64,000 nt of DNA from Acinetobacter sp. ANC 4178 (GTDB lineage Bacteria > Pseudomonadota > Gammaproteobacteria > Pseudomonadales > Moraxellaceae), in NCBI RefSeq assembly GCF_004331175.1, contig NZ_SJOD01000002.1:524675-588674 (forward strand), written 5' to 3'. Positions within the stretch are counted from its first letter, which is position 1; every line of letters starts with the position of its first letter. Of the stretch, positions 1 to 64,000 are shown piece after piece. The notes under the pieces were generated by a model. The model had not been told where the DNA came from and searched no databases. It worked only from the letters and a program-made list of their open reading frames with translations. The position numbers and the translations under genes were made by a program.

Positions 1-24
1 TACCCATTGGGTTTGGACTTGCAT
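1..24 (-). CDS. Start of a gene running off the left edge
   Basis: On the minus strand an ATG at 24 opens eight stop-free codons (MQVQTQWV) that run off the window. An AAGGA-type ribosome binding site lies about seven bases upstream, at roughly 32-38. The gene would be divergent from the hot-dog-fold gene at 148. Too little is visible to name it; the call rests on the start codon and ribosome binding site alone. Confidence 0.45.
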
Positions 25-147
25 ATTGTCTTTCCTTTTTGTTTTATCGTAATTTTTCTACAATCAGACGAGCTACCGTCGCTTCATTTGCTTTTTTTGG
101 ATGTCAGGTTAAGATGAGATCAGACTCTAAGAAAAATATTTTGCATC

Positions 148-633
148 ATGAGTATTCTCAAAAGATTACAAGGCATTCCAGCCATCACTAAATTTATCCT
201 GAATCATTACGCTCCTTATCGGGGTGCTGGCATTCAGGTCGAAAAGATCGATTTTCCGAACTACCATATTCGGGTCAAAATGCCCCTGACACGCAAGAAC
301 CAAAATATTGTTGGGGTACATTTTGGTGGCAGTCTTTATTCGATGATTGATCCATTCTACATGTTGTTGCTGATGCATCACCTTGGCTCAAAATACATCG
401 TCTGGGACAAAGCTGCCAAGATTCAGTTTTTATCCCCTGGACGTGGTACAGTCTATGCCGATATCCGAATTGATGCAGCCGAAATTAAACACATTAAAAC
501 GCTGGCAGAGGACTATTCTCCAGTCAATCGTATTTATCAGTTAAGTATTTATGATGAAACTGGAGTGCGCATTGCTGAAGTCGAAAAAACGGTCTACATT
601 CGCCGTAAAAAATCCAAACCCGATTTAAAATAA
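148..633 (+). CDS. DUF4442 / hot-dog-fold thioesterase-like protein
   Basis: A 161-residue cytosolic protein with no signal peptide or membrane segment. The central part, including VGVHFGGSLYSMIDPFYML (about residues 55-75) followed by KAAKIQFLSPGRG, has the helix-then-strand pattern of the DUF4442 (YiiD C-terminal-like) branch of the hot-dog fold. That fold usually binds or hydrolyses acyl-thioesters. The substrate cannot be told from the sequence. It is a single-gene unit closed by the hairpin at 632-661. The family call is fairly secure; enzymatic activity is inference. Confidence 0.7.
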   Translation: MSILKRLQGIPAITKFILNHYAPYRGAGIQVEKIDFPNYHIRVKMPLTRKNQNIVGVHFGGSLYSMIDPFYMLLLMHHLGSKYIVWDKAAKIQFLSPGRGTVYADIRIDAAEIKHIKTLAEDYSPVNRIYQLSIYDETGVRIAEVEKTVYIRRKKSKPDLK

Positions 634-661
634 AAAAGGTGCCTCATTCAGCACCTTTTTT
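632..661 (+). terminator. Bidirectional Rho-independent terminator
   Basis: AAAAAAGGTGC, an eight-base loop, then GCACCTTTTTT. The stem carries a T-run in both directions, so it can end both the hot-dog-fold gene on the plus strand and the glycine-zipper gene on the minus strand. Confidence 0.85.
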
Positions 662-691
662 CAACGCTCAAAATTTCAAATCAAACATCGA

Positions 692-1051
692 CTATCGCTT
701 ATTATTTTCTATTGCAGCGCCAGCACCACCGCCAATTGCCCCACCAATTGCAGCACCTGCATCACCACCAAATACCGACTTACCAATCACGGCACCGACA
801 CCTGCACCGACACCACTATAGGTTGCATTCTTGGTCGAACCATTTTGGGATTTACTTCCTACCGCGGCACCTGCACCTGCACCAAGAGCAGCACCCGTAC
901 TGCCACCTACACGACTACCAACACCACCACCCACAGCACCACCTAAGGCCGCTGCACCTACGCGCTGCTCTGATGTCGACATATTGCTACATCCTGTGAA
1001 AAAGAATGCAGAAACTGTTGCAATAATGGCTAAATTCATCAATTTTTTCAT
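692..1051 (-). CDS. Glycine-zipper lipoprotein
   Basis: A 119-residue exported protein. The ATG at 1051 is chosen because GGAG lies eight bases upstream and the protein then begins MKKLMNLAIIATVSAFFFTGCS, a lipoprotein signal peptide with lipidation Cys at about residue 20. The rest is dominated by Gly/Ala stretches with GxxxG spacing (GAAALGGAVGGGVGSRVGG and later repeats), typical of glycine-zipper proteins related to the 17-kDa antigen or OsmB. These usually sit in or near the outer membrane. The function is unknown. The low-complexity sequence creates long spurious ORFs on the opposite strand. Confidence 0.8.
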   Translation of the reverse strand: MKKLMNLAIIATVSAFFFTGCSNMSTSEQRVGAAALGGAVGGGVGSRVGGSTGAALGAGAGAAVGSKSQNGSTKNATYSGVGAGVGAVIGKSVFGGDAGAAIGGAIGGGAGAAIENNKR

Positions 1052-1188
1052 GAGTGTATCTCCATGTTCTATTTGTCCTAGCATTAACTGTATAAAAGTA
1101 TTAAGGAGCGAAGATGAAGTTTTATGTAAAAATCCCCATAAAATTACGAAGATTTTGTAACCGCAGGACTAACAAAGTCTAGCTCATA

Positions 1189-1461
1189 CTACTCATTCTT
1201 AATGACCACTACATCTTTAGTGGTTTTGCCATCATTTTGAATTACAGCATGGGTTGCACTCTTACTATGTTCAGGATTTTTAATTTGATTCATTTTCAAG
1301 TTCTTCTGTACAGGCGCTTGCCCTTTTTTAAACTCAACTCCAGAAGCATCTAGTTGCTTTCCTTCAGCAACCACTTCACCCTCTCTTATCACTTTTGAAT
1401 CTACTTCAATTTTTGAAGTCGGCACAATGACACTGCCTTTTTGCACCATAGGTGCTTTCAT
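1189..1461 (-). CDS. Small protein, second half of an overlapping pair
   Basis: A 90-residue ORF without a signal peptide whose ATG overlaps the stop of the upstream ORF (ATGA, 1458-1461). It is rich in Lys and Val. Its C-terminus (NDGKTTKDVVVIKNE) resembles the C-terminus of the upstream ORF (NKGKDVVARDVVIVDDK), so the two look like repeats of one module. Either it is a translationally coupled gene whose product stays in the cytoplasm, or it is the second half of one exported protein of about 180 residues split by loss of one A in the run near 1462-1466. I do not recognise the family. Confidence 0.5.
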   Translation of the reverse strand: MKAPMVQKGSVIVPTSKIEVDSKVIREGEVVAEGKQLDASGVEFKKGQAPVQKNLKMNQIKNPEHSKSATHAVIQNDGKTTKDVVVIKNE

Positions 1462-1727
1462 TTTTCATCAGAAAATTCAGCCTTGTCATCCACAATCACC
1501 ACATCGCGTGCAACAACATCTTTACCCTTATTCGTCACTTCAAAAATGGTGGCATTCACGGTACGAACAGGCGCTCTACCCGGCATGGTTCGAATCACTT
1601 GGGTTTTTACAATAGGGACTACCGCTTTATCTTCAATCACAATGGCATTGGGCATGGGTGCTGCAAATGATGAACTCGCTGCCATCACCCCAAATACGCT
1701 TAAAATCATTTTTTTATTAAAATTCAT
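1458..1727 (-). CDS. Small exported protein, first half of an overlapping pair
   Basis: An 89-residue ORF starting MNFNKKMILSVFGVMAASSSFAAP, a clear Sec signal peptide with cleavage after SFA. The mature part is short, Val-rich and charged and ends DDKAEFSDEK. It stops inside the ATG of the next ORF. Adding one A to the A5 run before the stop would join the frames as ...SDEK-MKAPMVQ..., giving one secreted protein with two related segments. No function is assigned. Confidence 0.6.
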   Translation of the reverse strand: MNFNKKMILSVFGVMAASSSFAAPMPNAIVIEDKAVVPIVKTQVIRTMPGRAPVRTVNATIFEVTNKGKDVVARDVVIVDDKAEFSDEK

Positions 1728-1853
1728 ATTGTTAAACCTTGTACTTAATTATAGATTTACGTTTAAGCATAAAACTTTATGCCTTTTGTTATGTGATTTT
1801 TTTTAGTCATTCTGCTTCAAAGTGTAAAAGAGCCATCCAAAGATGCCCCATAC

Positions 1854-2414
1854 TTATTCTGTTGGATCTCTATTTTTCTTTAATGAAATAATAAGCCCAT
1901 ACACTGCCATAAAAATCATTAACTGACTGAATAGCAAAAAAGAACTAAAAAATAACTCCCCAAAAACAATACCAAGTTTATATTGATACAAGTTTTGGAA
2001 TAGATAACCATTTCGGCTCAAACCCACTGTCATATCTAGTTTCGAAAAATGCCATTGCATCATCAAAAAGCTAAAATAAATAAATCCAATGCTGAATGTG
2101 CTTAGGATTAGACCATCCCAAAACTTAAATTGTGTGATTTTGGGAATACGATCCCGTTCTTCTCGCCAAATCATCCAGAATAAAATGATGGCCCAAATTG
2201 TGCTAAATACAGAAAAATACGCAGCAACAGTTACCGTATAAAAAGGGAATGGTCCAGATGCTCCAGTCTGAATTTTTAGTTTTTGTGTGATGAATTCTAA
2301 AATAGCATGTTGCCAATGCATTTCAGGCTGTGGGGCCAAAAAGATCATGCCCAATACTGGAACAAACATCACGATCAATAAAATAATGAAAATCTGTCGA
2401 ATTTGAATCACCAT
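1854..2414 (-). CDS. Four-helix membrane protein of unknown function
   Basis: A 186-residue protein with four hydrophobic segments: about residues 7-27, 62-84, 102-122 and 148-175. A charged loop (WREERDRIPK) follows the second. No catalytic or binding motif is visible and I do not recognise the family. It lies downstream of rpoC but is separated from it by the rpoC terminator, so it is probably transcribed on its own. Confidence 0.6.
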   Translation of the reverse strand: MVIQIRQIFIILLIVMFVPVLGMIFLAPQPEMHWQHAILEFITQKLKIQTGASGPFPFYTVTVAAYFSVFSTIWAIILFWMIWREERDRIPKITQFKFWDGLILSTFSIGFIYFSFLMMQWHFSKLDMTVGLSRNGYLFQNLYQYKLGIVFGELFFSSFLLFSQLMIFMAVYGLIISLKKNRDPTE

Positions 2415-2450
2415 TTCTAATATGTATAGATTTGATTCTGATCAGTATAT

Positions 2451-2477
2451 AAAAAAGCCACCCGAAGGTGGCTTTTT
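2451..2477 (-). terminator. rpoC terminator
   Basis: On the minus strand AAAAAGCCACC TTCG GGTGGCTTTTTT, a G+C-rich stem capped by a stable TTCG loop and followed by a U-tract, about 20 bases after the rpoC stop. It closes the secE-to-rpoC transcription unit. Confidence 0.9.
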
Positions 2478-2496
2478 ATGAGAGCTTAAGGACTAA

Positions 2497-5400
2497 TTAC
2501 AGACCGTTAAACTCATCGTTAAATGCTTGGCTAAGCGCTTGGTCTACGTCAGAGAAATCATTGTGAAGCTCAATCTCTGCAGCTTCTGCTTCTTGACGAC
2601 GACGCTCTAAGTGATACGCCAAACCTGTACCTGCAGGGATCAAACGCCCCACAACAACGTTCTCTTTCAAACCACGTAAATCATCTTCTTTACCTGTTAC
2701 AGCCGCTTCAGTTAACACACGTGTTGTTTCCTGGAACGATGCAGCAGAGATGAACGAGTCAGTAGAAAGCGATGCTTTGGTAATACCCATCAACTGGCGT
2801 TCAAACTTCGCTGGGAACTTATTCTGTGCAAGCACAGCTTGGTTTTCACCCATAACACGGATGTAATCCACTTGTTCGCCTTTGATGAAGCTCGTATCAC
2901 CACCATCAGTGATATCAACTTTACGCAACATTTGACGTACGATGACTTCAATGTGCTTGTCGTTGATTTTTACACCTTGCAGACGGTAAACGTCTTGAAC
3001 TTCGTTCACGATGTAGTTGGTCAACGCAACTTCGCCTTTCAAGCGTAAGATGTCATGTGGGTTTTGTGGACCGTCAGAAACAGTCTCACCACGGTTCACA
3101 TGTTCACCTTCGAACACGTTCATGGTACGCCATTTTGGAATCAGTTCTTCGTAGATCTCAGAACCATCATCTGGTGTAATCACTAAACGGTTCTTACCTT
3201 TAGTCTCTTTACCAAAGCTTACAACACCTGAAATTTCAGCAAGAATTGCATGTTCTTTCGGTTTACGTGCTTCGAACAAGTCAGCTACACGCGGTAGACC
3301 ACCGGTAATATCACGCGTACGTGAAGTTTCTTGAGGTACACGACCAATTACATCACCCACACCAATTGTTTCGCCATCACGGACAGAAAGAATGGTGTTT
3401 TGTGGTAGGAAGTAGAACTGCTCACCACCATCAGTCGTATCAAGAACAACCGCAGGACGTAAATCTTTACCAGACGCAGGACGTGCTGTAACAGGCAAGA
3501 TTTCAACCGTCGTCATACCTGTTGCATCATCCGTCTTAGATGTTGCTGTTACACCGTCAGCGATTTGGCTGAAACGGATTTTACCTGCAACTTCTGTAAC
3601 GAGTGGATGTGTATGTGGATCCCAAGTCGCTACGATACCACCCGCTTCAACAGCTTCGCCATCTTTCAACAAGATTGACGCACCGTATGGCAGTTTATAA
3701 CGCTCACGCTCACGACCTAAGTCATCTGCAATACCGATTTCACCTGAACGTGAAACAGAGACCAAGTGACCTTTGGCATGTTGTACAGTTTTCACATTAT
3801 GGAAACGTACAGTACCTTTGTTACGAACTTGTACACTGTTTGCCGCAGAAGTTCGGCTCGCTGCACCACCCACGTGGAAGGTACGCATCGTTAACTGTGT
3901 ACCTGGCTCACCAATCGATTGAGCAGCCATTACACCTACAGATTCACCTGGGTTCACCAAGTGACCGCGTGCCAAGTCACGACCATAACATTTCGCACAC
4001 ACGCCAAATGTAGATTCACAGTTTACAACCGAACGAACTTTAACTTCATCGACACCCGCTTCTTCAAGGAAGTTCGCAAGTTTTTCGTCAATTAAAGTGT
4101 TACGTGGCAGGATAACGTCGTCAGAACCCGCTTTCTTCACGTCTTCTGCAACTACACGACCCAATACTCGAGTACCTAAGTTCTCGATTACGTCACCGCC
4201 TTGAATGAACGGAGTCATCACAAGACCGCCCAACGTACCACAATCAGGTTCAGTAATAACTAAATCTTGTGCTACATCTACCAGACGACGTGTTAAGTAA
4301 CCAGAGTTCGCCGTTTTCAATGCTGTATCGGCCAAACCTTTACGTGCACCGTGCGTCGAAATAAAGTACTGAAGTACCGTTAAGCCTTCACGGAAGTTCG
4401 CCTTAATTGGCGTTTCAATGATCGAGCCATCCGGTTTTGCCATCAAACCACGCATACCCGCTAACTGACGAATCTGAGCTGCCGAACCACGGGCACCTGA
4501 GTCAGACATCATATAGATCGAGTTGAATGATTTTTGCTTCTCATCTTCACCCTGTTTATTTTTCACAGTGGTGTAAGACAAGTTGTCCATCATCGCTTTC
4601 GCAACTTGGTCATTGGTACGTGCCCAAATATCGACTACTTTGTTATAGCGCTCACCCGCTGTTACAAAGCCTTGTTCGAACTGTTGTTCGATTTCACGAA
4701 CTTCAGTTTCCGCTTTATCGATAATCACTTGCTTCGTTGGTGGAATAACCATGTCTTCCATACCAACAGATACGCCTGAACGTGTCGCTTGACGGAAACC
4801 AAGGTACATCAACTGGTCAGCAAAGATAACAGTATCTTTTAGACCCAATTTACGGTAGCAAGAGTTGATTAACTTCGAGATGTTTTTCTTAGTCATCTCA
4901 ACGTTAATTTGTTGGAAATCCATACCTTCAGGAACAACTTCCCAAAGTAAGCAACGACCCGGTGTTGTATCTACAACGATGGTTTGCTGTTCACGGTTAC
5001 CATTTTCATCAATGACAGTTTGGTGTACACGTGCTTTAACGCGAGCGTGTAATGCAACCTGACCAGTCGCCAATGCACGGTTAACTTCATGCGTATCCGC
5101 AAACACCATGCCTTCACCTTTGGCATTGATTGCATCACGCGTGATGTAATACAAGCCCAAGACAACGTCCTGAGAAGGTACGATGATTGGCTCACCGTTT
5201 GCAGGTGACAAGATGTTGTTGGTTGACATCATTAACGCACGAGCTTCTAACTGAGCTTCAAGTGTTAATGGTACGTGTACCGCCATTTGGTCACCATCGA
5301 AGTCGGCGTTAAACGCAGCACAGACGAGCGGATGTAAACGGATTGCCTTACCTTCAATTAGGATCGGTTCAAATGCTTGAAGACCCAAACGGTGAAGTGT

Positions 5401-6696
5401 TGGTGCACGGTTCAACATCACTGGATGTTGACGAATTACCGATGCAAGAACGTCCCAAACTTCTGGAGTCTCGCGCTCAACCATTTTCTTCGCAGCTTTA
5501 ATGGTGGTTGCTTGGCCAGATGCTTGTAATTTTGCGAAAATAAACGGCTTGAATAATTCTAGTGCCATTTTCTTCGGAAGACCACATTGGTGCAAACGTA
5601 AGTTAGGACCTACCGTAATTACCGAACGACCCGAGTAGTCAACACGCTTACCAAGTAAGTTTTGACGGAAACGACCTTGTTTACCTTTGATCATGTCTGC
5701 CAAAGATTTCAATGGGCGTTTGTTCGAACCTGTAATTGCACGACCACGACGACCGTTATCAAGCAACGCATCTACAGACTCTTGTAACATACGTTTTTCG
5801 TTACGTACGATGATGTCTGGTGCAGCAAGGTCAAGAAGACGCTTCAAACGGTTGTTACGGTTAATCACACGACGATAAAGATCGTTCAAATCAGAAGTCG
5901 CGAAACGGCCACCTTCAAGTGGAACCAACGGACGAAGATCTGGTGGAAGTACTGGAAGTACGTTCATCACCATCCATTCTGGTTTGTTGTTCGACTCTTT
6001 GAATGCTTCCATCAATTTCAAGCGTTTAGATGCTTTTTTCAACTTCGTTTCAGAAGTTGTTTGTGGAATTTCTTCACGAAGACGAGAAATCTCAGCTTCA
6101 AGATCGATGTCTTTCAACAAATCTTGAACCGCTTCCGCACCCATTTTTGCAGTGAATTCATCACCGTGTTCTTCTAACGCATTGAAGTATTCTTCATCGT
6201 TAAGAAGTTGGTATTTCTCAAATGGAGTCATACCTGGGTCAGTTACTACATAAGATTCGAAATACAATACACGTTCGATATCACGTAGCGTCATATCAAG
6301 AAGCAAACCGATACGGCTTGGTAATGATTTCAAGAACCAGATGTGTGCAACTGGAGAAGCCAATTCGATGTGACCCATACGCTCACGACGAACTTTCGCA
6401 GTTGTTACTTCAACGCCACATTTTTCACAAATGACGCCTTTGTATTTCATACGCTTGTATTTACCACACAAGCATTCGTAATCTTTGACTGGACCAAAGA
6501 TTTTGGCACAGAATAAACCATCACGTTCTGGCTTGAACGTACGATAGTTAATTGTCTCAGGCTTTTTCACTTCACCGTGAGACCATGACTTAATCATTTC
6601 TGGTGACGCAAGACCAATACGGATGCGATCAAACTCAACTGGAGCATGACCGTCTGAGTCCGTCTTTTTGCGCATGATATCGAGCAAGTCTTTCAA
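2497..6696 (-). CDS. rpoC: RNA polymerase subunit beta'
   Basis: The largest subunit of RNA polymerase, 1399 residues from the start chosen here. It contains the N-terminal zinc site ([20 protein letters not shown]), the catalytic NADFDGDQM loop whose three Asp residues bind Mg, and the second Cys cluster [13 protein letters not shown]. The start is a TTG at 6696 with GGAG about eight bases upstream. Initiation there gives the conserved [16 protein letters not shown]-terminus, whereas an ATG at 6744 would add 16 unconserved residues. It is the last gene of the rif operon, separated from rpoB by a spacer that contains a palindromic repeat. Confidence 0.97.
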
Positions 6697-6778
6697 TTTT
6701 TTTCTCCGTGTGTCGAGGAGATTTTCACTTCTCGACTGGGTCACAAATATTGTTTTTTCACTGAATAGGGAATCTCAA

Positions 6779-6851
6779 AAAATCCCCCTAAGTCCCCCTT
6801 TACTAAGGGGGACTTCTCCCCTCTTTCTTAAAGAGGGGTCGGGGGAGATTT
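6779..6851. repeat. Palindromic repeat element between rpoB and rpoC
   Basis: A compact G+C-rich element. Outer arms AAATCCCCC (6780-6788) and GGGGGAGATTT (6841-6851) enclose two perfect hairpins: AGTCCCCCTTT/AAGGGGGACTT (6791-6815) and CCCCTCTTT/AAAGAGGGG (6818-6838). The shape is a three-way junction, typical of REP or MITE-like intergenic repeats. It ends one base before the rpoB stop codon. Copy number elsewhere in the genome cannot be seen here. Confidence 0.8.
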
Positions 6852-6852
6852 C

Positions 6853-9800
6853 TTAGTCACCATTTTTCAGTTCAATGTTGATACCTAAAGAACGGATCTC
6901 TTTGGTCAATACGTTGAACGATTCAGGCATACCTGGATCCATATAATGGTTACCATCTACAATGTTCTTATAGATACGAGTACGACCTTCAACGTCATCC
7001 GATTTCACAGTAAGCATTTCTTGTAGTGTATAAGCTGCGCCATACGCTTCAAGTGCCCAGACCTCCATCTCACCGAAACGCTGACCACCGAACTGAGCTT
7101 TACCGCCCAATGGCTGTTGCGTTACTAATGAGTAAGAACCTGTAGAACGTGCATGCATTTTGTCGTCAACCAAGTGGTTCAACTTGAGCATGTACATATA
7201 ACCTACAGTAACAGGACGGTCGAAACGTTCACCTGTACGTCCATCATACAATACGGTTTGACCCGAGCGTGGAATTTCAGCCAGCTCTAGCAACTCTTTG
7301 ATTTGGCTTTCTTCAGCACCATCAAATACAGGTGTTGCTAAAGGTACACCAGCACGTAAATTACCTGCCAATACCAAGATTTCATCATCAGTTAAGCTGT
7401 CTAAATCTTCTTGCTGACCGCCCACTTTGTTGTAGATCTTGTCAAGGAAAACACGTAGCTCTGCAATTTCACGCTGTTGTTTGAGCATCTTATCAATTTG
7501 CTCACCCAAACCTTTCGCAGCCATACCCAAGTGAGTTTCAAGAATCTGACCCACGTTCATACGTGACGGTACACCCAATGGGTTCAATACGATATCGACT
7601 GGTACACCATTGGCATCATGCGGCATGTCTTCAACTGGTAAGATGTTAGACACAACACCCTTGTTACCATGACGACCCGCCATCTTATCACCCGGCTGGA
7701 TACGACGTTTAACCGCAAGGTAAACCTTCACAACTTTCAATACGCCAGTTGTAAGTTCATCACCTGTAGAAAGTTTGCGTTTTTTCTCAGCAAATTTCTC
7801 GTCAATTTCGAAGCTTTTCTCTTTCAAGAACACTTGAATTTGGGTTAAACGTTCAGCAATCGCTTCATCGCTTGGTTGGATTTCAAGTAAATCAACCAGC
7901 TCTAAACCAGACAACATATCTTCAGACAGTTTGTCGCCACGCTTAGTACCGCCACCGCCATTCGACTCTTGATTGCTTAACAAGCGAACAATACGTTCAC
8001 GAGCTGCTTCTTCGAAGATTTTGTATTCTTCTTTCAAGTCTTTACGGTAAGCATCTAATTGCGCCTTTTCAATTGCTTGCGCACGTTCGTCTTTTTCAAG
8101 ACCGTCACGTGTAAACACTTGAACGTCAATCACTGTACCTTTGGTACCAGATGGAACACGTAAAGAAGAGTCTTTAACGTCAGCCGCTTTTTCACCAAAA
8201 ATTGCACGAAGCAGTTTTTCTTCTGGGGTTAATTGCGTTTCACCTTTAGGCGTTACTTTACCTACAAGGATGTCACCCGCAGCAACTTCAGCACCGATAT
8301 ATACGATACCTGATTCATCGAGCTTAGATAGTGCAGCTTCACCCACGTTCGGGATATCCGCAGTAATTTCTTCAGCACCCAATTTGGTATCACGTGCAAC
8401 ACACGATAATTCTTGGATATGAATCGAGGTTAAACGATCTTCTTGAAGGACACGCTCAGAAAGCAAGATCGAGTCTTCATAGTTATAACCGTTCCAGGTC
8501 ATGAACGCGACGCGCATGTTTTGACCTAGCGCAAGTTCACCACCATCAGTCGATGGACCGTCAGCCAATACATCACCACGAGCAACTTTGTCACCCATGC
8601 GAACAACAACGTTTTGGTTGATACATGTATTTTGGTTAGAACGTGTATATTTGATCAGGTTGTAGATATCTACACCCGCTTCACCCGCGATCATCTCTTC
8701 TTCGTTTACACGAATCACGATACGAGAAGCATCAACGTATTCAATCGCACCACCACGGTTTGCGATAACACACACACCAGAATCACGCGCTACGTTTGCT
8801 TCCATCCCTGTACCAACAAGCGGTTTATCCGCCAATAATGTTGGAACAGCCTGACGTTGCATGTTCGAACCCATTAATGCACGGTTCGCATCATCGTGTT
8901 CAAGGAACGGAATCAATGACGCTGCAACAGATACAACCTGCTGAGCAGATACATCCATATGCGTCACTTTTTCAGGCGGCATACGCACGAAATCACCTTG
9001 GTGACGTACAGAAACAAATTCTTCAGTCAAGTGATTGTCTGCATCAACTGCAGAGTCGGCTTGTGCAATGACGGTGCCTACTTCTTCAATCGCAGATAAG
9101 TATTCAACTTCATCCGTTACGCGACCATCAACAACTTTACGGTATGGAGTTTCCAAGAAACCGAAGTTATTACATTTTGCATAAACAGATAGCGAGTTGA
9201 TCAAACCAATGTTTGGACCTTCAGGCGTTTCAATCGGACATACACGACCATAGTGAGTTTGATGTACGTCACGTACTTCAAAGCCCGCACGTTCACGTGT
9301 CAAACCACCAGGACCAAGTGCAGATACACGACGTTTGTGTGTAATCTCAGACAATGGGTTGTTTTGATCCATGAACTGAGACAATTGGCTTGAACCAAAG
9401 AATTCTTTGATTGCTGCCGCAACTGGTTTCGCATTGATTAAATCTTGCGGAGACAAGTTGTCTGCTTCTGCTTGGCTTAAACGTTCTTTTACAGCACGTT
9501 CAACACGAACCAAACCAACACGGAATTGGTTTTCTGTCATTTCACCAACAGAACGAACACGACGGTTACCCAAGTGGTCAATATCATCCACTTCGCCTTT
9601 ACCGTTACGAATTTCAACCAATGTTTTTAATACATCAGTGATATCGCTGTTCGAAAGAATACCTTCAACTTCACGTGACTTCTGGTCAGTTCCCACTTCG
9701 TAAGGACGACCCAAACGACGGTTGAACTTCATACGACCTACTGGCGATAAATCATAACGCTCAGAAGAGAAGAACAAGTTATTGAATAGATTTTCAGCTG

Positions 9801-10941
9801 CTTCTTTCGTTGGTGGCTCACCTGGACGCATAACTTTGTAGATTTCAACAAGCGCTTCTTCACGACCCGTTGTTGTATCTGCACGCAAAGAATCCGCAAT
9901 GAATGAACCACGGTCGATGTCATTCGTGAACAGAATATTGAACTGTTTCACGCCGCCTTCAGCCAATTTCACCATGATTTCATGGCTTAATAAGGTGTTC
10001 GCAGCAATGACTTCGCCATCACGTAAAGTGATATCTTCAGCAGTGATACGCTCATACAAGTATTCATCTGGAACAGACAGCTTAGTTAAGCCTGAAGCTT
10101 CCATTTGACGTACATGACGTGCGTTAATACGTTTACCTTGCTCAACAATCACTTTACCTTCATTATCGGTAATGTCGAATTGTGCCATTTCGCCACGCAG
10201 ACGTTCTGGAACAAGGTCAATTTGGTAGCTACCCATATCTAAATAGACAGGTACTTTCTCGTAGAACAAGTCTAGAATTTGTTCGTTGCTATAATCCAAT
10301 GCACGAAGCACCACAGTCGCAAGCAATTTACGACGACGGTCAATACGTACATAGACTAAATCTTTCGCATCAAACTCAAAGTCTAACCATGAACCACGGT
10401 AAGGAATAATACGTGCTGAATAAAGCACTTTACCGCTAGAATGAGTTTTACCTTTATCATGATCAAAGAACACGCCAGGGGAACGGTGTAACTGAGATAC
10501 GATTACACGCTCAGTACCATTAATAACGAATGTCCCGTTATCCGTCATGAGTGGCATTTCACCCATGTACACTTCTTGCTCACGCACGTCTTTGATTGAT
10601 TTCGTTTCACGATCTTTAATGATCAAACGAATTTTTACACGCATTGGCGCCGCATAAGTTGAACCACGTAAAATACATTCACGCACGTCAAACTCTGGCT
10701 TACCAAGGCTATACTCAACAAATTCTAGAGCAGCATTGCCAGAATAACTTTCTATAGGAAAAACTGAACGAAATGCGGCTTGGAGACCGATATCTTCGCG
10801 GTTTTTTGGTGATTTGCCATCTTGCAAGAACGTTCTGTACGAGTCGACTTGAATCGCGAGCAAGTACGGAGCATCCATAACACTAGGCAATTTACCAAAA
10901 TTCTTACGGATCCGTTTCTTTTCGGTATATGAGTATGCCAT
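6853..10941 (-). CDS. rpoB: RNA polymerase subunit beta
   Basis: The second-largest RNA polymerase subunit, 1362 residues, full length. The rifampicin-binding region is intact ([20 protein letters not shown] then [12 protein letters not shown]), with the Asp, His and Ser that are most often mutated in resistant strains all wild type. The C-terminal [12 protein letters not shown] and the switch-region sequences are present. The start has AGGA about eight bases upstream. It lies 306 bases after rplL with an attenuator-like terminator and a long hairpin in between, so rpoBC is probably expressed at a lower level than rplJL. Confidence 0.98.
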
Positions 10942-10963
10942 CTGGAGTCCTCGGAAAGTAAAC

Positions 10964-10988
10964 TAAACCCGCCTGCAGAACGGGTTTA
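10964..10988 (-). promoter_or_regulatory. Hairpin just upstream of rpoB
   Basis: TAAACCCG and CGGGTTTA arms (8 bp) with a nine-base loop, ending about 22 bases before the rpoB start codon. There is no U-tract, so it is more likely an mRNA leader structure than a terminator. An effect on rpoB translation is inference. Confidence 0.6.
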
Positions 10989-11050
10989 GAAGGAATTACG
11001 CAGGCCGATATGGCCACCACTGTTTACAAATGCTGCAATTTTTAGTGGTA

Positions 11051-11104
11051 TTAAAACGCTTAACAATATTTTTTGAATGGAAAAATATTGGTAAGCGTTT
11101 AAAA
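11051..11104 (-). promoter_or_regulatory. Long hairpin in the rplL-rpoB spacer, candidate RNase III site
   Basis: A stem of about 22 bp with one mismatch: arms 11051-11073 and 11081-11102, seven-base loop. In E. coli the rplL-rpoB spacer carries an RNase III cleavage hairpin at the equivalent place. The position and double-strand length here fit the same role, but the sequence is not the E. coli one, so the function is inferred from position. Confidence 0.6.
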
Positions 11105-11175
11105 TTTGTCTTTATTGTTTAAATTCGATGATTTTTAAATCAATCAAATTAAAGTCGAGCCGATTATTGTAACGC

Positions 11176-11206
11176 AAAAAGGCTGATGACCCAAGAGCCA
11201 TCAGCC
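11176..11206 (-). terminator. Attenuator/terminator after rplL
   Basis: On the minus strand GGCTGATGG, a loop, CATCAGCC, then TTTTT. It has all the features of a Rho-independent terminator and lies about 42 bases after the rplL stop but before rpoB. Partial read-through here would let L7/L12 and L10 be made in excess over beta and beta', as known for E. coli. Confidence 0.85.
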
Positions 11207-11247
11207 ATTTTGTGGAGCCGATTATAAAAAATCGACTCCTCTTAAGA

Positions 11248-11613
11248 TTACTTAAGAGTAACTGTAGCACCAGCTTCTTCAAGTTTCTTCTTAAGTTCTT
11301 CGCCTTCTTCTTTAGACACGCCTTCTTTAAGAACAGCAGGAGCGCCTTCAACCATATCTTTAGCTTCTTTAAGACCAAGGCCAGTAGCTTCACGAACTGC
11401 TTTAATTACAGCAACTTTGTTAGCACCGAAAGAAGTCAACTCTACGTTGAATTCAGTTTGTTCTTCAACAGCAGCAGCAGCAGGACCTGCAGCTACAGCT
11501 ACAGCAGCAGCAGACACGTTGAATTTTTCTTCGAAAGCAGAAATAAGTTCAACAAGTTCAAGAACAGTTTTTTCAGCAACTGCGTTTAAGATTTCTTCGT
11601 TTGTTAAAGCCAT
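11248..11613 (-). CDS. rplL: 50S ribosomal protein L7/L12
   Basis: A stalk protein of 121 residues that recruits and activates translational GTPases. The N-terminal dimerisation domain ([15 protein letters not shown]...) is followed by the Ala-rich hinge (about residues 38-52) and the C-terminal domain with [19 protein letters not shown] and the conserved [11 protein letters not shown]. It is present as multiple dimers on L10, encoded directly upstream (42-base gap). GGAG precedes the start. Confidence 0.97.
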
Positions 11614-11655
11614 GAGAATAACTCCAAATGGATATTGAATGGTGTGGAAATAGGA

Positions 11656-12162
11656 TTAAGCCGCTTCTGACTCGTTTTTCTCTTGAAGCGCTGTAAGTAA
11701 GCGACCCAATTTCGAAATAGGAGCTTGAAGAACAGACGCAAGCATAGTAAGCGCTTTTTCTTGGTTCGGAAGGTTTGCGATAACGCTAACTTCAGCACCT
11801 TGATAAACTTTGCCATCAAAGGCAGCAGCTTTAAGTTCAAATGCTTTATTAGTTTTTGCAAATTCTTCGAACAAGCGTGCAGCTGCACCCATGTCATCTT
11901 CAGAAGTTGAGAAACCGAGAATGGTTGGGCCAACAAGGTCGTCGTTCAAGATATCAAATTGAGTATCTTGAAGAGCGCGTTTAGCTAAAGTATTACGCAC
12001 GATACGTGTAGTAACACCCAACTTACGAGCTTCAACACGAAGTTGTGTTAATTGCTCTACGCTTGAACCTTGATAGTTAGCCACAACAACAGAAAACGCT
12101 TTAGCAGCAACTTCGCTTACTTCAGCAACAATCTGTTTTTTGTCTTCGATAAGAAGAGCCAT
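11656..12162 (-). CDS. rplJ: 50S ribosomal protein L10
   Basis: A 168-residue stalk base protein that binds 23S rRNA and anchors L7/L12 dimers. The start at 12162 (MALLIEDKKQIVAEV) is chosen because TAGGAGGT stands just upstream and the family starts here; an upstream in-frame ATG at 12204 lies in the leader. A conserved GSSVEQLTQLRVEARKLG segment and an Ala-rich C-terminal helix are visible. L10 with L7/L12 normally represses its own translation through the leader upstream. Confidence 0.96.
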   Translation of the reverse strand: MALLIEDKKQIVAEVSEVAAKAFSVVVANYQGSSVEQLTQLRVEARKLGVTTRIVRNTLAKRALQDTQFDILNDDLVGPTILGFSTSEDDMGAAARLFEEFAKTNKAFELKAAAFDGKVYQGAEVSVIANLPNQEKALTMLASVLQAPISKLGRLLTALQEKNESEAA

Positions 12163-12300
12163 TGTAAAACCTCCTAACGGTGATTTATGCACCCATACAG
12201 GCACACCCCAATTCGTAAGCCCTTTCAGACTTACACGCGGAGGAGGAAATAAATCACACCACCGCGTCTACTCAGACTGGACTATTAAGAGAAAAGCATA
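12163..12300 (-). promoter_or_regulatory. L10 leader (autoregulatory 5' region of rplJL)
   Basis: The stretch before rplJ contains GTAAG...CTTAC and other short complementary segments, with the block CTGAAAGGGCTTACGAATTG and a strong AGGAGG ribosome binding site next to the start. This resembles the proteobacterial L10 leader to which L10-(L7/L12) binds to repress translation. Boundaries are approximate; a covariance-model match would decide. Confidence 0.5.
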
Positions 12301-12369
12301 AAACTCCCCTCGCCTGAGGTCTTTGACGCTGATAAATATACATTTATCAATTCAAAGTTTGCCTAAGTT

Positions 12370-12430
12370 CACAAGAACACCAAAACTGGTTTTTCTTGTG
12401 TAATATTTGAAGCAATGCTTCAAATATTAC
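12370..12430 (-). promoter_or_regulatory. Two adjacent hairpins in the rplA-rplJ spacer
   Basis: A perfect 31-base inverted repeat, 12400-12430 (GTAATATTTGAAGCA/TGCTTCAAATATTAC), abuts a second stem, 12370-12400 (CACAAGAA/TTTCTTGTG with an inner pairing). Neither is followed by a clear U-tract. They lie about 30 bases after the rplA stop and are likely RNA-processing or leader structures. In E. coli the rplJ promoter lies in this interval; no convincing promoter was found here. Confidence 0.55.
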
Positions 12431-12462
12431 TCAGGGCTTTAAAATTCTGTCTAAGTAAAAAC

Positions 12463-13158
12463 TTAGTTAGAAACGTTGTTTACATCAACAACAAGACCAG
12501 GACCCATAGTAGAGCTCAAAGTGATCTTTTTGATGTATACGCCTTTAGAAGTTGCAGGCTTTAACTTTTTCAAGTCTGCAATCAAAGTTTCAACGTTTTG
12601 GCGGACAGCTTCAGCAGAGAAATCTACTTGACCGATCGCAGCATGGATAATACCCGCTTTGTCAACACGGTAGCGTGCTTGACCAGCTTTCGCATTTTTA
12701 ACTGCACCAGCAACGTCTGGAGTTACAGTACCCACTTTCGGGTTTGGCATCAAACCACGTGGACCAAGGATTGTACCTAACTTACCTACAACGCGCATTG
12801 CATCTGGAGCAGCAATTACTACGTCAAAGTCAAGGTTACCTTGTTGAATGCTTTCAGCCAAGTCATCAAAACCAACGATGTCAGCGCCTTCAGCTTTAGC
12901 AGCTTCAGCAGCAGCGCCTTGAGCAAACACAGCTACACGTACAGTTTTACCAGTACCTGCAGGAAGTGTAGTCGCACCACGAACAACTTGGTCAGATTTA
13001 CGAGGGTCAACACCTAGGTTTACCGCAACATCCAAAGATTCTTTGAATTTCGCAGCAGGAAGACCAGCAAGAACTGCTACAGCTTCTTCCAAAGTGTAAA
13101 CTTTGTTTGCTTCAATAGCAGCAGCAATGGCTTTTTGACGTTTAGTTAACTTTGCCAT
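12463..13158 (-). CDS. rplA: 50S ribosomal protein L1
   Basis: A 231-residue protein of the L1 stalk, which moves the deacylated tRNA out of the E site. It begins [19 protein letters not shown] and contains the signature [21 protein letters not shown] (about residues 127-147). It also typically acts as translational repressor of rplKA by binding the rplK leader. It starts three bases after the rplK stop, consistent with translational coupling. Confidence 0.97.
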
Positions 13159-13161
13159 GTC

Positions 13162-13590
13162 TTATAGCTCCACTTCCAAGCCCATAGAACGTGCAGAACC
13201 AGCAATGGTACGAACACGTGCGTCTAAATCAGCACCAGTTAAATCTGGTTCTTTAGTAGTCGCAATTTCTTCTAATTGAGCACGAGTCAACTTACCAACT
13301 TTAGTTTTGTTAGGTACAGATGAACCCTTTTGAATACCAGCAGCTTTCTTAAGAAGAATAGATGCAGGTGGAGTTTTCATGATGAATGTGAACGACTTGT
13401 CGTTGTACACAGTGATCACGACTGGAATTGGTAAACCAACTTCAAGTTTTTGTGTCGCAGCATTGAATTCTTTACAGAATGCCATGATGTTAACACCACG
13501 TTGACCCAATGCAGGACCAATCGGTGGAGATGGATTCGCTTTACCAGCTGGAACTTGCAGCTTGATATAGCCGTCAATCTTCTTAGCCAT
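13162..13590 (-). CDS. rplK: 50S ribosomal protein L11
   Basis: A 142-residue protein that binds the GTPase-associated region of 23S rRNA and is needed for RelA activation. The N-terminal domain [43 protein letters not shown] has the Pro-rich hinge that forms the thiopeptide site. The C-terminal domain ends [15 protein letters not shown]. An AGAGGT ribosome binding site lies upstream. It leads the rplKA pair after nusG. Confidence 0.97.
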
Positions 13591-13706
13591 TTCAAATTAC
13601 CTCTGGGTACAAACGCCTTTGACAGCTCCCCAATATTTCATGCAGTGATAACCACTACAACAACAATGCCCGATTAAATAAATCGGGCGTTTTTAACCAA
13701 TCCAGA

Positions 13707-14240
13707 TTAAATTGTTTTTTCGACTTGGCGAAATTCCAATTCAACTTGCGTTGGTCGATTAAATACATTAATCGTCAACGTTAAACGTGACTTCTCGTAT
13801 AGAACTTCTTCCACCACGCCTTTAAAATCGGTGAATGGACCGTCAATTACGAGTAATTCTTCACCTGGCTCAAACATCGTCTTAGGACGAGGTGCTTCAC
13901 CAGTATTACGTACACGCGCAAGAATCGCGTCTGCTTCTTTTTGCGTAATTGGTGCAGGTTTTTCCGCCGTACCACCAATAAAACCTAAAACTTTAGGACA
14001 TTCTTTAACAATGTGCCAAGTCTCATCATTCATTTCCATTTCAACTAACACATAGCCAGGAAAGAATTTACGCTCAGACTTACGTTTCTTACCATCCTTC
14101 ATTTCTACCACTTCTTCGGTAGGAACAAGAACTTCACCAAAGCTATCGGCTACAGCGCTACGCTGGATTCGATCATTAAGTGAACGCATCACCTGTTTTT
14201 CATAGCCTGAGTAGGCATGAATAATGTACCAACGTTTCAT
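13707..14240 (-). CDS. nusG: Transcription termination/antitermination factor NusG
   Basis: A 177-residue elongation factor that binds RNA polymerase through its N-terminal domain ([21 protein letters not shown]) and Rho or S10 through the C-terminal KOW domain ([22 protein letters not shown], about residues 124-146). It starts seven bases after the secE stop, the usual secE-nusG pairing. A hairpin in the spacer to rplK (13668-13688) has no U-tract. Confidence 0.97.
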
Positions 14241-14247
14241 AGCTCTC

Positions 14248-14688
14248 TTACCCGATAATAAACTTCATAAACCAGCCCAAAATATAGTCAAAACACCACA
14301 ATAAAATGGATGCTACAACGACTACAGCAAGAACCTGCCACGATGTGGTCACCGTCTCTTGCTTGGTTGGCCATGTGACACGACGCAATTCAATGCGCGC
14401 ATCTTTTAGCAAACGAACAAAGCCTTTGCCTTGATGGGTGGCGTATAATAAACCTAAAGCCACAATGATACAAGACAAAATTACACCAACACGCACCCAA
14501 ATATTATTTGCTGGTGCCCAATATGCTGGCAAATGCTGATTCACCATGGTTGCACCAATAATTAAAATTAATGCAATAATCCATAGCACAACATCTAATG
14601 GTGAGCCAGAACTAACAACTTCAGCAGAATTATTTCTTTGAGGGATTGGCGCGTCGCTTAATGCGTCACGCGATTTATCATTCGACAT
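14248..14688 (-). CDS. secE: Preprotein translocase subunit SecE
   Basis: A 146-residue inner-membrane subunit of the SecYEG channel. There are three hydrophobic segments (about residues 30-48, 58-78 and 115-140), the three-helix form found in enteric-type gammaproteobacteria. The conserved amphipathic stretch [18 protein letters not shown] precedes the essential last helix. It lies between tRNA-Trp and nusG, the standard order. Confidence 0.95.
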
Positions 14689-14763
14689 TTTTTTACTCGT
14701 CGTAGAATTCGCGATTTATTATATGACTAGTTTAGCCAGCATCAAGCTCTTTTGCGAAAAAAG

Positions 14764-14839
14764 TGGCAGGCCAGGAGGGACTCGAACCCCCAACATTCGG
14801 TTTTGGAGACCGACGCTCTACCAATTGAACTACTAGCCT
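14764..14839 (-). tRNA. tRNA-Trp (CCA anticodon)
   Basis: A 76-base cloverleaf on the minus strand. The acceptor arms are AGGCTAG and CTGGCCT with discriminator G and encoded CCA. The D-arm contains AGTTCAATTGGTAGAG, the anticodon loop is CTCCAAA (anticodon CCA), and the T-arm contains GGGTTCGAGTCCC. It lies between tuf and secE, as in many gammaproteobacteria. Confidence 0.98.
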
Positions 14840-14846
14840 GCAGTGT

Positions 14847-14872
14847 AAGTCGAGAATCGAAATTCTCGACTT
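14847..14872 (-). promoter_or_regulatory. Hairpin between tuf and tRNA-Trp
   Basis: Eleven-base perfect arms AAGTCGAGAAT/ATTCTCGACTT with a TTCG loop on the minus strand, 16 bases after the tuf stop and seven bases before the tRNA. It has no long U-tract. It may act as a weak terminator or as a processing or stability element separating the str-cluster mRNA from the tRNA-secE transcript. Confidence 0.65.
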
Positions 14873-14888
14873 AAAACTTGTGTACCTA

Positions 14889-16079
14889 TTATGCAGTTAC
14901 TTTCGCAACAACACCAGCACCAACTGTACGACCACCTTCACGGATCGCAAAACGTAGACCTGGGTCCATTGCGATTGGGTGGATTAATTCTACTGACATT
15001 TCAACGTTGTCACCTGGCATTACCATTTCAACGCCGTCTTGTAATTGGATTGCGCCAGTTACGTCAGTCGTACGGAAATAGAATTGTGGACGGTAACCGT
15101 TAAGGAATGGAGTATGACGACCACCCTCTTCTTTAGAAAGTACGTATACTTCTGCGTCGAATTTAGTGTGCGGCTTGATTGTACCTGGTTTAGCAAGTAC
15201 TTGACCACGTTGTACGTCTTCACGCTTAGTACCACGAAGAAGAACACCACAGTTCTCGCCCGCACGACCTTCGTCAAGAAGTTTACGGAACATTTCAACG
15301 CCAGTAACTGTAGTTGTTTGAGTATCACGGATACCAACGATTTCAACTGATTCGCCTACTTTCACAATACCAGCTTCTACACGACCAGTTACTACTGTAC
15401 CACGGCCAGAAATAGAGAATACGTCTTCGATTGGCATTAAGAATGCTTTATCGATAGCACGTTCTGGTTCTGGAATGTAAGAGTCAAGCGCTTCAACAAG
15501 AGCAAGAACTGAAGACTCACCGTACTGACCAGCATCACCATTAAGCGCAGCAAGAGCAGAACCACGGATAACTGGAGTGTCATCACCTGGGAAGTCATAA
15601 GTAGAAAGAAGTTCACGAACTTCCATTTCTACTAATTCAAGTAATTCTTCGTCATCAACAAGGTCGCATTTGTTTAAGAATACGATGATGTAAGGTACAC
15701 CAACCTGACGTGAAAGAAGGATGTGTTCACGAGTTTGTGGCATTGGACCATCAGTCGCAGCACACACAAGGATCGCGCCGTCCATCTGAGCAGCACCAGT
15801 AATCATGTTTTTAACATAATCGGCGTGGCCCGGGCAGTCTACGTGCGCGTAGTGACGGATTGGAGAATCGTATTCTACGTGTGAAGTATTAATTGTAATA
15901 CCACGTGCTTTTTCTTCAGGAGCAGAGTCGATTTGTGAGTAATCTTTCGCTTCACCGCCGTAAGTTTTTGCACAAATAGTTGCAATCGCAGCAGTTAAAG
16001 TAGTTTTACCATGGTCAACGTGACCGATTGTGCCCACGTTCACGTGTGGCTTATTACGTTCAAACTTAGCCTTAGCCAT
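14889..16079 (-). CDS. tuf: Elongation factor Tu
   Basis: A 396-residue GTPase that delivers aminoacyl-tRNA to the ribosome. The GTP-binding motifs are intact: GHVDHGKTT (about residue 19), DCPGHADY (about 81) and NKCD (about 136). Domains 2 and 3 follow, ending in [11 protein letters not shown]. It is the last gene of rpsL-rpsG-fusA-tuf and is followed by tRNA-Trp, so it occupies both the tufA-like and tufB-like contexts. Whether a second tuf exists elsewhere cannot be seen. Confidence 0.97.
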
Positions 16080-16173
16080 TTGATTTTCCTTTTTAAACTA
16101 CTCATGCAGGATCGCTGCATGAGCAACTGGTTATTAACTAAAAAATTAGTTTGGGCTTATAGTAATCGAAAGA

Positions 16174-18312
16174 TTACTCGTCGTCACCTTTTTTACCGCC
16201 AGACTGGAATTTAGAAATAATGCCTTCCGCCACGTTACGTGGAGTTTCAGCATATTTAGCAAATTCCATAGAATATGTCGCACGACCTTGAGACATAGAA
16301 CGCATTTGAGTCGCGTAACCAAACATCTCAGCAAGTGGTACTTCAGCTTTAATTGCTTTCGTTCCACCAGGAAGATCGTCCATACCTTGAACCATACCAC
16401 GACGACGGTTTAAGTCACCCATGATATCGCCCATGTAGTCTTCTGGAGTTTCTACTTCAACTTTCATGATTGGTTCAAGCAAGATAGGATCTGCTTTCAT
16501 GAAACCATCACGGAATGCGTAAGAACCCGCCATTTTGAACGATAATTCGTCAGAGTCGACATCGTGGTAAGAACCGTCGAATAATGTCGCTTTGATACCC
16601 ACAACAGGGTAACCAGCCAATACACCATTCTTCATACGTTCTTGAATACCTTTATCAACTGCACCGAAGAATTCTTTAGGTACAGTACCACCTACAACTT
16701 CTTCAGCGAATTGGTATTCTTTACCAGCTTCTTCAACATCCATAGGCTCTAAACGAACATATACATGACCGAATTTACCTTTACCACCAGTTTGACGAAC
16801 GAACTTACCTTCTTGCTCAACAGTCTTTTTGATTGTTTCGCGGTAAGCAACCATTGGTTTACCAATGTTCGCTTCAACACCGAATTCACGCTTCATACGG
16901 TCAACGATGATGTCAAGGTGAAGCTCACCCATACCAGCAATAATTGTTTGACCAGATTCTTCATCTGTACGAACGCGGAATGATGGATCTTCTTTTGCCA
17001 AACGACCTAAAGCAATTGACATTTTTTCTTGGTCAGCTTTAGTTTTTGGTTCAACAGCCAATGAAATTACTGGCTCTGGGAATTCCATACGCTCAAGTGT
17101 AATGATGTTTTTCTCATCACATAATGTATCACCCGTTGTAACGTCTTTAAGACCTACGCACGCTGCGATATCACCTGCACGGATTTCATCAAGATCTTGA
17201 CGTTCGTTCGCATGCATTTGCACGATACGACCAATACGCTCACGCTTAGACTTCACTGGGTTATAAACTGGGTCACCTTGTTTAAGAACACCAGAGTAAA
17301 CACGTACGAATGTTAAGTTACCTACGAATTTGTCGTTCATGATTTTGAACGCTAACGCAGAGAACGGTGCTTCGTCAGATGCTTCACGAGATGCTTTAGT
17401 TTCAGCTTTATCGTCAAGAACACCTTCAATCGCTTTAACTTCTGTAGGAGAAGGTAAGAATTGAATTACTGCATCCAACATACGTTGAACACCTTTGTTC
17501 TTGAATGCAGAACCACAAAGCATTACTTGAATTTCAGATGCTAGTGTACGAGCACGAAGACCAGCGATGATTTCTTCTTTAGAAAGATCACCTTCTTCTA
17601 GGTACTTGTCCATTAACTCTTCAGATGCTTCAGCCGCAGCTTCAACCATCTTAGTACGCCATTCGTTAGCAGTATCAACGAGGTCAGCTGGGATGTCGCC
17701 ATATTCGAACTTCATACCTTGAGACGCTTCGTCCCAGATAATCGCTTTCATTTCGATAAGGTCTACAACACCTGCAAACGTATCTTCTGCACCAATTGGC
17801 ACAACGATAGGTACAGGATTACCACCTAGACGAGTTTTAACTTGCTCAACAGCACGGAAGAAGTTTGCACCAGTACGGTCCATCTTGTTCACGAATGCTA
17901 AACGAGGCACTTTATATTTGTTTGCCTGACGCCATACAGTTTCAGACTGAGGTTGTACACCACCTACCGCACAGTAAACCATGCACGCACCGTCAAGAAC
18001 ACGCATAGAACGTTCAACTTCGATTGTGAAGTCTACGTGTCCCGGTGTATCGATTACGTTGATACGGTGTTGTGGGAATTGGCTACTCATACCTGACCAG
18101 AAACAAGTTGTCGCAGCAGAAGTAATGGTAATACCACGTTCTTGCTCTTGTTCCATCCAGTCCATTGTTGCTGCACCATCGTGTACTTCACCAATTTTGT
18201 GAGATACACCTGTGTAGAACAAAATACGTTCAGTCGTAGTTGTTTTACCTGCGTCAATGTGCGCAGAGATACCAATGTTACGGTAACGAGAAATTGGGGT
18301 TTGACGAGCCAT
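16174..18312 (-). CDS. fusA: Elongation factor G
   Basis: A translocation and ribosome-recycling GTPase of 712 residues. The start at 18312 ([20 protein letters not shown]) is the family's usual one; an in-frame ATG four codons upstream is also possible. The G-domain motifs [17 protein letters not shown] and NKMDR are present, followed by domains II-V with the conserved [15 protein letters not shown]. The C-terminus ends SGGKKGDDE. It lies between rpsG and tuf. Confidence 0.97.
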
Positions 18313-18441
18313 GATTTCTAGCATTCCTAAATTTTGTTGTTAAAACAGGACGCTTTAAGCTGCTTAGCAACTTAAAGCGATTTGATGACAATTATGTGAA
18401 ACATAATTGTCATTGTCCTGATTAAGGCCTGTTTTATCCGC

Positions 18442-18912
18442 TTAGAAACGGTAGTGAGAGAAGGCTTTGTTGGCTTCAGCCATACGGTGCACATCTTCAC
18501 GTTTTTTAACAGCTGCGCCTTTACCTTCAGCTGCATCAAGCAACTCACCAGCAAGACGTAAAGCCATAGTTTTTTCAGAACGCTTAGCAGCAGCATCTAC
18601 TAACCAACGCATAGCCAAGGCAGTACGACGGGATGGGCGCACTTCCATAGGTACTTGATAAGTAGCACCACCAACACGGCGTGCTTTTACTTCGACCATA
18701 GGACGAACTTTTTCAAGAGTAGTCTCGAAAAATTCAACTGGGTCTACTTTGTTTTTTTCTTGAACGCGGTCTAAAGCACCGTAAACGATACTTTCAGCAA
18801 TAGATTTTTTACCATCTTGCATTACGTGGTTCATGAATTTAGCGATTGTTTGGCTACTGAACTTAGGATCCGGAAGGATTTCACGAGCAGCAACTACGCG
18901 ACGTCTTGGCAT
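18442..18912 (-). CDS. rpsG: 30S ribosomal protein S7
   Basis: A 156-residue primary assembly protein of the 30S head that contacts the E-site tRNA and mRNA. It begins [20 protein letters not shown] and contains the signature [21 protein letters not shown]. It is the usual second gene of the str operon. S7 is the translational repressor of the operon in E. coli. The rpsL-rpsG gap here is 177 bases, longer than typical, with no ORF. Confidence 0.97.
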
Positions 18913-19089
18913 TTTAAACTACCTATAGATATGACACTTCAGGTTAATCCAGCAGTGGTACAAAGTGTCGTGTACCTTCGCTGGCCTTACTACACGTCGC
19001 TTGAATTTCACAAAATAAATGCAGAAATCAGACAAGCGAGACGATAAAGGATTGCAGTTCTAATGAACTAAGATTTTAATCTCGAAAGA

Positions 19090-19464
19090 TTATTTCTTAG
19101 GACGTTTAGTACCGTATTTAGAACGTGACTGGTTACGATCTTTCACACCAGCACAGTCTAAAGAACCACGAACGGTATGGTAACGTACACCTGGTAAGTC
19201 TTTAACACGACCACCACGGATAAGAACAACACTGTGCTCTTGTAAGTTATGACCTTCACCACCGATGTAGCTAGAAACTTCAAAACCTGAAGTTAAGCGA
19301 ACACGGCAAACTTTACGCATTGCTGAGTTAGGTTTTTTAGGTGTAGTCGTGTAAACACGTGTACAAACACCACGACGTTGTGGACAAGCCTTCAACGCAG
19401 GAACTTTAGATTTTTCAACTAAAGTCGTACGACCCTTGCGGATCAACTGATTTGTTGTTGCCAT
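19090..19464 (-). CDS. rpsL: 30S ribosomal protein S12
   Basis: A 124-residue decoding-centre protein. The loop [18 protein letters not shown] and the second loop [13 protein letters not shown] are intact. Lys43, Lys88 and Pro91, the common streptomycin-resistance positions, are wild type. GGGAGA stands about eight bases before the ATG. It is the first gene of the str cluster, driven by the promoter at 19523-19551. Confidence 0.97.
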
Positions 19465-19484
19465 ATGGCAATTCTCCCGTTAAT

Positions 19485-19517
19485 AAAAAGCCCCAAAAAA
19501 TACTACTTTTTGAGGGC
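19485..19517 (-). promoter_or_regulatory. Terminator-like hairpin in the rpsL leader
   Basis: On the minus strand GCCCTCAAAAAG, a short loop, TTTTTTGGGGC, then TTTTT. It looks like a Rho-independent terminator. It starts almost exactly at the transcription start predicted from the promoter just upstream. It could end read-through from the EcsC-family gene, attenuate the str operon, or protect its 5' end. Confidence 0.6.
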
Positions 19518-19522
19518 ATGCA

Positions 19523-19551
19523 ATTGTAAGTCAAGATGCAAAAATGGTCAA
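19523..19551 (-). promoter_or_regulatory. Sigma-70 promoter of the str operon
   Basis: On the minus strand TTGACC (19546-19551), a 17-base spacer and TACAAT (19523-19528). This is a near-consensus promoter about 60 bases before rpsL. The predicted transcription start is near 19516. Confidence 0.75.
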
Positions 19552-19618
19552 CATTCGAGAACGCTCTATCCGCAAACCATCTTGCTTTTCTTGACGTTTT
19601 TTGAACAATTTTCGGGAT

Positions 19619-21064
19619 TTATTTTTCATTGGGCGGAATTGGCTTTTTTGTAACCCTTTTGGTAGGGACCTTCCGTGGACGCTTTGCAGCCACTGTTGGC
19701 TCTGCCAAAGGGTTTTCAATTTGTTCCGAAACACCATCTACAATAACCTCTATAACATCACTATTTAAGGTTAATGCTGGCTGTTGAAGCTTTACTTCTG
19801 CCTGTGGTTCGACCAAATGATCCGCCAGTTTTTCTAAGCCCTGCTCAATTTGCTGTTGTTGCTCAGCTTCATGGTTTGGTTTTGGTGTGGTTTTTTTTCT
19901 TACGCTAACTTTGGTAATATTTTTATTATTTTCCAGTGTGGCCTCAGCAACAGCATTGATGGCCTCTGCCTCAAGCAAACTGGGTTGAACCGTTTCGGTA
20001 AAGAGTTTTGGTGTGGCTTGAGACAATAAAGCCAATGATCGCTCATAAGCAGTAACCACCGAGAGTTCGAGGTCTTTATGTTGCTGGATATATTGGCGTG
20101 CTTGAGCAAAAACCACTTGTGCTTTTTGATTGACATCTTCAATAAGCTTCCAACTATATACCGCACTTAAAGTCGCACTGGCCACAGGCGTCAATTTATC
20201 GAGGAAACTATAGTTCGGGACTTTATTCATCCAAGACCATTTATAATCGCCCTGTTCATTGTGCAGCCATTTTTTCAGCATTTCAATGTCATTGCTGGAG
20301 CCCAATAAATATTGCAACTGCCCAACGTCGTGTGTTTGCAACATTTTAGACACGGTTTTAATTGCCATTAATAAAGCTTGCTTCTCGGCAATCAGTCCTA
20401 AATCAATCTGTTTGAAAATAAATTGGATTATCTCTTGTTCAGTATCCTTATTCAGCTCAAAGCCATAAGATCGCCCGACCTGATAAATGGTTCTCAATGA
20501 CAAAATTAAAGACAATGGAATATCTACACTGGAGCCGATGGTTCCCGTTGCCCCTGTAAGCAAGCCTTGTAAAGATGCAATCCATTTATTTTGCTCTGCT
20601 AAGGCTTGACTGATCCGTTTAGAACGATCGATATCTTGCGTTAAAGTTTCCAGATCACGTACACCAGCCTGATCTAAAACGTCATCGATAGAACTAATAT
20701 CTGAACTAAAAGCATTCAGTTTTTCAAAAAAATAGTCAGTAATTTTGTCGGTATATTGTGGTGCAACTAAATTTGCCACATTATTCACTTTGGAATAATG
20801 TCGCCCTAAAAGTTGTCGGGAAACTTGCGGAAAATGTTCTCGTAAAATTTGCTGTGCATCTTGATATTTTTTGGTCTCAAAAGCTGATTTAGAATGCGCT
20901 TTCCCTTCAATAAACGCTGAATTTCCCGCACCTTGCGGATAAGCTGCAACAGAGCCTGGTGCAACATGTTGCAAAACATCTATTCTAGTTTGGCTGAGCT
21001 TTTTAGCCACTCCAAAGGCATTTGAGAGGAATCCTGTTGATTGTTTATTATTAGCTTCTGTCAT
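19619..21064 (-). CDS. EcsC-family protein
   Basis: A 481-residue protein. Residues about 90-330 match the EcsC family pattern: a charged helical region followed by LLTGATGTIGSSVDIPLSLILSLRTIYQVGRSYG, the hydrophobic Gly/Ser-rich segment typical of that family. The last 130 residues are low-complexity, rich in Lys, Glu, Gln and Pro, and end with a basic tail (KRPRKVPTKRVTKKPIP). There is no signal peptide; membrane association is likely but unproven. The molecular function of EcsC proteins is not established. It is transcribed toward rpsL. Confidence 0.7.
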   Translation of the reverse strand: MTEANNKQSTGFLSNAFGVAKKLSQTRIDVLQHVAPGSVAAYPQGAGNSAFIEGKAHSKSAFETKKYQDAQQILREHFPQVSRQLLGRHYSKVNNVANLVAPQYTDKITDYFFEKLNAFSSDISSIDDVLDQAGVRDLETLTQDIDRSKRISQALAEQNKWIASLQGLLTGATGTIGSSVDIPLSLILSLRTIYQVGRSYGFELNKDTEQEIIQFIFKQIDLGLIAEKQALLMAIKTVSKMLQTHDVGQLQYLLGSSNDIEMLKKWLHNEQGDYKWSWMNKVPNYSFLDKLTPVASATLSAVYSWKLIEDVNQKAQVVFAQARQYIQQHKDLELSVVTAYERSLALLSQATPKLFTETVQPSLLEAEAINAVAEATLENNKNITKVSVRKKTTPKPNHEAEQQQQIEQGLEKLADHLVEPQAEVKLQQPALTLNSDVIEVIVDGVSEQIENPLAEPTVAAKRPRKVPTKRVTKKPIPPNEK

Positions 21065-21288
21065 TCTTGACCCTTCTTGTTCAATTCTTTCATTTCTCGC
21101 TAAATACTAGGTATAGTCTAAGTTTATCTCAACATCAAACTGTTTCTTTTAGTTAAGAACTTCGCCTAAATTCACTTTTTTCCTTTCTTCCAAATACGCA
21201 TCATATTTGCCATAAGAATTCAAAAATCTTTCTGCTATCATGATTGCAAATCAAACATATGAAGACTTGTAGCATAAAGGCTCTCCCC

Positions 21289-21304
21289 TGACTGCATACA
21301 GTCA
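21289..21304. promoter_or_regulatory. Inverted repeat upstream of fabB, candidate operator
   Basis: TGACTG CATA CAGTCA: two perfect six-base arms separated by four bases, 32 bases before the fabB start. The size suits a dimeric repressor site. The rest of the 21065-21335 gap shows no ORF. The regulator is unknown. Confidence 0.35.
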
Positions 21305-21335
21305 TGCAAAATATCACCATATAAGGGATCTTTAG

Positions 21336-22565
21336 ATGAAACGTGTTGTAATTACGGGTATGGGCATCAACTCATGTATCGGTAACACTTTAGAAGCTGT
21401 CACTCATTCATTGCAAAACGGGATTTCTGGAACACGTTTTAACCCAATTTATGCTGAACTTAATTTCAAAAGTCACATCAGCGCAGCAGCAGAGCAAGAT
21501 TTCGATCACATTGACCGTAAATTAAAACGTTTTATGGGCGTATGTGCAATGTATGCATATAACGCCGCAGTTGCTGCGGTAGAAAATGCAGGTCTAACTG
21601 CTGAGCAAATTGGTGGCAATCCGCGCTACGGTATTGCAGGTGGTTCTGGTGGTGGTTCAACTGCTTCTGTGATTGAAATGAAAGAATTGCTCGACACCAA
21701 AGGTGCGCGTAAAGTTGGTCCTTTCTTCGTACCACGTAACATGTCGAACACCATCACTGCGAACGTCGGTGTTGCTTTTAAAATGCAAGGTGTTGCACAC
21801 ACGATTACTAGCGCATGCGCAACGTCTGCTGATGCAATTGGTTATGCCTACAACCTAATTCAATTGGGTAAACAAGACTTAATGCTTGCTGGTGGTGGTG
21901 AAGAAGATCACTGGTCACAAAGTTTATTGTTTGATGCGATGGGCGCACTGTGCTCAAAATATAACGACACACCTGAAACAGCTTCACGCCCATATTCAGC
22001 AGACCGTGATGGTTTTGTGATTGCAGGTGGTGGCGGTTTCGTGGTGCTTGAATCACTTGAACACGCTCAAGCACGTGGTGCCAACATTTTAGCTGAAGTG
22101 GTGGGCTATGCTGCAAACAGTGACGGTGCAGACATGGTTGCTCCATCAGGTGAAGGTGCAACACGTTGCGTACTCATGGCACTTGAAGAAGCGAAACAGC
22201 ATGGCGTAGACAAGATTGACTATGTGAATACGCATGGTACGTCGACACCTGCGGGTGATGTGACTGAATTGTTGGCAATGGAACGCGCATTTGGTGAAGG
22301 TCAAGTCCCTCCTCTCAGCTCAACCAAGTCAATGACTGGTCACAGCTTAGGTGCTGCTGGCGTACAAGAAGCAATTTATTCTGTATTGATGATGCAAAAT
22401 GACTTTATTGCACCAAACATCAACGTGACTGAACTGGATGAAGGCGCAAAACCATTTGATATCGTGCTTGAAAAACGTGACGCAAAATTGAATACTGTGA
22501 TGAGTAACAGTTTCGGTTTTGGCGGTGTAAATGCTTGTCTCATTTTCAAAAAATGGGAAAGTTAA
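21336..22565 (+). CDS. fabB: 3-oxoacyl-[acyl-carrier-protein] synthase I
   Basis: A 409-residue condensing enzyme of type II fatty acid synthesis that elongates acyl-ACP with malonyl-ACP. The thiolase-fold catalytic triad is visible: Cys in ITSACATSADAIGYA (about residue 161), His in VNTHGTSTPAGD (about 296) and His in KSMTGHSLGAAG (about 331). The overall sequence, including IDRKLKRFMGVCAMYAYNAA and the FGFGGVNA C-terminus, is closer to FabB than FabF, which fits a role in unsaturated fatty acid synthesis. AAGGGATC precedes the start. Confidence 0.9.
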   Translation: MKRVVITGMGINSCIGNTLEAVTHSLQNGISGTRFNPIYAELNFKSHISAAAEQDFDHIDRKLKRFMGVCAMYAYNAAVAAVENAGLTAEQIGGNPRYGIAGGSGGGSTASVIEMKELLDTKGARKVGPFFVPRNMSNTITANVGVAFKMQGVAHTITSACATSADAIGYAYNLIQLGKQDLMLAGGGEEDHWSQSLLFDAMGALCSKYNDTPETASRPYSADRDGFVIAGGGGFVVLESLEHAQARGANILAEVVGYAANSDGADMVAPSGEGATRCVLMALEEAKQHGVDKIDYVNTHGTSTPAGDVTELLAMERAFGEGQVPPLSSTKSMTGHSLGAAGVQEAIYSVLMMQNDFIAPNINVTELDEGAKPFDIVLEKRDAKLNTVMSNSFGFGGVNACLIFKKWES

Positions 22566-22641
22566 TTTAAGAAATCTTGATCATTCATTGCTGATGCAGT
22601 GAATGATCAACTTTCCACACTGCCCTTAAAAGGGTGAATTG

Positions 22642-23094
22642 ATGGATGCTCCTTCTGATGCTTTCCTTTGGGTAAAAGCATTACATATCATTGCAGTCGT
22701 TTGTTGGTTCGCTGCGCTCTTCTACCTCCCTCGTTTATATGTCTATCACGCCATGAGCGATGATGCAGTCAGTCATCAGCGTTTTGAAGTGATGGAACGC
22801 AAGTTGTACCGCGGCATTATGTGGCCCGCGATGATTGCTACGCTTATTACGGCACATTTTTTGGTGGATTGGGGCGATGCGACACGTCATTACCATGAAG
22901 CATTGTGGTTTTACCTGAAAGTCGGCTTAGTTGGTCTATTGGTGATTTACCATTTTGTCTGCGGTTATTACCGTAAAAAGCTTATTGGCAATGCACATTA
23001 TAAATCCCACAAGTTCTGGCGCTTTTTTAATGAAATGCCGACTTTGATTTTATTTGCTGTGGTGATTTTAGTCGTGGTGAAACCGACGTTTTAA
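22642..23094 (+). CDS. hemJ: Protoporphyrinogen IX oxidase HemJ
   Basis: A 150-residue integral membrane protein with four to five hydrophobic helices. LHIIAVVCWFAALFYLPRLYVYH and ERKLYRGIMWPAM carry the conserved His and Lys/Arg residues of the HemJ (formerly UPF0093) family, which oxidises protoporphyrinogen IX in bacteria lacking HemG and HemY. The ATG at 22642 is preferred over the TTG one codon earlier. It follows fabB by 76 bases on the same strand and shares the terminator at 23108. Confidence 0.85.
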   Translation: MDAPSDAFLWVKALHIIAVVCWFAALFYLPRLYVYHAMSDDAVSHQRFEVMERKLYRGIMWPAMIATLITAHFLVDWGDATRHYHEALWFYLKVGLVGLLVIYHFVCGYYRKKLIGNAHYKSHKFWRFFNEMPTLILFAVVILVVVKPTF

Positions 23095-23107
23095 AATCCG
23101 TGAAATG

Positions 23108-23136
23108 AAAAGCCCTGATTAGTTCAGGGCTTTTTT
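23108..23136 (+). terminator. Terminator after hemJ
   Basis: AAAAGCCCTGA, a short loop, TCAGGGCTTTTTT. The stem and T-run start about 14 bases after the hemJ stop. Confidence 0.9.
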
Positions 23137-23177
23137 ATATCTATAAAAATCAACAGCACATCCAAAAATTAGAGCTA

Positions 23178-24281
23178 TCAGCATATCCAAGCTTGACGTA
23201 TTTTTATATTGAGCGGAGTCGAATAATATTTCTCAATCGCCCAACTTAAAATAAACACTGCGATAAAATAAACAGGCAACAGCATCAGCTTTTCAGCCGC
23301 TAAAGTTTCTTTTGGGAAATACACCACTTTCATTAAACCCAAAACAATTAGGTGAAACAAATACATTTCATAGCTACGCTGTCCAATCCAGACCAAACTC
23401 CGTGCAGCATATGAGAAAGGTTCACCTTTCGGGTCTTGGGTAAAACAAAATATGAGTAACGCCGTAAGTAGCGCAAAGATGCTGATACCCCATGTACTCA
23501 CCTCTTTGATTGGTGCATAAAAATATAAAGCGGTCATCAAAAATACCGTCACTGCAACAATCACTTTTGGATTGTAAATGGCACCTTTAAAATGCTGTGC
23601 ATACATTGCGGTGAGGCAGCCAATCGCAATTCCATCAAAACTAGAAAAGTAGTGATACAGATAAGCACCGCTTTCCTCTGCAAAATGTAGCGCGCGAAAA
23701 TAAGGTGCATACGCGATGATAAGGAGCAGAAAAACAATAAACCCTTTACCTCGACCAAGCACTAAACACAGTATAGGAAAGGCTAAATAAAAGACCTCTT
23801 CTACGGATAAAGACCACAGAACACCCAAGGCATAATTGACCCAGCCGTATTCAATAATCAATATGTTCATCCAAAAACTAAAAGCAGAAAGGACGGTCAC
23901 AGCATATGGTACGTCCACATCATTCGGTGCCTGATTCATGAATGGTCTGAGTCCCAAAGCCCCAAGTATCGTAACCATGAGCACCAGCAACACTAAGCAC
24001 GGCATAATTCGGGCAATACGACGGATATAAAAATCTTTCAGATTAATCTGCGCCAAAGAACCACTGCGTTGCAAGGTATGCTGGGTAATCAAAAATCCTG
24101 AAATCACAAAAAATATGGTCACACCATAGTTGCCATTTCTTGCAATCAAAGTACTTAAGCTTTCGCCCGCGATCGGGATACCTAGAAACGTATCGTATAA
24201 TTTATACGGAATATTGAAATGGTGAATCAGCACCAAAAGGATGGACACTCCGCGCAGGATGTCGATTTTATAATTACGCAT
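23178..24281 (-). CDS. Membrane acyltransferase, OafA/YrhL (acyltransferase 3) family
   Basis: A 367-residue polytopic protein with about ten hydrophobic helices. The N-terminal signature RGVSILLVLIHHFNIPY holds the conserved His, and FYIRRIARIMPCLVLLV carries the Arg-x-x-Arg motif after the second helix. Such proteins O-acetylate cell-surface sugars such as lipooligosaccharide, capsule or peptidoglycan. There is no C-terminal SGNH domain, so transfer and acceptor recognition would lie in the membrane domain. It stands alone between convergent hemJ and cycA, so the substrate cannot be inferred. Confidence 0.8.
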   Translation of the reverse strand: MRNYKIDILRGVSILLVLIHHFNIPYKLYDTFLGIPIAGESLSTLIARNGNYGVTIFFVISGFLITQHTLQRSGSLAQINLKDFYIRRIARIMPCLVLLVLMVTILGALGLRPFMNQAPNDVDVPYAVTVLSAFSFWMNILIIEYGWVNYALGVLWSLSVEEVFYLAFPILCLVLGRGKGFIVFLLLIIAYAPYFRALHFAEESGAYLYHYFSSFDGIAIGCLTAMYAQHFKGAIYNPKVIVAVTVFLMTALYFYAPIKEVSTWGISIFALLTALLIFCFTQDPKGEPFSYAARSLVWIGQRSYEMYLFHLIVLGLMKVVYFPKETLAAEKLMLLPVYFIAVFILSWAIEKYYSTPLNIKIRQAWIC

Positions 24282-24401
24282 AGACCGTTGTTAGAATTTT
24301 AAAGTGCCTTATTAAAAGTTAAACCCTCTGATTTAAATAGCTTTTATACATAAACTCATACAATTATATAACACTTCATTAGAATCCATTTATTTAGCTC
24401 A

Positions 24402-24440
24402 AACAAAAAGAAAGCCCTGCTGATCATGATGCGGGGCTTT
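24402..24440 (-). terminator. Terminator after cycA
   Basis: On the minus strand AAAGCCCCGC, a ten-base loop, GCAGGGCTTT, then CTTTTTGTTT, about 35 bases after the cycA stop. It ends the D-alanine catabolic operon. Confidence 0.8.
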
Positions 24441-24474
24441 CTCTCAAATATTGCCAGTGAAGGATGCGTTTTAC

Positions 24475-25914
24475 TTAGCCATCGAGTTGCTGTTCTAACA
24501 GACGTTTTTTCGCACGCGGTAAATACAACACGCGATAAGTAATGGCCAAAATAATGAGCCAAATTGGACTAATGATTAAGGCACGTAAAGTATCCGGTTC
24601 TAAGCTTAAAATAACCAAAGTAAAGAATAAGAAAATCAATACCACATAGGACATCCACACCCCACCTGGCATTTTAAATTTCGATTGTGCATGTAATTCA
24701 GGGCGTAGTTTACGGTAGCGTAAGTAGCACACCATAATGAGTCCCCAAATACTGATAAATAGAATTACACACAACGAACTTGCCAAGGTGAATGCTTCTA
24801 CAGTATTCGGAACGAAATACTGTAATGCTGCGCCTGCCATAATAAAGAGACATGAAAACAACAAGCCTTTGGCAGGTACAGCTCGGCTAGATAATTCACC
24901 CAATCCTTTTGGTGCCTGACCACCTTGAGATAAACCGTACAACATACGGCTGGTCGAGAACACGCCACTATTCATTGATGACATCACCGAAGATAACACC
25001 ACCAAGTTCATAATCACTGCTGCACCGCCAATCCCTGCATGTAAAAACAGGCTGACGAATGGGCTTTGATCCGCTGGAATTTCATTCCATGGTGTTACTG
25101 ACATGACAATAAATAACGCCAACACATAGAATAGAATGATTCGGGTTGGAATAGCATTCACGGCTTTGGGTAAGTTCTTTTCTGGATCTTTCGCTTCAGC
25201 AGCCATTGTTCCAATTAATTCCACCCCTACAAACGCAAAGAGTGCAATTTGGAAGCCTGCCAAGAAGCCACTGGCGCCTTTCGGGAACATACCACCATGT
25301 GCCCAGACATTGCTAAAGCTAGCAACTGAGCCTTGCGGTGCTTGGAAATGACTGAACACCATAAAGCCACCAATCACAATCAAGCCTAAAATGGCGAGAA
25401 TTTTGATTAATGCAAACCAAAATTCAATTTCACCAAAGAGCTTGACGGTTAAAAGATTCAGTCCAAGGACAAACAATACGCAACCTGCACTAATCAGCGC
25501 CTGCCCTATGGGCGTAAACGCCATATCGGGCGGTAACCAGAAATTCAGATAATTGATAATCGCCGCAAGGTCAGCAATACCGACCAAGACCCAACCGAGC
25601 CAATACGACCAACCGATATAATAGCCTGCCGCAGGACCAATTAAATCGTGTGCCATATCGATGAAAGATTTGTAATGCAAATTGGACAGTAGAATTTCGC
25701 CTAATGCACGCATCAGGAAAAAGAACATACCACCAATAATCATGTAGATAATTAAAATTGAAGGTCCAGCGAGGGAGATAGTTTTCCCTGAACCCATAAA
25801 TAAACCTGTACCAATAGCTCCGCCAATTGCAATCAATTGTAAATGACGATTAGAGAGCTTGCGTTGCAACTCATGGGTTGCTTGTTCAGCTTTTGGCTCA
25901 CGCATTGTGGTCAT
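24475..25914 (-). CDS. cycA: D-serine/D-alanine/glycine proton symporter
   Basis: A 479-residue amino acid permease of the APC family with 12 predicted helices. The N-terminus ELQRKLSNRHLQLIAIGG and the following GTGLFMGSGKTISLAGPSI closely match E. coli CycA, which imports D-alanine, D-serine and glycine. It is the last gene after dadA, alr and ridA and feeds the D-amino acid dehydrogenase encoded with it. A 177-base gap separates it from ridA, so it may also have its own promoter. Confidence 0.85.
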   Translation of the reverse strand: MTTMREPKAEQATHELQRKLSNRHLQLIAIGGAIGTGLFMGSGKTISLAGPSILIIYMIIGGMFFFLMRALGEILLSNLHYKSFIDMAHDLIGPAAGYYIGWSYWLGWVLVGIADLAAIINYLNFWLPPDMAFTPIGQALISAGCVLFVLGLNLLTVKLFGEIEFWFALIKILAILGLIVIGGFMVFSHFQAPQGSVASFSNVWAHGGMFPKGASGFLAGFQIALFAFVGVELIGTMAAEAKDPEKNLPKAVNAIPTRIILFYVLALFIVMSVTPWNEIPADQSPFVSLFLHAGIGGAAVIMNLVVLSSVMSSMNSGVFSTSRMLYGLSQGGQAPKGLGELSSRAVPAKGLLFSCLFIMAGAALQYFVPNTVEAFTLASSLCVILFISIWGLIMVCYLRYRKLRPELHAQSKFKMPGGVWMSYVVLIFLFFTLVILSLEPDTLRALIISPIWLIILAITYRVLYLPRAKKRLLEQQLDG

Positions 25915-26091
25915 AACTCAACATCCTTTTTTAATTCCTTTACATGACTTCACCCAGATCTAGCTCCTCTCGAGCAATAAGATTGATCTAGGGTCAAGCC
26001 CTTATCCTTAACAAAGTAATCCTTAACCTTCTTAGTTAATCAGTTGATCACTTTGCTCATGACTTACATCCTCCATTCCATGGATGAATAC

Positions 26092-26451
26092 TTACTTTTG
26101 TGCCGCAATGACTGCAATTTCGATGAGCCATTTTGGATTGACCAAATCGGCTTGAATCGTGGCACGTGCAGGCGTTGCATGGTCTTTGAACCAATCAATC
26201 CAAATTTCATTCACCACTGAAAAATCCGATAAGTCTTTCAGAAAAAGCTGTGCTGAAAGAATACGACTTTTATCACTATTGGCTTGTGCCAAAAGTTGAT
26301 CAATGGTGTTTAATACATCTTGAGTTTGTCCTGTAATATCCAAATCAGGATTTTTAGGCACCTGACCTGATAAATACACCACGTTGTTAAAAACTGTCAC
26401 GGCGCTCATTACAGGGGTGGTATTGAAGCGTTGAATATCCTGTTGTGACAT
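26092..26451 (-). CDS. RidA-family imine/enamine deaminase
   Basis: A 119-residue YjgF/YER057c/UK114 fold protein. VVYLSGQVP, the Arg in TPARATIQADL and the Glu in IEIAVIAA are the conserved active-site elements that hydrolyse 2-imino and 2-enamino acids. It lies 10 bases after alr in the D-alanine operon. The imine released by DadA, or aminoacrylate from serine, is the likely substrate. It is an operon-specific paralogue rather than the genome's general ridA. Confidence 0.85.
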   Translation of the reverse strand: MSQQDIQRFNTTPVMSAVTVFNNVVYLSGQVPKNPDLDITGQTQDVLNTIDQLLAQANSDKSRILSAQLFLKDLSDFSVVNEIWIDWFKDHATPARATIQADLVNPKWLIEIAVIAAQK

Positions 26452-26461
26452 GATTAATTCC

Positions 26462-27565
26462 TTATTCCTGAATTGAAAAATTGACTCGTGCAGTCACTGC
26501 ACACATCAGTTCATAACCAATCGTTCCCGAAGTGGCTGCAACCTCATCAATCGGTAACACAGTTCCAGAACTCGATTGACCCCATAACACCACTTCACTG
26601 CCTATTTGCGCATCGGGAATTGGATCAAGGTCAACGGCAAGCATGTCCATGCTGACACGGCCTAAAGTACGGGTACGAATGGAGTTCACCAACACAGGTG
26701 TGCCTGTCGGTGAGATGCGTTGATAACCATCGGCATAGCCACATGCCACAATACCCACACGCATAGGTCGGTCTGTGACAAAACTAGAGCCATAGCCAAT
26801 ACTGTCATTTGGATTTAACTGTTGAATCGAGATGATTTCACTGCGCAAACTCATACTCGGTTGTAGATTCCAGTCTTGAATGGTATGACTTGGAAAATCT
26901 GGAGAACTGCCATACAGCATGATGCCACTGCGCGCATAATCGGAACGCAACTGGGTAGAATATCTTAAAATTGCGGCACTATTACTGACCGAACAAGGCC
27001 CCGGATACTGTTGCAAAATTTGTTGGAACACTTGATGCTGATATTCAATCCCAGATTGCCCCTGACGCTCACCATCGGCATCAGAGAAATGCATCATGTG
27101 CACCAATTCTTTGACCGAAGCTAAATCCTTCAGTTTTTTCCACGCGCCGACATAGTGTTCTGGTGTGAACCCTAAACGATTCATGCCATTGTTCATTTTT
27201 AAGAACACTTTGAATTGTGCTGCAACGGGAAACTGTTGTAACCATTGAATTTGCAATTCATTATGCACGGTAAAATTCAATTGATACTGTGCACAATCAT
27301 ATAAATCTTGCGGCGAGAAAATACCTTCCAGTAACAGGATTTCCCCTGTCCAGCCCAAAGCACGAATACGCTTGGCTTCTTCAATATCAAGCAATGCAAA
27401 ACCATCAGCAGATTTAAATGCCTGATATACGCGCTCAACGCCATGCCCGTAGGCATTGGCTTTGACCACAGCAAAAACTTGACTGTCTGGCATTGCGGCA
27501 CGCGCAATCGCCAGATTATGTTTGAGTGCGGATAGATGAATCACCGCAGTAATTGGACGTGGCAT
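26462..27565 (-). CDS. dadX: Alanine racemase, catabolic type
   Basis: A 367-residue PLP enzyme that interconverts L- and D-alanine. The PLP lysine is Lys35 in FAVVKANAYGHG. The C-terminal domain has the catalytic Tyr in SIGYGSSFV and the LGRVSMDMLAVDL segment. It lies between dadA and ridA, which points to the catabolic (dadX) role of supplying D-alanine to DadA rather than cell-wall synthesis. The symbol is by context; alr is the alternative. Confidence 0.88.
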   Translation of the reverse strand: MPRPITAVIHLSALKHNLAIARAAMPDSQVFAVVKANAYGHGVERVYQAFKSADGFALLDIEEAKRIRALGWTGEILLLEGIFSPQDLYDCAQYQLNFTVHNELQIQWLQQFPVAAQFKVFLKMNNGMNRLGFTPEHYVGAWKKLKDLASVKELVHMMHFSDADGERQGQSGIEYQHQVFQQILQQYPGPCSVSNSAAILRYSTQLRSDYARSGIMLYGSSPDFPSHTIQDWNLQPSMSLRSEIISIQQLNPNDSIGYGSSFVTDRPMRVGIVACGYADGYQRISPTGTPVLVNSIRTRTLGRVSMDMLAVDLDPIPDAQIGSEVVLWGQSSSGTVLPIDEVAATSGTIGYELMCAVTARVNFSIQE

Positions 27566-27609
27566 AACCCTTCTTCCCTAAAGTTCAAACAACTCCCTAA
27601 ATTCAGGAA

Positions 27610-28869
27610 TTATGCTGCACTTAAATAACGTGCAATCGATAGTCCATCAATGCTGATGTCTGGTTTATGGTTCATCACCAAGTCACTGATTAGCTTGCCT
27701 GAACCACATGCCATGGTCCAACCTAAGGTGCCATGTCCTGTGTTCAAGAACAGATTTTTAAAGCGTGTTGCGCCAATAATTGGCGTACTGTCTGGAGTCA
27801 TTGGGCGTAAGCCAGTCCAGAACGTTGCATTCGGTAAATCACCGCCTGGGAATAAATCTTTGGTGACCATTTCTAATGTGCCACGGCGGTCATCATTCAA
27901 TTTCAAGTTGAAACCACTTAGCTCTGCCATACCACCCACACGGATACGTTGATCAAAACGGGTAATCGCAATTTTGTAAGTTTCATCGAGTACAGTTGAT
28001 TGTGGTGCAAACGCAGGGTCAACAATTGGCACTGTCAGTGAATACCCTTTGACTGGATAAACAGGTAAATTCAATTCAAGTGGTTTTAAGAAATCACGTG
28101 AATAACTACCAAAAGCCAACACATAACGGTCAGCCGTCAACACTTGACCATTCACCACGACGCCTTTAATTTCGTCACCTTCAACCACTAAACGCTCGAC
28201 ATTTTGGTTAAACAGGAAATTCACACCCTTAGCTTTAGCAATCTCTGCAAGTGAATTGGTGAACTTATAGCAATCGCCCGTTTCGTCATTCGGCAAATGT
28301 AAACCACCGACCAATTTATCTTTGGCAAAACCTAACGCTGGCTCTACGCGAGCTAAGTCATCTTTCAATAACAATTCATGTGGCACGCCACACTCTTTTA
28401 AGACTTGAATATCACGTTGCACCGCTTCTAATTGCGCTTCATTACGGAATACCTGTAATGTACCTTTTGAGCGGTTTTCATAGCTAATACCCGTATCTTT
28501 ACGTAATTCACGTAAACAATCACGGCTGTATTCCGCTACACGGGTCATACGTTCTTTGTTGACTGCATAACTTTGTGGATTACAGTTTTTCAGCATTTGT
28601 GCCATCCACTGTAACTGCCACATGCTGCCATCCATATTGATTGCTAATGGCGCATGATGCTGAAACATCCACTTGACCGCTTTAAACGGAATGCCAGGTG
28701 CTGCCCAAGGGGTCGAATACCCTGGCGAGATTTGCCCTGCATTACCAAAACTTGTTTCCTCTGCTGGACCTGCTTGGCGGTCCAATACAGTTACTTCTGC
28801 TCCCTGCTGCGCAAGATAATATGCACTTGCTACACCAATTACACCACTACCTAGAACGATTACGCGCAT
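27610..28869 (-). CDS. dadA: D-amino acid dehydrogenase
   Basis: A 419-residue FAD enzyme at the inner membrane that oxidises D-alanine to pyruvate and ammonia and feeds electrons to quinones. The N-terminus [20 protein letters not shown] is the Rossmann dinucleotide motif. [20 protein letters not shown] and the C-terminal [19 protein letters not shown] are typical DadA sequences. It is the first gene of dadA-dadX-ridA-cycA, divergent from the Lrp-type regulator, with 140 bases between the two. Confidence 0.93.
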
Positions 28870-29009
28870 TTCCTTTCTCTCACTGCTTCACCAGTTTATT
28901 TAACTAGTATATTTCCACATCAATAGTGAATTTGACTGATTTAACAGGTATAGTTGAGATATATTCATGCCATTTTCACTAAATAAAGGCTAAAAACAGA
29001 GAAAAACAT

Positions 29010-29474
29010 ATGCGTAAATTAGACCGTGTAGATCGCCTGATTTTGGATATTCTGCAAATGGAAGGGCGAATTGCGATTAGTGAACTGGCTTCTCGGGTCA
29101 ATTTATCTACCACGCCTTGTTCAGAACGAGTCAAGCGACTGGAACGCGACGGCATTATCACGGGCTATCACGCGCGGCTTAATCCTGCACTGGTCGATCG
29201 AAATTTACTGGTATTTTTAGAGATTAAACTCTCGGCCAAGTCGGGAGATGTTTTTGATCAAGTCGCACGAGATTTGGTCGAAATTCCTGAAGTTTTGGAA
29301 TGTCACTTAATTTCGGGTGAGTTCGATTATTTGGTCAAAGCACGCTTAAAAGAAATGAGTGCTTACCGCCGTTTACTGGGTGATTTACTCAAAAAACTGC
29401 CCTCATCTGCTTCATCGCATAGTTATATTGTGATGGAAGAAATTAAGGAAACGTTGTATTTAGACATGCGTTAA
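29010..29474 (+). CDS. Lrp/AsnC-family regulator of the D-alanine operon
   Basis: A 154-residue leucine-responsive-type regulator. The N-terminal winged helix-turn-helix covers about residues 18-50 (ISELASRVNLSTTPCSERVKRLE). The C-terminal RAM domain includes LVKARLKEMSAYRRLLGDLL. It is divergent from dadA, the arrangement of dadR/bkdR-like regulators that sense alanine and activate dadAX. Control of the neighbouring operon is inferred from position. Confidence 0.85.
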   Translation: MRKLDRVDRLILDILQMEGRIAISELASRVNLSTTPCSERVKRLERDGIITGYHARLNPALVDRNLLVFLEIKLSAKSGDVFDQVARDLVEIPEVLECHLISGEFDYLVKARLKEMSAYRRLLGDLLKKLPSSASSHSYIVMEEIKETLYLDMR

Positions 29475-29560
29475 ATTTTCGCTAGACCATGCTACTCTCG
29501 AATGCATTTTGAATTACTGAACATCCTTCATCATTATTTATTTTTTGGAATTTTTACATC

Positions 29561-30304
29561 ATGTTGAATAAACTTATGTCGAGCTTAGGTCTACAAGGCA
29601 TTCAGGTAGATACCCGCATCCATAACAATCAACTAGAAGCAGGGCAAGTTCTGAATGGCGAAGTGATTTTTACTGGCGCATCTTCCAATAAAAACATTAA
29701 TGGCATGTATTTAAAATTAATGACCACAGCCGAAGTCGAATCGAACGACTCAGAGTACAATACAAATCTGACGATTGCGGAATGGCATATTAGTGGCGCA
29801 TTTGAATTACAAGCCAACCAGACCCACACCTTCCCGTTCTCAATTCAATTGCCCTTTGAAACACCGTTGACCGATCTGGCTTGTCGCAGCAATAAAACCA
29901 GAGTTTGGCTGCATACTTATTTAGATGTAGATTGGGGGCTGGATGCCACCGATAAAGACTATCTACAGATTAGCCCGACGCCAACCATGCATAGCTTTAT
30001 TCAAGCCATGCAACAATGTGGTTTTCACTTGGTGACTGCCGATGTTGAAAAAGGGCAACTGCGTGGCAATGGGTTTTACTCGACCCTCGGCTGTTATCAA
30101 GAGCTAGAGTTTAAACCTGCGCAGTTCTTTAGTGGCATCAATGAAATTGAAGTGTCCTTTGTGGCAGAACAGCATCAAACTCACGTGTTATTAGAAGTGG
30201 ATCGTAAATTTAGAGGCGATGGCTTTAAAAGTTTTAGCATTCCACATCAACATTCCAATCCCACAGCTTTAGCCAATGAAATCCGCAGAACATTAGGCAT
30301 ATAA
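29561..30304 (+). CDS. Spo0M-like (SpoOM family) protein
   Basis: A 247-residue cytosolic protein with an arrestin-like beta-sandwich pattern. IQVDTRIHNNQLEAGQVLNG, FPFSIQLPFETPLT and the C-terminal VLLEVDRKFRG are the conserved blocks of the SpoOM family, named after Bacillus Spo0M. Homologues are common in non-sporulating bacteria and their role there is unknown. It is a single gene ending at the hairpin at 30309. Confidence 0.8.
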   Translation: MLNKLMSSLGLQGIQVDTRIHNNQLEAGQVLNGEVIFTGASSNKNINGMYLKLMTTAEVESNDSEYNTNLTIAEWHISGAFELQANQTHTFPFSIQLPFETPLTDLACRSNKTRVWLHTYLDVDWGLDATDKDYLQISPTPTMHSFIQAMQQCGFHLVTADVEKGQLRGNGFYSTLGCYQELEFKPAQFFSGINEIEVSFVAEQHQTHVLLEVDRKFRGDGFKSFSIPHQHSNPTALANEIRRTLGI

Positions 30305-30308
30305 AACC

Positions 30309-30346
30309 AAGCACTTCACTTTTCAACAAGGGAAAGTGAGGTGCTT
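30309..30346. terminator. Hairpin between convergent genes
   Basis: AAGCACTTCACTTT and AAAGTGAGGTGCTT arms (14 bp with one wobble) around a ten-base loop, between the Spo0M-like gene and the HAD gene. The T-run is weak on both sides, so termination strength is uncertain. Confidence 0.6.
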
Positions 30347-30363
30347 AATGGATCAATGCTTGA

Positions 30364-31008
30364 TTAAATCAGGTTCAGCAAATCGGCAAAACGTTGAATT
30401 CGAGCTTTAGGTTGAGCTGCATCAAGCTCAACCATAGAGCCATAACCATATTCTACGGCAATGGTTTCAATGCCATTGCTACGTGCGCCGAAAATATCAT
30501 GTTCTCGGTCACCCACCATCAAACATTCTTCAGGCTGAAGCTGTTCTTGTTCAAGAATATAAGCAATTAAATCCCCTTTATTGGTTCGTTCGCCATTTAG
30601 CTCACTGCCATAGGGATATTCAAAATACTGTAATAAATCAAAATGATCTAAAATCTGACGTGCATAAACTTCAGGTTTTGCCGTTGCCAAAAACAATCGA
30701 TAACCTTTATTTTTTAATGCATCTAAAGTTTGTGCAACATCTTCAAACACGTGATTTTCAAATAAACCTGTGACCGAGAAACGCTCGCGATAACCCAATA
30801 AGGCTTGATCCGCCAAAACATCATGTGGCTCAACATTTAAAATTTTAGCCAAGGATGCTTTCAGCGGTGGACCGATAATCCAGTCAATATTTTCTGACTC
30901 AGGAATGGGGTGCCCCACTTTTGCCAAACCATAACGTGCAGAAGTGGTAATCCCGACTTTGGGATCTGTCAGTGTTCCATCTAAATCAATCAAGATATTC
31001 TTAATCAT
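30364..31008 (-). CDS. HAD-superfamily phosphatase, phosphoglycolate phosphatase-like
   Basis: A 214-residue hydrolase. The start at 31008 is chosen so that the protein begins MIKNILIDLDGTLTD, motif I with nucleophile Asp and general acid Asp two residues later. Motif II is LFLATAKP, the motif III lysine is in TNKGDLI, and motif IV is MVGDREHD. A four-helix cap follows motif I (subfamily IA). It resembles Gph/PpaX-type phosphatases; the substrate is uncertain. It is divergent from thiD, with 82 bases between the starts. Confidence 0.85.
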   Translation of the reverse strand: MIKNILIDLDGTLTDPKVGITTSARYGLAKVGHPIPESENIDWIIGPPLKASLAKILNVEPHDVLADQALLGYRERFSVTGLFENHVFEDVAQTLDALKNKGYRLFLATAKPEVYARQILDHFDLLQYFEYPYGSELNGERTNKGDLIAYILEQEQLQPEECLMVGDREHDIFGARSNGIETIAVEYGYGSMVELDAAQPKARIQRFADLLNLI

Positions 31009-31075
31009 TGTCCAACCCAATAAATTACGCTCGAGACTTCGCTCAAAGTTGCCTATACTATCGCAAATCTCATGA

Positions 31076-31858
<783 letters not shown>

Positions 31859-31877
31859 GTTTTCGCTTTAATCTATA

Positions 31878-31916
31878 AAACCCACAGTTCAAGCAAGCGC
31901 TGTGGGTTTATTTTTA
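31878..31916 (+). terminator. Terminator after thiD
   Basis: AAACCCACAG, a 12-base loop, CTGTGGGTTT, then ATTTTTATT. The arms are also preceded by A residues, so it may serve the convergent NERD gene as well. Confidence 0.8.
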
Positions 31917-32567
31917 TTCACTGTGTTTGAGCTTTAAATTTTCAATATGTTGCCGATTGGTTTTCCACGACTTTTCGAGTACTTCTTTTTCAATCCGCAA
32001 TTGAATCCGTTTTAACTTCATTGGCGGAATCGTTACTTCTTGAAAATTTTTCACATAATCCGTCCAACCTGCCCCACGAAAAACATGCTGTGGCATCTGG
32101 GTTTTAAATTCGCAATCTGGCATAAATACCACCAGAGAATGAATGAACTGAGGCTCAACAATATCCGATAACACCGCTTCTAACACCTTTTGGTGTTTAT
32201 AGTTTTGATGTAATGGATTTTGAAACTTAAAACTCTTTTTATAAATTTTCTGTGTCCACATTTTTTGATGCTGACTTCCAAAAATCCAGCCTTTATAGTT
32301 TTTGGTTTCAATCACAAAAATACCAAAAGGACTCAGCAAAATATGATCAATTTGTGTGGTCTGGTTTTGCTCATCTGGTAAAGTACAATCATTAAGTAGT
32401 GTATAACGATCTTGATCTAAATAAAGTTTGGCATGAGCTGCAACGGCAAACTCCCCCATTTTTCCTTTTAAATAAGGTTTAAATGCTTTGATGATGCCTA
32501 TAACGATAAATAGCAATAATATCCACCAAAATGTGGACAGTAGTGGCGCGAAAATCTGTGAAATCAT
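31914..32567 (-). CDS. Membrane-anchored NERD-domain protein
   Basis: A 217-residue protein with one N-terminal membrane segment (about residues 10-28). A NERD (nuclease-related) domain from about residue 34 follows: KGKMGEFAVAAHAKLYL, then QIDHILLSPFGIFVIETKNYKGWIFG. The Asp and the Glu-x-Lys in these blocks match the active-site pattern of PD-(D/E)xK nucleases. Nuclease activity has not generally been shown for the family. No partner gene nearby suggests a defence role. Confidence 0.8.
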   Translation of the reverse strand: MISQIFAPLLSTFWWILLLFIVIGIIKAFKPYLKGKMGEFAVAAHAKLYLDQDRYTLLNDCTLPDEQNQTTQIDHILLSPFGIFVIETKNYKGWIFGSQHQKMWTQKIYKKSFKFQNPLHQNYKHQKVLEAVLSDIVEPQFIHSLVVFMPDCEFKTQMPQHVFRGAGWTDYVKNFQEVTIPPMKLKRIQLRIEKEVLEKSWKTNRQHIENLKLKHSE

Positions 32568-32604
32568 TTTTGACTAAATATTATAAAGAATTAAGTCATC
32601 AAGT

Positions 32605-33087
32605 TTATTGAAGTTGTTCTATTTTTAAAAGAATCTCTTTATTGTCTAAACCACCTGCAAAGCCCACCAATTTACCGCTTGAACCAATGACCCGATGACA
32701 CGGTGCAATAATGGAAATTGGATTTTTACCATTGGCTGCTCCCACAGCACGTACCGCTTTGGGATTGCCCAATTGTTCTGCAATGTCTTTATAACTGCGA
32801 GTTTCACCAAAGGGAATATTCAATAAAGCTTGCCAAACCTGCTTCTGAAATTCAGTGCCTTCAAAATCTAAAGGCAGATCAAACTGCTGTCGGGTACCTG
32901 CAAAATATTGCATTAATTGCTGTTGCGTTTGCAGCAAGATCGGGTGATCGAGCTGTTCCACCAATTCTGCCAAACGAACCCGTTTTGGATTTTCATTTTC
33001 CCAAAGTACTGCAACCAACGCGGTATCATGCGCAACTAATTTCAACTGCCCAACAGGAGAAGCCATATACATAAATGCAAGTTTCAT
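32605..33087 (-). CDS. ogt: Methylated-DNA-protein-cysteine methyltransferase
   Basis: A 160-residue suicide DNA-repair protein that removes alkyl groups from O6-alkylguanine. IIAPCHRVIGSSGKLVGFAGGL contains the acceptor Cys in PCHRV. The N-terminal ribonuclease-H-like domain begins MKLAFMYMASPVGQLKL. No Ada-type DNA-binding domain is attached, so it is Ogt-like. It lies 40 bases after gdx on the same strand and may be co-transcribed from the guanidine-controlled promoter. Confidence 0.9.
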   Translation of the reverse strand: MKLAFMYMASPVGQLKLVAHDTALVAVLWENENPKRVRLAELVEQLDHPILLQTQQQLMQYFAGTRQQFDLPLDFEGTEFQKQVWQALLNIPFGETRSYKDIAEQLGNPKAVRAVGAANGKNPISIIAPCHRVIGSSGKLVGFAGGLDNKEILLKIEQLQ

Positions 33088-33127
33088 TGTCTGCTCCTGC
33101 GGTATTTAGAAATAAAAAGAAGACTGA

Positions 33128-33445
33128 TTATGAAGATGAAAGCTTCATTAATACAAGCCCTGAAATAATTAAGATGGCGGCAAGCATCCGCATAGCGGTT
33201 GCAGGCTCACCTAAAATAAAAATGCCCACCAGAAAAGAACCGATTGCACCAATTCCTGTCCAAATTGTATATGCCGTTCCCAAGGGTAAAGTGCGCATCG
33301 CATACGCCAATAATGCAAAGCTTAAGATCATAAAAATGAGGGTGATAATACTCGGACCAATTCGACTAAAGCCTTCTGACAGCTTCATGGAATATGCCCA
33401 GACGATTTCAAAAATACCCGCAAAAATAAGTACAATCCAAGCCAT
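33128..33445 (-). CDS. gdx: Guanidinium exporter of the SMR family (Gdx/SugE)
   Basis: A 105-residue small multidrug-resistance protein with four helices. MAWIVLIFAGIFEIVWAYSM carries the essential Glu14 in the first helix, and GTAYTIWTGIGAIGSFLVG is the Gdx-type signature of the third. Gdx proteins exchange guanidinium for protons and do not act as broad drug pumps. The start at 33445 is fixed by GGAGGTCGTC directly upstream and by the family's usual length. A guanidine-II riboswitch precedes it, which strongly supports guanidinium as substrate. Confidence 0.93.
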   Translation of the reverse strand: MAWIVLIFAGIFEIVWAYSMKLSEGFSRIGPSIITLIFMILSFALLAYAMRTLPLGTAYTIWTGIGAIGSFLVGIFILGEPATAMRMLAAILIISGLVLMKLSSS

Positions 33446-33471
33446 GACGACCTCCAAATTTAAATCAAAAA

Positions 33472-33540
33472 TCAGGTCGTCCTGAGGAATTTTCTTGGTG
33501 CATCTTTAGAGTTTAAGCACCAAGGGAGGTCGTTCCTCCT
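33472..33540 (-). promoter_or_regulatory. Guanidine-II riboswitch (mini-ykkC)
   Basis: On the minus strand two hairpins carry ACGA loops: GGAGG-A-ACGA-CCTCC (about 33525-33540) and TCAGG-ACGA-CCTGA (33472-33485). They are joined by a linker that itself folds as CTTGGTGC/GCACCAAG. Paired ACGR loops define mini-ykkC RNAs, which bind guanidine by loop-loop interaction and free the ribosome binding site. The next gene is the guanidinium exporter, 27 bases downstream. Confidence 0.92.
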
Positions 33541-33619
33541 TATATTTCTCCAAAATTATACTGGATGTAGCGCTTTTATGGTGCAAAACCATAATGCAAT
33601 AACATTAAATACACCTATA

Positions 33620-33658
33620 AAAAATAAGGCTTTAAAACCGAAGTTTTAAAAGCCTTAT
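33620..33658 (-). terminator. Terminator of the copper operon
   Basis: On the minus strand AAGGCTTTTAAAAC TTCG GTTTTAAAGCCTT followed by ATTTTT, about 40 bases after the copB stop. The stem is stable, with a TTCG loop. Confidence 0.85.
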
Positions 33659-33698
33659 GAATTTATTAAACTGAATAAAACGCGAGTAAACTCAAATC

Positions 33699-34706
33699 TT
33701 AGAACTTAAAACGAATGCCTGCACCATAGAGCCAGCCTTTTTCAGAGCCACTTTCAATTTGCCAAGGTGTTGCGTCTTTGCCTTTTGAATATTCATAAGC
33801 CATATCGATATAAGGCATGACCTTTTTGCTTATTTCATAACGGGTTTCCAAACCCGCCGTCACATTACTCAAGCCTGTTTTTTGGGCATATTTAGAATCA
33901 TCACTAAACACAAGATCTACATCTAAGTAAGGTTTGAAAATCAGTTTTTGTGTCAGCAACAAATCTCGTTCTGTTTCCAGACTAAAGCCTGAATACTGGT
34001 CTGCACCTGCATATAAATAGGCATCTGTTTCAAAGAAATACGGCGCCAAACCATGTAAACCAATTACGGCATCCAGTTTTTCTTCCGTATCTTTACGATG
34101 CTGATCTAACTCGACCTTTTCTACACGGTAACGTGTACCGATTTGTGCATCCCAAAAGTCTGAAATCATACGACTATAGAGTGTCTTTACCTCATATTCA
34201 GCCGCATGTGACTCATGCTTATCCAAATGCGCTTTAATAAAGAGTTTATTTTCATCTGTACCAATACGGGTTTCAAATTCAGATTTTAAAGTGCCTTTCC
34301 CCTCTTCATTCAACAACCACTTATTATCCACAGTCGTGACTGCATAAATCTGAGCACCATGTTCTGCACGATGATCATGTCCTGAATGCTTGTTTTCAGA
34401 TGGTTCTTCTTTCCCCTGAACTTGTTGATGGTGTGAATGATCTGTTGATTGTGACGCTTGTACTGGTTTGACAGAATCAGGAGCTGAAGTCATGCCAGAA
34501 GATGCCGTTTGCTGCATGCTGGAATGATCCATACTCGGCATATTATGCTGCATTTGAGAATGATCCATTTCAGCCTGCTGACCCTGTGATTCAGTTTGCT
34601 GCTGATGCACGGTAGGGTCTTGCTGTGCTTGTGCTAAGGTCAACTGACTCAGCAACAACAAAGAACCCGCCAGAACAGTCTGTGGAAATACATTAATGCT
34701 GCGCAT
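33699..34706 (-). CDS. copB: Copper resistance outer-membrane protein CopB
   Basis: A 335-residue precursor starting MRSINVFPQTVLAGSLLLLS, a Sec signal cleaved near LAQA. A Met/His-rich region (about residues 30-120, with MDHSQMQH and MDHSSMQ units) probably binds copper. The C-terminal 220 residues form the PcoB/CopB beta-barrel domain, ending in the aromatic GAGIRFKF, a typical outer-membrane insertion signal. The start at 34706 overlaps the previous ORF by 14 bases, with GGAGATCAAC as ribosome binding site inside that ORF. Last gene of the cop operon. Confidence 0.9.
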   Translation of the reverse strand: MRSINVFPQTVLAGSLLLLSQLTLAQAQQDPTVHQQQTESQGQQAEMDHSQMQHNMPSMDHSSMQQTASSGMTSAPDSVKPVQASQSTDHSHHQQVQGKEEPSENKHSGHDHRAEHGAQIYAVTTVDNKWLLNEEGKGTLKSEFETRIGTDENKLFIKAHLDKHESHAAEYEVKTLYSRMISDFWDAQIGTRYRVEKVELDQHRKDTEEKLDAVIGLHGLAPYFFETDAYLYAGADQYSGFSLETERDLLLTQKLIFKPYLDVDLVFSDDSKYAQKTGLSNVTAGLETRYEISKKVMPYIDMAYEYSKGKDATPWQIESGSEKGWLYGAGIRFKF

Positions 34707-34998
34707 GTTGATCTCCCTGCTGTTCAGTGTTGGCTTGTTTCTTTTTAGCATCGCGGGATTCTTTTTTTGAAGATGGTTCTTTCGAACTGACGGGCATTGC
34801 CATCTGCTGCATGTTGGAATGATCCATATTGTGCATTTCATGCTGCATTTGAGAATGATCCATCTCAGCGTGATGACCCTCTAATTCAGTCATGGACTGA
34901 TGTGCAGCATGTGCCTGTTGTTCTTGTGCGAAAGCCACTTGGCTCAATAATAATGAACTGAGGAGAACAATTTTCGGCAATAAATTAGTGATGTGCAT
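34693..34998 (-). CDS. Met/His-rich periplasmic mini-protein, duplicated CopB N-terminus
   Basis: A 101-residue precursor: signal peptide MHITNLLPKIVLLSSLLLSQ...FAQ, then a Met/His-rich stretch (HAEMDHSQMQHEMHNMDHSN), a basic linker, and a tail NTEQQGDQHAQH. The signal and Met/His region align residue by residue with the CopB N-terminus encoded next. The tail matches the CopA C-terminus encoded before (NTEQQGDQHAHH). It lacks any barrel. It overlaps copA by 14 bases at its start and copB by 14 bases at its end. A periplasmic copper-binding role is inference. Confidence 0.8.
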   Translation of the reverse strand: MHITNLLPKIVLLSSLLLSQVAFAQEQQAHAAHQSMTELEGHHAEMDHSQMQHEMHNMDHSNMQQMAMPVSSKEPSSKKESRDAKKKQANTEQQGDQHAQH

Positions 34999-37123
34999 GT
35001 TGATCTCCTTGTTGTTCTGTATTTGAGTTTTGATCTTTAGAAAGGTTAGTTTTTGATATCGGCGTTGTTGATACTTTCCCATCTGTTACATTGGCAACAA
35101 TTAATTTATTCATCATGCCTGCGCTCATGTGGTACAGCAAATGGCAATGAATCGCCCATTCGCCCAATTCATCGGCGGTTAAGAGTACCGTGACCGTTTT
35201 TGCGGGGGGCACAACAATAGTATGTTTATTTGGCATATCGACCGCTGCTTGCCCATTTTCTAATTGCATAAACATGCCATGCAAATGCATCGGGTGCGCC
35301 ATCATACTGTCATTGATAAATTTAATTCGGATACGCTCGCCATACTTCACTTTCAGTGGCTCTGCATCACTAAATTTTTTCCCGTTGATTGTCCACATAT
35401 AGCGTTCCATAGTGCCGCCTAAACGAATCACCAATTCACTGCTTGCTTCACGGGTATCTGGCTGTGGAGTTAATGATTTTAAATCACTATATTGCAAGGC
35501 CTTATCACCTGCTGGCGTAGAAGCATTTGCCCAACCGTCAACCACAGCATTATTTTGAGTCGATGTCATCTGTTGATGCTGTGAATGATCCATACCTTGC
35601 ATTTCTGCTTGGTTCATTTTCGAATGATCCATACCTTGCATTTCTGCTTGATTCATCTTCGAATGATCCATACCTTGCATCTCGGCGTGATTCATCATTG
35701 AATGGTCCATGCCTTGCATCTCGGCGTGATTCATCATTGAATGATCCATACTTTGCATTTCCGTGTGGTTCATTTTCGAATGATCCATACCTTGCATCTC
35801 AGCATGATTCATCTCCGAATGATCCATACCTTGCATTTCCGTATGATTCATCTTTGAATGGTCCATACCTTGCATTTCTGCGTGATTCATCATCGAATGA
35901 TCCATGCCCTGCATCTCTGCATGATTCATCATCGAATGATCCATACCTTGCATTTCTGCATGATTCATCATCGAATGATCCATGCTCTGCATTGCTGCAT
36001 GATTCATCTTCGAATGATCCATACTGGAAGATTGATCACCACTACCATGTCCCATATCGGCCATATTCAACAAGGCGCGCGGTCGAGCTTGTGGCATCTG
36101 TATGGCTGGCTTCACAGCAGCAAGTTCATTCTGCAAGGTCCCAATGGCAAAACCAGAACGATCTATGGATTCAGCTTCAATTTGATAATGCGCTTGTTTT
36201 GGCTCAACAATTACATCGTAAGTTTCAGCCGTTCCAATACGAAATTCATCGACATTCACAGGCTGAACGGGTTGACCATCCGCACTGACTACCGTCATTT
36301 TTAAGTTCGGAATCCGCACGTCAAAAAAGGACATGGCAGAGGCATTAATGAAGCGTAAACGGACTTTTTCATTCGGCTTAAACAGTCCAGTCCAGTTTTG
36401 TTCAGGCGTTTTACCATTGACCAAAAAGGTATAACCCGTCACATCGGACAGATCTGTTTTCAACATCCGCATCTGATTCCACATTTTACGATCAGACCAT
36501 GTGGCTTTCAGTCCATCACGTTGAGTTTGCTGCCAAACATTCCCCAAAGTCTCACGTTGGTTTTGATAATATTCAGCAGAAATTTTTAAATTTTTCTGAA
36601 TTTGATCGCTTTTTTGTTCATGAAAATCTGACAGCATGACCACATAATCACGTTCAGCTTTTTCATGTGCTGCTAAGGGCTGTTTATTTTTCGGATAAAT
36701 GACCAAAGCGCCATATAAACCATCTTGTTCCTGCCCTTTAGAATGGGCGTGATACCAATAAGTTCCATTCTGGCGAACTTTAAAACGGTAGACAAAATCT
36801 TGATTGGGTTTAATCCCTGTAAACCCGTTAAAACCAGGTACACCATCCATCAAACCAGGCAACAATAAACCATGCCAATGTAGGGAAGAATCCTGATTTT
36901 TTAAATTATTATGGACATGGATAACCGCTTCATCCCCCTCTTCAAATTCAAGTAAGGGGGCTGGAAACTTGCCATTTACGATAATACGTTTCAGCGGTTT
37001 ACCAGTAACATTAACCAAACCTTCATCGATGGTTAAATGATATTCCTTGACCGCAGCCAAAGTCCAAGAAGATGAAAATACACATAGCCCAATCAAAAGG
37101 CTGTGACGAAATAAAATAGACAT
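34985..37123 (-). CDS. copA: Periplasmic multicopper oxidase CopA
   Basis: A 712-residue copper-resistance oxidase. The signal peptide MSILFRHSLLIGLCVFSSSW lacks the twin-Arg motif usual for CopA/PcoA, so export looks Sec-like. Copper sites are complete: HWHGLLLPGLMDGVPG and YWYHAHSKGQEQDGLYG near the N-terminus, HPMHLHGMFMQL and WAIHCHLLYHMSAGMM near the C-terminus, covering type 1, 2 and 3 ligands. Residues 368-510 are eleven 13-residue Met/His repeats. It follows the His/Cys-rich gene by 49 bases and overlaps the mini-protein ORF. Confidence 0.95.
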   Translation of the reverse strand: MSILFRHSLLIGLCVFSSSWTLAAVKEYHLTIDEGLVNVTGKPLKRIIVNGKFPAPLLEFEEGDEAVIHVHNNLKNQDSSLHWHGLLLPGLMDGVPGFNGFTGIKPNQDFVYRFKVRQNGTYWYHAHSKGQEQDGLYGALVIYPKNKQPLAAHEKAERDYVVMLSDFHEQKSDQIQKNLKISAEYYQNQRETLGNVWQQTQRDGLKATWSDRKMWNQMRMLKTDLSDVTGYTFLVNGKTPEQNWTGLFKPNEKVRLRFINASAMSFFDVRIPNLKMTVVSADGQPVQPVNVDEFRIGTAETYDVIVEPKQAHYQIEAESIDRSGFAIGTLQNELAAVKPAIQMPQARPRALLNMADMGHGSGDQSSSMDHSKMNHAAMQSMDHSMMNHAEMQGMDHSMMNHAEMQGMDHSMMNHAEMQGMDHSKMNHTEMQGMDHSEMNHAEMQGMDHSKMNHTEMQSMDHSMMNHAEMQGMDHSMMNHAEMQGMDHSKMNQAEMQGMDHSKMNQAEMQGMDHSQHQQMTSTQNNAVVDGWANASTPAGDKALQYSDLKSLTPQPDTREASSELVIRLGGTMERYMWTINGKKFSDAEPLKVKYGERIRIKFINDSMMAHPMHLHGMFMQLENGQAAVDMPNKHTIVVPPAKTVTVLLTADELGEWAIHCHLLYHMSAGMMNKLIVANVTDGKVSTTPISKTNLSKDQNSNTEQQGDQHAHH
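35594..36022 (-). repeat. Eleven tandem 39-bp repeats inside copA
   Basis: Eleven in-frame units of 39 bases encode MDHSxMNHxEMQG (x mostly M or K, then A or T). A twelfth partial unit, MDHSQHQQ, ends at 35593. Units 2-4 and 8-9 are identical in protein; others differ by one or two residues. The array supplies about 40 Met and more than 20 His residues for copper binding and is prone to length change by slippage. It creates long spurious ORFs on the plus strand. Confidence 0.95.
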
Positions 37124-37172
37124 GACTTAACCTTTATTCGAAATTAATAAAAATTTTGTTTCTGGAATAAAG

Positions 37173-37646
37173 TTAAGCTTTGGGAGGACGTAAAATTTCT
37201 TGCCAATAACCAATTAAATGTTTAGCCGTGTAGCGGCTATGTAAATTGGTTAACGCATCTGGAGAAAGCTGTTGGAGTGATTCTGCAACTGAGGTATCTA
37301 GCCAAACGGTTAAAGTTTGGCAATGTAATTGAGCACAATCCGCACATTGTTTGACTGCGCTACTCTGCAAACCACTTTCGCAATGATTCTTTTGAGCATC
37401 CATATGTGCATTATGCTGCTGATGCTGGACGGCCATTGTTGAATGACAATCAGGATGTGTCTTAGCAACATGATGTTGCTTATGCTCAGGAATAACTACT
37501 GCTGCGACTTGCTGCCGATCCACCCATTGCTGTTGCAGCATTTTTGCATGCATAGGCATTGTGGATGCAAACACGAGACTACTCCACCCCATGACAAAAG
37601 CCATGAAGCAAACTAACCAAGACTGTCTGCGGAGAGTCGTTGACAC
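37173..37646 (-). CDS. His/Cys/Met-rich exported protein at the head of the copper operon
   Basis: A 157-residue precursor from a GTG at 37646 (AGGA eight bases upstream). The signal is LVCFMAFVMGWSSLVFAS. The mature protein has many His (HKQHHVAKTHPDCH, HQQHNAHMDAQKNHC) and Cys residues, including CADCAQLHC. The C-terminus GYWQEILRPPKA resembles that of small proteins found upstream of copA in other bacteria, such as CopL. It is probably a periplasmic copper-binding or copper-sensing accessory. The family assignment is tentative. Confidence 0.65.
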   Translation of the reverse strand: MSTTLRRQSWLVCFMAFVMGWSSLVFASTMPMHAKMLQQQWVDRQQVAAVVIPEHKQHHVAKTHPDCHSTMAVQHQQHNAHMDAQKNHCESGLQSSAVKQCADCAQLHCQTLTVWLDTSVAESLQQLSPDALTNLHSRYTAKHLIGYWQEILRPPKA

Positions 37647-37857
37647 TTTTAAAATCCTAAATGAGGAAGGTCATTACAGCAAAATTCGTCTATACAGCAT
37701 ACCCAACAAATGCGTGAGACACAATTTTTTCTCATTTTTTGCTTAGGTTTCATTGAGTATTTATTTTTAAAATTCGCTGATATTTATTATTTTTTAATCT
37801 GTATGCTTTTTAAGCTCAGCTGAATAAAACAACTATTTTTTCAAAGCTTAATAACAA

Positions 37858-37887
37858 TAAAAAAGAGCACAAATGTGCTCTTTTTAT
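37858..37887. terminator. Rho-independent terminator
   Basis: AAAAAAGAGCAC, AAAT loop, GTGCTCTTTTTA: a short perfect stem with T-runs in both directions. It lies about 140 bases beyond the rpe stop and is the first terminator in the rpe direction. The rest of 37647-37857 is A+T-rich, with no gene seen. Confidence 0.75.
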
Positions 37888-37944
37888 ACATATAAAGTCT
37901 AATCCATAAACACTTGATGCAAAATTGTTTATTGTTTAAACGAG

Positions 37945-38001
37945 ATATCCATATGGTTATCTACATAGATATCTACAAGCTTACCCACAAAGTTATCCAC
38001 A
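37945..38001 (+). repeat. Phased array of DnaA-box-like 9-mers (12-bp period)
   Basis: Five 9-mers start exactly 12 bases apart: ATATCCATA (37945), TTATCTACA (37957), ATATCTACA (37969), TTACCCACA (37981) and TTATCCACA (37993). The last is the perfect E. coli-type DnaA box and three others differ from it by one or two bases. The flank 37740-37857 is strongly A+T-rich. No protein-coding explanation longer than 24 codons exists. Function unknown. Confidence 0.6.
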
Positions 38002-38027
38002 ATTCACACCATATTTATTGATAAGAC

Positions 38028-38714
38028 TTACACTGTAACCGAACCCACTTTCGCAAGTTCATCACGCATATCATCAATCACAGCTTTATAATCTGGTTTA
38101 CCAAAAATGGCTGAACCCGCGACAAACATATCTGCGCCTGCTTCTGCAATTTCACGAATGTTTGCTGGACCAACACCACCATCGACTTCTAAACGAATGT
38201 CACGACCTGAGGCATCAATAATCTTGCGTGCCTGACGTAATTTTTCCAAGGTCATTGGAATAAATTTTTGTCCGCCAAAACCAGGGTTTACGCTCATTAA
38301 TAAAATTTGATCAACTTTATCTAATACATAATCCAAATAATGTAATGGAGTTGCTGGGTTAAAGACTAAACCTGCTTTAGCGCCGCCTGCTTTAATCAAC
38401 TGTAAAGAACGATCAATATGGTCAGTGGCTTCTGGGTGGAAAGTAATAATATCTGCCCCCGCCTCCAAGAAATCACCAATCATACGGTCTACAGGAGAAA
38501 CCATTAAATGCACATCGATCGGTGCTTTAATGCCATAGTTTTTTAATGCCTTACATATCCCTGCACCGAAGGTTAAATTCGGTACATAGTGATTATCCAT
38601 CACATCAAAATGCACCACGTCAGCGCCTGCTTCTAATACTTTTTCAACATCTTCACCTAGACGTGCAAAATCAGCAGATAAAATAGAAGGTGCAATTAAA
38701 TAAGGCTTGGACAT
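38028..38714 (-). CDS. rpe: Ribulose-phosphate 3-epimerase
   Basis: A 228-residue TIM-barrel enzyme of the pentose phosphate pathway interconverting ribulose-5-P and xylulose-5-P. It begins [20 protein letters not shown]. Metal ligands are in [14 protein letters not shown] (His, Asp), the His of DVHLMV, and the Asp of [23 protein letters not shown] is the second family signature. Full length; a single-gene unit. Confidence 0.96.
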
Positions 38715-38871
38715 GGATTAACCTGGCTGTTCATTAATTTAATGGCATCATTATAGCAAACTGCGACCGAGGTCTGTGACATTTCATTTTTGCAACATTG
38801 CGTTGCAGTGATACGCTATGCAAGCCTGCTAGATTTGTTATGGTAAAGTTCCAACCTCATGATGAAAAAAA

Positions 38872-39147
38872 ATGAAAAGCTCGAGCCAAATTGCCACACT
38901 AGAATCTGCCCGTATTGCCAAGCGTTTATATAATCACTGGAAACATAAATTTGAAGTGAAAGAAACTGAACAGCAATTTGAGATTCTTATGCCAGAAGCA
39001 CAGGTTAGCCTTATCCCACACGCAGAATATTTAGCGGTTGAAATTACTACGTCCGCAGAAAAAATGGATCACTTGGAAAACGTGGTACTTGATCATTTAA
39101 GCCGTATGGCGCAGCAAGAATTTGAAACAGAATGGCAGCGGAGTTAA
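38872..39147 (+). CDS. DUF2218-family protein
   Basis: A 91-residue cytosolic protein starting MKSSSQIATLESARIAKRLYNHWKHKF, with IPHAEYLAVEITTSAEKMDHLENVVLDHL at its centre. Both match the DUF2218 family, in which the His and the helical repeat are conserved. Some relatives are annotated near siderophore or iron-uptake genes, but no such neighbour is visible here. The function is unknown. It is convergent with the hydrolase gene that follows. Confidence 0.75.
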   Translation: MKSSSQIATLESARIAKRLYNHWKHKFEVKETEQQFEILMPEAQVSLIPHAEYLAVEITTSAEKMDHLENVVLDHLSRMAQQEFETEWQRS

Positions 39148-39171
39148 ACTCCGCGCATTTGGAAAAGTGAT

Positions 39172-40008
39172 TTAAGATTCAAGTTGTACGGCATGAAATT
39201 GCAGATGATCATCCATAAAACTTTGAATAAAATAATATCCATGATCATAGCCTGCATGCTCGCGTAAGGTCAGGGCTTGCCCAACTTGCGCACAGGCTTG
39301 TTGAAATAATGCAGGGTGCAACTGGCTATAAAATTGATCATCCAAACCTTGATCAATCAAAATTTCATTAAATAAAGCACCTTTTTCGCCCACCAATATT
39401 GTCGCATCGTGTTGCTTCCAAAGCGCTTGATGCTTACCTAAATAGGCAGAAAATGCTTTTTCTCCCCAAGGACATTGAGTCGGTGCACAGATAGGTGCAA
39501 AGGCTGACACTGATTTAAATTTTTCAGGATATTTAAATGCTAACGTTAATGCACCGTGCCCACCCATCGAATGACCAAAAATGCCGATGCGCTGTTTTTG
39601 AATCGGGAATTGTTGTGCTACTAGATCATAAAGCTCATCGACAATAAAGCTTTCCATTTGATAGTGTTCAGCCCACGGCGCTTGTGTCGCATTGATATAG
39701 AAACCCGCCCCTTGACCAATATCCCAATGATCACCTTGCGCGACTTGCTCACCACGCGGCGAAGTGTCAGGCATAATCAGAATCAAACCTAATTGTGCCG
39801 CCATACGCTGTGCATGTGCTTTAATGGCAAAAGTTTCTTCGGTACAGGTTAAGCCTGCAAGGTAAAACAAAGCTGGGCAAGCTTCACCCTCAAGCGCTTG
39901 TGGCGGTAAGTACACTGCAAAACGACTATCGCCTTTAAGAGTTTGGGAATTAAAACGATAAATGCGTTGCTCACCATCAAAACAGCGATTTTTTTGTAAT
40001 AATTCCAT
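39172..40008 (-). CDS. fghA: S-formylglutathione hydrolase
   Basis: A 278-residue alpha/beta-hydrolase (esterase D family) that completes glutathione-dependent formaldehyde detoxification. The nucleophile Ser lies in GIFGHSMGGHGALTLA. The C-terminal His is in REHAGYDHGYYFIQSF, with the Asp in between. The ATG at 40008 is preferred over one ten codons earlier because AAGGAA lies eight bases upstream. The partner frmA/adhC dehydrogenase is not in this window. It starts 13 bases after the stop of the C13-peptidase gene. Confidence 0.9.
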   Translation of the reverse strand: MELLQKNRCFDGEQRIYRFNSQTLKGDSRFAVYLPPQALEGEACPALFYLAGLTCTEETFAIKAHAQRMAAQLGLILIMPDTSPRGEQVAQGDHWDIGQGAGFYINATQAPWAEHYQMESFIVDELYDLVAQQFPIQKQRIGIFGHSMGGHGALTLAFKYPEKFKSVSAFAPICAPTQCPWGEKAFSAYLGKHQALWKQHDATILVGEKGALFNEILIDQGLDDQFYSQLHPALFQQACAQVGQALTLREHAGYDHGYYFIQSFMDDHLQFHAVQLES

Positions 40009-40021
40009 CTTAAGTTCCTTT

Positions 40022-41431
40022 TTAAGGTGTATGCGCAACCGCTTGCGCTTGAACTGGTGCTGTGGTTGTTTCTGGTGGGAACAAACGCTGCTCTAATTGT
40101 GGCAACATCAATTCCATATTTTTACCAATCGACCATTGTGGTTCAGAAGGATCAAAGCCCTGAGCACTTTCCCATTGCGCAACGGTGCCTTTGGCTTGTG
40201 CAAAAGCATCTTTCATCGAATGTTGTTCACGCATGGCTTGATCAAAGAAAGCGCGACCAAAATAGGTATAATCAGCTTCATTAGAACAACCAAATGAAGC
40301 CCGATCTGCTGCTGAAGCCGTAATAATCAAAGTATTATCATTTTGTAATGCCGAGACAAAACTACCTGAATAACAGGCTGAAATCACAATAACGCGCCAA
40401 CGAATACCCGAACGGTCTAGGGCATCTCGTAACCATTTTGGATCAACTTGTGCCAAATCGAGCGGTGCATTTTCCATTTCAAATTCATTTTGCAAACCAT
40501 GCGAGGTCATATAAAGGAAAAGCACATCACTTTCACGGTTCATCTGCTGACCAATACGCTTTAATGACAGTTCCATACTGGTTCGTGAAGCAATTGGAAT
40601 TTCAGTACGGGTCGCAGGATTATTCACCAAAATCATGGAACGACCAAAGGTGCCAAAACGGGTATCGAATTGTTCACGAATGCGTTTTACTTCAGACATA
40701 AAGACATCTTGGTAACTGGCACCTGCCACCCCTAAAAAGTACCAATGTGACTGAGCAAACTCTCCATATTCAATCGCTTGTAAATTCTTATTCAGTAGTC
40801 GACTTTGCGCGTAAAAGGCATCTTCTGCAAAAGTCGGCGGAACATCTTCAACTTTCCAAATGGGTTGGCTCTTCACTGACATCTGCCACACCACCAAAGT
40901 AAATAGTGTTGCTAACATAATCAGCGCACGTTCCCACCATGGCCATTTTAACTCACGGGCGAACACCCACACCACAGCCAGACTTTGCCAGACAAACAGC
41001 ACCATAAAAATGGTCGGCAAATAATCATAAAAAGCATAAGGCAGAATATCGAGCATGCCCAAATATTGGATGAAACTTTGTAATAACGCGATATGGGTAT
41101 CTAAAACCAACCACAATAAAGCGGGAACCAACATTAAACGTGGATTATTTACCCGTTGGGAGAGGAAAATACCGACAATCAGTGCAATGAAAGGCCATAG
41201 CGCATAACTGACCAAACCTTGCGAGTTAAATTCACCGACTTCGCCCGCACTGAGCCAGCTAAATAAGGTATTGGCACAACCGCCTAATATCCCCCAGAAA
41301 ATCAACTGTAAAATTGAAGGATGGACAATTTGTAATGCACGTCGCGAACCCAAAAACAGCCACAATCCCGCCATTTGGTTGCTTTTAAAATCGTGCCAAA
41401 AATTAATGGAGGGCTTAAAATCAATCTTCAT
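40022..41431 (-). CDS. Membrane protein with C-terminal C13 (legumain/caspase-like) peptidase domain
   Basis: A 469-residue protein. Residues 1-190 hold about six hydrophobic helices. Residues about 225-420 form a clan CD cysteine-peptidase domain: His311 in LYMTSHGLQNEFEM and Cys353 in VIVISACYSGSFVSAL are the catalytic pair, each after a hydrophobic strand as in legumain and caspases. The domain should face one side of the inner membrane. Substrate and role are unknown. It may be co-transcribed with fghA, 13 bases downstream. Confidence 0.8.
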   Translation of the reverse strand: MKIDFKPSINFWHDFKSNQMAGLWLFLGSRRALQIVHPSILQLIFWGILGGCANTLFSWLSAGEVGEFNSQGLVSYALWPFIALIVGIFLSQRVNNPRLMLVPALLWLVLDTHIALLQSFIQYLGMLDILPYAFYDYLPTIFMVLFVWQSLAVVWVFARELKWPWWERALIMLATLFTLVVWQMSVKSQPIWKVEDVPPTFAEDAFYAQSRLLNKNLQAIEYGEFAQSHWYFLGVAGASYQDVFMSEVKRIREQFDTRFGTFGRSMILVNNPATRTEIPIASRTSMELSLKRIGQQMNRESDVLFLYMTSHGLQNEFEMENAPLDLAQVDPKWLRDALDRSGIRWRVIVISACYSGSFVSALQNDNTLIITASAADRASFGCSNEADYTYFGRAFFDQAMREQHSMKDAFAQAKGTVAQWESAQGFDPSEPQWSIGKNMELMLPQLEQRLFPPETTTAPVQAQAVAHTP

Positions 41432-41548
41432 AAGGTTTTCAGGTGGCTAGTGCTACTCGCTTCATTGCATAGTTAGTTTATGCTTGATCAGGTTTTTATC
41501 AATATTATTTTTAACTATATAACAAATCTTTGCCCAATATTGAAGCAA

Positions 41549-42361
41549 TTATCCTAAGGTCTGATGATCCAACTGAAAGTAGGCATCAAAACGGCAAGCA
41601 TCACCCTGCCATTGCGTATCCGGTTGCTGGTCATTGAGACATACCGCCAAGCGAGGGCGTTTCACCACCACACGTTTTGCAATCTGCTGAGCCAAAGGCA
41701 ACAGTTGATCCCCCAAATCCATTTCGCCATGCTCTGGCAGCAGTAAATGCAGCAATTGCATCTGCTTTTTGACCTGAGCTTGCTTTTTAATGGCTTGTTG
41801 ATTCTGATCACGTTGCGGGAACATTGGATCTAAATACACCACATCACTGTGCTGCTGTCGTTCTGCACATTGCTTTAAATAGTCTGCCGAATCTGAAAAG
41901 ACCAAATGAATTCGTGCTGCAATCGGGGCAAGATAAGGATGAGCCAGTGCTTGTCGCTGAGTGTCTTCAAGCAACGTAAATAAAATCGGGTGTCGCTCCA
42001 CCAAAGTGACACTTGCACCCAGTGCCGCCAACAACAAACTGTCGTGCCCTAAACCCGCAGTAGCATCAATTAGACGTGGTTTTTCTGCCAACTGGCAAGC
42101 ACGAGCAATCATTTCTGATTTAAGCGATGCACGTTTTAAACGTGGAATTTCTGCCTGCCAATCGGGCTGCATTTTCATGCCATTGGCGCATAGCCAAAGC
42201 CCTTGCTCATCGACACACAAGGCCAATTCAGGATTTAAACGTAAAAAACGCGCATTCAATTTTTCAATTGATTCAACCTGAACCTCAACGCCGCGGGACG
42301 CAAGCACAGCCGCATAGTGCTGTGCCTGAGCTTGAAACTGAGGTTCTGTAAATAAATGCAT
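41549..42361 (-). CDS. rsmJ: 16S rRNA (guanine1516-N2)-methyltransferase
   Basis: A 270-residue SAM-dependent methyltransferase of the RsmJ (YhiQ) family. [22 protein letters not shown] is the SAM-binding motif I and [12 protein letters not shown] the catalytic DPMF motif IV. The ATG at 42361 shares one base with the uppP stop (TAATG), a coupled junction, and is preferred over the start nine codons earlier. It modifies G1516 of 16S rRNA in E. coli. Confidence 0.9.
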
Positions 42362-43182
42362 TACCAAGTGACCCAACCTGTCCACCAAGTTGCCAAAATA
42401 AATAAACCAAAGCCAATACGGTAATACGCAAATGCAGTAAAGTCGTGTTTAGACACATAACGAATTAAGGCACGGATGACGATAAGTGCAGAGATAAATG
42501 CGACAATAATCCCGACAGCCAGAACAGCCATATCATTACTGTGCAAATCAGCTCGCATTTTATACATATCTAGTAAGCCTGCACCCATTAAAACTGGGAT
42601 GCCGAGGAAGAAAGAGAATTCCGCTGCTGCTTTACGCGATACACCTAAAAATAAAGAACCAATAATGGTTGAACCTGAACGTGATGTGCCTGGAAACAGG
42701 GCTAAACATTGAATTAAACCAATCAAAGTCGCTTGTTTATAAGTCAGATCATCAACTTCTTGTGTTTGAATGCTGTGCGGACGACGTTCGGCCCACAAAA
42801 TAATAAAACCACCGATAATTAAAGCAATCGCAACGGTAATGGCATTAAATAAATAAGCCTTAATAACGTCGCCAAAGGTTAAGCCCACAATCACAATCGG
42901 TATAGAGGCAATAATTAAGTTAATACTTAAACGGCGACCTTGTTCTTGTCCTTTTAGACCACCAATTAAAGCGCCCCAAAGTTTACTCCAGTATTCATAA
43001 ATTACGGCTGCAATGGCACCAATCTGGACTGCAACTGCAAACATATCTCTTTTTTCAAGTGTCCAGAAATCTAGAAGTTGACCTGCTAAGATTAAGTGTC
43101 CAGTACTTGAAATCGGTAGAAATTCAGTAATCCCCTCTACCAAGCCCATTATGGCTGCTTTAAATAATAATAAAAGATCCAT
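42361..43182 (-). CDS. uppP: Undecaprenyl-diphosphate phosphatase
   Basis: A 273-residue membrane phosphatase (BacA family) that recycles the C55 lipid carrier for peptidoglycan and surface glycan synthesis. The conserved motifs are [19 protein letters not shown] near the N-terminus and [11 protein letters not shown] at about residue 160, holding the active-site Glu, Ser, His and Arg. About seven to eight helices. Coupled to rsmJ downstream; tsaB lies eight bases upstream. Confidence 0.95.
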
Positions 43183-43190
43183 ATCTAACC

Positions 43191-43859
43191 TTAAGTTGCT
43201 TTAATTTGTTCTGGAATTTTTTTCCATGCGTTATCACGTAAATACACTGGTAGGGCTTCTTCTGCCTTGACCCATTGCGCTTTGAGCGCCGCTGCACGTG
43301 CAATTTGAGCAATATCTTGTGCCGTGGCGACCACATCTTTAAATTCTAAAGCATCAGGCTTAAGTAAAGCTGAACCCAGCCCCACTAAAGTAAATTGGGT
43401 AATACTGGCTGCCTGTTGATAGGCTAATAATTGTTCTTCATCAACCGCCTGCATAATGCCTTGATCATCCAGTTGAAAACTCGCGATATACACTTCATTC
43501 ATGCGTGCATCAAGGACTGCGGTTACAGCCGTCAAACCATGTAGTCGATAAGCAGCTTGCGCCAAAGCTTGTAAAGTTGATACAGGAATCACAGGCAAAT
43601 CATGTGACCAAGCGAGTGCTTGGGTCACGGCTGCATTAATACGCACACCACTGAATGAACCCGGACCCCGACTAAAAGCAATCGCTGTTAAATCTTCTGT
43701 CGTCACACCTAATTGAGCATAGCCCTGTTCAACCATAGGTAAAATGGTTTGCGTTTGAGCCTTTGCACGCGTATCTAATTGGAAAAACAGTTCTTGATTT
43801 TCATCTACGATAGAAACAGAACACTGTTCATTGGCTGTTTCTAATGCCAGCAATTTCAT
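43191..43859 (-). CDS. tsaB: tRNA threonylcarbamoyladenosine biosynthesis protein TsaB
   Basis: A 222-residue ASKHA-fold protein that partners TsaD in N6-threonylcarbamoylation of A37 in tRNAs reading ANN codons. It begins MKLLALETANEQCSVSIVDE and contains IAFSRGPGSFSGVRINAAVTQALAW, the TsaB signature. The ATG at 43859 is chosen over the upstream TTG because AAGG lies at the proper distance. It begins a tight tsaB-uppP-rsmJ group (8- and 1-base junctions). Confidence 0.93.
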   Translation of the reverse strand: MKLLALETANEQCSVSIVDENQELFFQLDTRAKAQTQTILPMVEQGYAQLGVTTEDLTAIAFSRGPGSFSGVRINAAVTQALAWSHDLPVIPVSTLQALAQAAYRLHGLTAVTAVLDARMNEVYIASFQLDDQGIMQAVDEEQLLAYQQAASITQFTLVGLGSALLKPDALEFKDVVATAQDIAQIARAAALKAQWVKAEEALPVYLRDNAWKKIPEQIKAT

Positions 43860-43948
43860 GCTCAACCTTGCTTCAACTTTATCTTAAAAAACGAGGGCTA
43901 TCATACTCTACTCAATTCTTGGACGCGAGAATTTCCCAATCTAGATAC

Positions 43949-43975
43949 AAAAAAACCAAGCATCGGCTTGGTTTA
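43949..43975 (-). terminator. Terminator after the gamma-carbonic-anhydrase gene
   Basis: AAACCAAG, CATCGG loop, CTTGGTTT with a T-run on the minus strand, about 20 bases beyond the stop at 43993. Confidence 0.8.
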
Positions 43976-43992
43976 AAAAAACAACACTTTTC

Positions 43993-44523
43993 TTAGAACT
44001 CAAAAACTTCCAGTTGGGTAAATTTCTTATAATGTTCAGCATAATGTAAAGCACTCAGCTTTAATTTCGCTTCGACATCGGCATCCAGCGTTTTTACCAC
44101 TTTCCCGGGCGATCCCATCACCAAAGAGTTATCAGGAATCACCTTTCCTTCCGGAATTAAGGCATTTGCTCCAATAATGCAATTTTTTCCAATCACTGCA
44201 TTGTTCAAAATCACGGCGTTAATTCCAATTAAAGAATTATCACCCACCGTACAGCCATGTAGCATAGCTTGATGTCCAATGGTCACGTAATTTCCAATGT
44301 GCATCGGAATCCCTGCATCGGTATGCAAGACCGCATTTTCCTGTACATTGGTAAAATCGCCCAAGTGAATACTGCTATTATCTGCGCGAATCACTGCCCC
44401 AAACCAAACACTGACTTGTTGTCCCAATTCAACTTGACCAATTACGGTTGCGTTGTCCGCCACCCAACCATCAAAAGGAACATGCGTGGCTTTGGGTGCA
44501 TGTCCGGCAAACTTGTACATCAT
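43993..44523 (-). CDS. Gamma-carbonic-anhydrase-like hexapeptide protein
   Basis: A 176-residue left-handed beta-helix protein of the YrdA/PaaY/CaiE group. Successive hexapeptide turns run from ATVIGQVELGQQVSVWFGAVI to LIPEGKVIPDNSLVMGSPGKVV. The metal-binding His residues of gamma carbonic anhydrases are in NVQENAVLHTDAG and YVTIGHQAMLHGC. Carbonic anhydrase or thioesterase activity is possible but not assured for YrdA-type proteins. The ATG at 44523 directly follows the Nudix stop. Confidence 0.85.
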   Translation of the reverse strand: MMYKFAGHAPKATHVPFDGWVADNATVIGQVELGQQVSVWFGAVIRADNSSIHLGDFTNVQENAVLHTDAGIPMHIGNYVTIGHQAMLHGCTVGDNSLIGINAVILNNAVIGKNCIIGANALIPEGKVIPDNSLVMGSPGKVVKTLDADVEAKLKLSALHYAEHYKKFTQLEVFEF

Positions 44524-44525
44524 GT

Positions 44526-45155
44526 TCAATTACGTCCTTTGGTTTTGAGTAATGCCTGCTGGGCATAGAATAATGGTGAATTTAATAAAAATGGCCATTC
44601 TTTTTGATAATTCAATCCATATTGAAACAGTGAAATGAGCATTCTTGCTGTAAGCCCCCAGACAATTTCATCTTCAACCCGCATACTGGGGAAATACAAC
44701 GATTGTTGCGCATAACGAACTTCATGAGGCGTAGGTGGTGCTTCCATTAAATTTTGCAGGGAAGCAAAAAAGATTCGATCAATTTCTGAAGGTTGAGCAA
44801 TCAATTCAACTTGTGGCGGAATTAAACCCACAATCGGTTTGACCAACATACCATTACGGGCTTTTTGCATGGGTAAATCACCCAATAACTGTACATCAAA
44901 CGGATTTAAAGCGGTTTCTTCTTGGGCTTCTCTCAGCGCAACCACAATATTACTGGTGTCTTGCGGATCGCGTTTGCCTCCAGGAAAAGACACTTCGCCT
45001 GCATGATTGGACAAATACACTGAACGGCGGGTTAAGAGCACTTTGGGGTCAGCTTCATCAGTAATCGCAATTAACACGGCAGCTTCAGCTTCTCGCTTAC
45101 GGGTCGAGAATCTTAAATGCTGTTGTAACACATGTGTTAATGAACGATCATCCAT
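44526..45155 (-). CDS. Nudix hydrolase, CoA pyrophosphatase type
   Basis: A 209-residue hydrolase. VYLSNHAGEVSFPGGKRDPQD is the UPF0035 motif peculiar to CoA pyrophosphatases (NudL, PCD1 family), followed by ALREAQEET, the catalytic core of the Nudix box. The ATG at 45155 is chosen because GAGG stands eight bases upstream, over a GTG three codons earlier. It is followed directly by the gamma-carbonic-anhydrase-like gene. CoA or acyl-CoA cleavage is inferred from the motif. Confidence 0.85.
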   Translation of the reverse strand: MDDRSLTHVLQQHLRFSTRKREAEAAVLIAITDEADPKVLLTRRSVYLSNHAGEVSFPGGKRDPQDTSNIVVALREAQEETALNPFDVQLLGDLPMQKARNGMLVKPIVGLIPPQVELIAQPSEIDRIFFASLQNLMEAPPTPHEVRYAQQSLYFPSMRVEDEIVWGLTARMLISLFQYGLNYQKEWPFLLNSPLFYAQQALLKTKGRN

Positions 45156-45268
45156 ATCACTCACCTCTATTCTTCTTCATTTCATCATAGCTGAATTTTG
45201 ATCGGTTTGGAGAGAATAGATGTCAAACTTGTTTTTTTCAGTTATGCTGAGTGGCAACTTTATCATTG

Positions 45269-45826
45269 ATGATGAATATGGACTTCTGCGGAAATTGTGG
45301 ACATAAAACGACTGAAAAAATTCCACTGGGCGATCATCAATTACGTCGCGTTTGTACAGAATGTGGTCATATTCATTATGTAAATCCCAAAGTCATTTGT
45401 GGTGCTTTGGCACTCTGGGACAATAAAGTTTTACTTTGCCGTCGTGCGATTGAACCACGTTACGGTTTATGGACTTTACCCGCAGGTTACATGGAACTTT
45501 TTGAAACCATGGAACAAGGTGCTGCACGTGAAACTCGTGAAGAAGCACAGGCAGAAGTCGAAATTGAGCAACTGTACTGCATGTACAATATTCCACGTAT
45601 CGGGCAAATTTATGTGCTATTTAAAGCCCAACTGATCGATGGAACCTTTGGCGCAGGCGAAGAAAGTATTGAGTGCCGCCTGTTTGAAGAACATGAAATT
45701 CCGTGGACAGAATTAGCATTCCCAAGTGTAGAACAAACGCTAAAGCACTATTTTGCTGATCGGAAAACCAATGCGTTTATTACGCATTTAGAAACCTTAG
45801 GTACGCGTTTAGACCATACTGGTTAA
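45269..45826 (+). CDS. Nudix hydrolase with N-terminal zinc ribbon
   Basis: About 185 residues. A zinc ribbon (CGNCGH...CTECGHIHYVNP) precedes a full Nudix box, GYMELFETMEQGAARETREEAQAEV, with the REx2EE catalytic residues. The layout resembles the C-terminal half of NADH pyrophosphatase NudC, but the protein is shorter and lacks the NudC N-domain. ADP-ribose, NADH or mRNA caps are possible substrates; none is proven. The start is uncertain: several in-frame ATGs lie at 45269-45280 and no strong ribosome binding site is seen. Confidence 0.8.
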   Translation: MMNMDFCGNCGHKTTEKIPLGDHQLRRVCTECGHIHYVNPKVICGALALWDNKVLLCRRAIEPRYGLWTLPAGYMELFETMEQGAARETREEAQAEVEIEQLYCMYNIPRIGQIYVLFKAQLIDGTFGAGEESIECRLFEEHEIPWTELAFPSVEQTLKHYFADRKTNAFITHLETLGTRLDHTG

Positions 45827-45852
45827 ACCCGTTTAACGCATTGATAAAAATA

Positions 45853-45881
45853 AAAGCCGATTCGTTTGAATCGGCTTTTTT
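45853..45881. terminator. Bidirectional terminator between the Nudix gene and filF
   Basis: AAAAGCCGATTC, GTTT loop, GAATCGGCTTTTTT: a perfect stem with T-runs in both directions between two convergent genes. Confidence 0.9.
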
Positions 45882-45898
45882 ATTCAGAATATCGAAAT

Positions 45899-47827
45899 TT
45901 AGCTTTTGGCTTTAACGCTATAGCAAGGCGCTAAACTCATCTCTAAAGTTCCACCACTCAATTTCGCTAAAGCGGTGTCATCCGTCGTTTCATCGGTATT
46001 ATTGGCATTATAAACCTTTTGGAAACTGGCATAACTGTTCGCCCATTTAACTGCACTGCCAGCAGAATCGGTAAAGGTGATACGTCCTGTACCTCCCGTT
46101 GATGCATTTAATAAATTCTGTAAGTGAACTAAAGCCCCACCCACCACGATTTTTTCACCTGTGGCAGATATTTGAATGGTTGAGTTTACCCCAACCAAAG
46201 CACCATTAACTGACTTTAATGCCTCATCGCCTAAAATCATACGAATAGAAATAGCGCGATCATCAATAAAGGCACGAGATGTTGTGCCTAAGCGATATTG
46301 CTGTACACCATTACTGTCTTTCAGATTACTACCTACTGTTGTATTACAGCTTCCTGTACTCATATCAGTATCGGTCGCAGCAGGCTTCATATTGGTTCGT
46401 ATATCGCCTTTCTCATCAATCACAATACCCAATTTTAGACTTGGCACACTGCTATCAGTGAATTTGAACGTTAAATCTGCATATAATGGGAAAATGTAAT
46501 TTTCACCTGCTGAGACATTATTACTCGATTTAAATACTTGTTTGTCTAAATAGGTAATTGGATAAACTTTAAAAAGATCTAAGGAACCTTTAAACGTATC
46601 TGAGATACCATAACGCTGTTGCCATTGTCCGAGGTCTTTCAAGTCCTCAGCAGTGACCGTGGTTTTTTGTGTCAGTAATTTATAGAATTTTTCCTTACCC
46701 GCAATCATATAATCGTTATACAACTTCCCTTGATTGATAATCAGATCTTCAGAATTCACGTCATCTACGCCAATATAATAATTTTGATCGATGCGTTTAT
46801 TCAGCGGGTTAATCCAATGGTTTTGTGGCAATGCCGTCATACGGGTCGGTTTATAGCTGCGGAGTAATTCTGCATTTACTCCAGCAATCGAGGTCAGGCC
46901 TGATTTTGCCAAACCTCTCCATTGCAAACCACTGCCAAATGTATAGCCTTGGCGATCCGTCAACAACATAAAATGTCCAAACAAATGTTTGGTGGTCGTG
47001 TCATTTGCAGCACAAACGTCTTTATTACAGCCCGTTAAGCCATCCGACCCCGTTAAGCTACTCACCACACTGCCAGTAGTCGAGAATAAAGAAAACTCAG
47101 GCTGATACACCGCGGCATTGCTAATATTCAATAATTGACTGACCACCGCAAAAGCGTCTGCATCTGAAATGACAGAGACATCTAACCACGGTTTAATGAT
47201 GGCGGCGTACTCTCCATTCACCATCTGTTGCGCGGTTACAGAACTGGTAATTTTATCTAAACTTTCACGGATCGAATCATTCATATACAGCGCTTGAATA
47301 TCCGTTTTCGTGTTTATACTTTTTTGCTGTAGAGCCAATGCCTGAATAATTTTAACCAAGTTCATGGCAGTTTTGACTGTAGCATCACTTGAATCAAGTA
47401 CGGTCGCATCACGGTTAGTCATCCCTCTGGCAATATCTAATACCGTCAAACGCGGAATTTGATCGGTACTGACCAAGGCAATATTACTGATTGGGAAAGA
47501 CCCTAAAGCAATCCGTTTATCGGCTTTACCCAATAAGAATACATTGACTTTATCACTATAATTACAAGTGCCTGTGGCAACACCATTCTTCAAATCCATT
47601 AAAGTCACAAAGGTATTTTGTGTATCACTGCTACAGGAAAAATTTAAACCATCAAAAGGATAATCCAGTGCAAACTGAATGCAGTTGGTTGTGCCCGCAG
47701 TACAACTCCCATTTACCGTGCTGTTATTATTTTTCTCTGGAATAATATTGGCACTTTCCCCACCACAAGCAGTGAGTCCTGACATTAACGTTGAAAGTGC
47801 GATGGTTAATAAATATTTATTTTTCAT
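45899..47827 (-). CDS. filF: FilF lipoprotein
   Basis: A 642-residue lipoprotein: the signal MKNKYLLTIALSTLMSGLTACGGES has lipobox LTAC with lipidation Cys21. The mature part is large, Thr/Asn/Ser-rich and without transmembrane helices. It has a few Cys (CTAGTTNC, NFSCSSD, GTCNY) in the first 100 residues and a final Cys near the C-terminus. It is the last gene of the fil cluster, 22 bases after filE. Databases call such proteins putative pilus assembly FilF, but I see no pilus-related domain. The function is unknown. Confidence 0.75.
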   Translation of the reverse strand: MKNKYLLTIALSTLMSGLTACGGESANIIPEKNNNSTVNGSCTAGTTNCIQFALDYPFDGLNFSCSSDTQNTFVTLMDLKNGVATGTCNYSDKVNVFLLGKADKRIALGSFPISNIALVSTDQIPRLTVLDIARGMTNRDATVLDSSDATVKTAMNLVKIIQALALQQKSINTKTDIQALYMNDSIRESLDKITSSVTAQQMVNGEYAAIIKPWLDVSVISDADAFAVVSQLLNISNAAVYQPEFSLFSTTGSVVSSLTGSDGLTGCNKDVCAANDTTTKHLFGHFMLLTDRQGYTFGSGLQWRGLAKSGLTSIAGVNAELLRSYKPTRMTALPQNHWINPLNKRIDQNYYIGVDDVNSEDLIINQGKLYNDYMIAGKEKFYKLLTQKTTVTAEDLKDLGQWQQRYGISDTFKGSLDLFKVYPITYLDKQVFKSSNNVSAGENYIFPLYADLTFKFTDSSVPSLKLGIVIDEKGDIRTNMKPAATDTDMSTGSCNTTVGSNLKDSNGVQQYRLGTTSRAFIDDRAISIRMILGDEALKSVNGALVGVNSTIQISATGEKIVVGGALVHLQNLLNASTGGTGRITFTDSAGSAVKWANSYASFQKVYNANNTDETTDDTALAKLSGGTLEMSLAPCYSVKAKS

Positions 47828-47849
47828 TCCTATTACTCTATTTTTCTAA

Positions 47850-49247
47850 CTAACGAACCGCGGTCAGTTTGATTTGTCCTTGATTGCTTAACGCTTGCTC
47901 TTCAACATCCACTGCTGAAAGTAAAGGGGTCATAAAAATATATCGGGTTTGCGTAGGCAGCTGTAACATGCCGTCAATCACAGCATGGCGGTATTTATTT
48001 TCGGCACGATCCTGATTTTTAAAACCCGTCACGCCTTCAATCACACAGCCTGAGTCATCTAAAAAAGCCACAAAAGGCCAGTAATAACTTGGTTGATTTT
48101 GACTCGAGGCATAAGAACTGAGTTGCACATTTTTAATGCCCGTCTGTACTTCCACGACTTCATAATCAAAATGATTTTTTAACGGTTGGCGAGGCCATAA
48201 ATTGACGTCTTGCTGAGCTTTGAGTAATTTTGCTTTTTGTATTTTTTTATCGCGATAACAGCTTTGACCCAAGCTTTGTACCACTTGATCTTTTGCAATG
48301 GGATAATACTGAGTCGATAAAGCAATCACTGAGTTTTCAACTGGATTATTCTTCTTAAATAATCGGTCGAGTACGCCTTGATTCACCCCTTTTTCACGTT
48401 CAACCACTTGCAAACGAGGTGGACCTAACTCTTTATCCATCACACCTTCAGGCATGACATAAAAGCGTTTTTTATTTTCTAAATTAAATTCTTTCCCTTC
48501 TAAATATTCATTTTTCACATAACGATCACCATTAATTTCCAGAAATCCTTCTTGTGTAGATTGCGTGGAAACCGAACTGGTTTCATGTTTGCTTTTTAAT
48601 TGTGTGGCTTTTTCAATGGCCACATTGGTTTCAATTTTATGAAGTGCTCGCTCAACCTGTGCAGAAGTTGCCTTCTGAGTTATAGATGGTTGAGCGAGTT
48701 CCAAGGGCGGCTTTTGAAATGTAGTAATTTGCTGACTGAGCTGCTCATTCACTTGTTTTGGAATTTCGGCAGATTTTGCTATGACAGCAACTTTCGACTC
48801 AACAGACGTGAGTTTTTTTTCATTATTTGCCGGTGGAATAGATTTACTTTGATCAACTATTTCAGGCTGTACCACGACAGGATTTTTTTGCACTTCAGTA
48901 AGTTGGGGTTTAGTTTTCACTTGAGATTCAACTTTTTCAGCGACACCAGTCGGTGGTACCACAACTTGTGCTTTTGGCATCGGTTGAACCACCTGAACAG
49001 ACGGTACATCCTTTACTTTCGTTTTTTCTTGTTCTATTTTTGGCTTTGATGGAAGCGCAACCTGAGATTGAGCTTCCACTTTTTGGGTTTCAGCAGGCAC
49101 ACGAGGAATCACCATGGGACGACCATCTGGCCCAATGATGGTATAAAACTCACCCGCATTTGCAGACAGTGCCATCATCCCACATAAAACCCAAGTCGAT
49201 GATGACACCCACGTAAACCGCTTAGCTTTATTGTTTTTTCTTACCAT
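47850..49247 (-). CDS. filE: FilE, exported protein with long disordered linker
   Basis: A 465-residue precursor. The hydrophobic segment about residues 13-31 (WVSSSTWVLCGMMALSANA) is a signal peptide. The mature start GEFYTIIGPDGRPMVIPRVP resembles DUF4124-like N-termini. Residues about 50-230 are low-complexity, rich in Lys, Val, Pro and Gln, able to span the periplasm. The C-terminal 200 residues look folded. Its ATG overlaps the filD stop by seven bases (ATGGTAA). A bridging role between inner and outer membrane is speculation. Confidence 0.75.
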   Translation of the reverse strand: MVRKNNKAKRFTWVSSSTWVLCGMMALSANAGEFYTIIGPDGRPMVIPRVPAETQKVEAQSQVALPSKPKIEQEKTKVKDVPSVQVVQPMPKAQVVVPPTGVAEKVESQVKTKPQLTEVQKNPVVVQPEIVDQSKSIPPANNEKKLTSVESKVAVIAKSAEIPKQVNEQLSQQITTFQKPPLELAQPSITQKATSAQVERALHKIETNVAIEKATQLKSKHETSSVSTQSTQEGFLEINGDRYVKNEYLEGKEFNLENKKRFYVMPEGVMDKELGPPRLQVVEREKGVNQGVLDRLFKKNNPVENSVIALSTQYYPIAKDQVVQSLGQSCYRDKKIQKAKLLKAQQDVNLWPRQPLKNHFDYEVVEVQTGIKNVQLSSYASSQNQPSYYWPFVAFLDDSGCVIEGVTGFKNQDRAENKYRHAVIDGMLQLPTQTRYIFMTPLLSAVDVEEQALSNQGQIKLTAVR

Positions 49248-50905
49248 TTTGTACGATAACTCAAGCCTAAAATAGTGATATTGGTTTCGGTTTTTACGTT
49301 TAAGCCCGCATATGGGTTAAATACAATATTATTCACCCCAGTTTGGTTCAATAAAGTACTGGTATTGGCAGGAATACTGTCTTTACTGCGTAAATAACCA
49401 ATGGATAAATCTAAGTCGGTATCGGCATCGAAGCGATAACCCACACCCAAACCAAATAATTGCGCATTATTAATAGGCACCATGGTATTTCGTTTGTCAT
49501 CAGGGATGGCGCTGGTTCTTGGCTCATATCCAGCTCGTAACTTCAAACGATCAGTTGCAGAATATTCAATCCCGATGCCATAGTTCCAAGGGGAGTCAAA
49601 CTTCAAAGGCAATGACAAACTGTTGTCAGTAATATCTGGTGAAAGGAGTTTGGCAATTTTTAATGCCGAGATAGAGCGGTCAAACTCAAATTTGAACTTG
49701 TCCCATGCACGATAATCTGTCCAGCCCACATCTACATTCACTTGTAAATCGGGCAGAAGCATATATTTGATCCCGGCCTGAATATGCTGTGGATACTCAA
49801 AATCCATCGACACCAGACCTGATTCGGTCGCAGGAATACTTTGTGGAAAACCTAAAATTGCCGCAAGAATCTGCCCTGTCGGTGAAGACATCAAACCATT
49901 GATCAACTCACGTGGCGCTTTTGAGTTATCAATCGTGTATTTGCCCTTCAAACGCATTTTTGAAGCACTTTGATACACCATACCAAAGCTAAATTCGTCG
50001 GTGGGTTCCCACATGACCCCAAGGTTAAAACTCGGACTCAATGATTGCTCCATCGCCACTTCCATCCGACCAAAACGACCAAATGGATTCATTCCTTCTT
50101 GAGCATTACAAATCCCGAGCAATAAAATATCGGTAATCACATCCGAGTTGTCTTTAAATGGGGTACAGACCACCTCATCAATCATGCGTAACATCCCAAT
50201 CATTTCATTCGGGAAACGCAAATCTGTTTTTAAGGCAAAAGCTTGATAAGACATGCCCACCGAGGCGCCAATCGAAAGTTCATCATTGACTTCATAGGCG
50301 ATAGACGGCGACAAATAGGTAAAGCGCTCCAATGCCACCTGTTGTCCCATAAAATTACTTGGATTGCCGTTTTCCGCACCAAATCCAGCCACTAAGGGTG
50401 CATAAAATGCTGTGGCAAAAGTAGTTTTAGAACCGGGTGGTTTATATGCTGCGCCCGCCGTTGGTGCAAGCATAGGCATCCCCTCACCTAAATCGACGAC
50501 TTTCTTTAAAAATGGCACATACAGACTAATATATTCTACATCGCCATTTACAGGGCCTTTGTAATCTGTACAAATGTCTGAAGCCACTTCAGGACCATCA
50601 TTACACACCAAAGGGTCATCTGAATAACCAAAAACGTTATAGCCTTCAGGTGCTGAATACTGACGTTTGATATTAAAGTTTGCCAGAATCCCTTGTACAT
50701 CTGTTTGCAAACCCTCAATTTTCGTCAATGCGGCAGGGTTATAATGAACCGCACTTACCCCTGGAGGATCGGCTGTGACCGCATTCCCCATTGCAAGTGA
50801 TCGAATATCTACTGACAAATTTTGCCCGAGTTGAGCAAAAGCCATACTTGAACAGCCCGATAAAATTATCGCTGAAACTAACGGGCTAAGTCGTACCTTG
50901 TACAT
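49241..50905 (-). CDS. filD: FilD, FadL/OmpP1-like outer-membrane barrel
   Basis: A 554-residue precursor with a signal peptide (LVSAIILSGCSSMAFAQ). The mature N-terminus SVDIRSLAMGNAVTADPPGVSAVHYNPAALTKI has the AMG...A...NPA pattern of FadL/OmpP1 hydrophobic-substrate channels. Many amphipathic beta strands follow, ending in TNITILGLSYRTKW with a C-terminal aromatic residue. FadL family proteins carry hydrophobic molecules across the outer membrane. AGAGGG precedes the start; 12 bases separate it from filC. Confidence 0.8.
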   Translation of the reverse strand: MYKVRLSPLVSAIILSGCSSMAFAQLGQNLSVDIRSLAMGNAVTADPPGVSAVHYNPAALTKIEGLQTDVQGILANFNIKRQYSAPEGYNVFGYSDDPLVCNDGPEVASDICTDYKGPVNGDVEYISLYVPFLKKVVDLGEGMPMLAPTAGAAYKPPGSKTTFATAFYAPLVAGFGAENGNPSNFMGQQVALERFTYLSPSIAYEVNDELSIGASVGMSYQAFALKTDLRFPNEMIGMLRMIDEVVCTPFKDNSDVITDILLLGICNAQEGMNPFGRFGRMEVAMEQSLSPSFNLGVMWEPTDEFSFGMVYQSASKMRLKGKYTIDNSKAPRELINGLMSSPTGQILAAILGFPQSIPATESGLVSMDFEYPQHIQAGIKYMLLPDLQVNVDVGWTDYRAWDKFKFEFDRSISALKIAKLLSPDITDNSLSLPLKFDSPWNYGIGIEYSATDRLKLRAGYEPRTSAIPDDKRNTMVPINNAQLFGLGVGYRFDADTDLDLSIGYLRSKDSIPANTSTLLNQTGVNNIVFNPYAGLNVKTETNITILGLSYRTKW

Positions 50906-50917
50906 GCGACTGCCCTC

Positions 50918-52015
50918 TTAGCTGATTTTTTTACCGAAACCTGCAATATCTAATGGGAAAGACAAACCTAAAGATACATCAGGTGCATCTTCGGTTAAGC
51001 CAATGCCTAAGGTGCCATTCACAATAGTTTCTGGTGAAACACGTACACCTAATGAAATAGCAAAGGTTGAACTGGTTTGATCGGCTGGTGAGTAACTTTC
51101 ACCTGAGGTATATGTAAATTCTGCCCCCGTATTGAAACTTTGCTGGTATGACATGGTCATAGACACATCATAGTTAAATGAGTAAGCAAAACCGAATGAA
51201 AAACCTCCGCTAATGCCTGGGTCAAATTCTTCAATGACTCGTGGACCACGGCGCTGATCTAAACCCGACTCTTTGAAACCATAGTTGGCCGATACTGAAG
51301 CAAAAAGTACCACAGGATCAATATACTTACGTGTGCTCGCACCGACACCTGCTGAATAATAACCTTTACCAGTAGCCAAGTCGGTAGTTGGATTAATTTC
51401 ATAAGGGCTATCGCCTGTTTTGGTCGAGATGTTTCCAAATAAAATTAAAGGTAAACGTCCCGTTTTAAGCGGGAACGGTTCCCAACGTGTACCTAAAGAA
51501 ATATCGCCCAAACCTGCGGTAGAGGTGTCTTTTAAATTGTCTGTTTTAGCAACTAGAGGTAATGAAGCCGTGAAGGTTAAATTATCGAGTACCCCATACT
51601 GTACGGTAAAAGTATTGGTCAAAGTATGGCTGGCATTTTCCTGCACGCGTAATTGATACAGGCTACCTTGTGCCATTTCTAGATCTAATTGGGTATCGCG
51701 ATAGTAGGTATAATCCACATCGTAAAATGCAGAAATATCGCCTTTTTTAATTAAAGAATATTGACGCTCGTTTGAGGTAAAAACTTCTTCAAGATTGGTT
51801 TGTTTAGTCGCATCACCCTCTTGTTGCTGTAATGCATTAGAAGCATCATGCGGTGGTGTTGTGGCATTGGTTTCTACACTTGATGCAACTGCTGTTTCTT
51901 GAGCTCCAACGGTTGTTCCCTGTGTTTCAGCTGTCGTATCGGCTGCATAAGCAGTCCCCATCAAAATTTGAATACTCAGCACCAATAAAGTTTTATTCAT
52001 CCATTGATTTTTCAT
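50918..52015 (-). CDS. filC: FilC, FapF-like outer-membrane beta-barrel
   Basis: A 365-residue precursor. The start at 52015 (MKNQWMNKTLLVLSIQILMG...AYA) gives a good signal peptide; GGACGGAA lies upstream. After a low-complexity N-terminal stretch (about 25-75) come NLEEVFTSNERQYSLIKKGD, a barrel with FTVQYGVLDNLTFTASLPLVA and RWEPFPLKTG, and an end at SLPLDIAGFGKKIS-type strands. This layout, a linker or coiled region before a barrel, and several blocks resemble FapF, the export pore of the Pseudomonas Fap amyloid system. The similarity is from memory, not alignment. Confidence 0.75.
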   Translation of the reverse strand: MKNQWMNKTLLVLSIQILMGTAYAADTTAETQGTTVGAQETAVASSVETNATTPPHDASNALQQQEGDATKQTNLEEVFTSNERQYSLIKKGDISAFYDVDYTYYRDTQLDLEMAQGSLYQLRVQENASHTLTNTFTVQYGVLDNLTFTASLPLVAKTDNLKDTSTAGLGDISLGTRWEPFPLKTGRLPLILFGNISTKTGDSPYEINPTTDLATGKGYYSAGVGASTRKYIDPVVLFASVSANYGFKESGLDQRRGPRVIEEFDPGISGGFSFGFAYSFNYDVSMTMSYQQSFNTGAEFTYTSGESYSPADQTSSTFAISLGVRVSPETIVNGTLGIGLTEDAPDVSLGLSFPLDIAGFGKKIS

Positions 52016-52058
52016 TTCCGTCCACTCTATTCTTTTTTTATTTGCTTTAAACCGCGTG

Positions 52059-52919
52059 CTATTTGCTCTTGTAATATAGGCGTAAATGTCGATCGACATA
52101 TTGGCCGTTCATCTCCGATTCTGGGTTATTATTGACAATTCTTGAGATCGTCGCTCCCCGATCTGCCAGTTTTTCCATATAAAACTGTGGATATTGAATA
52201 TCAACCAATGCATAACGGTTCACTGTTGCATCCTCAACATGACGCATATCACTATCCTGTAATGCCAATAAATTTTTACGTTGTTCTGGTGGAACACTAA
52301 TTAGAAATAGGGTGTTATTTTCCCAAATTTCTTTAAAGCGTTCTTCATCAAAACTAATGTTTCCCAAAGCTGGATCAGCGACGTAAACACGCCTATCCTT
52401 ATAGGCCTTAAACACCACAAAGTGTTTAAACCCCGCATAAGAGATTGGAACAATGGCAGGCTGACCTTGTGCAACTAAATCTGAGAATTCACCTTTATAG
52501 CCTCCACTCTCTAAACCGAGTGCAGCGACAAAACGCTTCATATCCAGTAATGAAAAGCTACGACGCTCAATAATCCGTTCTGACTCACCGAACTTGAGTA
52601 AGCCAGTCATGGTTTGTTGTTCCGTCAACTGCGTTCCCACATAACCATTGAGTAAAGTCGTTAATGCAGCGGAACCACAGCTATAGTCATAGGCTTGACG
52701 TACAATGCCACGAAATTGATCGATCAATGCAGGTTTAATTTGAACGGTTTCACGGTGCATGCGGGTAAAGGAATCTTGCCGTGAATCGAGTGTTTCAGTG
52801 TAATAGACTGCTTCAGGAGGTTTTTCTTTTATTTCAAAGGCTTGCGTGGCAAAATAGTACATCAATGCCGAGCCCAATGCGATCTCTAACATATTCCCTA
52901 ACTTTCTGATGTTCGGCAT
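52059..52919 (-). CDS. filB: FilB, membrane-anchored C39-like cysteine peptidase
   Basis: A 286-residue protein with an N-terminal hydrophobic anchor (about residues 10-28). A C39-type papain-fold domain follows: Gln75 and Cys81 in RQAYDYSCGSAALTTLLNG, His166 in YAGFKHFVVFKAY and Asp182 in YVADPALG. No ABC-transporter domain is attached, as in FapD. The peptidase would act in the periplasm, possibly on FilA. It follows filA after a strong terminator and is 43 bases before filC. Confidence 0.85.
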   Translation of the reverse strand: MPNIRKLGNMLEIALGSALMYYFATQAFEIKEKPPEAVYYTETLDSRQDSFTRMHRETVQIKPALIDQFRGIVRQAYDYSCGSAALTTLLNGYVGTQLTEQQTMTGLLKFGESERIIERRSFSLLDMKRFVAALGLESGGYKGEFSDLVAQGQPAIVPISYAGFKHFVVFKAYKDRRVYVADPALGNISFDEERFKEIWENNTLFLISVPPEQRKNLLALQDSDMRHVEDATVNRYALVDIQYPQFYMEKLADRGATISRIVNNNPESEMNGQYVDRHLRLYYKSK

Positions 52920-53048
52920 GACGTGCCTGAAATTTATTATTTTTCTAGAGTAAAAACTCTATACTTCCTTGTATTTTGACAACATACCTGTTTTTTTAAA
53001 AAAGAAACAGCCTTTTCTTACATTTTTAGATGAACTGAATGGTTTTTT

Positions 53049-53080
53049 GTAAAAAAAAGCGCGTGAATTCACGCGCTTTT
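53049..53080 (-). terminator. Strong terminator between filA and filB
   Basis: A perfect palindrome AAAAGCGCGTGAATTCACGCGCTTTT followed on the minus strand by a run of eight T, 13 bases after the filA stop. The rest of the 52920-53092 spacer shows no other obvious structure. Confidence 0.9.
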
Positions 53081-53092
53081 CCTAGGAAATGA

Positions 53093-54076
53093 TTAGTGAC
53101 CAGAAATCGTGATGACTGCACCTGGAGTGTAAACACCTAAAGATGGGCTGAAATAGGTTTGTAAACCTTGTACTTCTACATCACCAATTGATGAAGCAGC
53201 TTGACTACCTAAATGCACACCTTTCACATAGTTATCTACTGCACCGCTAGAGCTGATAATACGTAAATAGCCTTTGTTCGCACCTTCTGTACCAATCACA
53301 CTGATTGATTGATTCAAGGTTAAATCTTTAGCATTTGCATCCGCTACTTTAATGCTATCTACGAAGATTTGACCTGCTGCACGGTTACCTGTAGTACCAT
53401 CCCCAGTGCCTTGTTTAGTTGAGTTATCCAAAATACCAAGGTTGGTAATTTCTAGACCACCGATCATCTGTGCATTCAACTTAACCATAGCCCCTTGTGG
53501 TGCTGCACCCAGTTGAATATTGGCAGACATAGGACCTGTTTTTAAAGATAGACCTGATAAAATTGCATTGTAGTTGGTATCATCTCCACCACGACGAATA
53601 CTGGTTGAAGCTGCTGTTGGAAGCGCGCCTGAACCTGTTACCCCAATTTCCCCAATTTTAATATCCAAACCAGAAACTTGCGCACCGATGTTCAGGAACG
53701 CACCACCTGTTCCTGAAGTACCTGCATCAGTATCAATGGTTAAATCTGCAAGGTTACGTGAAGCAAGTAAGTATGCACCCGCATTATCATAGTTTGCACC
53801 AATCACAATACCTTTGGTTGCAGTCGCACCGGTACCATTGCCCTTAATTACAATGGCACCCGCAGTTGAAGTACCGCCCAATCCAGCTGTTGCAAGACCG
53901 TCATTGTCGTGAATGAATAATTTCTCAATCTCGACTTTAGAAATGCCAATACCGATATTTAAACCATCTTGACCCGTTGTCGCGCTTAATGAAGCATCGT
54001 CCATTGCTTGCATAGCCATCGCATTCGCGCTAATAGCCATTGAAGAAACTAAAACAAGTTTAGTTAATTTTTTCAT
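53093..54076 (-). CDS. filA: FilA, secreted Gly/Ala-rich protein
   Basis: A 327-residue precursor. The ATG at 54076 is chosen because GGGAGAG lies upstream and MKKLTKLVLVSSMAISANAMA is a clean Sec signal. The mature N-terminus MDDASLSATTGQDGLNIGIGISKVEI has the LSxxTGQDG motif of DUF6160-type exported proteins. The rest is Gly-, Ala-, Thr- and Ser-rich with regular short beta segments (GAIVIKGNGTG and similar), suggesting a beta-solenoid or repeat fibre. There is no Cys and no pilin prepeptide. Divergent from pabB. Confidence 0.8.
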   Translation of the reverse strand: MKKLTKLVLVSSMAISANAMAMQAMDDASLSATTGQDGLNIGIGISKVEIEKLFIHDNDGLATAGLGGTSTAGAIVIKGNGTGATATKGIVIGANYDNAGAYLLASRNLADLTIDTDAGTSGTGGAFLNIGAQVSGLDIKIGEIGVTGSGALPTAASTSIRRGGDDTNYNAILSGLSLKTGPMSANIQLGAAPQGAMVKLNAQMIGGLEITNLGILDNSTKQGTGDGTTGNRAAGQIFVDSIKVADANAKDLTLNQSISVIGTEGANKGYLRIISSSGAVDNYVKGVHLGSQAASSIGDVEVQGLQTYFSPSLGVYTPGAVITISGH

Positions 54077-54334
54077 GTTCCACTCTCCCAAGAGTATTCT
54101 TTTTCTTTAAATGTCAACCACTCGATGCATCTGTTGTTTTATTTGTTTTTCGACAACAGTACATAGTTCCTTGAGTGATCCGTTGGCACCCATAACGTTA
54201 TAGGTCTGTTATTTTTTGTTCAACTGCTGTTGGTCGTAATGTGAATCTTGCCGACAAACGGTATTTACTGTGTTGTTTCCTTCACATTCGAGTAAAATAT
54301 AGAATATAGTTTTAATGCCAGCTTTATTAAGCAT

Positions 54335-55672
54335 ATGACCAGCCCTTCTCTTTTCCAAAATGTGATTTGTGATCAACCTGTTAATGTTCAAGAAATTCTT
54401 TCATGTCTCGATGATCTTCCACATTTAATTTATTTAAAAAACAATCAAAGCCCGGTCATTGCTTTTCTTCCATGTCAATTTGAATGTGTAAAAAATGGCG
54501 TCCGTCAAACTTACCAAAGAACACAGCTTGACCAATATATCCCCATTGAATCCAGTTTAAGGTTTAAACAGTCTGAAAATCTTCAATCCAATACTGATGG
54601 ATTTCAGGGCGGCTTAATGGGCTTCATCAGTTATGATTTTGCCAGTGCACAACATGTGAAAGTTCACTCAAAAGATCAACCTAGTTTTTGGCTTGGTTTA
54701 TTTCAAACTTATTTAAAATTTCAGGATGATGCTTGGTATTTTTATAGTGATGAGCCAGAAGCTGAACAAATTTTCGCATTCATTCAGAACAAATTAGAAG
54801 CTACATCCAAAGTCACTCCATTACAGCTCACTCAAACCTGTCACGCACGTTGGAATAAGCAACAATATCAAGCGGCTTTTGCACAAGTTCAAGAATATAT
54901 TAAGGCAGGTGATTGTTATCAAATTAACCTGACCCAAGAATTTAAGGGACAAGCTGAAGGGCGTTTACTTTCCGTGGCACAAGCGTTCTGGCAACTGACT
55001 GATGCACCGTATTCTGGGTATTTAAAAACAGAAGAGTTTGAATTACTGAGCTGCTCGCCTGAACTTTTTATCGAATTTCTAGCAGGAAAAAAACTGGTCA
55101 CTAAACCCATTAAGGGTACTATGCCACGTTATGCAGATGCAGAGCGCGATGCACAATCTAAACACCAATTACAACACTCTTCTAAAGATCAGGCTGAAAA
55201 TGTCATGATCGTAGATTTGTTACGTAATGATTTAAGTGTTTATGCGGAAACAGGAACGGTTAAAACACCAAAATTATTTGAAATTGAATCATTTAATCAA
55301 GTTCATCACATGGTCAGTGAAGTCACAGCAACCCTGAAACCTGCTGTCAAAGCTTTAGATGTATTGTTGGCGGCTCTACCTGGTGGCTCAATTACAGGTG
55401 CGCCCAAAATTCGTGCCATGCAAATTATAGAAGAATTAGAAGGTGCGCCACGCGGTGCATATTGTGGATCATTAGGTTATTTTAATTTTGATGGTACAGG
55501 TTCATGGAATATTTTGATTCGCTCCATTCAGAAATATCAACAACATATTTCTCTTTGGGCAGGCGGCGGAATCACCATTGCGTCTGACTGCGATGCGGAA
55601 TACCAAGAATGTTTTGATAAAGTTTCTGCCATGCTGGACTTACTCAACACATGGCAGAAGCCACAATCTTAA
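54335..55672 (+). CDS. pabB: Aminodeoxychorismate synthase component I
   Basis: A 445-residue chorismate-utilising enzyme that with PabA makes 4-amino-4-deoxychorismate for folate. [35 protein letters not shown] and [22 protein letters not shown] are the catalytic motifs. The Lys in PIKGT, where TrpE-type enzymes have Ala, marks PabB over anthranilate synthase. It is divergent from filA; its 3' end overlaps the convergent hisC by four bases. Confidence 0.92.
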
Positions 55673-56760
55673 ACCAAAATATCTTGCTTTAAGGTTTCAA
55701 CCAAACGCTGATTTTGCTCATCTGTACCAATGGTAATACGCAAGAATTGATTAATGCGTGGCTTATTGAAATAACGCACAATAATGCCACACGCACGTAA
55801 TTCAGCCGCCAATTCACCCGCATCTTTATTGGGTAAAGATGCAAAAATGAAGTTGGCTTTAGATGGCAATACCACAAAACCAATCGCTTGCAGTTCATTG
55901 ACCAGTTTTTCACGGCTGCGAATGACTTTTTCACATTGCTGTTCAAAATACGCCTGATCTTCAAAAGAAGCTACGGCTGCAGCAATGGCAAAACGATCCA
56001 TTGGATAAGAATTAAAACTATTTTTCACCGCTTCCAGTGCTGCAATTAAATGTGGCTGTGCAATCGCAAAACCAACACGTAAACCAGCCAATGAACGAGA
56101 CTTGGATGTGGTTTGGCAAACCACCAAGTTCTCATACTTTTCCACTAATTTAACAGCAGATTCAGCACCAAAATCGACATAAGCTTCATCAATTACCACC
56201 ACTGAATCAGGATTGGCTTGCAAAACTTCTTCAATGGCTTGCAGACCTAAAGCGATACTGGTTGGCGCATTCGGATTGGTGATAATAATGCCACCATTGG
56301 CTTGCTTATAATCATCTACCACAATTTCAAAAGCATCATTCAACGGTAAAACTTGTGTTTCAACCCCAAAGAATTGGCTATAAACAGGATAAAAACTGTA
56401 GGTAATATCTGGATAAAGGATGGGTTTATCTTGGACAAAAAAAGCCTTAAAGATATGTGCCAAAACCTCGTCTGAACCATTACCCACAAAAACATTCTCA
56501 AGCGCAACATTTTGTTGTTTGGCAATCGCCTGCTTTAAAGCGGAAGCATCAGGGTCAGGATATAAACGTAGGGCATCCGCAGAATCCACTAATACCGCTT
56601 GAACAGCTTCTACCACTTTTGGAGATGGCGGGTATGGGTTTTCATTGGTATTTAATTTTAATAAATTTTGAATTTTCGGTTGCTCACCTGGTACATACGG
56701 TTCTAATTCACGTACTTGAGGGCTCCAAAAACGCATTTGTGCTGGACTGATATTTGACAT
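55669..56760 (-). CDS. hisC: Histidinol-phosphate aminotransferase
   Basis: A 363-residue PLP aminotransferase of histidine synthesis. [18 protein letters not shown], the Asp/Tyr in [11 protein letters not shown], the PLP Lys in [16 protein letters not shown], and the C-terminal [17 protein letters not shown] Arg (here [14 protein letters not shown]) are all present. It follows hisD after a spacer holding a palindromic repeat. Confidence 0.95.
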
Positions 56761-56776
56761 TTTATTTCTCTATATT

Positions 56777-56903
56777 TCCTCTCCTAACCTCTCTTGCACT
56801 TCGCCTTAAGGGAATCCTTAAAACTTGCTCAAGGAGAGGAATTACGCCTCAGATTGATTTCATCGATGCGTTCCCTCTCCGTTTAGGAGAGGTAGGGAGA
56901 GGT
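56777..56903. repeat. Palindromic repeat element between hisC and hisD
   Basis: About 127 bases flanked by inverted ends: CCTCTCCTAACCTCTC (56778-56793) and GAGAGGTAGGGAGAGG (56887-56902). Smaller inner hairpins include CCTCTCC GTTTA GGAGAGG (56874-56892) and CCTTAAGG. The plan, outer arms with inner stem-loops, is like the element at 6779-6851, though the sequences differ. It would be transcribed between hisD and hisC. Confidence 0.7.
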
Positions 56904-56914
56904 TTTAAAATAAT

Positions 56915-58204
56915 TTATTGATAACGATAACGTGCTGAACGCGCATGCGCATCTAAGTTTTCTTGCTGCGCTAGAATATCCGCGGTTTTCGCCAAAGTTT
57001 TCACACCTTGCTCAGAGCACATAATCAAACTTGAACGCTTTTGAAAATCATATACACCCAGCGGCGAAGAAAAGCGTGCCGTACCAGAAGTTGGCAAAAC
57101 GTGGTTTGGCCCTGCACAATAGTCACCGATTGCCTCTGGGGTATAACGCCCCATGAAGATTGCGCCTGCATGGCGAATATCTTCTGCCATTTCCTGCGCT
57201 TCATCTAGGCAAAGCTCTAAATGCTCTGGTGCAACCTGATTAATTAAATCAATGGCTTCTTGACGGTCTTTGACCAATACCAAAGCCCCACGATTTGCAA
57301 TTGAAGTGCGCGCAATTTCAGCTTTTGGTAATACGGCTAAATGCTCTTCTACCGCTTGAGCAACATCATTCAGTAATTGCTCATCAGGTGTGATAAACAC
57401 CGCTTGCGCTACAGTATCATGCTCGGCTTGGGACAATAAATCCATTGCCAACCATTGTGCATTATTCACGCCTTCAGCATAAACTAAAATTTCAGACGGC
57501 CCTGCAATCATATCGATACCGACTTGTCCGAATACTGCACGTTTCGCAGCCGCGACAAAACGGTTGCCCGGTCCTGTAATCTTATCCACTGCCGGAATCG
57601 TTTCTGTACCATAGGCTAAAGCCGCAACCGCTTGTGCCCCACCAATGGTGAAGACACGGCTGACACCAGCCAAATAAGCGGCTGCTAATACCAAAGGATT
57701 CAACTCACCGTTCGGTGCAGGCACGACCATAATAATTTCAGGCACACCCGCCACATGCGCAGGCACAGCATTCATTAACACAGAAGACGGATAAGATGCC
57801 AAACCACCAGGTACATAAATCCCAACGCGATCTAAAGGCGTTACTTTTTGCCCAAGTGTGTTCCCCAAGGCATCCACATAGGTCCAGCCTTCTTGTTTTT
57901 GCGCTTGGTGAAACTCACGAATACGGTTTGCAGCAAGCTCTAACGCCTCGCGGACTTCGATACTCAAACCATCAAAAGCGGTTTTTAATTGTTCTTGGGT
58001 CAGTTCTAAATCTGAAAATTGATGCGCTGGATGTCGATCGAACTGTTGAGTGAGTTTAAGAACATGAGCATTACCATGCTGACGAACATCAGCGATGATT
58101 TGATCTACGGTTTTTAAAAGTTCTGGGTCACTCACGGTTTCAAAAGCCAACAAATCAGCAAAGACTTGTTTAAAGTTCTGATCTTGAGTCGATAAACGTC
58201 GCAT
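56915..58204 (-). CDS. hisD: Histidinol dehydrogenase
   Basis: A 429-residue zinc enzyme catalysing the last two steps of histidine synthesis. The ATG at 58204 ([19 protein letters not shown]) gives the usual length; 39 unconserved residues upstream are omitted. Motifs include the zinc-ligand region [12 protein letters not shown] with [12 protein letters not shown], the catalytic Glu/His in [13 protein letters not shown], and [19 protein letters not shown]. It is separated from hisG by an opposing small gene. Confidence 0.94.
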
Positions 58205-58327
58205 CAATTTATCCACAATGAAAATAAAGGGAAGCTTTAGTTTACCTTGTTTCCTGTATTTTGTGGGCAACAATCCTCCAGCTAAACACGGAGTGTAATG
58301 AAAAATTACTTTTAACTTCATCGGGAA

Positions 58328-58735
58328 ATGAATGTGATCATGATTTTTAAACTAGAATTACCGAATCTAAATAAAAAAAGTCAAAAAAAGATGACCCTCA
58401 CGGACATAGCCACATGCTTTTCAACGGGACAATTTAGCCCAATCCAACCCTATTTTTCAGAAACCATTACATGGGAAATTGTGGGTAAACAACAGATTTC
58501 AGGTTTTGATCAAGTGCTCAAACATTGCCAGTCTATCGAGCATTATTTTACGACCATCGCGTATGAGTTCCATATTCAAGCAATTCATCAAACGGGCCAT
58601 CATGTGATTGTTCAAGGGGAAGCACAATTTCATGACACCAAGCAGACATCCCGAATTTCTGCTTGTGATATCTATACGTTTGATACTTTAAATCAACTGG
58701 TTCAGATTCAATCCTATTGTATTTCAATCCAATAA
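58328..58735 (+). CDS. Small NTF2-like/SnoaL-like protein
   Basis: Up to 135 residues. From residue 22 the sequence TLTDIATCFSTGQFSPIQPY and FSETITWEIVG, with later SACDIYTFDTLNQLVQIQSY, follows the cone-shaped NTF2/SnoaL fold, a scaffold for ligand-binding or isomerase proteins of unknown role. The start is unclear: 58328, 58340 or 58391, none with a strong ribosome binding site. It is inserted on the opposite strand between hisD and hisG. Confidence 0.65.
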   Translation: MNVIMIFKLELPNLNKKSQKKMTLTDIATCFSTGQFSPIQPYFSETITWEIVGKQQISGFDQVLKHCQSIEHYFTTIAYEFHIQAIHQTGHHVIVQGEAQFHDTKQTSRISACDIYTFDTLNQLVQIQSYCISIQ

Positions 58736-58759
58736 AAATATTAAAAAATGAGCAGGCAC

Positions 58760-58788
58760 AAAAAAACCGCCATCATGGATGGCGGTTT
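58760..58788 (-). terminator. Terminator after hisG
   Basis: AAACCGCCATC, ATG loop, GATGGCGGTTT followed by a T-run on the minus strand, 20 bases beyond the hisG stop. It also closes the NTF2-like gene on the plus strand. Confidence 0.85.
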
Positions 58789-58808
58789 CTTTAAACAAAA
58801 AAGATCAA

Positions 58809-60772
<1,964 letters not shown>

Positions 60773-61024
60773 TTAAGCTCCAAAAAGGCTAGCTTTGCGC
60801 CATTCTTCTTTTGTCATTGCGCGAATGGTCACAGCATGGACTTCACCACTTGCGATGTAAGAGTTCAACGGAGCATAAACAGTCTGTTGGCGTGCAACAG
60901 GACGTTTTCCTTCAAACTGATCATCAACAATTCGAAGATCAAACTTGCCCGCTTGCCCACTAACTGCAACTTCAGCTTCAGGAAAAGCAGTTTTTAAAAT
61001 TTCAGTGAGCTGTTCACTATTCAT
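60773..61024 (-). CDS. BolA-family protein (IbaG-like)
   Basis: An 83-residue BolA/YrbA-fold protein starting MNSEQLTEILKTAFPEAEVAVSGQAGKFDLRIV, with the conserved VARQQTVYAPLNSYIASGEVHAVTIRAMT. The His in GEVHAV is the BolA signature His that helps ligate Fe-S clusters with a monothiol glutaredoxin. The place before murA matches ibaG (yrbA) in E. coli, which suggests the IbaG branch. AGAGGT precedes the start. Confidence 0.87.
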   Translation of the reverse strand: MNSEQLTEILKTAFPEAEVAVSGQAGKFDLRIVDDQFEGKRPVARQQTVYAPLNSYIASGEVHAVTIRAMTKEEWRKASLFGA

Positions 61025-61118
61025 GACAAAGACCTCTATACAGGACCAATGGTGTAAAACCCGCCATTTTACTATAAATCAGGAAAAATAATGCATTCAT
61101 CGCACATTTTTTATATAT

Positions 61119-61147
61119 AAAAAAAGGAGGTTTGTGATAAACCTCCC
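61119..61147 (-). terminator. Terminator after hpf
   Basis: GGAGGTTT, ATCAC loop, AAACCTCC followed by TTTTTTT on the minus strand, starting about 17 bases after the hpf stop. Confidence 0.85.
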
Positions 61148-61163
61148 TCGATTGAAATTTAGA

Positions 61164-61496
61164 TCAAACTAAAAGTGGAACATAATCCATCTGTAATTCT
61201 CGATGTTTGTGCAATTGTCGTTTTAATTTTTCTGTCAATTTTTTAATTGAAGTGTACATATCATCTGCCGTGGCCTGCGCAAACAATTCTATACCCGGTA
61301 AACGAATAATAGCTTCGGCTATATGATTCGCACTCCCTTTTTTAGAATGTTTATCAATTTGATGATCTTTAGAGAGTTTCACCTGCATACTATTGACTTG
61401 ATCTAAGTGCTTCGTCATTTGGGCAAATTTTTCACGAATATTTTCTTCGATCGCAGGGGTGATAGTTAAATGATGACCACGAATTGTTATTTGCAT
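61164..61496 (-). CDS. hpf: Ribosome hibernation promoting factor
   Basis: A 110-residue short HPF/RaiA-type protein. From the ATG at 61496 (GAGGG upstream) it begins MQITIRGHHLTITPAIEENIREKFAQM. It has the beta-alpha-beta-beta-beta-alpha pattern of the S30AE domain, with a basic second helix (IKKLTEKLKRQLHKHREL) that binds 16S rRNA. There is no long C-terminal dimerisation domain. It lies downstream of rpoN, as in many proteobacteria. Confidence 0.9.
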   Translation of the reverse strand: MQITIRGHHLTITPAIEENIREKFAQMTKHLDQVNSMQVKLSKDHQIDKHSKKGSANHIAEAIIRLPGIELFAQATADDMYTSIKKLTEKLKRQLHKHRELQMDYVPLLV

Positions 61497-61606
61497 AATT
61501 CTATCCCTCACCTTCTTTTAGGATTAGCAAAGGTACAGCCGAAATGTTTCACAGCCAGAAAAGAATCTGCGCAATCTGATCAAATCATTTCAACCGTCCT
61601 TTAAAA

Positions 61607-61644
61607 TAAAAAAGAGATTCATTATTTCGTCATAATGAATCTCT
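61607..61644 (-). terminator. Terminator after rpoN
   Basis: AGAGATTCATTA, eight-base loop, TAATGAATCTCT with a T-rich tail on the minus strand, about 20 bases after the rpoN stop. It separates rpoN from hpf transcription. Confidence 0.85.
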
Positions 61645-61665
61645 AGAATAGTCATACTTTAAATT

Positions 61666-63117
61666 TTAGATCAAGACTTTTCGCTCGGAAGAAGACGGAA
61701 TATGTAACGATTCACGATACTTTGCGACCGTACGACGTGCCACATCAATACCCTCATCCTTCAACATATTGGCAATCGCATTATCAGACAAAGGCTTACG
61801 TGTATTTTCTTCTGCAATCATTTTCTTAATTTTGGCACGAATCGCTGTAGAAGAGGCTTCACCACCCGACGTTGTCCCCACGTGACTTGAGAAAAAATAC
61901 TTCAATTCAAACAACCCACGTGGCGTCAACATATACTTATTGGTTGTCACCCGCGAAACGGTTGACTCATGTAACTCAACTTCTTCTGCAATATCACGCA
62001 GCACCAAAGGCTTCATCCCTTCAGCACCAATCTCAAGAAATGCCTTTTGATGCTCGACAATACACGAAGCTACTTTCAATAAAGTTTTATGGCGTTCATC
62101 GACACTTTTAATAAAATTCTTGGCTTCCAACATTTGATTACGCAAATATTGATTTTCATCACTTTGATCTGCTCGACGAATCATGTTCGCATAAAATGAA
62201 TTTACTCTTAATTTAGGCATTACATCAGGATTCAATTGAATTTGCCAATGATCATTGCGCTTCATGACCACAACATCTGGAATTTGGTAATCCGAATCTT
62301 TATCTTCAAACTCAAGTCCTGGATGTGCTTTTAATGTTTTTAATAAATTCACCGCAGATTTGAGTTGGTCTGTATTTAATCCTGTCTGTTTAAGCAACTT
62401 CGCAAGCTCATTAGAAATCAATAATTCATAATGTTTAAGCAAAATCATCGCTTCATGACGATAAGTCGTTTGAACGGGTAAACTTTCCAGTTGAACCATT
62501 AAGCATTCAGCCAGATTTCTAGACCCTATTCCAATTGGATCAAGACGTTGAATATGTTTTAAGACAACAATGACTTCATCATCTTCGATGACTTCATCAT
62601 AATCCATAGATGCTAAAAGGTGTTGAACGGATGTTGTAATTTCTGAAATCTCGACATCCAAAAAGCCCTTATTATCTAATGAGTCAATAATACAGTAGGC
62701 AATTAAACGATCAATTTGAGAAAAATGAAGCAAGTTAATTTGTTCAAGCATATGCTCTTTTAAGCCTATGTGACCTTGGCGATTATCCTCTCGCTCCTCA
62801 AATTCGGCACTCCCCAAACTGGTTGATTGATGGGTATAAACATCATCCCAATCCGTATCTACAGGTAAGTCATCGGGTAGATGATCGGCATTTAATTCAC
62901 TGGTTAAATCAGTATTATCATGTTCTTTTTCTAAGCTTGATAAACTTTCGACACTATTTTGTTCTTCTACTTTTTCTAATAATGGGTTACTGTCGAGTTG
63001 AATTTGAATTTCTTGTTCCAATTCCAAACTGGACAATTGAAGCAAACGAATGGCTTGTTGCAACTGAGGAGTCAACGACAATGAGTTCGCAACTTTGAGT
63101 CCAACCGATAACTTCAT
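61666..63117 (-). CDS. rpoN: RNA polymerase sigma-54 factor
   Basis: A 483-residue alternative sigma factor. Region I is Gln/Leu-rich (LTPQLQQAIRLLQLSSLELEQEIQIQL), followed by an acidic region II (about 60-110). The core-binding domain and the C-terminal helix-turn-helix follow, with RpoN box ARRTVAKYRESLHIP near the end. It depends on enhancer-binding ATPases encoded elsewhere. In many relatives the lptAB genes lie upstream; here it is an A+T-rich gap and an rRNA operon. Confidence 0.96.
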   Translation of the reverse strand: MKLSVGLKVANSLSLTPQLQQAIRLLQLSSLELEQEIQIQLDSNPLLEKVEEQNSVESLSSLEKEHDNTDLTSELNADHLPDDLPVDTDWDDVYTHQSTSLGSAEFEEREDNRQGHIGLKEHMLEQINLLHFSQIDRLIAYCIIDSLDNKGFLDVEISEITTSVQHLLASMDYDEVIEDDEVIVVLKHIQRLDPIGIGSRNLAECLMVQLESLPVQTTYRHEAMILLKHYELLISNELAKLLKQTGLNTDQLKSAVNLLKTLKAHPGLEFEDKDSDYQIPDVVVMKRNDHWQIQLNPDVMPKLRVNSFYANMIRRADQSDENQYLRNQMLEAKNFIKSVDERHKTLLKVASCIVEHQKAFLEIGAEGMKPLVLRDIAEEVELHESTVSRVTTNKYMLTPRGLFELKYFFSSHVGTTSGGEASSTAIRAKIKKMIAEENTRKPLSDNAIANMLKDEGIDVARRTVAKYRESLHIPSSSERKVLI

Positions 63118-63765
63118 ATAACCCTACTCATTATTAATCATTAAATACAAGCAATTTTTATGCCGCTTTATGTTTTTATAGCATAGTTTTAGTAAAAGTC
63201 ATACAAAATTCTGCTGCACTTAAGCCCACCAATAATCTTCTGTTATTTCAAGCCTAATCCTTTATTTTCAAATTACCAATCATTTACTCGTATTCGCATC
63301 AACCACAAGGTCTCCAGTAACCAGTGTGATCAACAACTATCCAACCCTATTTTCATGCTTTTTAAATCCCCTATAAATTGCAGCGCTCAAATGAGCATGC
63401 AATATCTTTCCAATAAAAGATACGTCTTGCCAGTCCTCATGTAAAAAATTCTTATTCTTTAAAATTTTTTCAAGAATGACCTATATCTGAATACCTCTCA
63501 CCCCATATACAGCACAATATATTGATTTTTATTAAAAAAATTTTAGACTCCTTATCTCAATACTAAATACAAAGGAATTGGATAAAAATCAAAACTTGCC
63601 TTAACCCAAATCTATAAAATGGAACTCGCTTTAAAATTTTTTGAATAGTTCTTTTTGTTAGCTTGGAAATTGAAATTTTTAAACCGAGTAGAACAACCAT
63701 ATTTTAATAATTTTCTATATTTATCAGGATCTGTGTGGAAATAAAGTATTATTTTCCAGATAGAG
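63118..63765. other. A+T-rich gap between rpoN and the rRNA operon
   Basis: About 650 bases. I see no convincing gene: the only longer frame (63612-63830, minus) would run through the rRNA terminator and 5S sequence and has no ribosome binding site. There are no large inverted or tandem repeats. The rpoN promoter should lie near 63130-63250, but no clear -35/-10 pair stands out. Confidence 0.6.
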
Positions 63766-63799
63766 AAACACCCCCTGATCTGATGACCAGGGGGTGTTT
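63766..63799 (-). terminator. rRNA operon terminator
   Basis: AAACACCCCCTG, nine-base loop, TCAGGGGGTGTTT on the minus strand, just beyond the 5S 3' end. It is a very stable G+C stem. Confidence 0.85.
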
Positions 63800-63806
63800 G
63801 AATAAT

Positions 63807-63922
63807 GAGCTGGCGATGACTTACTCTCACATGGGTAACCCCACACTACCATCAGCGCTAAGAGGTTTCACTTCTGAGTTCGGGAAGGGATCAGGTGGTT
63901 CACTCTTGCTATTGTCGCCAGC
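63807..63922 (-). rRNA. rrf: 5S ribosomal RNA
   Basis: About 115 bases on the minus strand. The 5' end GCTGGCGACAATAGCAAGAG pairs with the 3' end CATCGCCAGC. The internal blocks CCTGATCCCTTCCCGAACTC and GCGCTGATGGTAGTGTGGGG are the conserved bacterial 5S core. It is the last gene of an rRNA operon whose 23S and 16S genes lie beyond 64000. Ends are approximate to a few bases. Confidence 0.95.
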
Positions 63923-64000
63923 ACAACTGTTTATGACTATTGGTTATGGTCTTATTTACACATTGTGTATGCCTAACTTTCGTCAAATGAGTTATTAACA

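Follow-up and report, generated by a model that had tools for sequence, protein, structure and literature searches.

The window analysed here is a stretch of 64,000 nucleotides from Acinetobacter sp. ANC 4178. Its fil cluster comprises six genes, all on the minus strand, from 45899 to 54091, and the six proteins are recognised across almost their full length by the FilA to FilF models of NCBIfam, in agreement with the preliminary description of six genes on one strand. The absence of pilus machinery was also described, and the Pfam and NCBIfam scans of the six proteins indeed revealed no prepilin, chaperone, usher or assembly ATPase. The first gene, filA (53093..54076), encodes a leader-bearing secreted protein of 327 aa that matches both the NCBIfam FilA model (E=1.8e-90) and DUF6160 (PF19657, E=3e-9). 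Directly 3′ of filA, between filA and filB, lies a perfect palindromic stem-loop with a T8 tail (53051..53076, minus strand), which is likely a partial terminator whose read-through would leave filA in excess over filB-F. A terminator-like hairpin of 12 pairs (45845..45879, minus strand) is found 3′ of filF, at the end of the unit. An Rfam scan of positions 45600-54500 gave no match.

FilB (286 aa, gene at 52059..52919) has Peptidase_C39 as its sole Pfam match (E=3.5e-16), with no ABC domain in the Pfam scan, and keeps Cys81, His166 and Asp182 as first described, plus Gln75. Its suggested likeness to FapD also holds at the sequence level: the NCBIfam FapD model matches with E=2e-29 over 151 residues (102.5 bits, for a curated cut-off of 330). 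Judged in this way, FilB is related to FapD without being an orthologue by NCBI's rule. The N-terminus is hydrophobic by eye and was taken as an anchor; FilB is probably held in the membrane on the periplasmic side.

The filC gene (50918..52012) encodes a FapF-related outer-membrane barrel of 364 aa. Its start is probably 52012 and not 52099, because the database entry for the window's own FilC has 364 aa. As previously noted, a low-complexity N-region precedes the barrel. FilC matches the NCBIfam FapF model (E=2.7e-17, 62.7 bits, cut-off 700) and, in its C-terminal half, the crystallised FapF of the PDB (E=4e-10; 2.6e-11 in a profile search), as expected from the preliminary description. The structural comparison proposed there gave a divided answer. 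With the low-confidence FilC model (mean pLDDT 56), the top 18 Foldseek chains are all FapF, followed by 4rl8, an outer-membrane channel of the COG4313 group, whereas VIA-align placed FapF at ranks 11, 14 and 15, behind CymA and OmpG. Because VIA-align does not single FapF out, the relationship between FilC and FapF rests on sequence. COG4313 proteins are uptake channels, unlike the proposed role of FilC, and according to PMC6173800 are not reported to have a C39 partner. A coiled coil with Gln layers is evident by eye in the FapF of two loci (L058 and L070) but not in FilC or seven relatives, the FilC model having a pLDDT of 24-34 in that region. The gene for a FilC/FapF barrel lies no more than 5 kb from that for the C39 peptidase in 10/10 FilB-type loci, in 30/32 FapD-type loci of the class sample and in 73/79 loci with a named FapD.

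Downstream, filD (49241..50905) encodes a FadL/OmpP1-family barrel accompanying FilBC (Toluene_X, E=3.3e-63), which confirms its early assignment as FadL-like. FilE (47850..49247) consists of a signal, a long linker and the curated C-terminal domain FilE_C (PF22881, E=1.6e-68) at residues 303-465. FilF (45899..47827; NCBIfam FilF, E=5.4e-261) is predicted to be a large lipoprotein, as initially called, with a lipobox-like LTAC read by eye. The suggestion that FilD-F are lineage-specific additions does not hold for FilD, which follows FilC in 8 of the 10 FilB-type loci from other genera, whereas phmmer with FilE and FilF gave no match in these 10 loci. At one of them (L054), lipoprotein-like genes of 324 aa and 617 aa stand where FilE and FilF would be.

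FilA begins with a Sec signal ending in NAMA (residues 1-21, 54014..54076), read from the sequence and also recognised by a simple Sec rule, in which M20 and A21 are invariant across 33 FilA rows. The 15 residues retained behind this signal (MQAMDDASLSATTGQ; residues 22-36, 53969..54013) form a leader predicted to serve C39 recognition and to be removed. By sequence and matrix, the leader is hydrophobic at -15, -12 and -7, with Gly at -2 and Gln at -1, and these last two residues, G35 and Q36, are invariant across the 33 rows. Position -4 is a Thr, against the anchor pattern. A matrix trained without FilA scores this leader at 23.0, and the predicted mature chain, placed from the leader end, would span residues 37-327 (53096..53968). 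FilA had been proposed as the substrate of FilB; this is supported and made more precise because FilA carries a C39-type leader. The leader, the filA-filB stem-loop and the four further leader proteins of the same genome were all absent from the preliminary description.

C39 enzymes cut after GG, GA or GS, and Gln, Arg or Lys at P1 is unusual; none of these three pairs stands at the predicted cut of FilA, which has GQ. The anchor register of C39 leaders comprises -4, -7, -12 and -15 (PMC7018657). In 28 GQ leaders from five genomes, these positions are hydrophobic (LIVMF) in 86, 100, 100 and 96%, respectively, with 0-7% at the positions between, it being understood that -7, -2 and -1 were fixed by the collecting pattern ([LM] at -7, G[QE] at -2/-1). 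Under this G[QE] pattern, 26 of the 28 FilB-type leaders have Q and 2 have E. Of the 29 leaders collected, one was removed on visual inspection as a spurious match (L083, 87 aa), and the remaining 28 together with FilA made up the training set of the matrix. The pattern missed a DUF6160 match in L087 (LRETTGE) and an SVAQ form in L054; in the latter, a DUF6160 protein of genome G007 (L054 11442-12356), Ala replaces Gly, which counts against the leader reading.

Leader proteins are not confined to the cluster. Four of them, each with a Sec signal and a leader of about 15 residues, are encoded at a second locus of the window's genome, and genome G138 contains 15 dispersed leader proteins beside one FilB. 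All 15 were found by Pfam and fit the collecting pattern. Their mean pairwise identity is 0.48 over the 15 residues before GQ and 0.08 over positions +2 to +41, and related mature parts occur in only 7/105 pairs. Furthermore, 10 of the 15 DUF6160 matches stop by profile position 49 of 96, hence cover signal and leader. The strongest DUF6160 members (in G501 and G537) match nearly all 96 positions, so that for some members the similarity extends beyond the tag. Over the 20 protein slots searched, the leaders matched no NCBIfam or Pfam family besides DUF6160 and the FilA model. A leader gene beside FilB is missing in 4/10 FilB-type loci.

FilB-type peptidases and DUF6160 proteins are gained and lost together. 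Within the genus, 30/41 genomes have both and 11/41 have neither. Among 149 genomes of the family, 58 have both, 1 FilB only, 4 DUF6160 only and 86 neither, and among 398 genomes of the phylum the corresponding numbers are 9, 0, 2 and 387, in counts where the class, family and phylum samples overlap in some genomes, the E-value limits defining "FilB-type" were set once the gap had been seen, and the Fisher p-values ignore the kinship of genomes. In all 30 positive genomes of the genus, one of the listed DUF6160 places is a frame of 745-893 aa that either lies on a different contig or is separated from filB by 68 kb or more. As for DUF6160 without FilB, the match in G549 is false and has no leader, the one in G477 has a real leader and lies at a contig end, and G264, G265, G268 and G299 are assemblies of 220-450 contigs. 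The reverse case, FilB without DUF6160, is G280.

The matrix built from the 29 GQ leaders was also applied around FapD-type peptidases. At a score of at least 10, it found 16/158 Sec-like ORFs near these peptidases versus 1/933 control ORFs; this held-out comparison serves as an independent test in which training genome G010 also supplies one FapD-type test locus (L038). At score 8, the GQ matrix finds 18 ORFs and 60 column-shuffled matrices find at most 8. A nearby leader scoring at least 6 was present in just 17/32 FapD-type loci. Downstream of FapD, FapE-like proteins carry a similar leader ending in RG[RK] in 78/78 cases, a descriptive figure as the pattern was written after the motif had been seen. 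These 78 proteins were gathered by phmmer from the candidates of L058, L070 and L071, the three out of five whose FapE name is backed by NCBIfam, all under the cut-off of 250; the candidates of L066 and L067 had no NCBIfam match. The 65 distinct FapE-like leaders are hydrophobic at -12 (97%), -7 (98%) and -4 (86%), and in 28% at -15, where there is no clear anchor. In Pseudomonas, the leader mostly ends at residues 39-50, a loose match to the approximately 70 residues of FapE for which peptides are missing in PMC5557850. The same source reports that Cys38 of FapD is needed for secretion, calls the FapD target unclear with FapE as favoured candidate, describes complete N-terminal processing for FapE alone, names the FapF linker as another possible FapD site and describes Fap proteins as being without canonical C39 sequences.

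The residue at -1 varies between loci (Q, R/K, G/A and others). Its comparison with a peptidase tree of 67 of the 120 labelled loci was rejected: FilB-type rows had been labelled Q beforehand and the picks at FapE loci were often another ORF, hence only the grouping of the tree was used, in which FilB-type rows form one branch (100/99). No pick at a score of at least 3 was obtained for 12/120 loci, and L036 and L039 were dropped as no CG motif was found.

Taken together, the fil cluster probably encodes a route in which a FapD-related FilB and a FapF-related FilC export FilA and other proteins with the same leader, the leader being cut by FilB in the periplasm. Sec signals visible in their sequences would take FilA and the four second-locus proteins to the periplasm, where the leader of about 15 residues may bind FilB through the hydrophobic residues observed at -15, -12, -7 and -4. 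FilB would then cut at the conserved Gly-Gln, an uncut precursor presumably remaining periplasmic, held or unfolded, and the freed chain would reach the surface through FilC, aided or anchored by FilD, FilE and FilF. FilA is probably just one of several substrates of FilB. In Fap, FapE is most likely the equivalent client of FapD, and cleavage of its leader would follow Arg-Gly-Arg/Lys. We lean, with less assurance, towards a joint reading in which a single wider route, from Sec through C39 leader removal to a FapF-family pore, has a Fap and a Fil branch; the leader would be a genome-wide sorting tag comparable to sortase and exosortase signals, corresponding in Fil to the N-terminal half of DUF6160 and, on FapE, to the missing FapD recognition sequence.

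Fil is best read as a sister of Fap and not as its strict homologue. Both have a periplasmic C39 peptidase adjoining a FapF-family barrel, in both a Sec-exported protein bears a leader of the C39 type (FapE and FilA, respectively), and neither has an ABC or pilus motor. In contrast to Fap, Fil has GQ and not RG[RK] at the leader end, FilD-F are added, further leader proteins are encoded elsewhere in the genome, the FapF coiled coil is not evident in FilC, and the six Fil proteins lack both an N/Q-repeat subunit and a match to the FapE model (NF058559, NCBIfam); FilA resembles FapE in leader type only. A strict homologue, in which FilA would be the amyloid fibre subunit in the role of FapC, cut by FilB and exported through FilC to form fibres, is unlikely. 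It agrees with the homology of FilB and FilC to FapD and FapF, with the probable expression of filA above the other genes through the stem-loop 3′ of it, and with the over-expression of FilF in the A. baumannii pellicle (PMC3203104, PMC7273844). However, BLAST of FilA against itself gave no internal repeat, the FapC-type core AG-x(2-4)-[NQ][QN] occurs 0 times versus 1-4 times in 7/8 FapD neighbours, and N+Q amounts to 9.6% versus 14-21% in 7/8 neighbours upstream of FapD. The AF2 model of FilA (33 close homologues, mean pLDDT 40) has no confident fold. The reading of FilA as an amyloid fibre is not supported so far, because Fap-type N/Q repeats and a confident fold are both lacking; moreover, the clear leader of Fap is on FapE and not on the main fibre FapC. 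The eighth neighbour upstream of FapD, with an N+Q of 7.4%, is probably in the wrong frame.

It is also rather improbable that the leader stays uncut as a docking tag, bringing Sec-exported clients to FilB and FilC with FilB as a chaperone. The variation of the -1 residue between loci would suit this role, as would the existence of non-catalytic C39-like chaperones mentioned in PMC5557850, but FilB retains its Cys, His, Asp and Gln, FapD requires its own Cys according to the same source, and conservation falls steeply past GQ. Still less credible, to the point of being very improbable, is a true pilus of type III or filamentous kind, the label used in databases and reviews. PMC3203104 links FilF to the filamentous type III pili of Burkholderia cepacia; against this, the Pfam and NCBIfam scans found no pilus part among the six proteins, and both the peptidase and the pore group with Fap.

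The favoured route, export of C39-type leader proteins through FilB and FilC, also resembles peptidase-containing ABC transporters, with which FilB shares the C39 active-site residues and its predicted substrates the anchors at -4, -7, -12 and -15 and the Gly at -2. Unlike these transporters, FilB stands alone in the periplasm without fused ABC or membrane domains, and unlike double-glycine leader peptides, Fil substrates use Sec, are proteins of about 97-750 aa and have Gln at -1. The new element is the putative substrate signal, namely the FilA leader with its register and predicted cut site. For FapE and FilA together it offers a proposed recognition sequence that places the cut to the residue and comes with a genome-wide test, and most matches to DUF6160, which covers FilA and dispersed proteins, would gain a role as an address tag for listing the clients of the export route. 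In addition, a weakly based pilus label would be replaced for a cluster over-expressed in Acinetobacter pellicles, of which one member, FilF, was also tested as a vaccine antigen (PMC4751259).

NCBIfam models for FilA to FilF match, near full length, the six minus-strand genes of the fil cluster (45899-54091), and the closest named FilA relative among the matches listed comes from Acinetobacter tandoii (84%). A stem-loop with a T8 tail lies immediately 3′ of filA and a second terminator-like hairpin lies 3′ of filF, suggesting that the filA transcript is abundant, with some read-through to filB-F. Passages of earlier reports term the cluster putative type III pili, strongly produced in pellicles (PMC4256060, PMC5376624, PMC7273844), and the pilus label appears to be founded on a resemblance to Burkholderia filamentous pili mentioned in a passage of PMC3203104. 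In the literature searched, no paper named FilA, FilB and FilC together with Acinetobacter, and DUF6160 (PF19657), the domain matched by FilA, was named in one paper, on CRISPR by its title. Elsewhere in the window, Sec-like ORFs with Met-rich MDHSSM-type repeats (33699-37123) are, judged by eye, probably copper-resistance genes.

FilA begins with a Sec signal, MKKLTKLVLVSSMAISANAMA, followed by 15 residues, MQAMDDASLSATTGQ, and the remainder, which starts DGLNIG. Against a matrix built from 28 other leaders, this GQ leader, named after the Gly (-2) and Gln (-1) before the predicted cut, scores 23.0, compared with 11.2 for the best of 933 control ORFs. It is absent from the five other Fil proteins, and the next-best score among the 50 Sec-like ORFs of the window is 9.3. 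A DUF6160 search of the same genome returned five places (weakest E=0.04), namely FilA and four adjacent contig 1 genes (about 789.5-795.1 kb; 5484-11134 of locus L053), encoding Sec proteins of 465, 205, 745 and 447 aa with the same kind of leader (e.g., LQSLSDQELSDVSGQ; GE end in one). The contig 1 cluster is flanked by likely prolyl-tRNA synthetase and dCTP deaminase genes (named by eye), and similar leader clusters comprise four genes in genome G537 (L214) and at least two in G623 (L223).

One sampled genome, G138, encodes 15 leader proteins of 97-168 aa across ten contigs and one FilB. Mean identity in this set is 48% over the last 15 leader residues vs 8% from +2 to +41, hence the common element is mainly a tag; Gly or Ala still occupies +1 in 14/15, and mature parts are related in 7 of the 105 pairs. 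A set of 28 leaders drawn from five genomes shows core hydrophobics at -15 (96%), -12 (100%), -7 (100%) and -4 (86%), with almost none in between; position -2 is Gly, and -1 is Gln in 26 and Glu in 2. The collecting pattern fixed -7, -2 and -1 and left -15, -12 and -4 free. A passage of PMC7018657 gives the same anchor positions, -4, -7, -12 and -15, for the C39 leaders of ABC transporters. The leader of a DUF6160 protein in genome G007 (L054, 11442-12356) reads LANSVAQ, Ala replacing the usual Gly, which may be an uncut variant or a tolerated change.

The preliminary description had likened FilB to the Pseudomonas C39 peptidase FapD and FilC to the barrel pore FapF, and both proposals hold at the sequence level. 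The FapD model matches FilB (E=2e-29), which retains Cys81, His166, Asp182 and Gln75, and FilC matches the FapF model (E=2.7e-17) and, in the barrel's C-terminal half, crystallised FapF (E=4e-10; 2.6e-11 via a profile of 32 FilC proteins). Both model scores fall below the NCBI cut-offs for FapD and FapF, making both proteins relatives rather than Fap orthologues. The structural comparison was divided: with a FilC model of mean pLDDT 56, Foldseek ranked FapF chains 1-18, COG4313 following, whereas a geometric aligner did not set FapF apart from other barrels. FilB-type peptidases form a single branch of the peptidase tree (100/99), and in 113/121 loci the peptidase has a barrel of the FilC/FapF branch no more than 5 kb away. 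In two FilC relatives (L055, 3253-4719; L056, 10358-11860), an N-terminal part that looks OmpA-C-like by eye replaces the low-complexity region and would link the pore to peptidoglycan.

FilB-type peptidases and DUF6160 occur together at each taxonomic level sampled. In the class sample (229 genomes), DUF6160 was found in five genomes, the same five whose FilB homologues, out of 28, are the closest. Both are present in 30 and absent from 11 of the 41 genus genomes listed; the family (149 genomes, these 41 included) has 58 with both, 1 with FilB-type only, 4 with DUF6160 only and 86 with neither; the phylum (398 genomes) has 9 with both, 387 with neither and 2 with DUF6160 only, one a false match and the other at a contig end. 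Fisher p-values range from 3e-10 to 3e-35, treating related genomes as independent in overlapping samples. DUF6160 is absent from 31 phylum genomes whose FilB matches are all lower-scoring, and unmatched in eleven family genomes (g205, g201, g203) where nothing stronger than a weak FapD-like peptidase (E 1e-9 to 1e-13) was found. Each of the 30 genus genomes with both has one DUF6160 match in a frame of 745-893 aa that sits on a different contig from filB or 68 kb or more away from it, indicating that unlinked leader genes are also gained and lost with filB. Two genomes of the same order, G426 and G509, carry FilB-type and FapD-type peptidases together and offer a natural test of whether two leader types stay separate.

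Outside the genus, a leader gene adjoins FilB in 6/10 FilB-type loci and FilD follows FilC in 8/10, hence FilD is not a lineage-specific addition as had been proposed for FilD-F; for FilE and FilF, phmmer found no match in these ten loci. Two lipoprotein-like genes stand in their place in L054, and a MalM-domain protein, to which FilE_C may be related, comes next after FilD in L213 (3123-4148) and L222 (13155-14306).

As FilB is stand-alone and periplasmic, the tag would have to outlast Sec processing and be removed later. The retained tag would hold back client folding or exit until contact with FilB, and, given the kinship of FilC with FapF, clients are probably exported via FilC. FilA itself is not N/Q-rich, and neither repeats nor a confident structure model were obtained for it.

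A matrix from 29 GQ leaders was run on 32 FapD-type loci (24 genomes) of the class sample. The test set comprised 158 Sec-like ORFs on the strand of the peptidase and no more than 3.5 kb from it; the 933 control ORFs came from farther out in these loci and from 40 stretches of four genomes. Scores of at least 10 were reached by 16/158 ORFs vs 1/933 controls (p=3e-13), and of at least 8 by 18 vs 5, a threshold at which 60 column-shuffled matrices found 8 ORFs at most; at score 6, 17/32 loci have a match. A FapE-like protein is present in 78/79 named loci (fetched via FapD alignment), with RG[RK] in 78/78; NCBIfam backs the FapE name for 3/5 candidates queried, with scores under the cut-off. The 65 distinct FapE-like leaders carry hydrophobics at -12 (97%), -7 (98%) and -4 (86%); 54 of them have Asp at -10, and 47 have Glu at -8. 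Pseudomonas examples read LKDQELASLRGR, followed by YVMPG. According to passages of PMC5557850, the FapD Cys is required and Fap proteins lack canonical C39 sequences; the FapD target is described as unclear, with FapE the favoured candidate and a cut within FapF also considered, and complete N-terminal processing was seen in FapE alone, about 70 residues being unseen. The Pseudomonas leader mostly ends at residue 39-50, counted from the first possible start, in agreement with that passage in kind and not in exact position. No tie of FapD or FilB to such a leader appears in the passages of PMC5557850, PMC6173800 and PMC6173795, nor in titles and abstract openings among the matches listed, a set mostly outside the subscription literature. 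The adjacency of fapD and fapF in five further phyla is already reported in a passage of PMC6173800. Beside one FapD-type peptidase (L037, 7199-8986) lie four small tandem Sec proteins, whose leaders all end in [IV]TAG. Genome G046 encodes seven FapD-like peptidases (contigs C17, C111, C125, C183 and C213), and in several of its loci (L048-L052) the last leader residue, after a G, varies.
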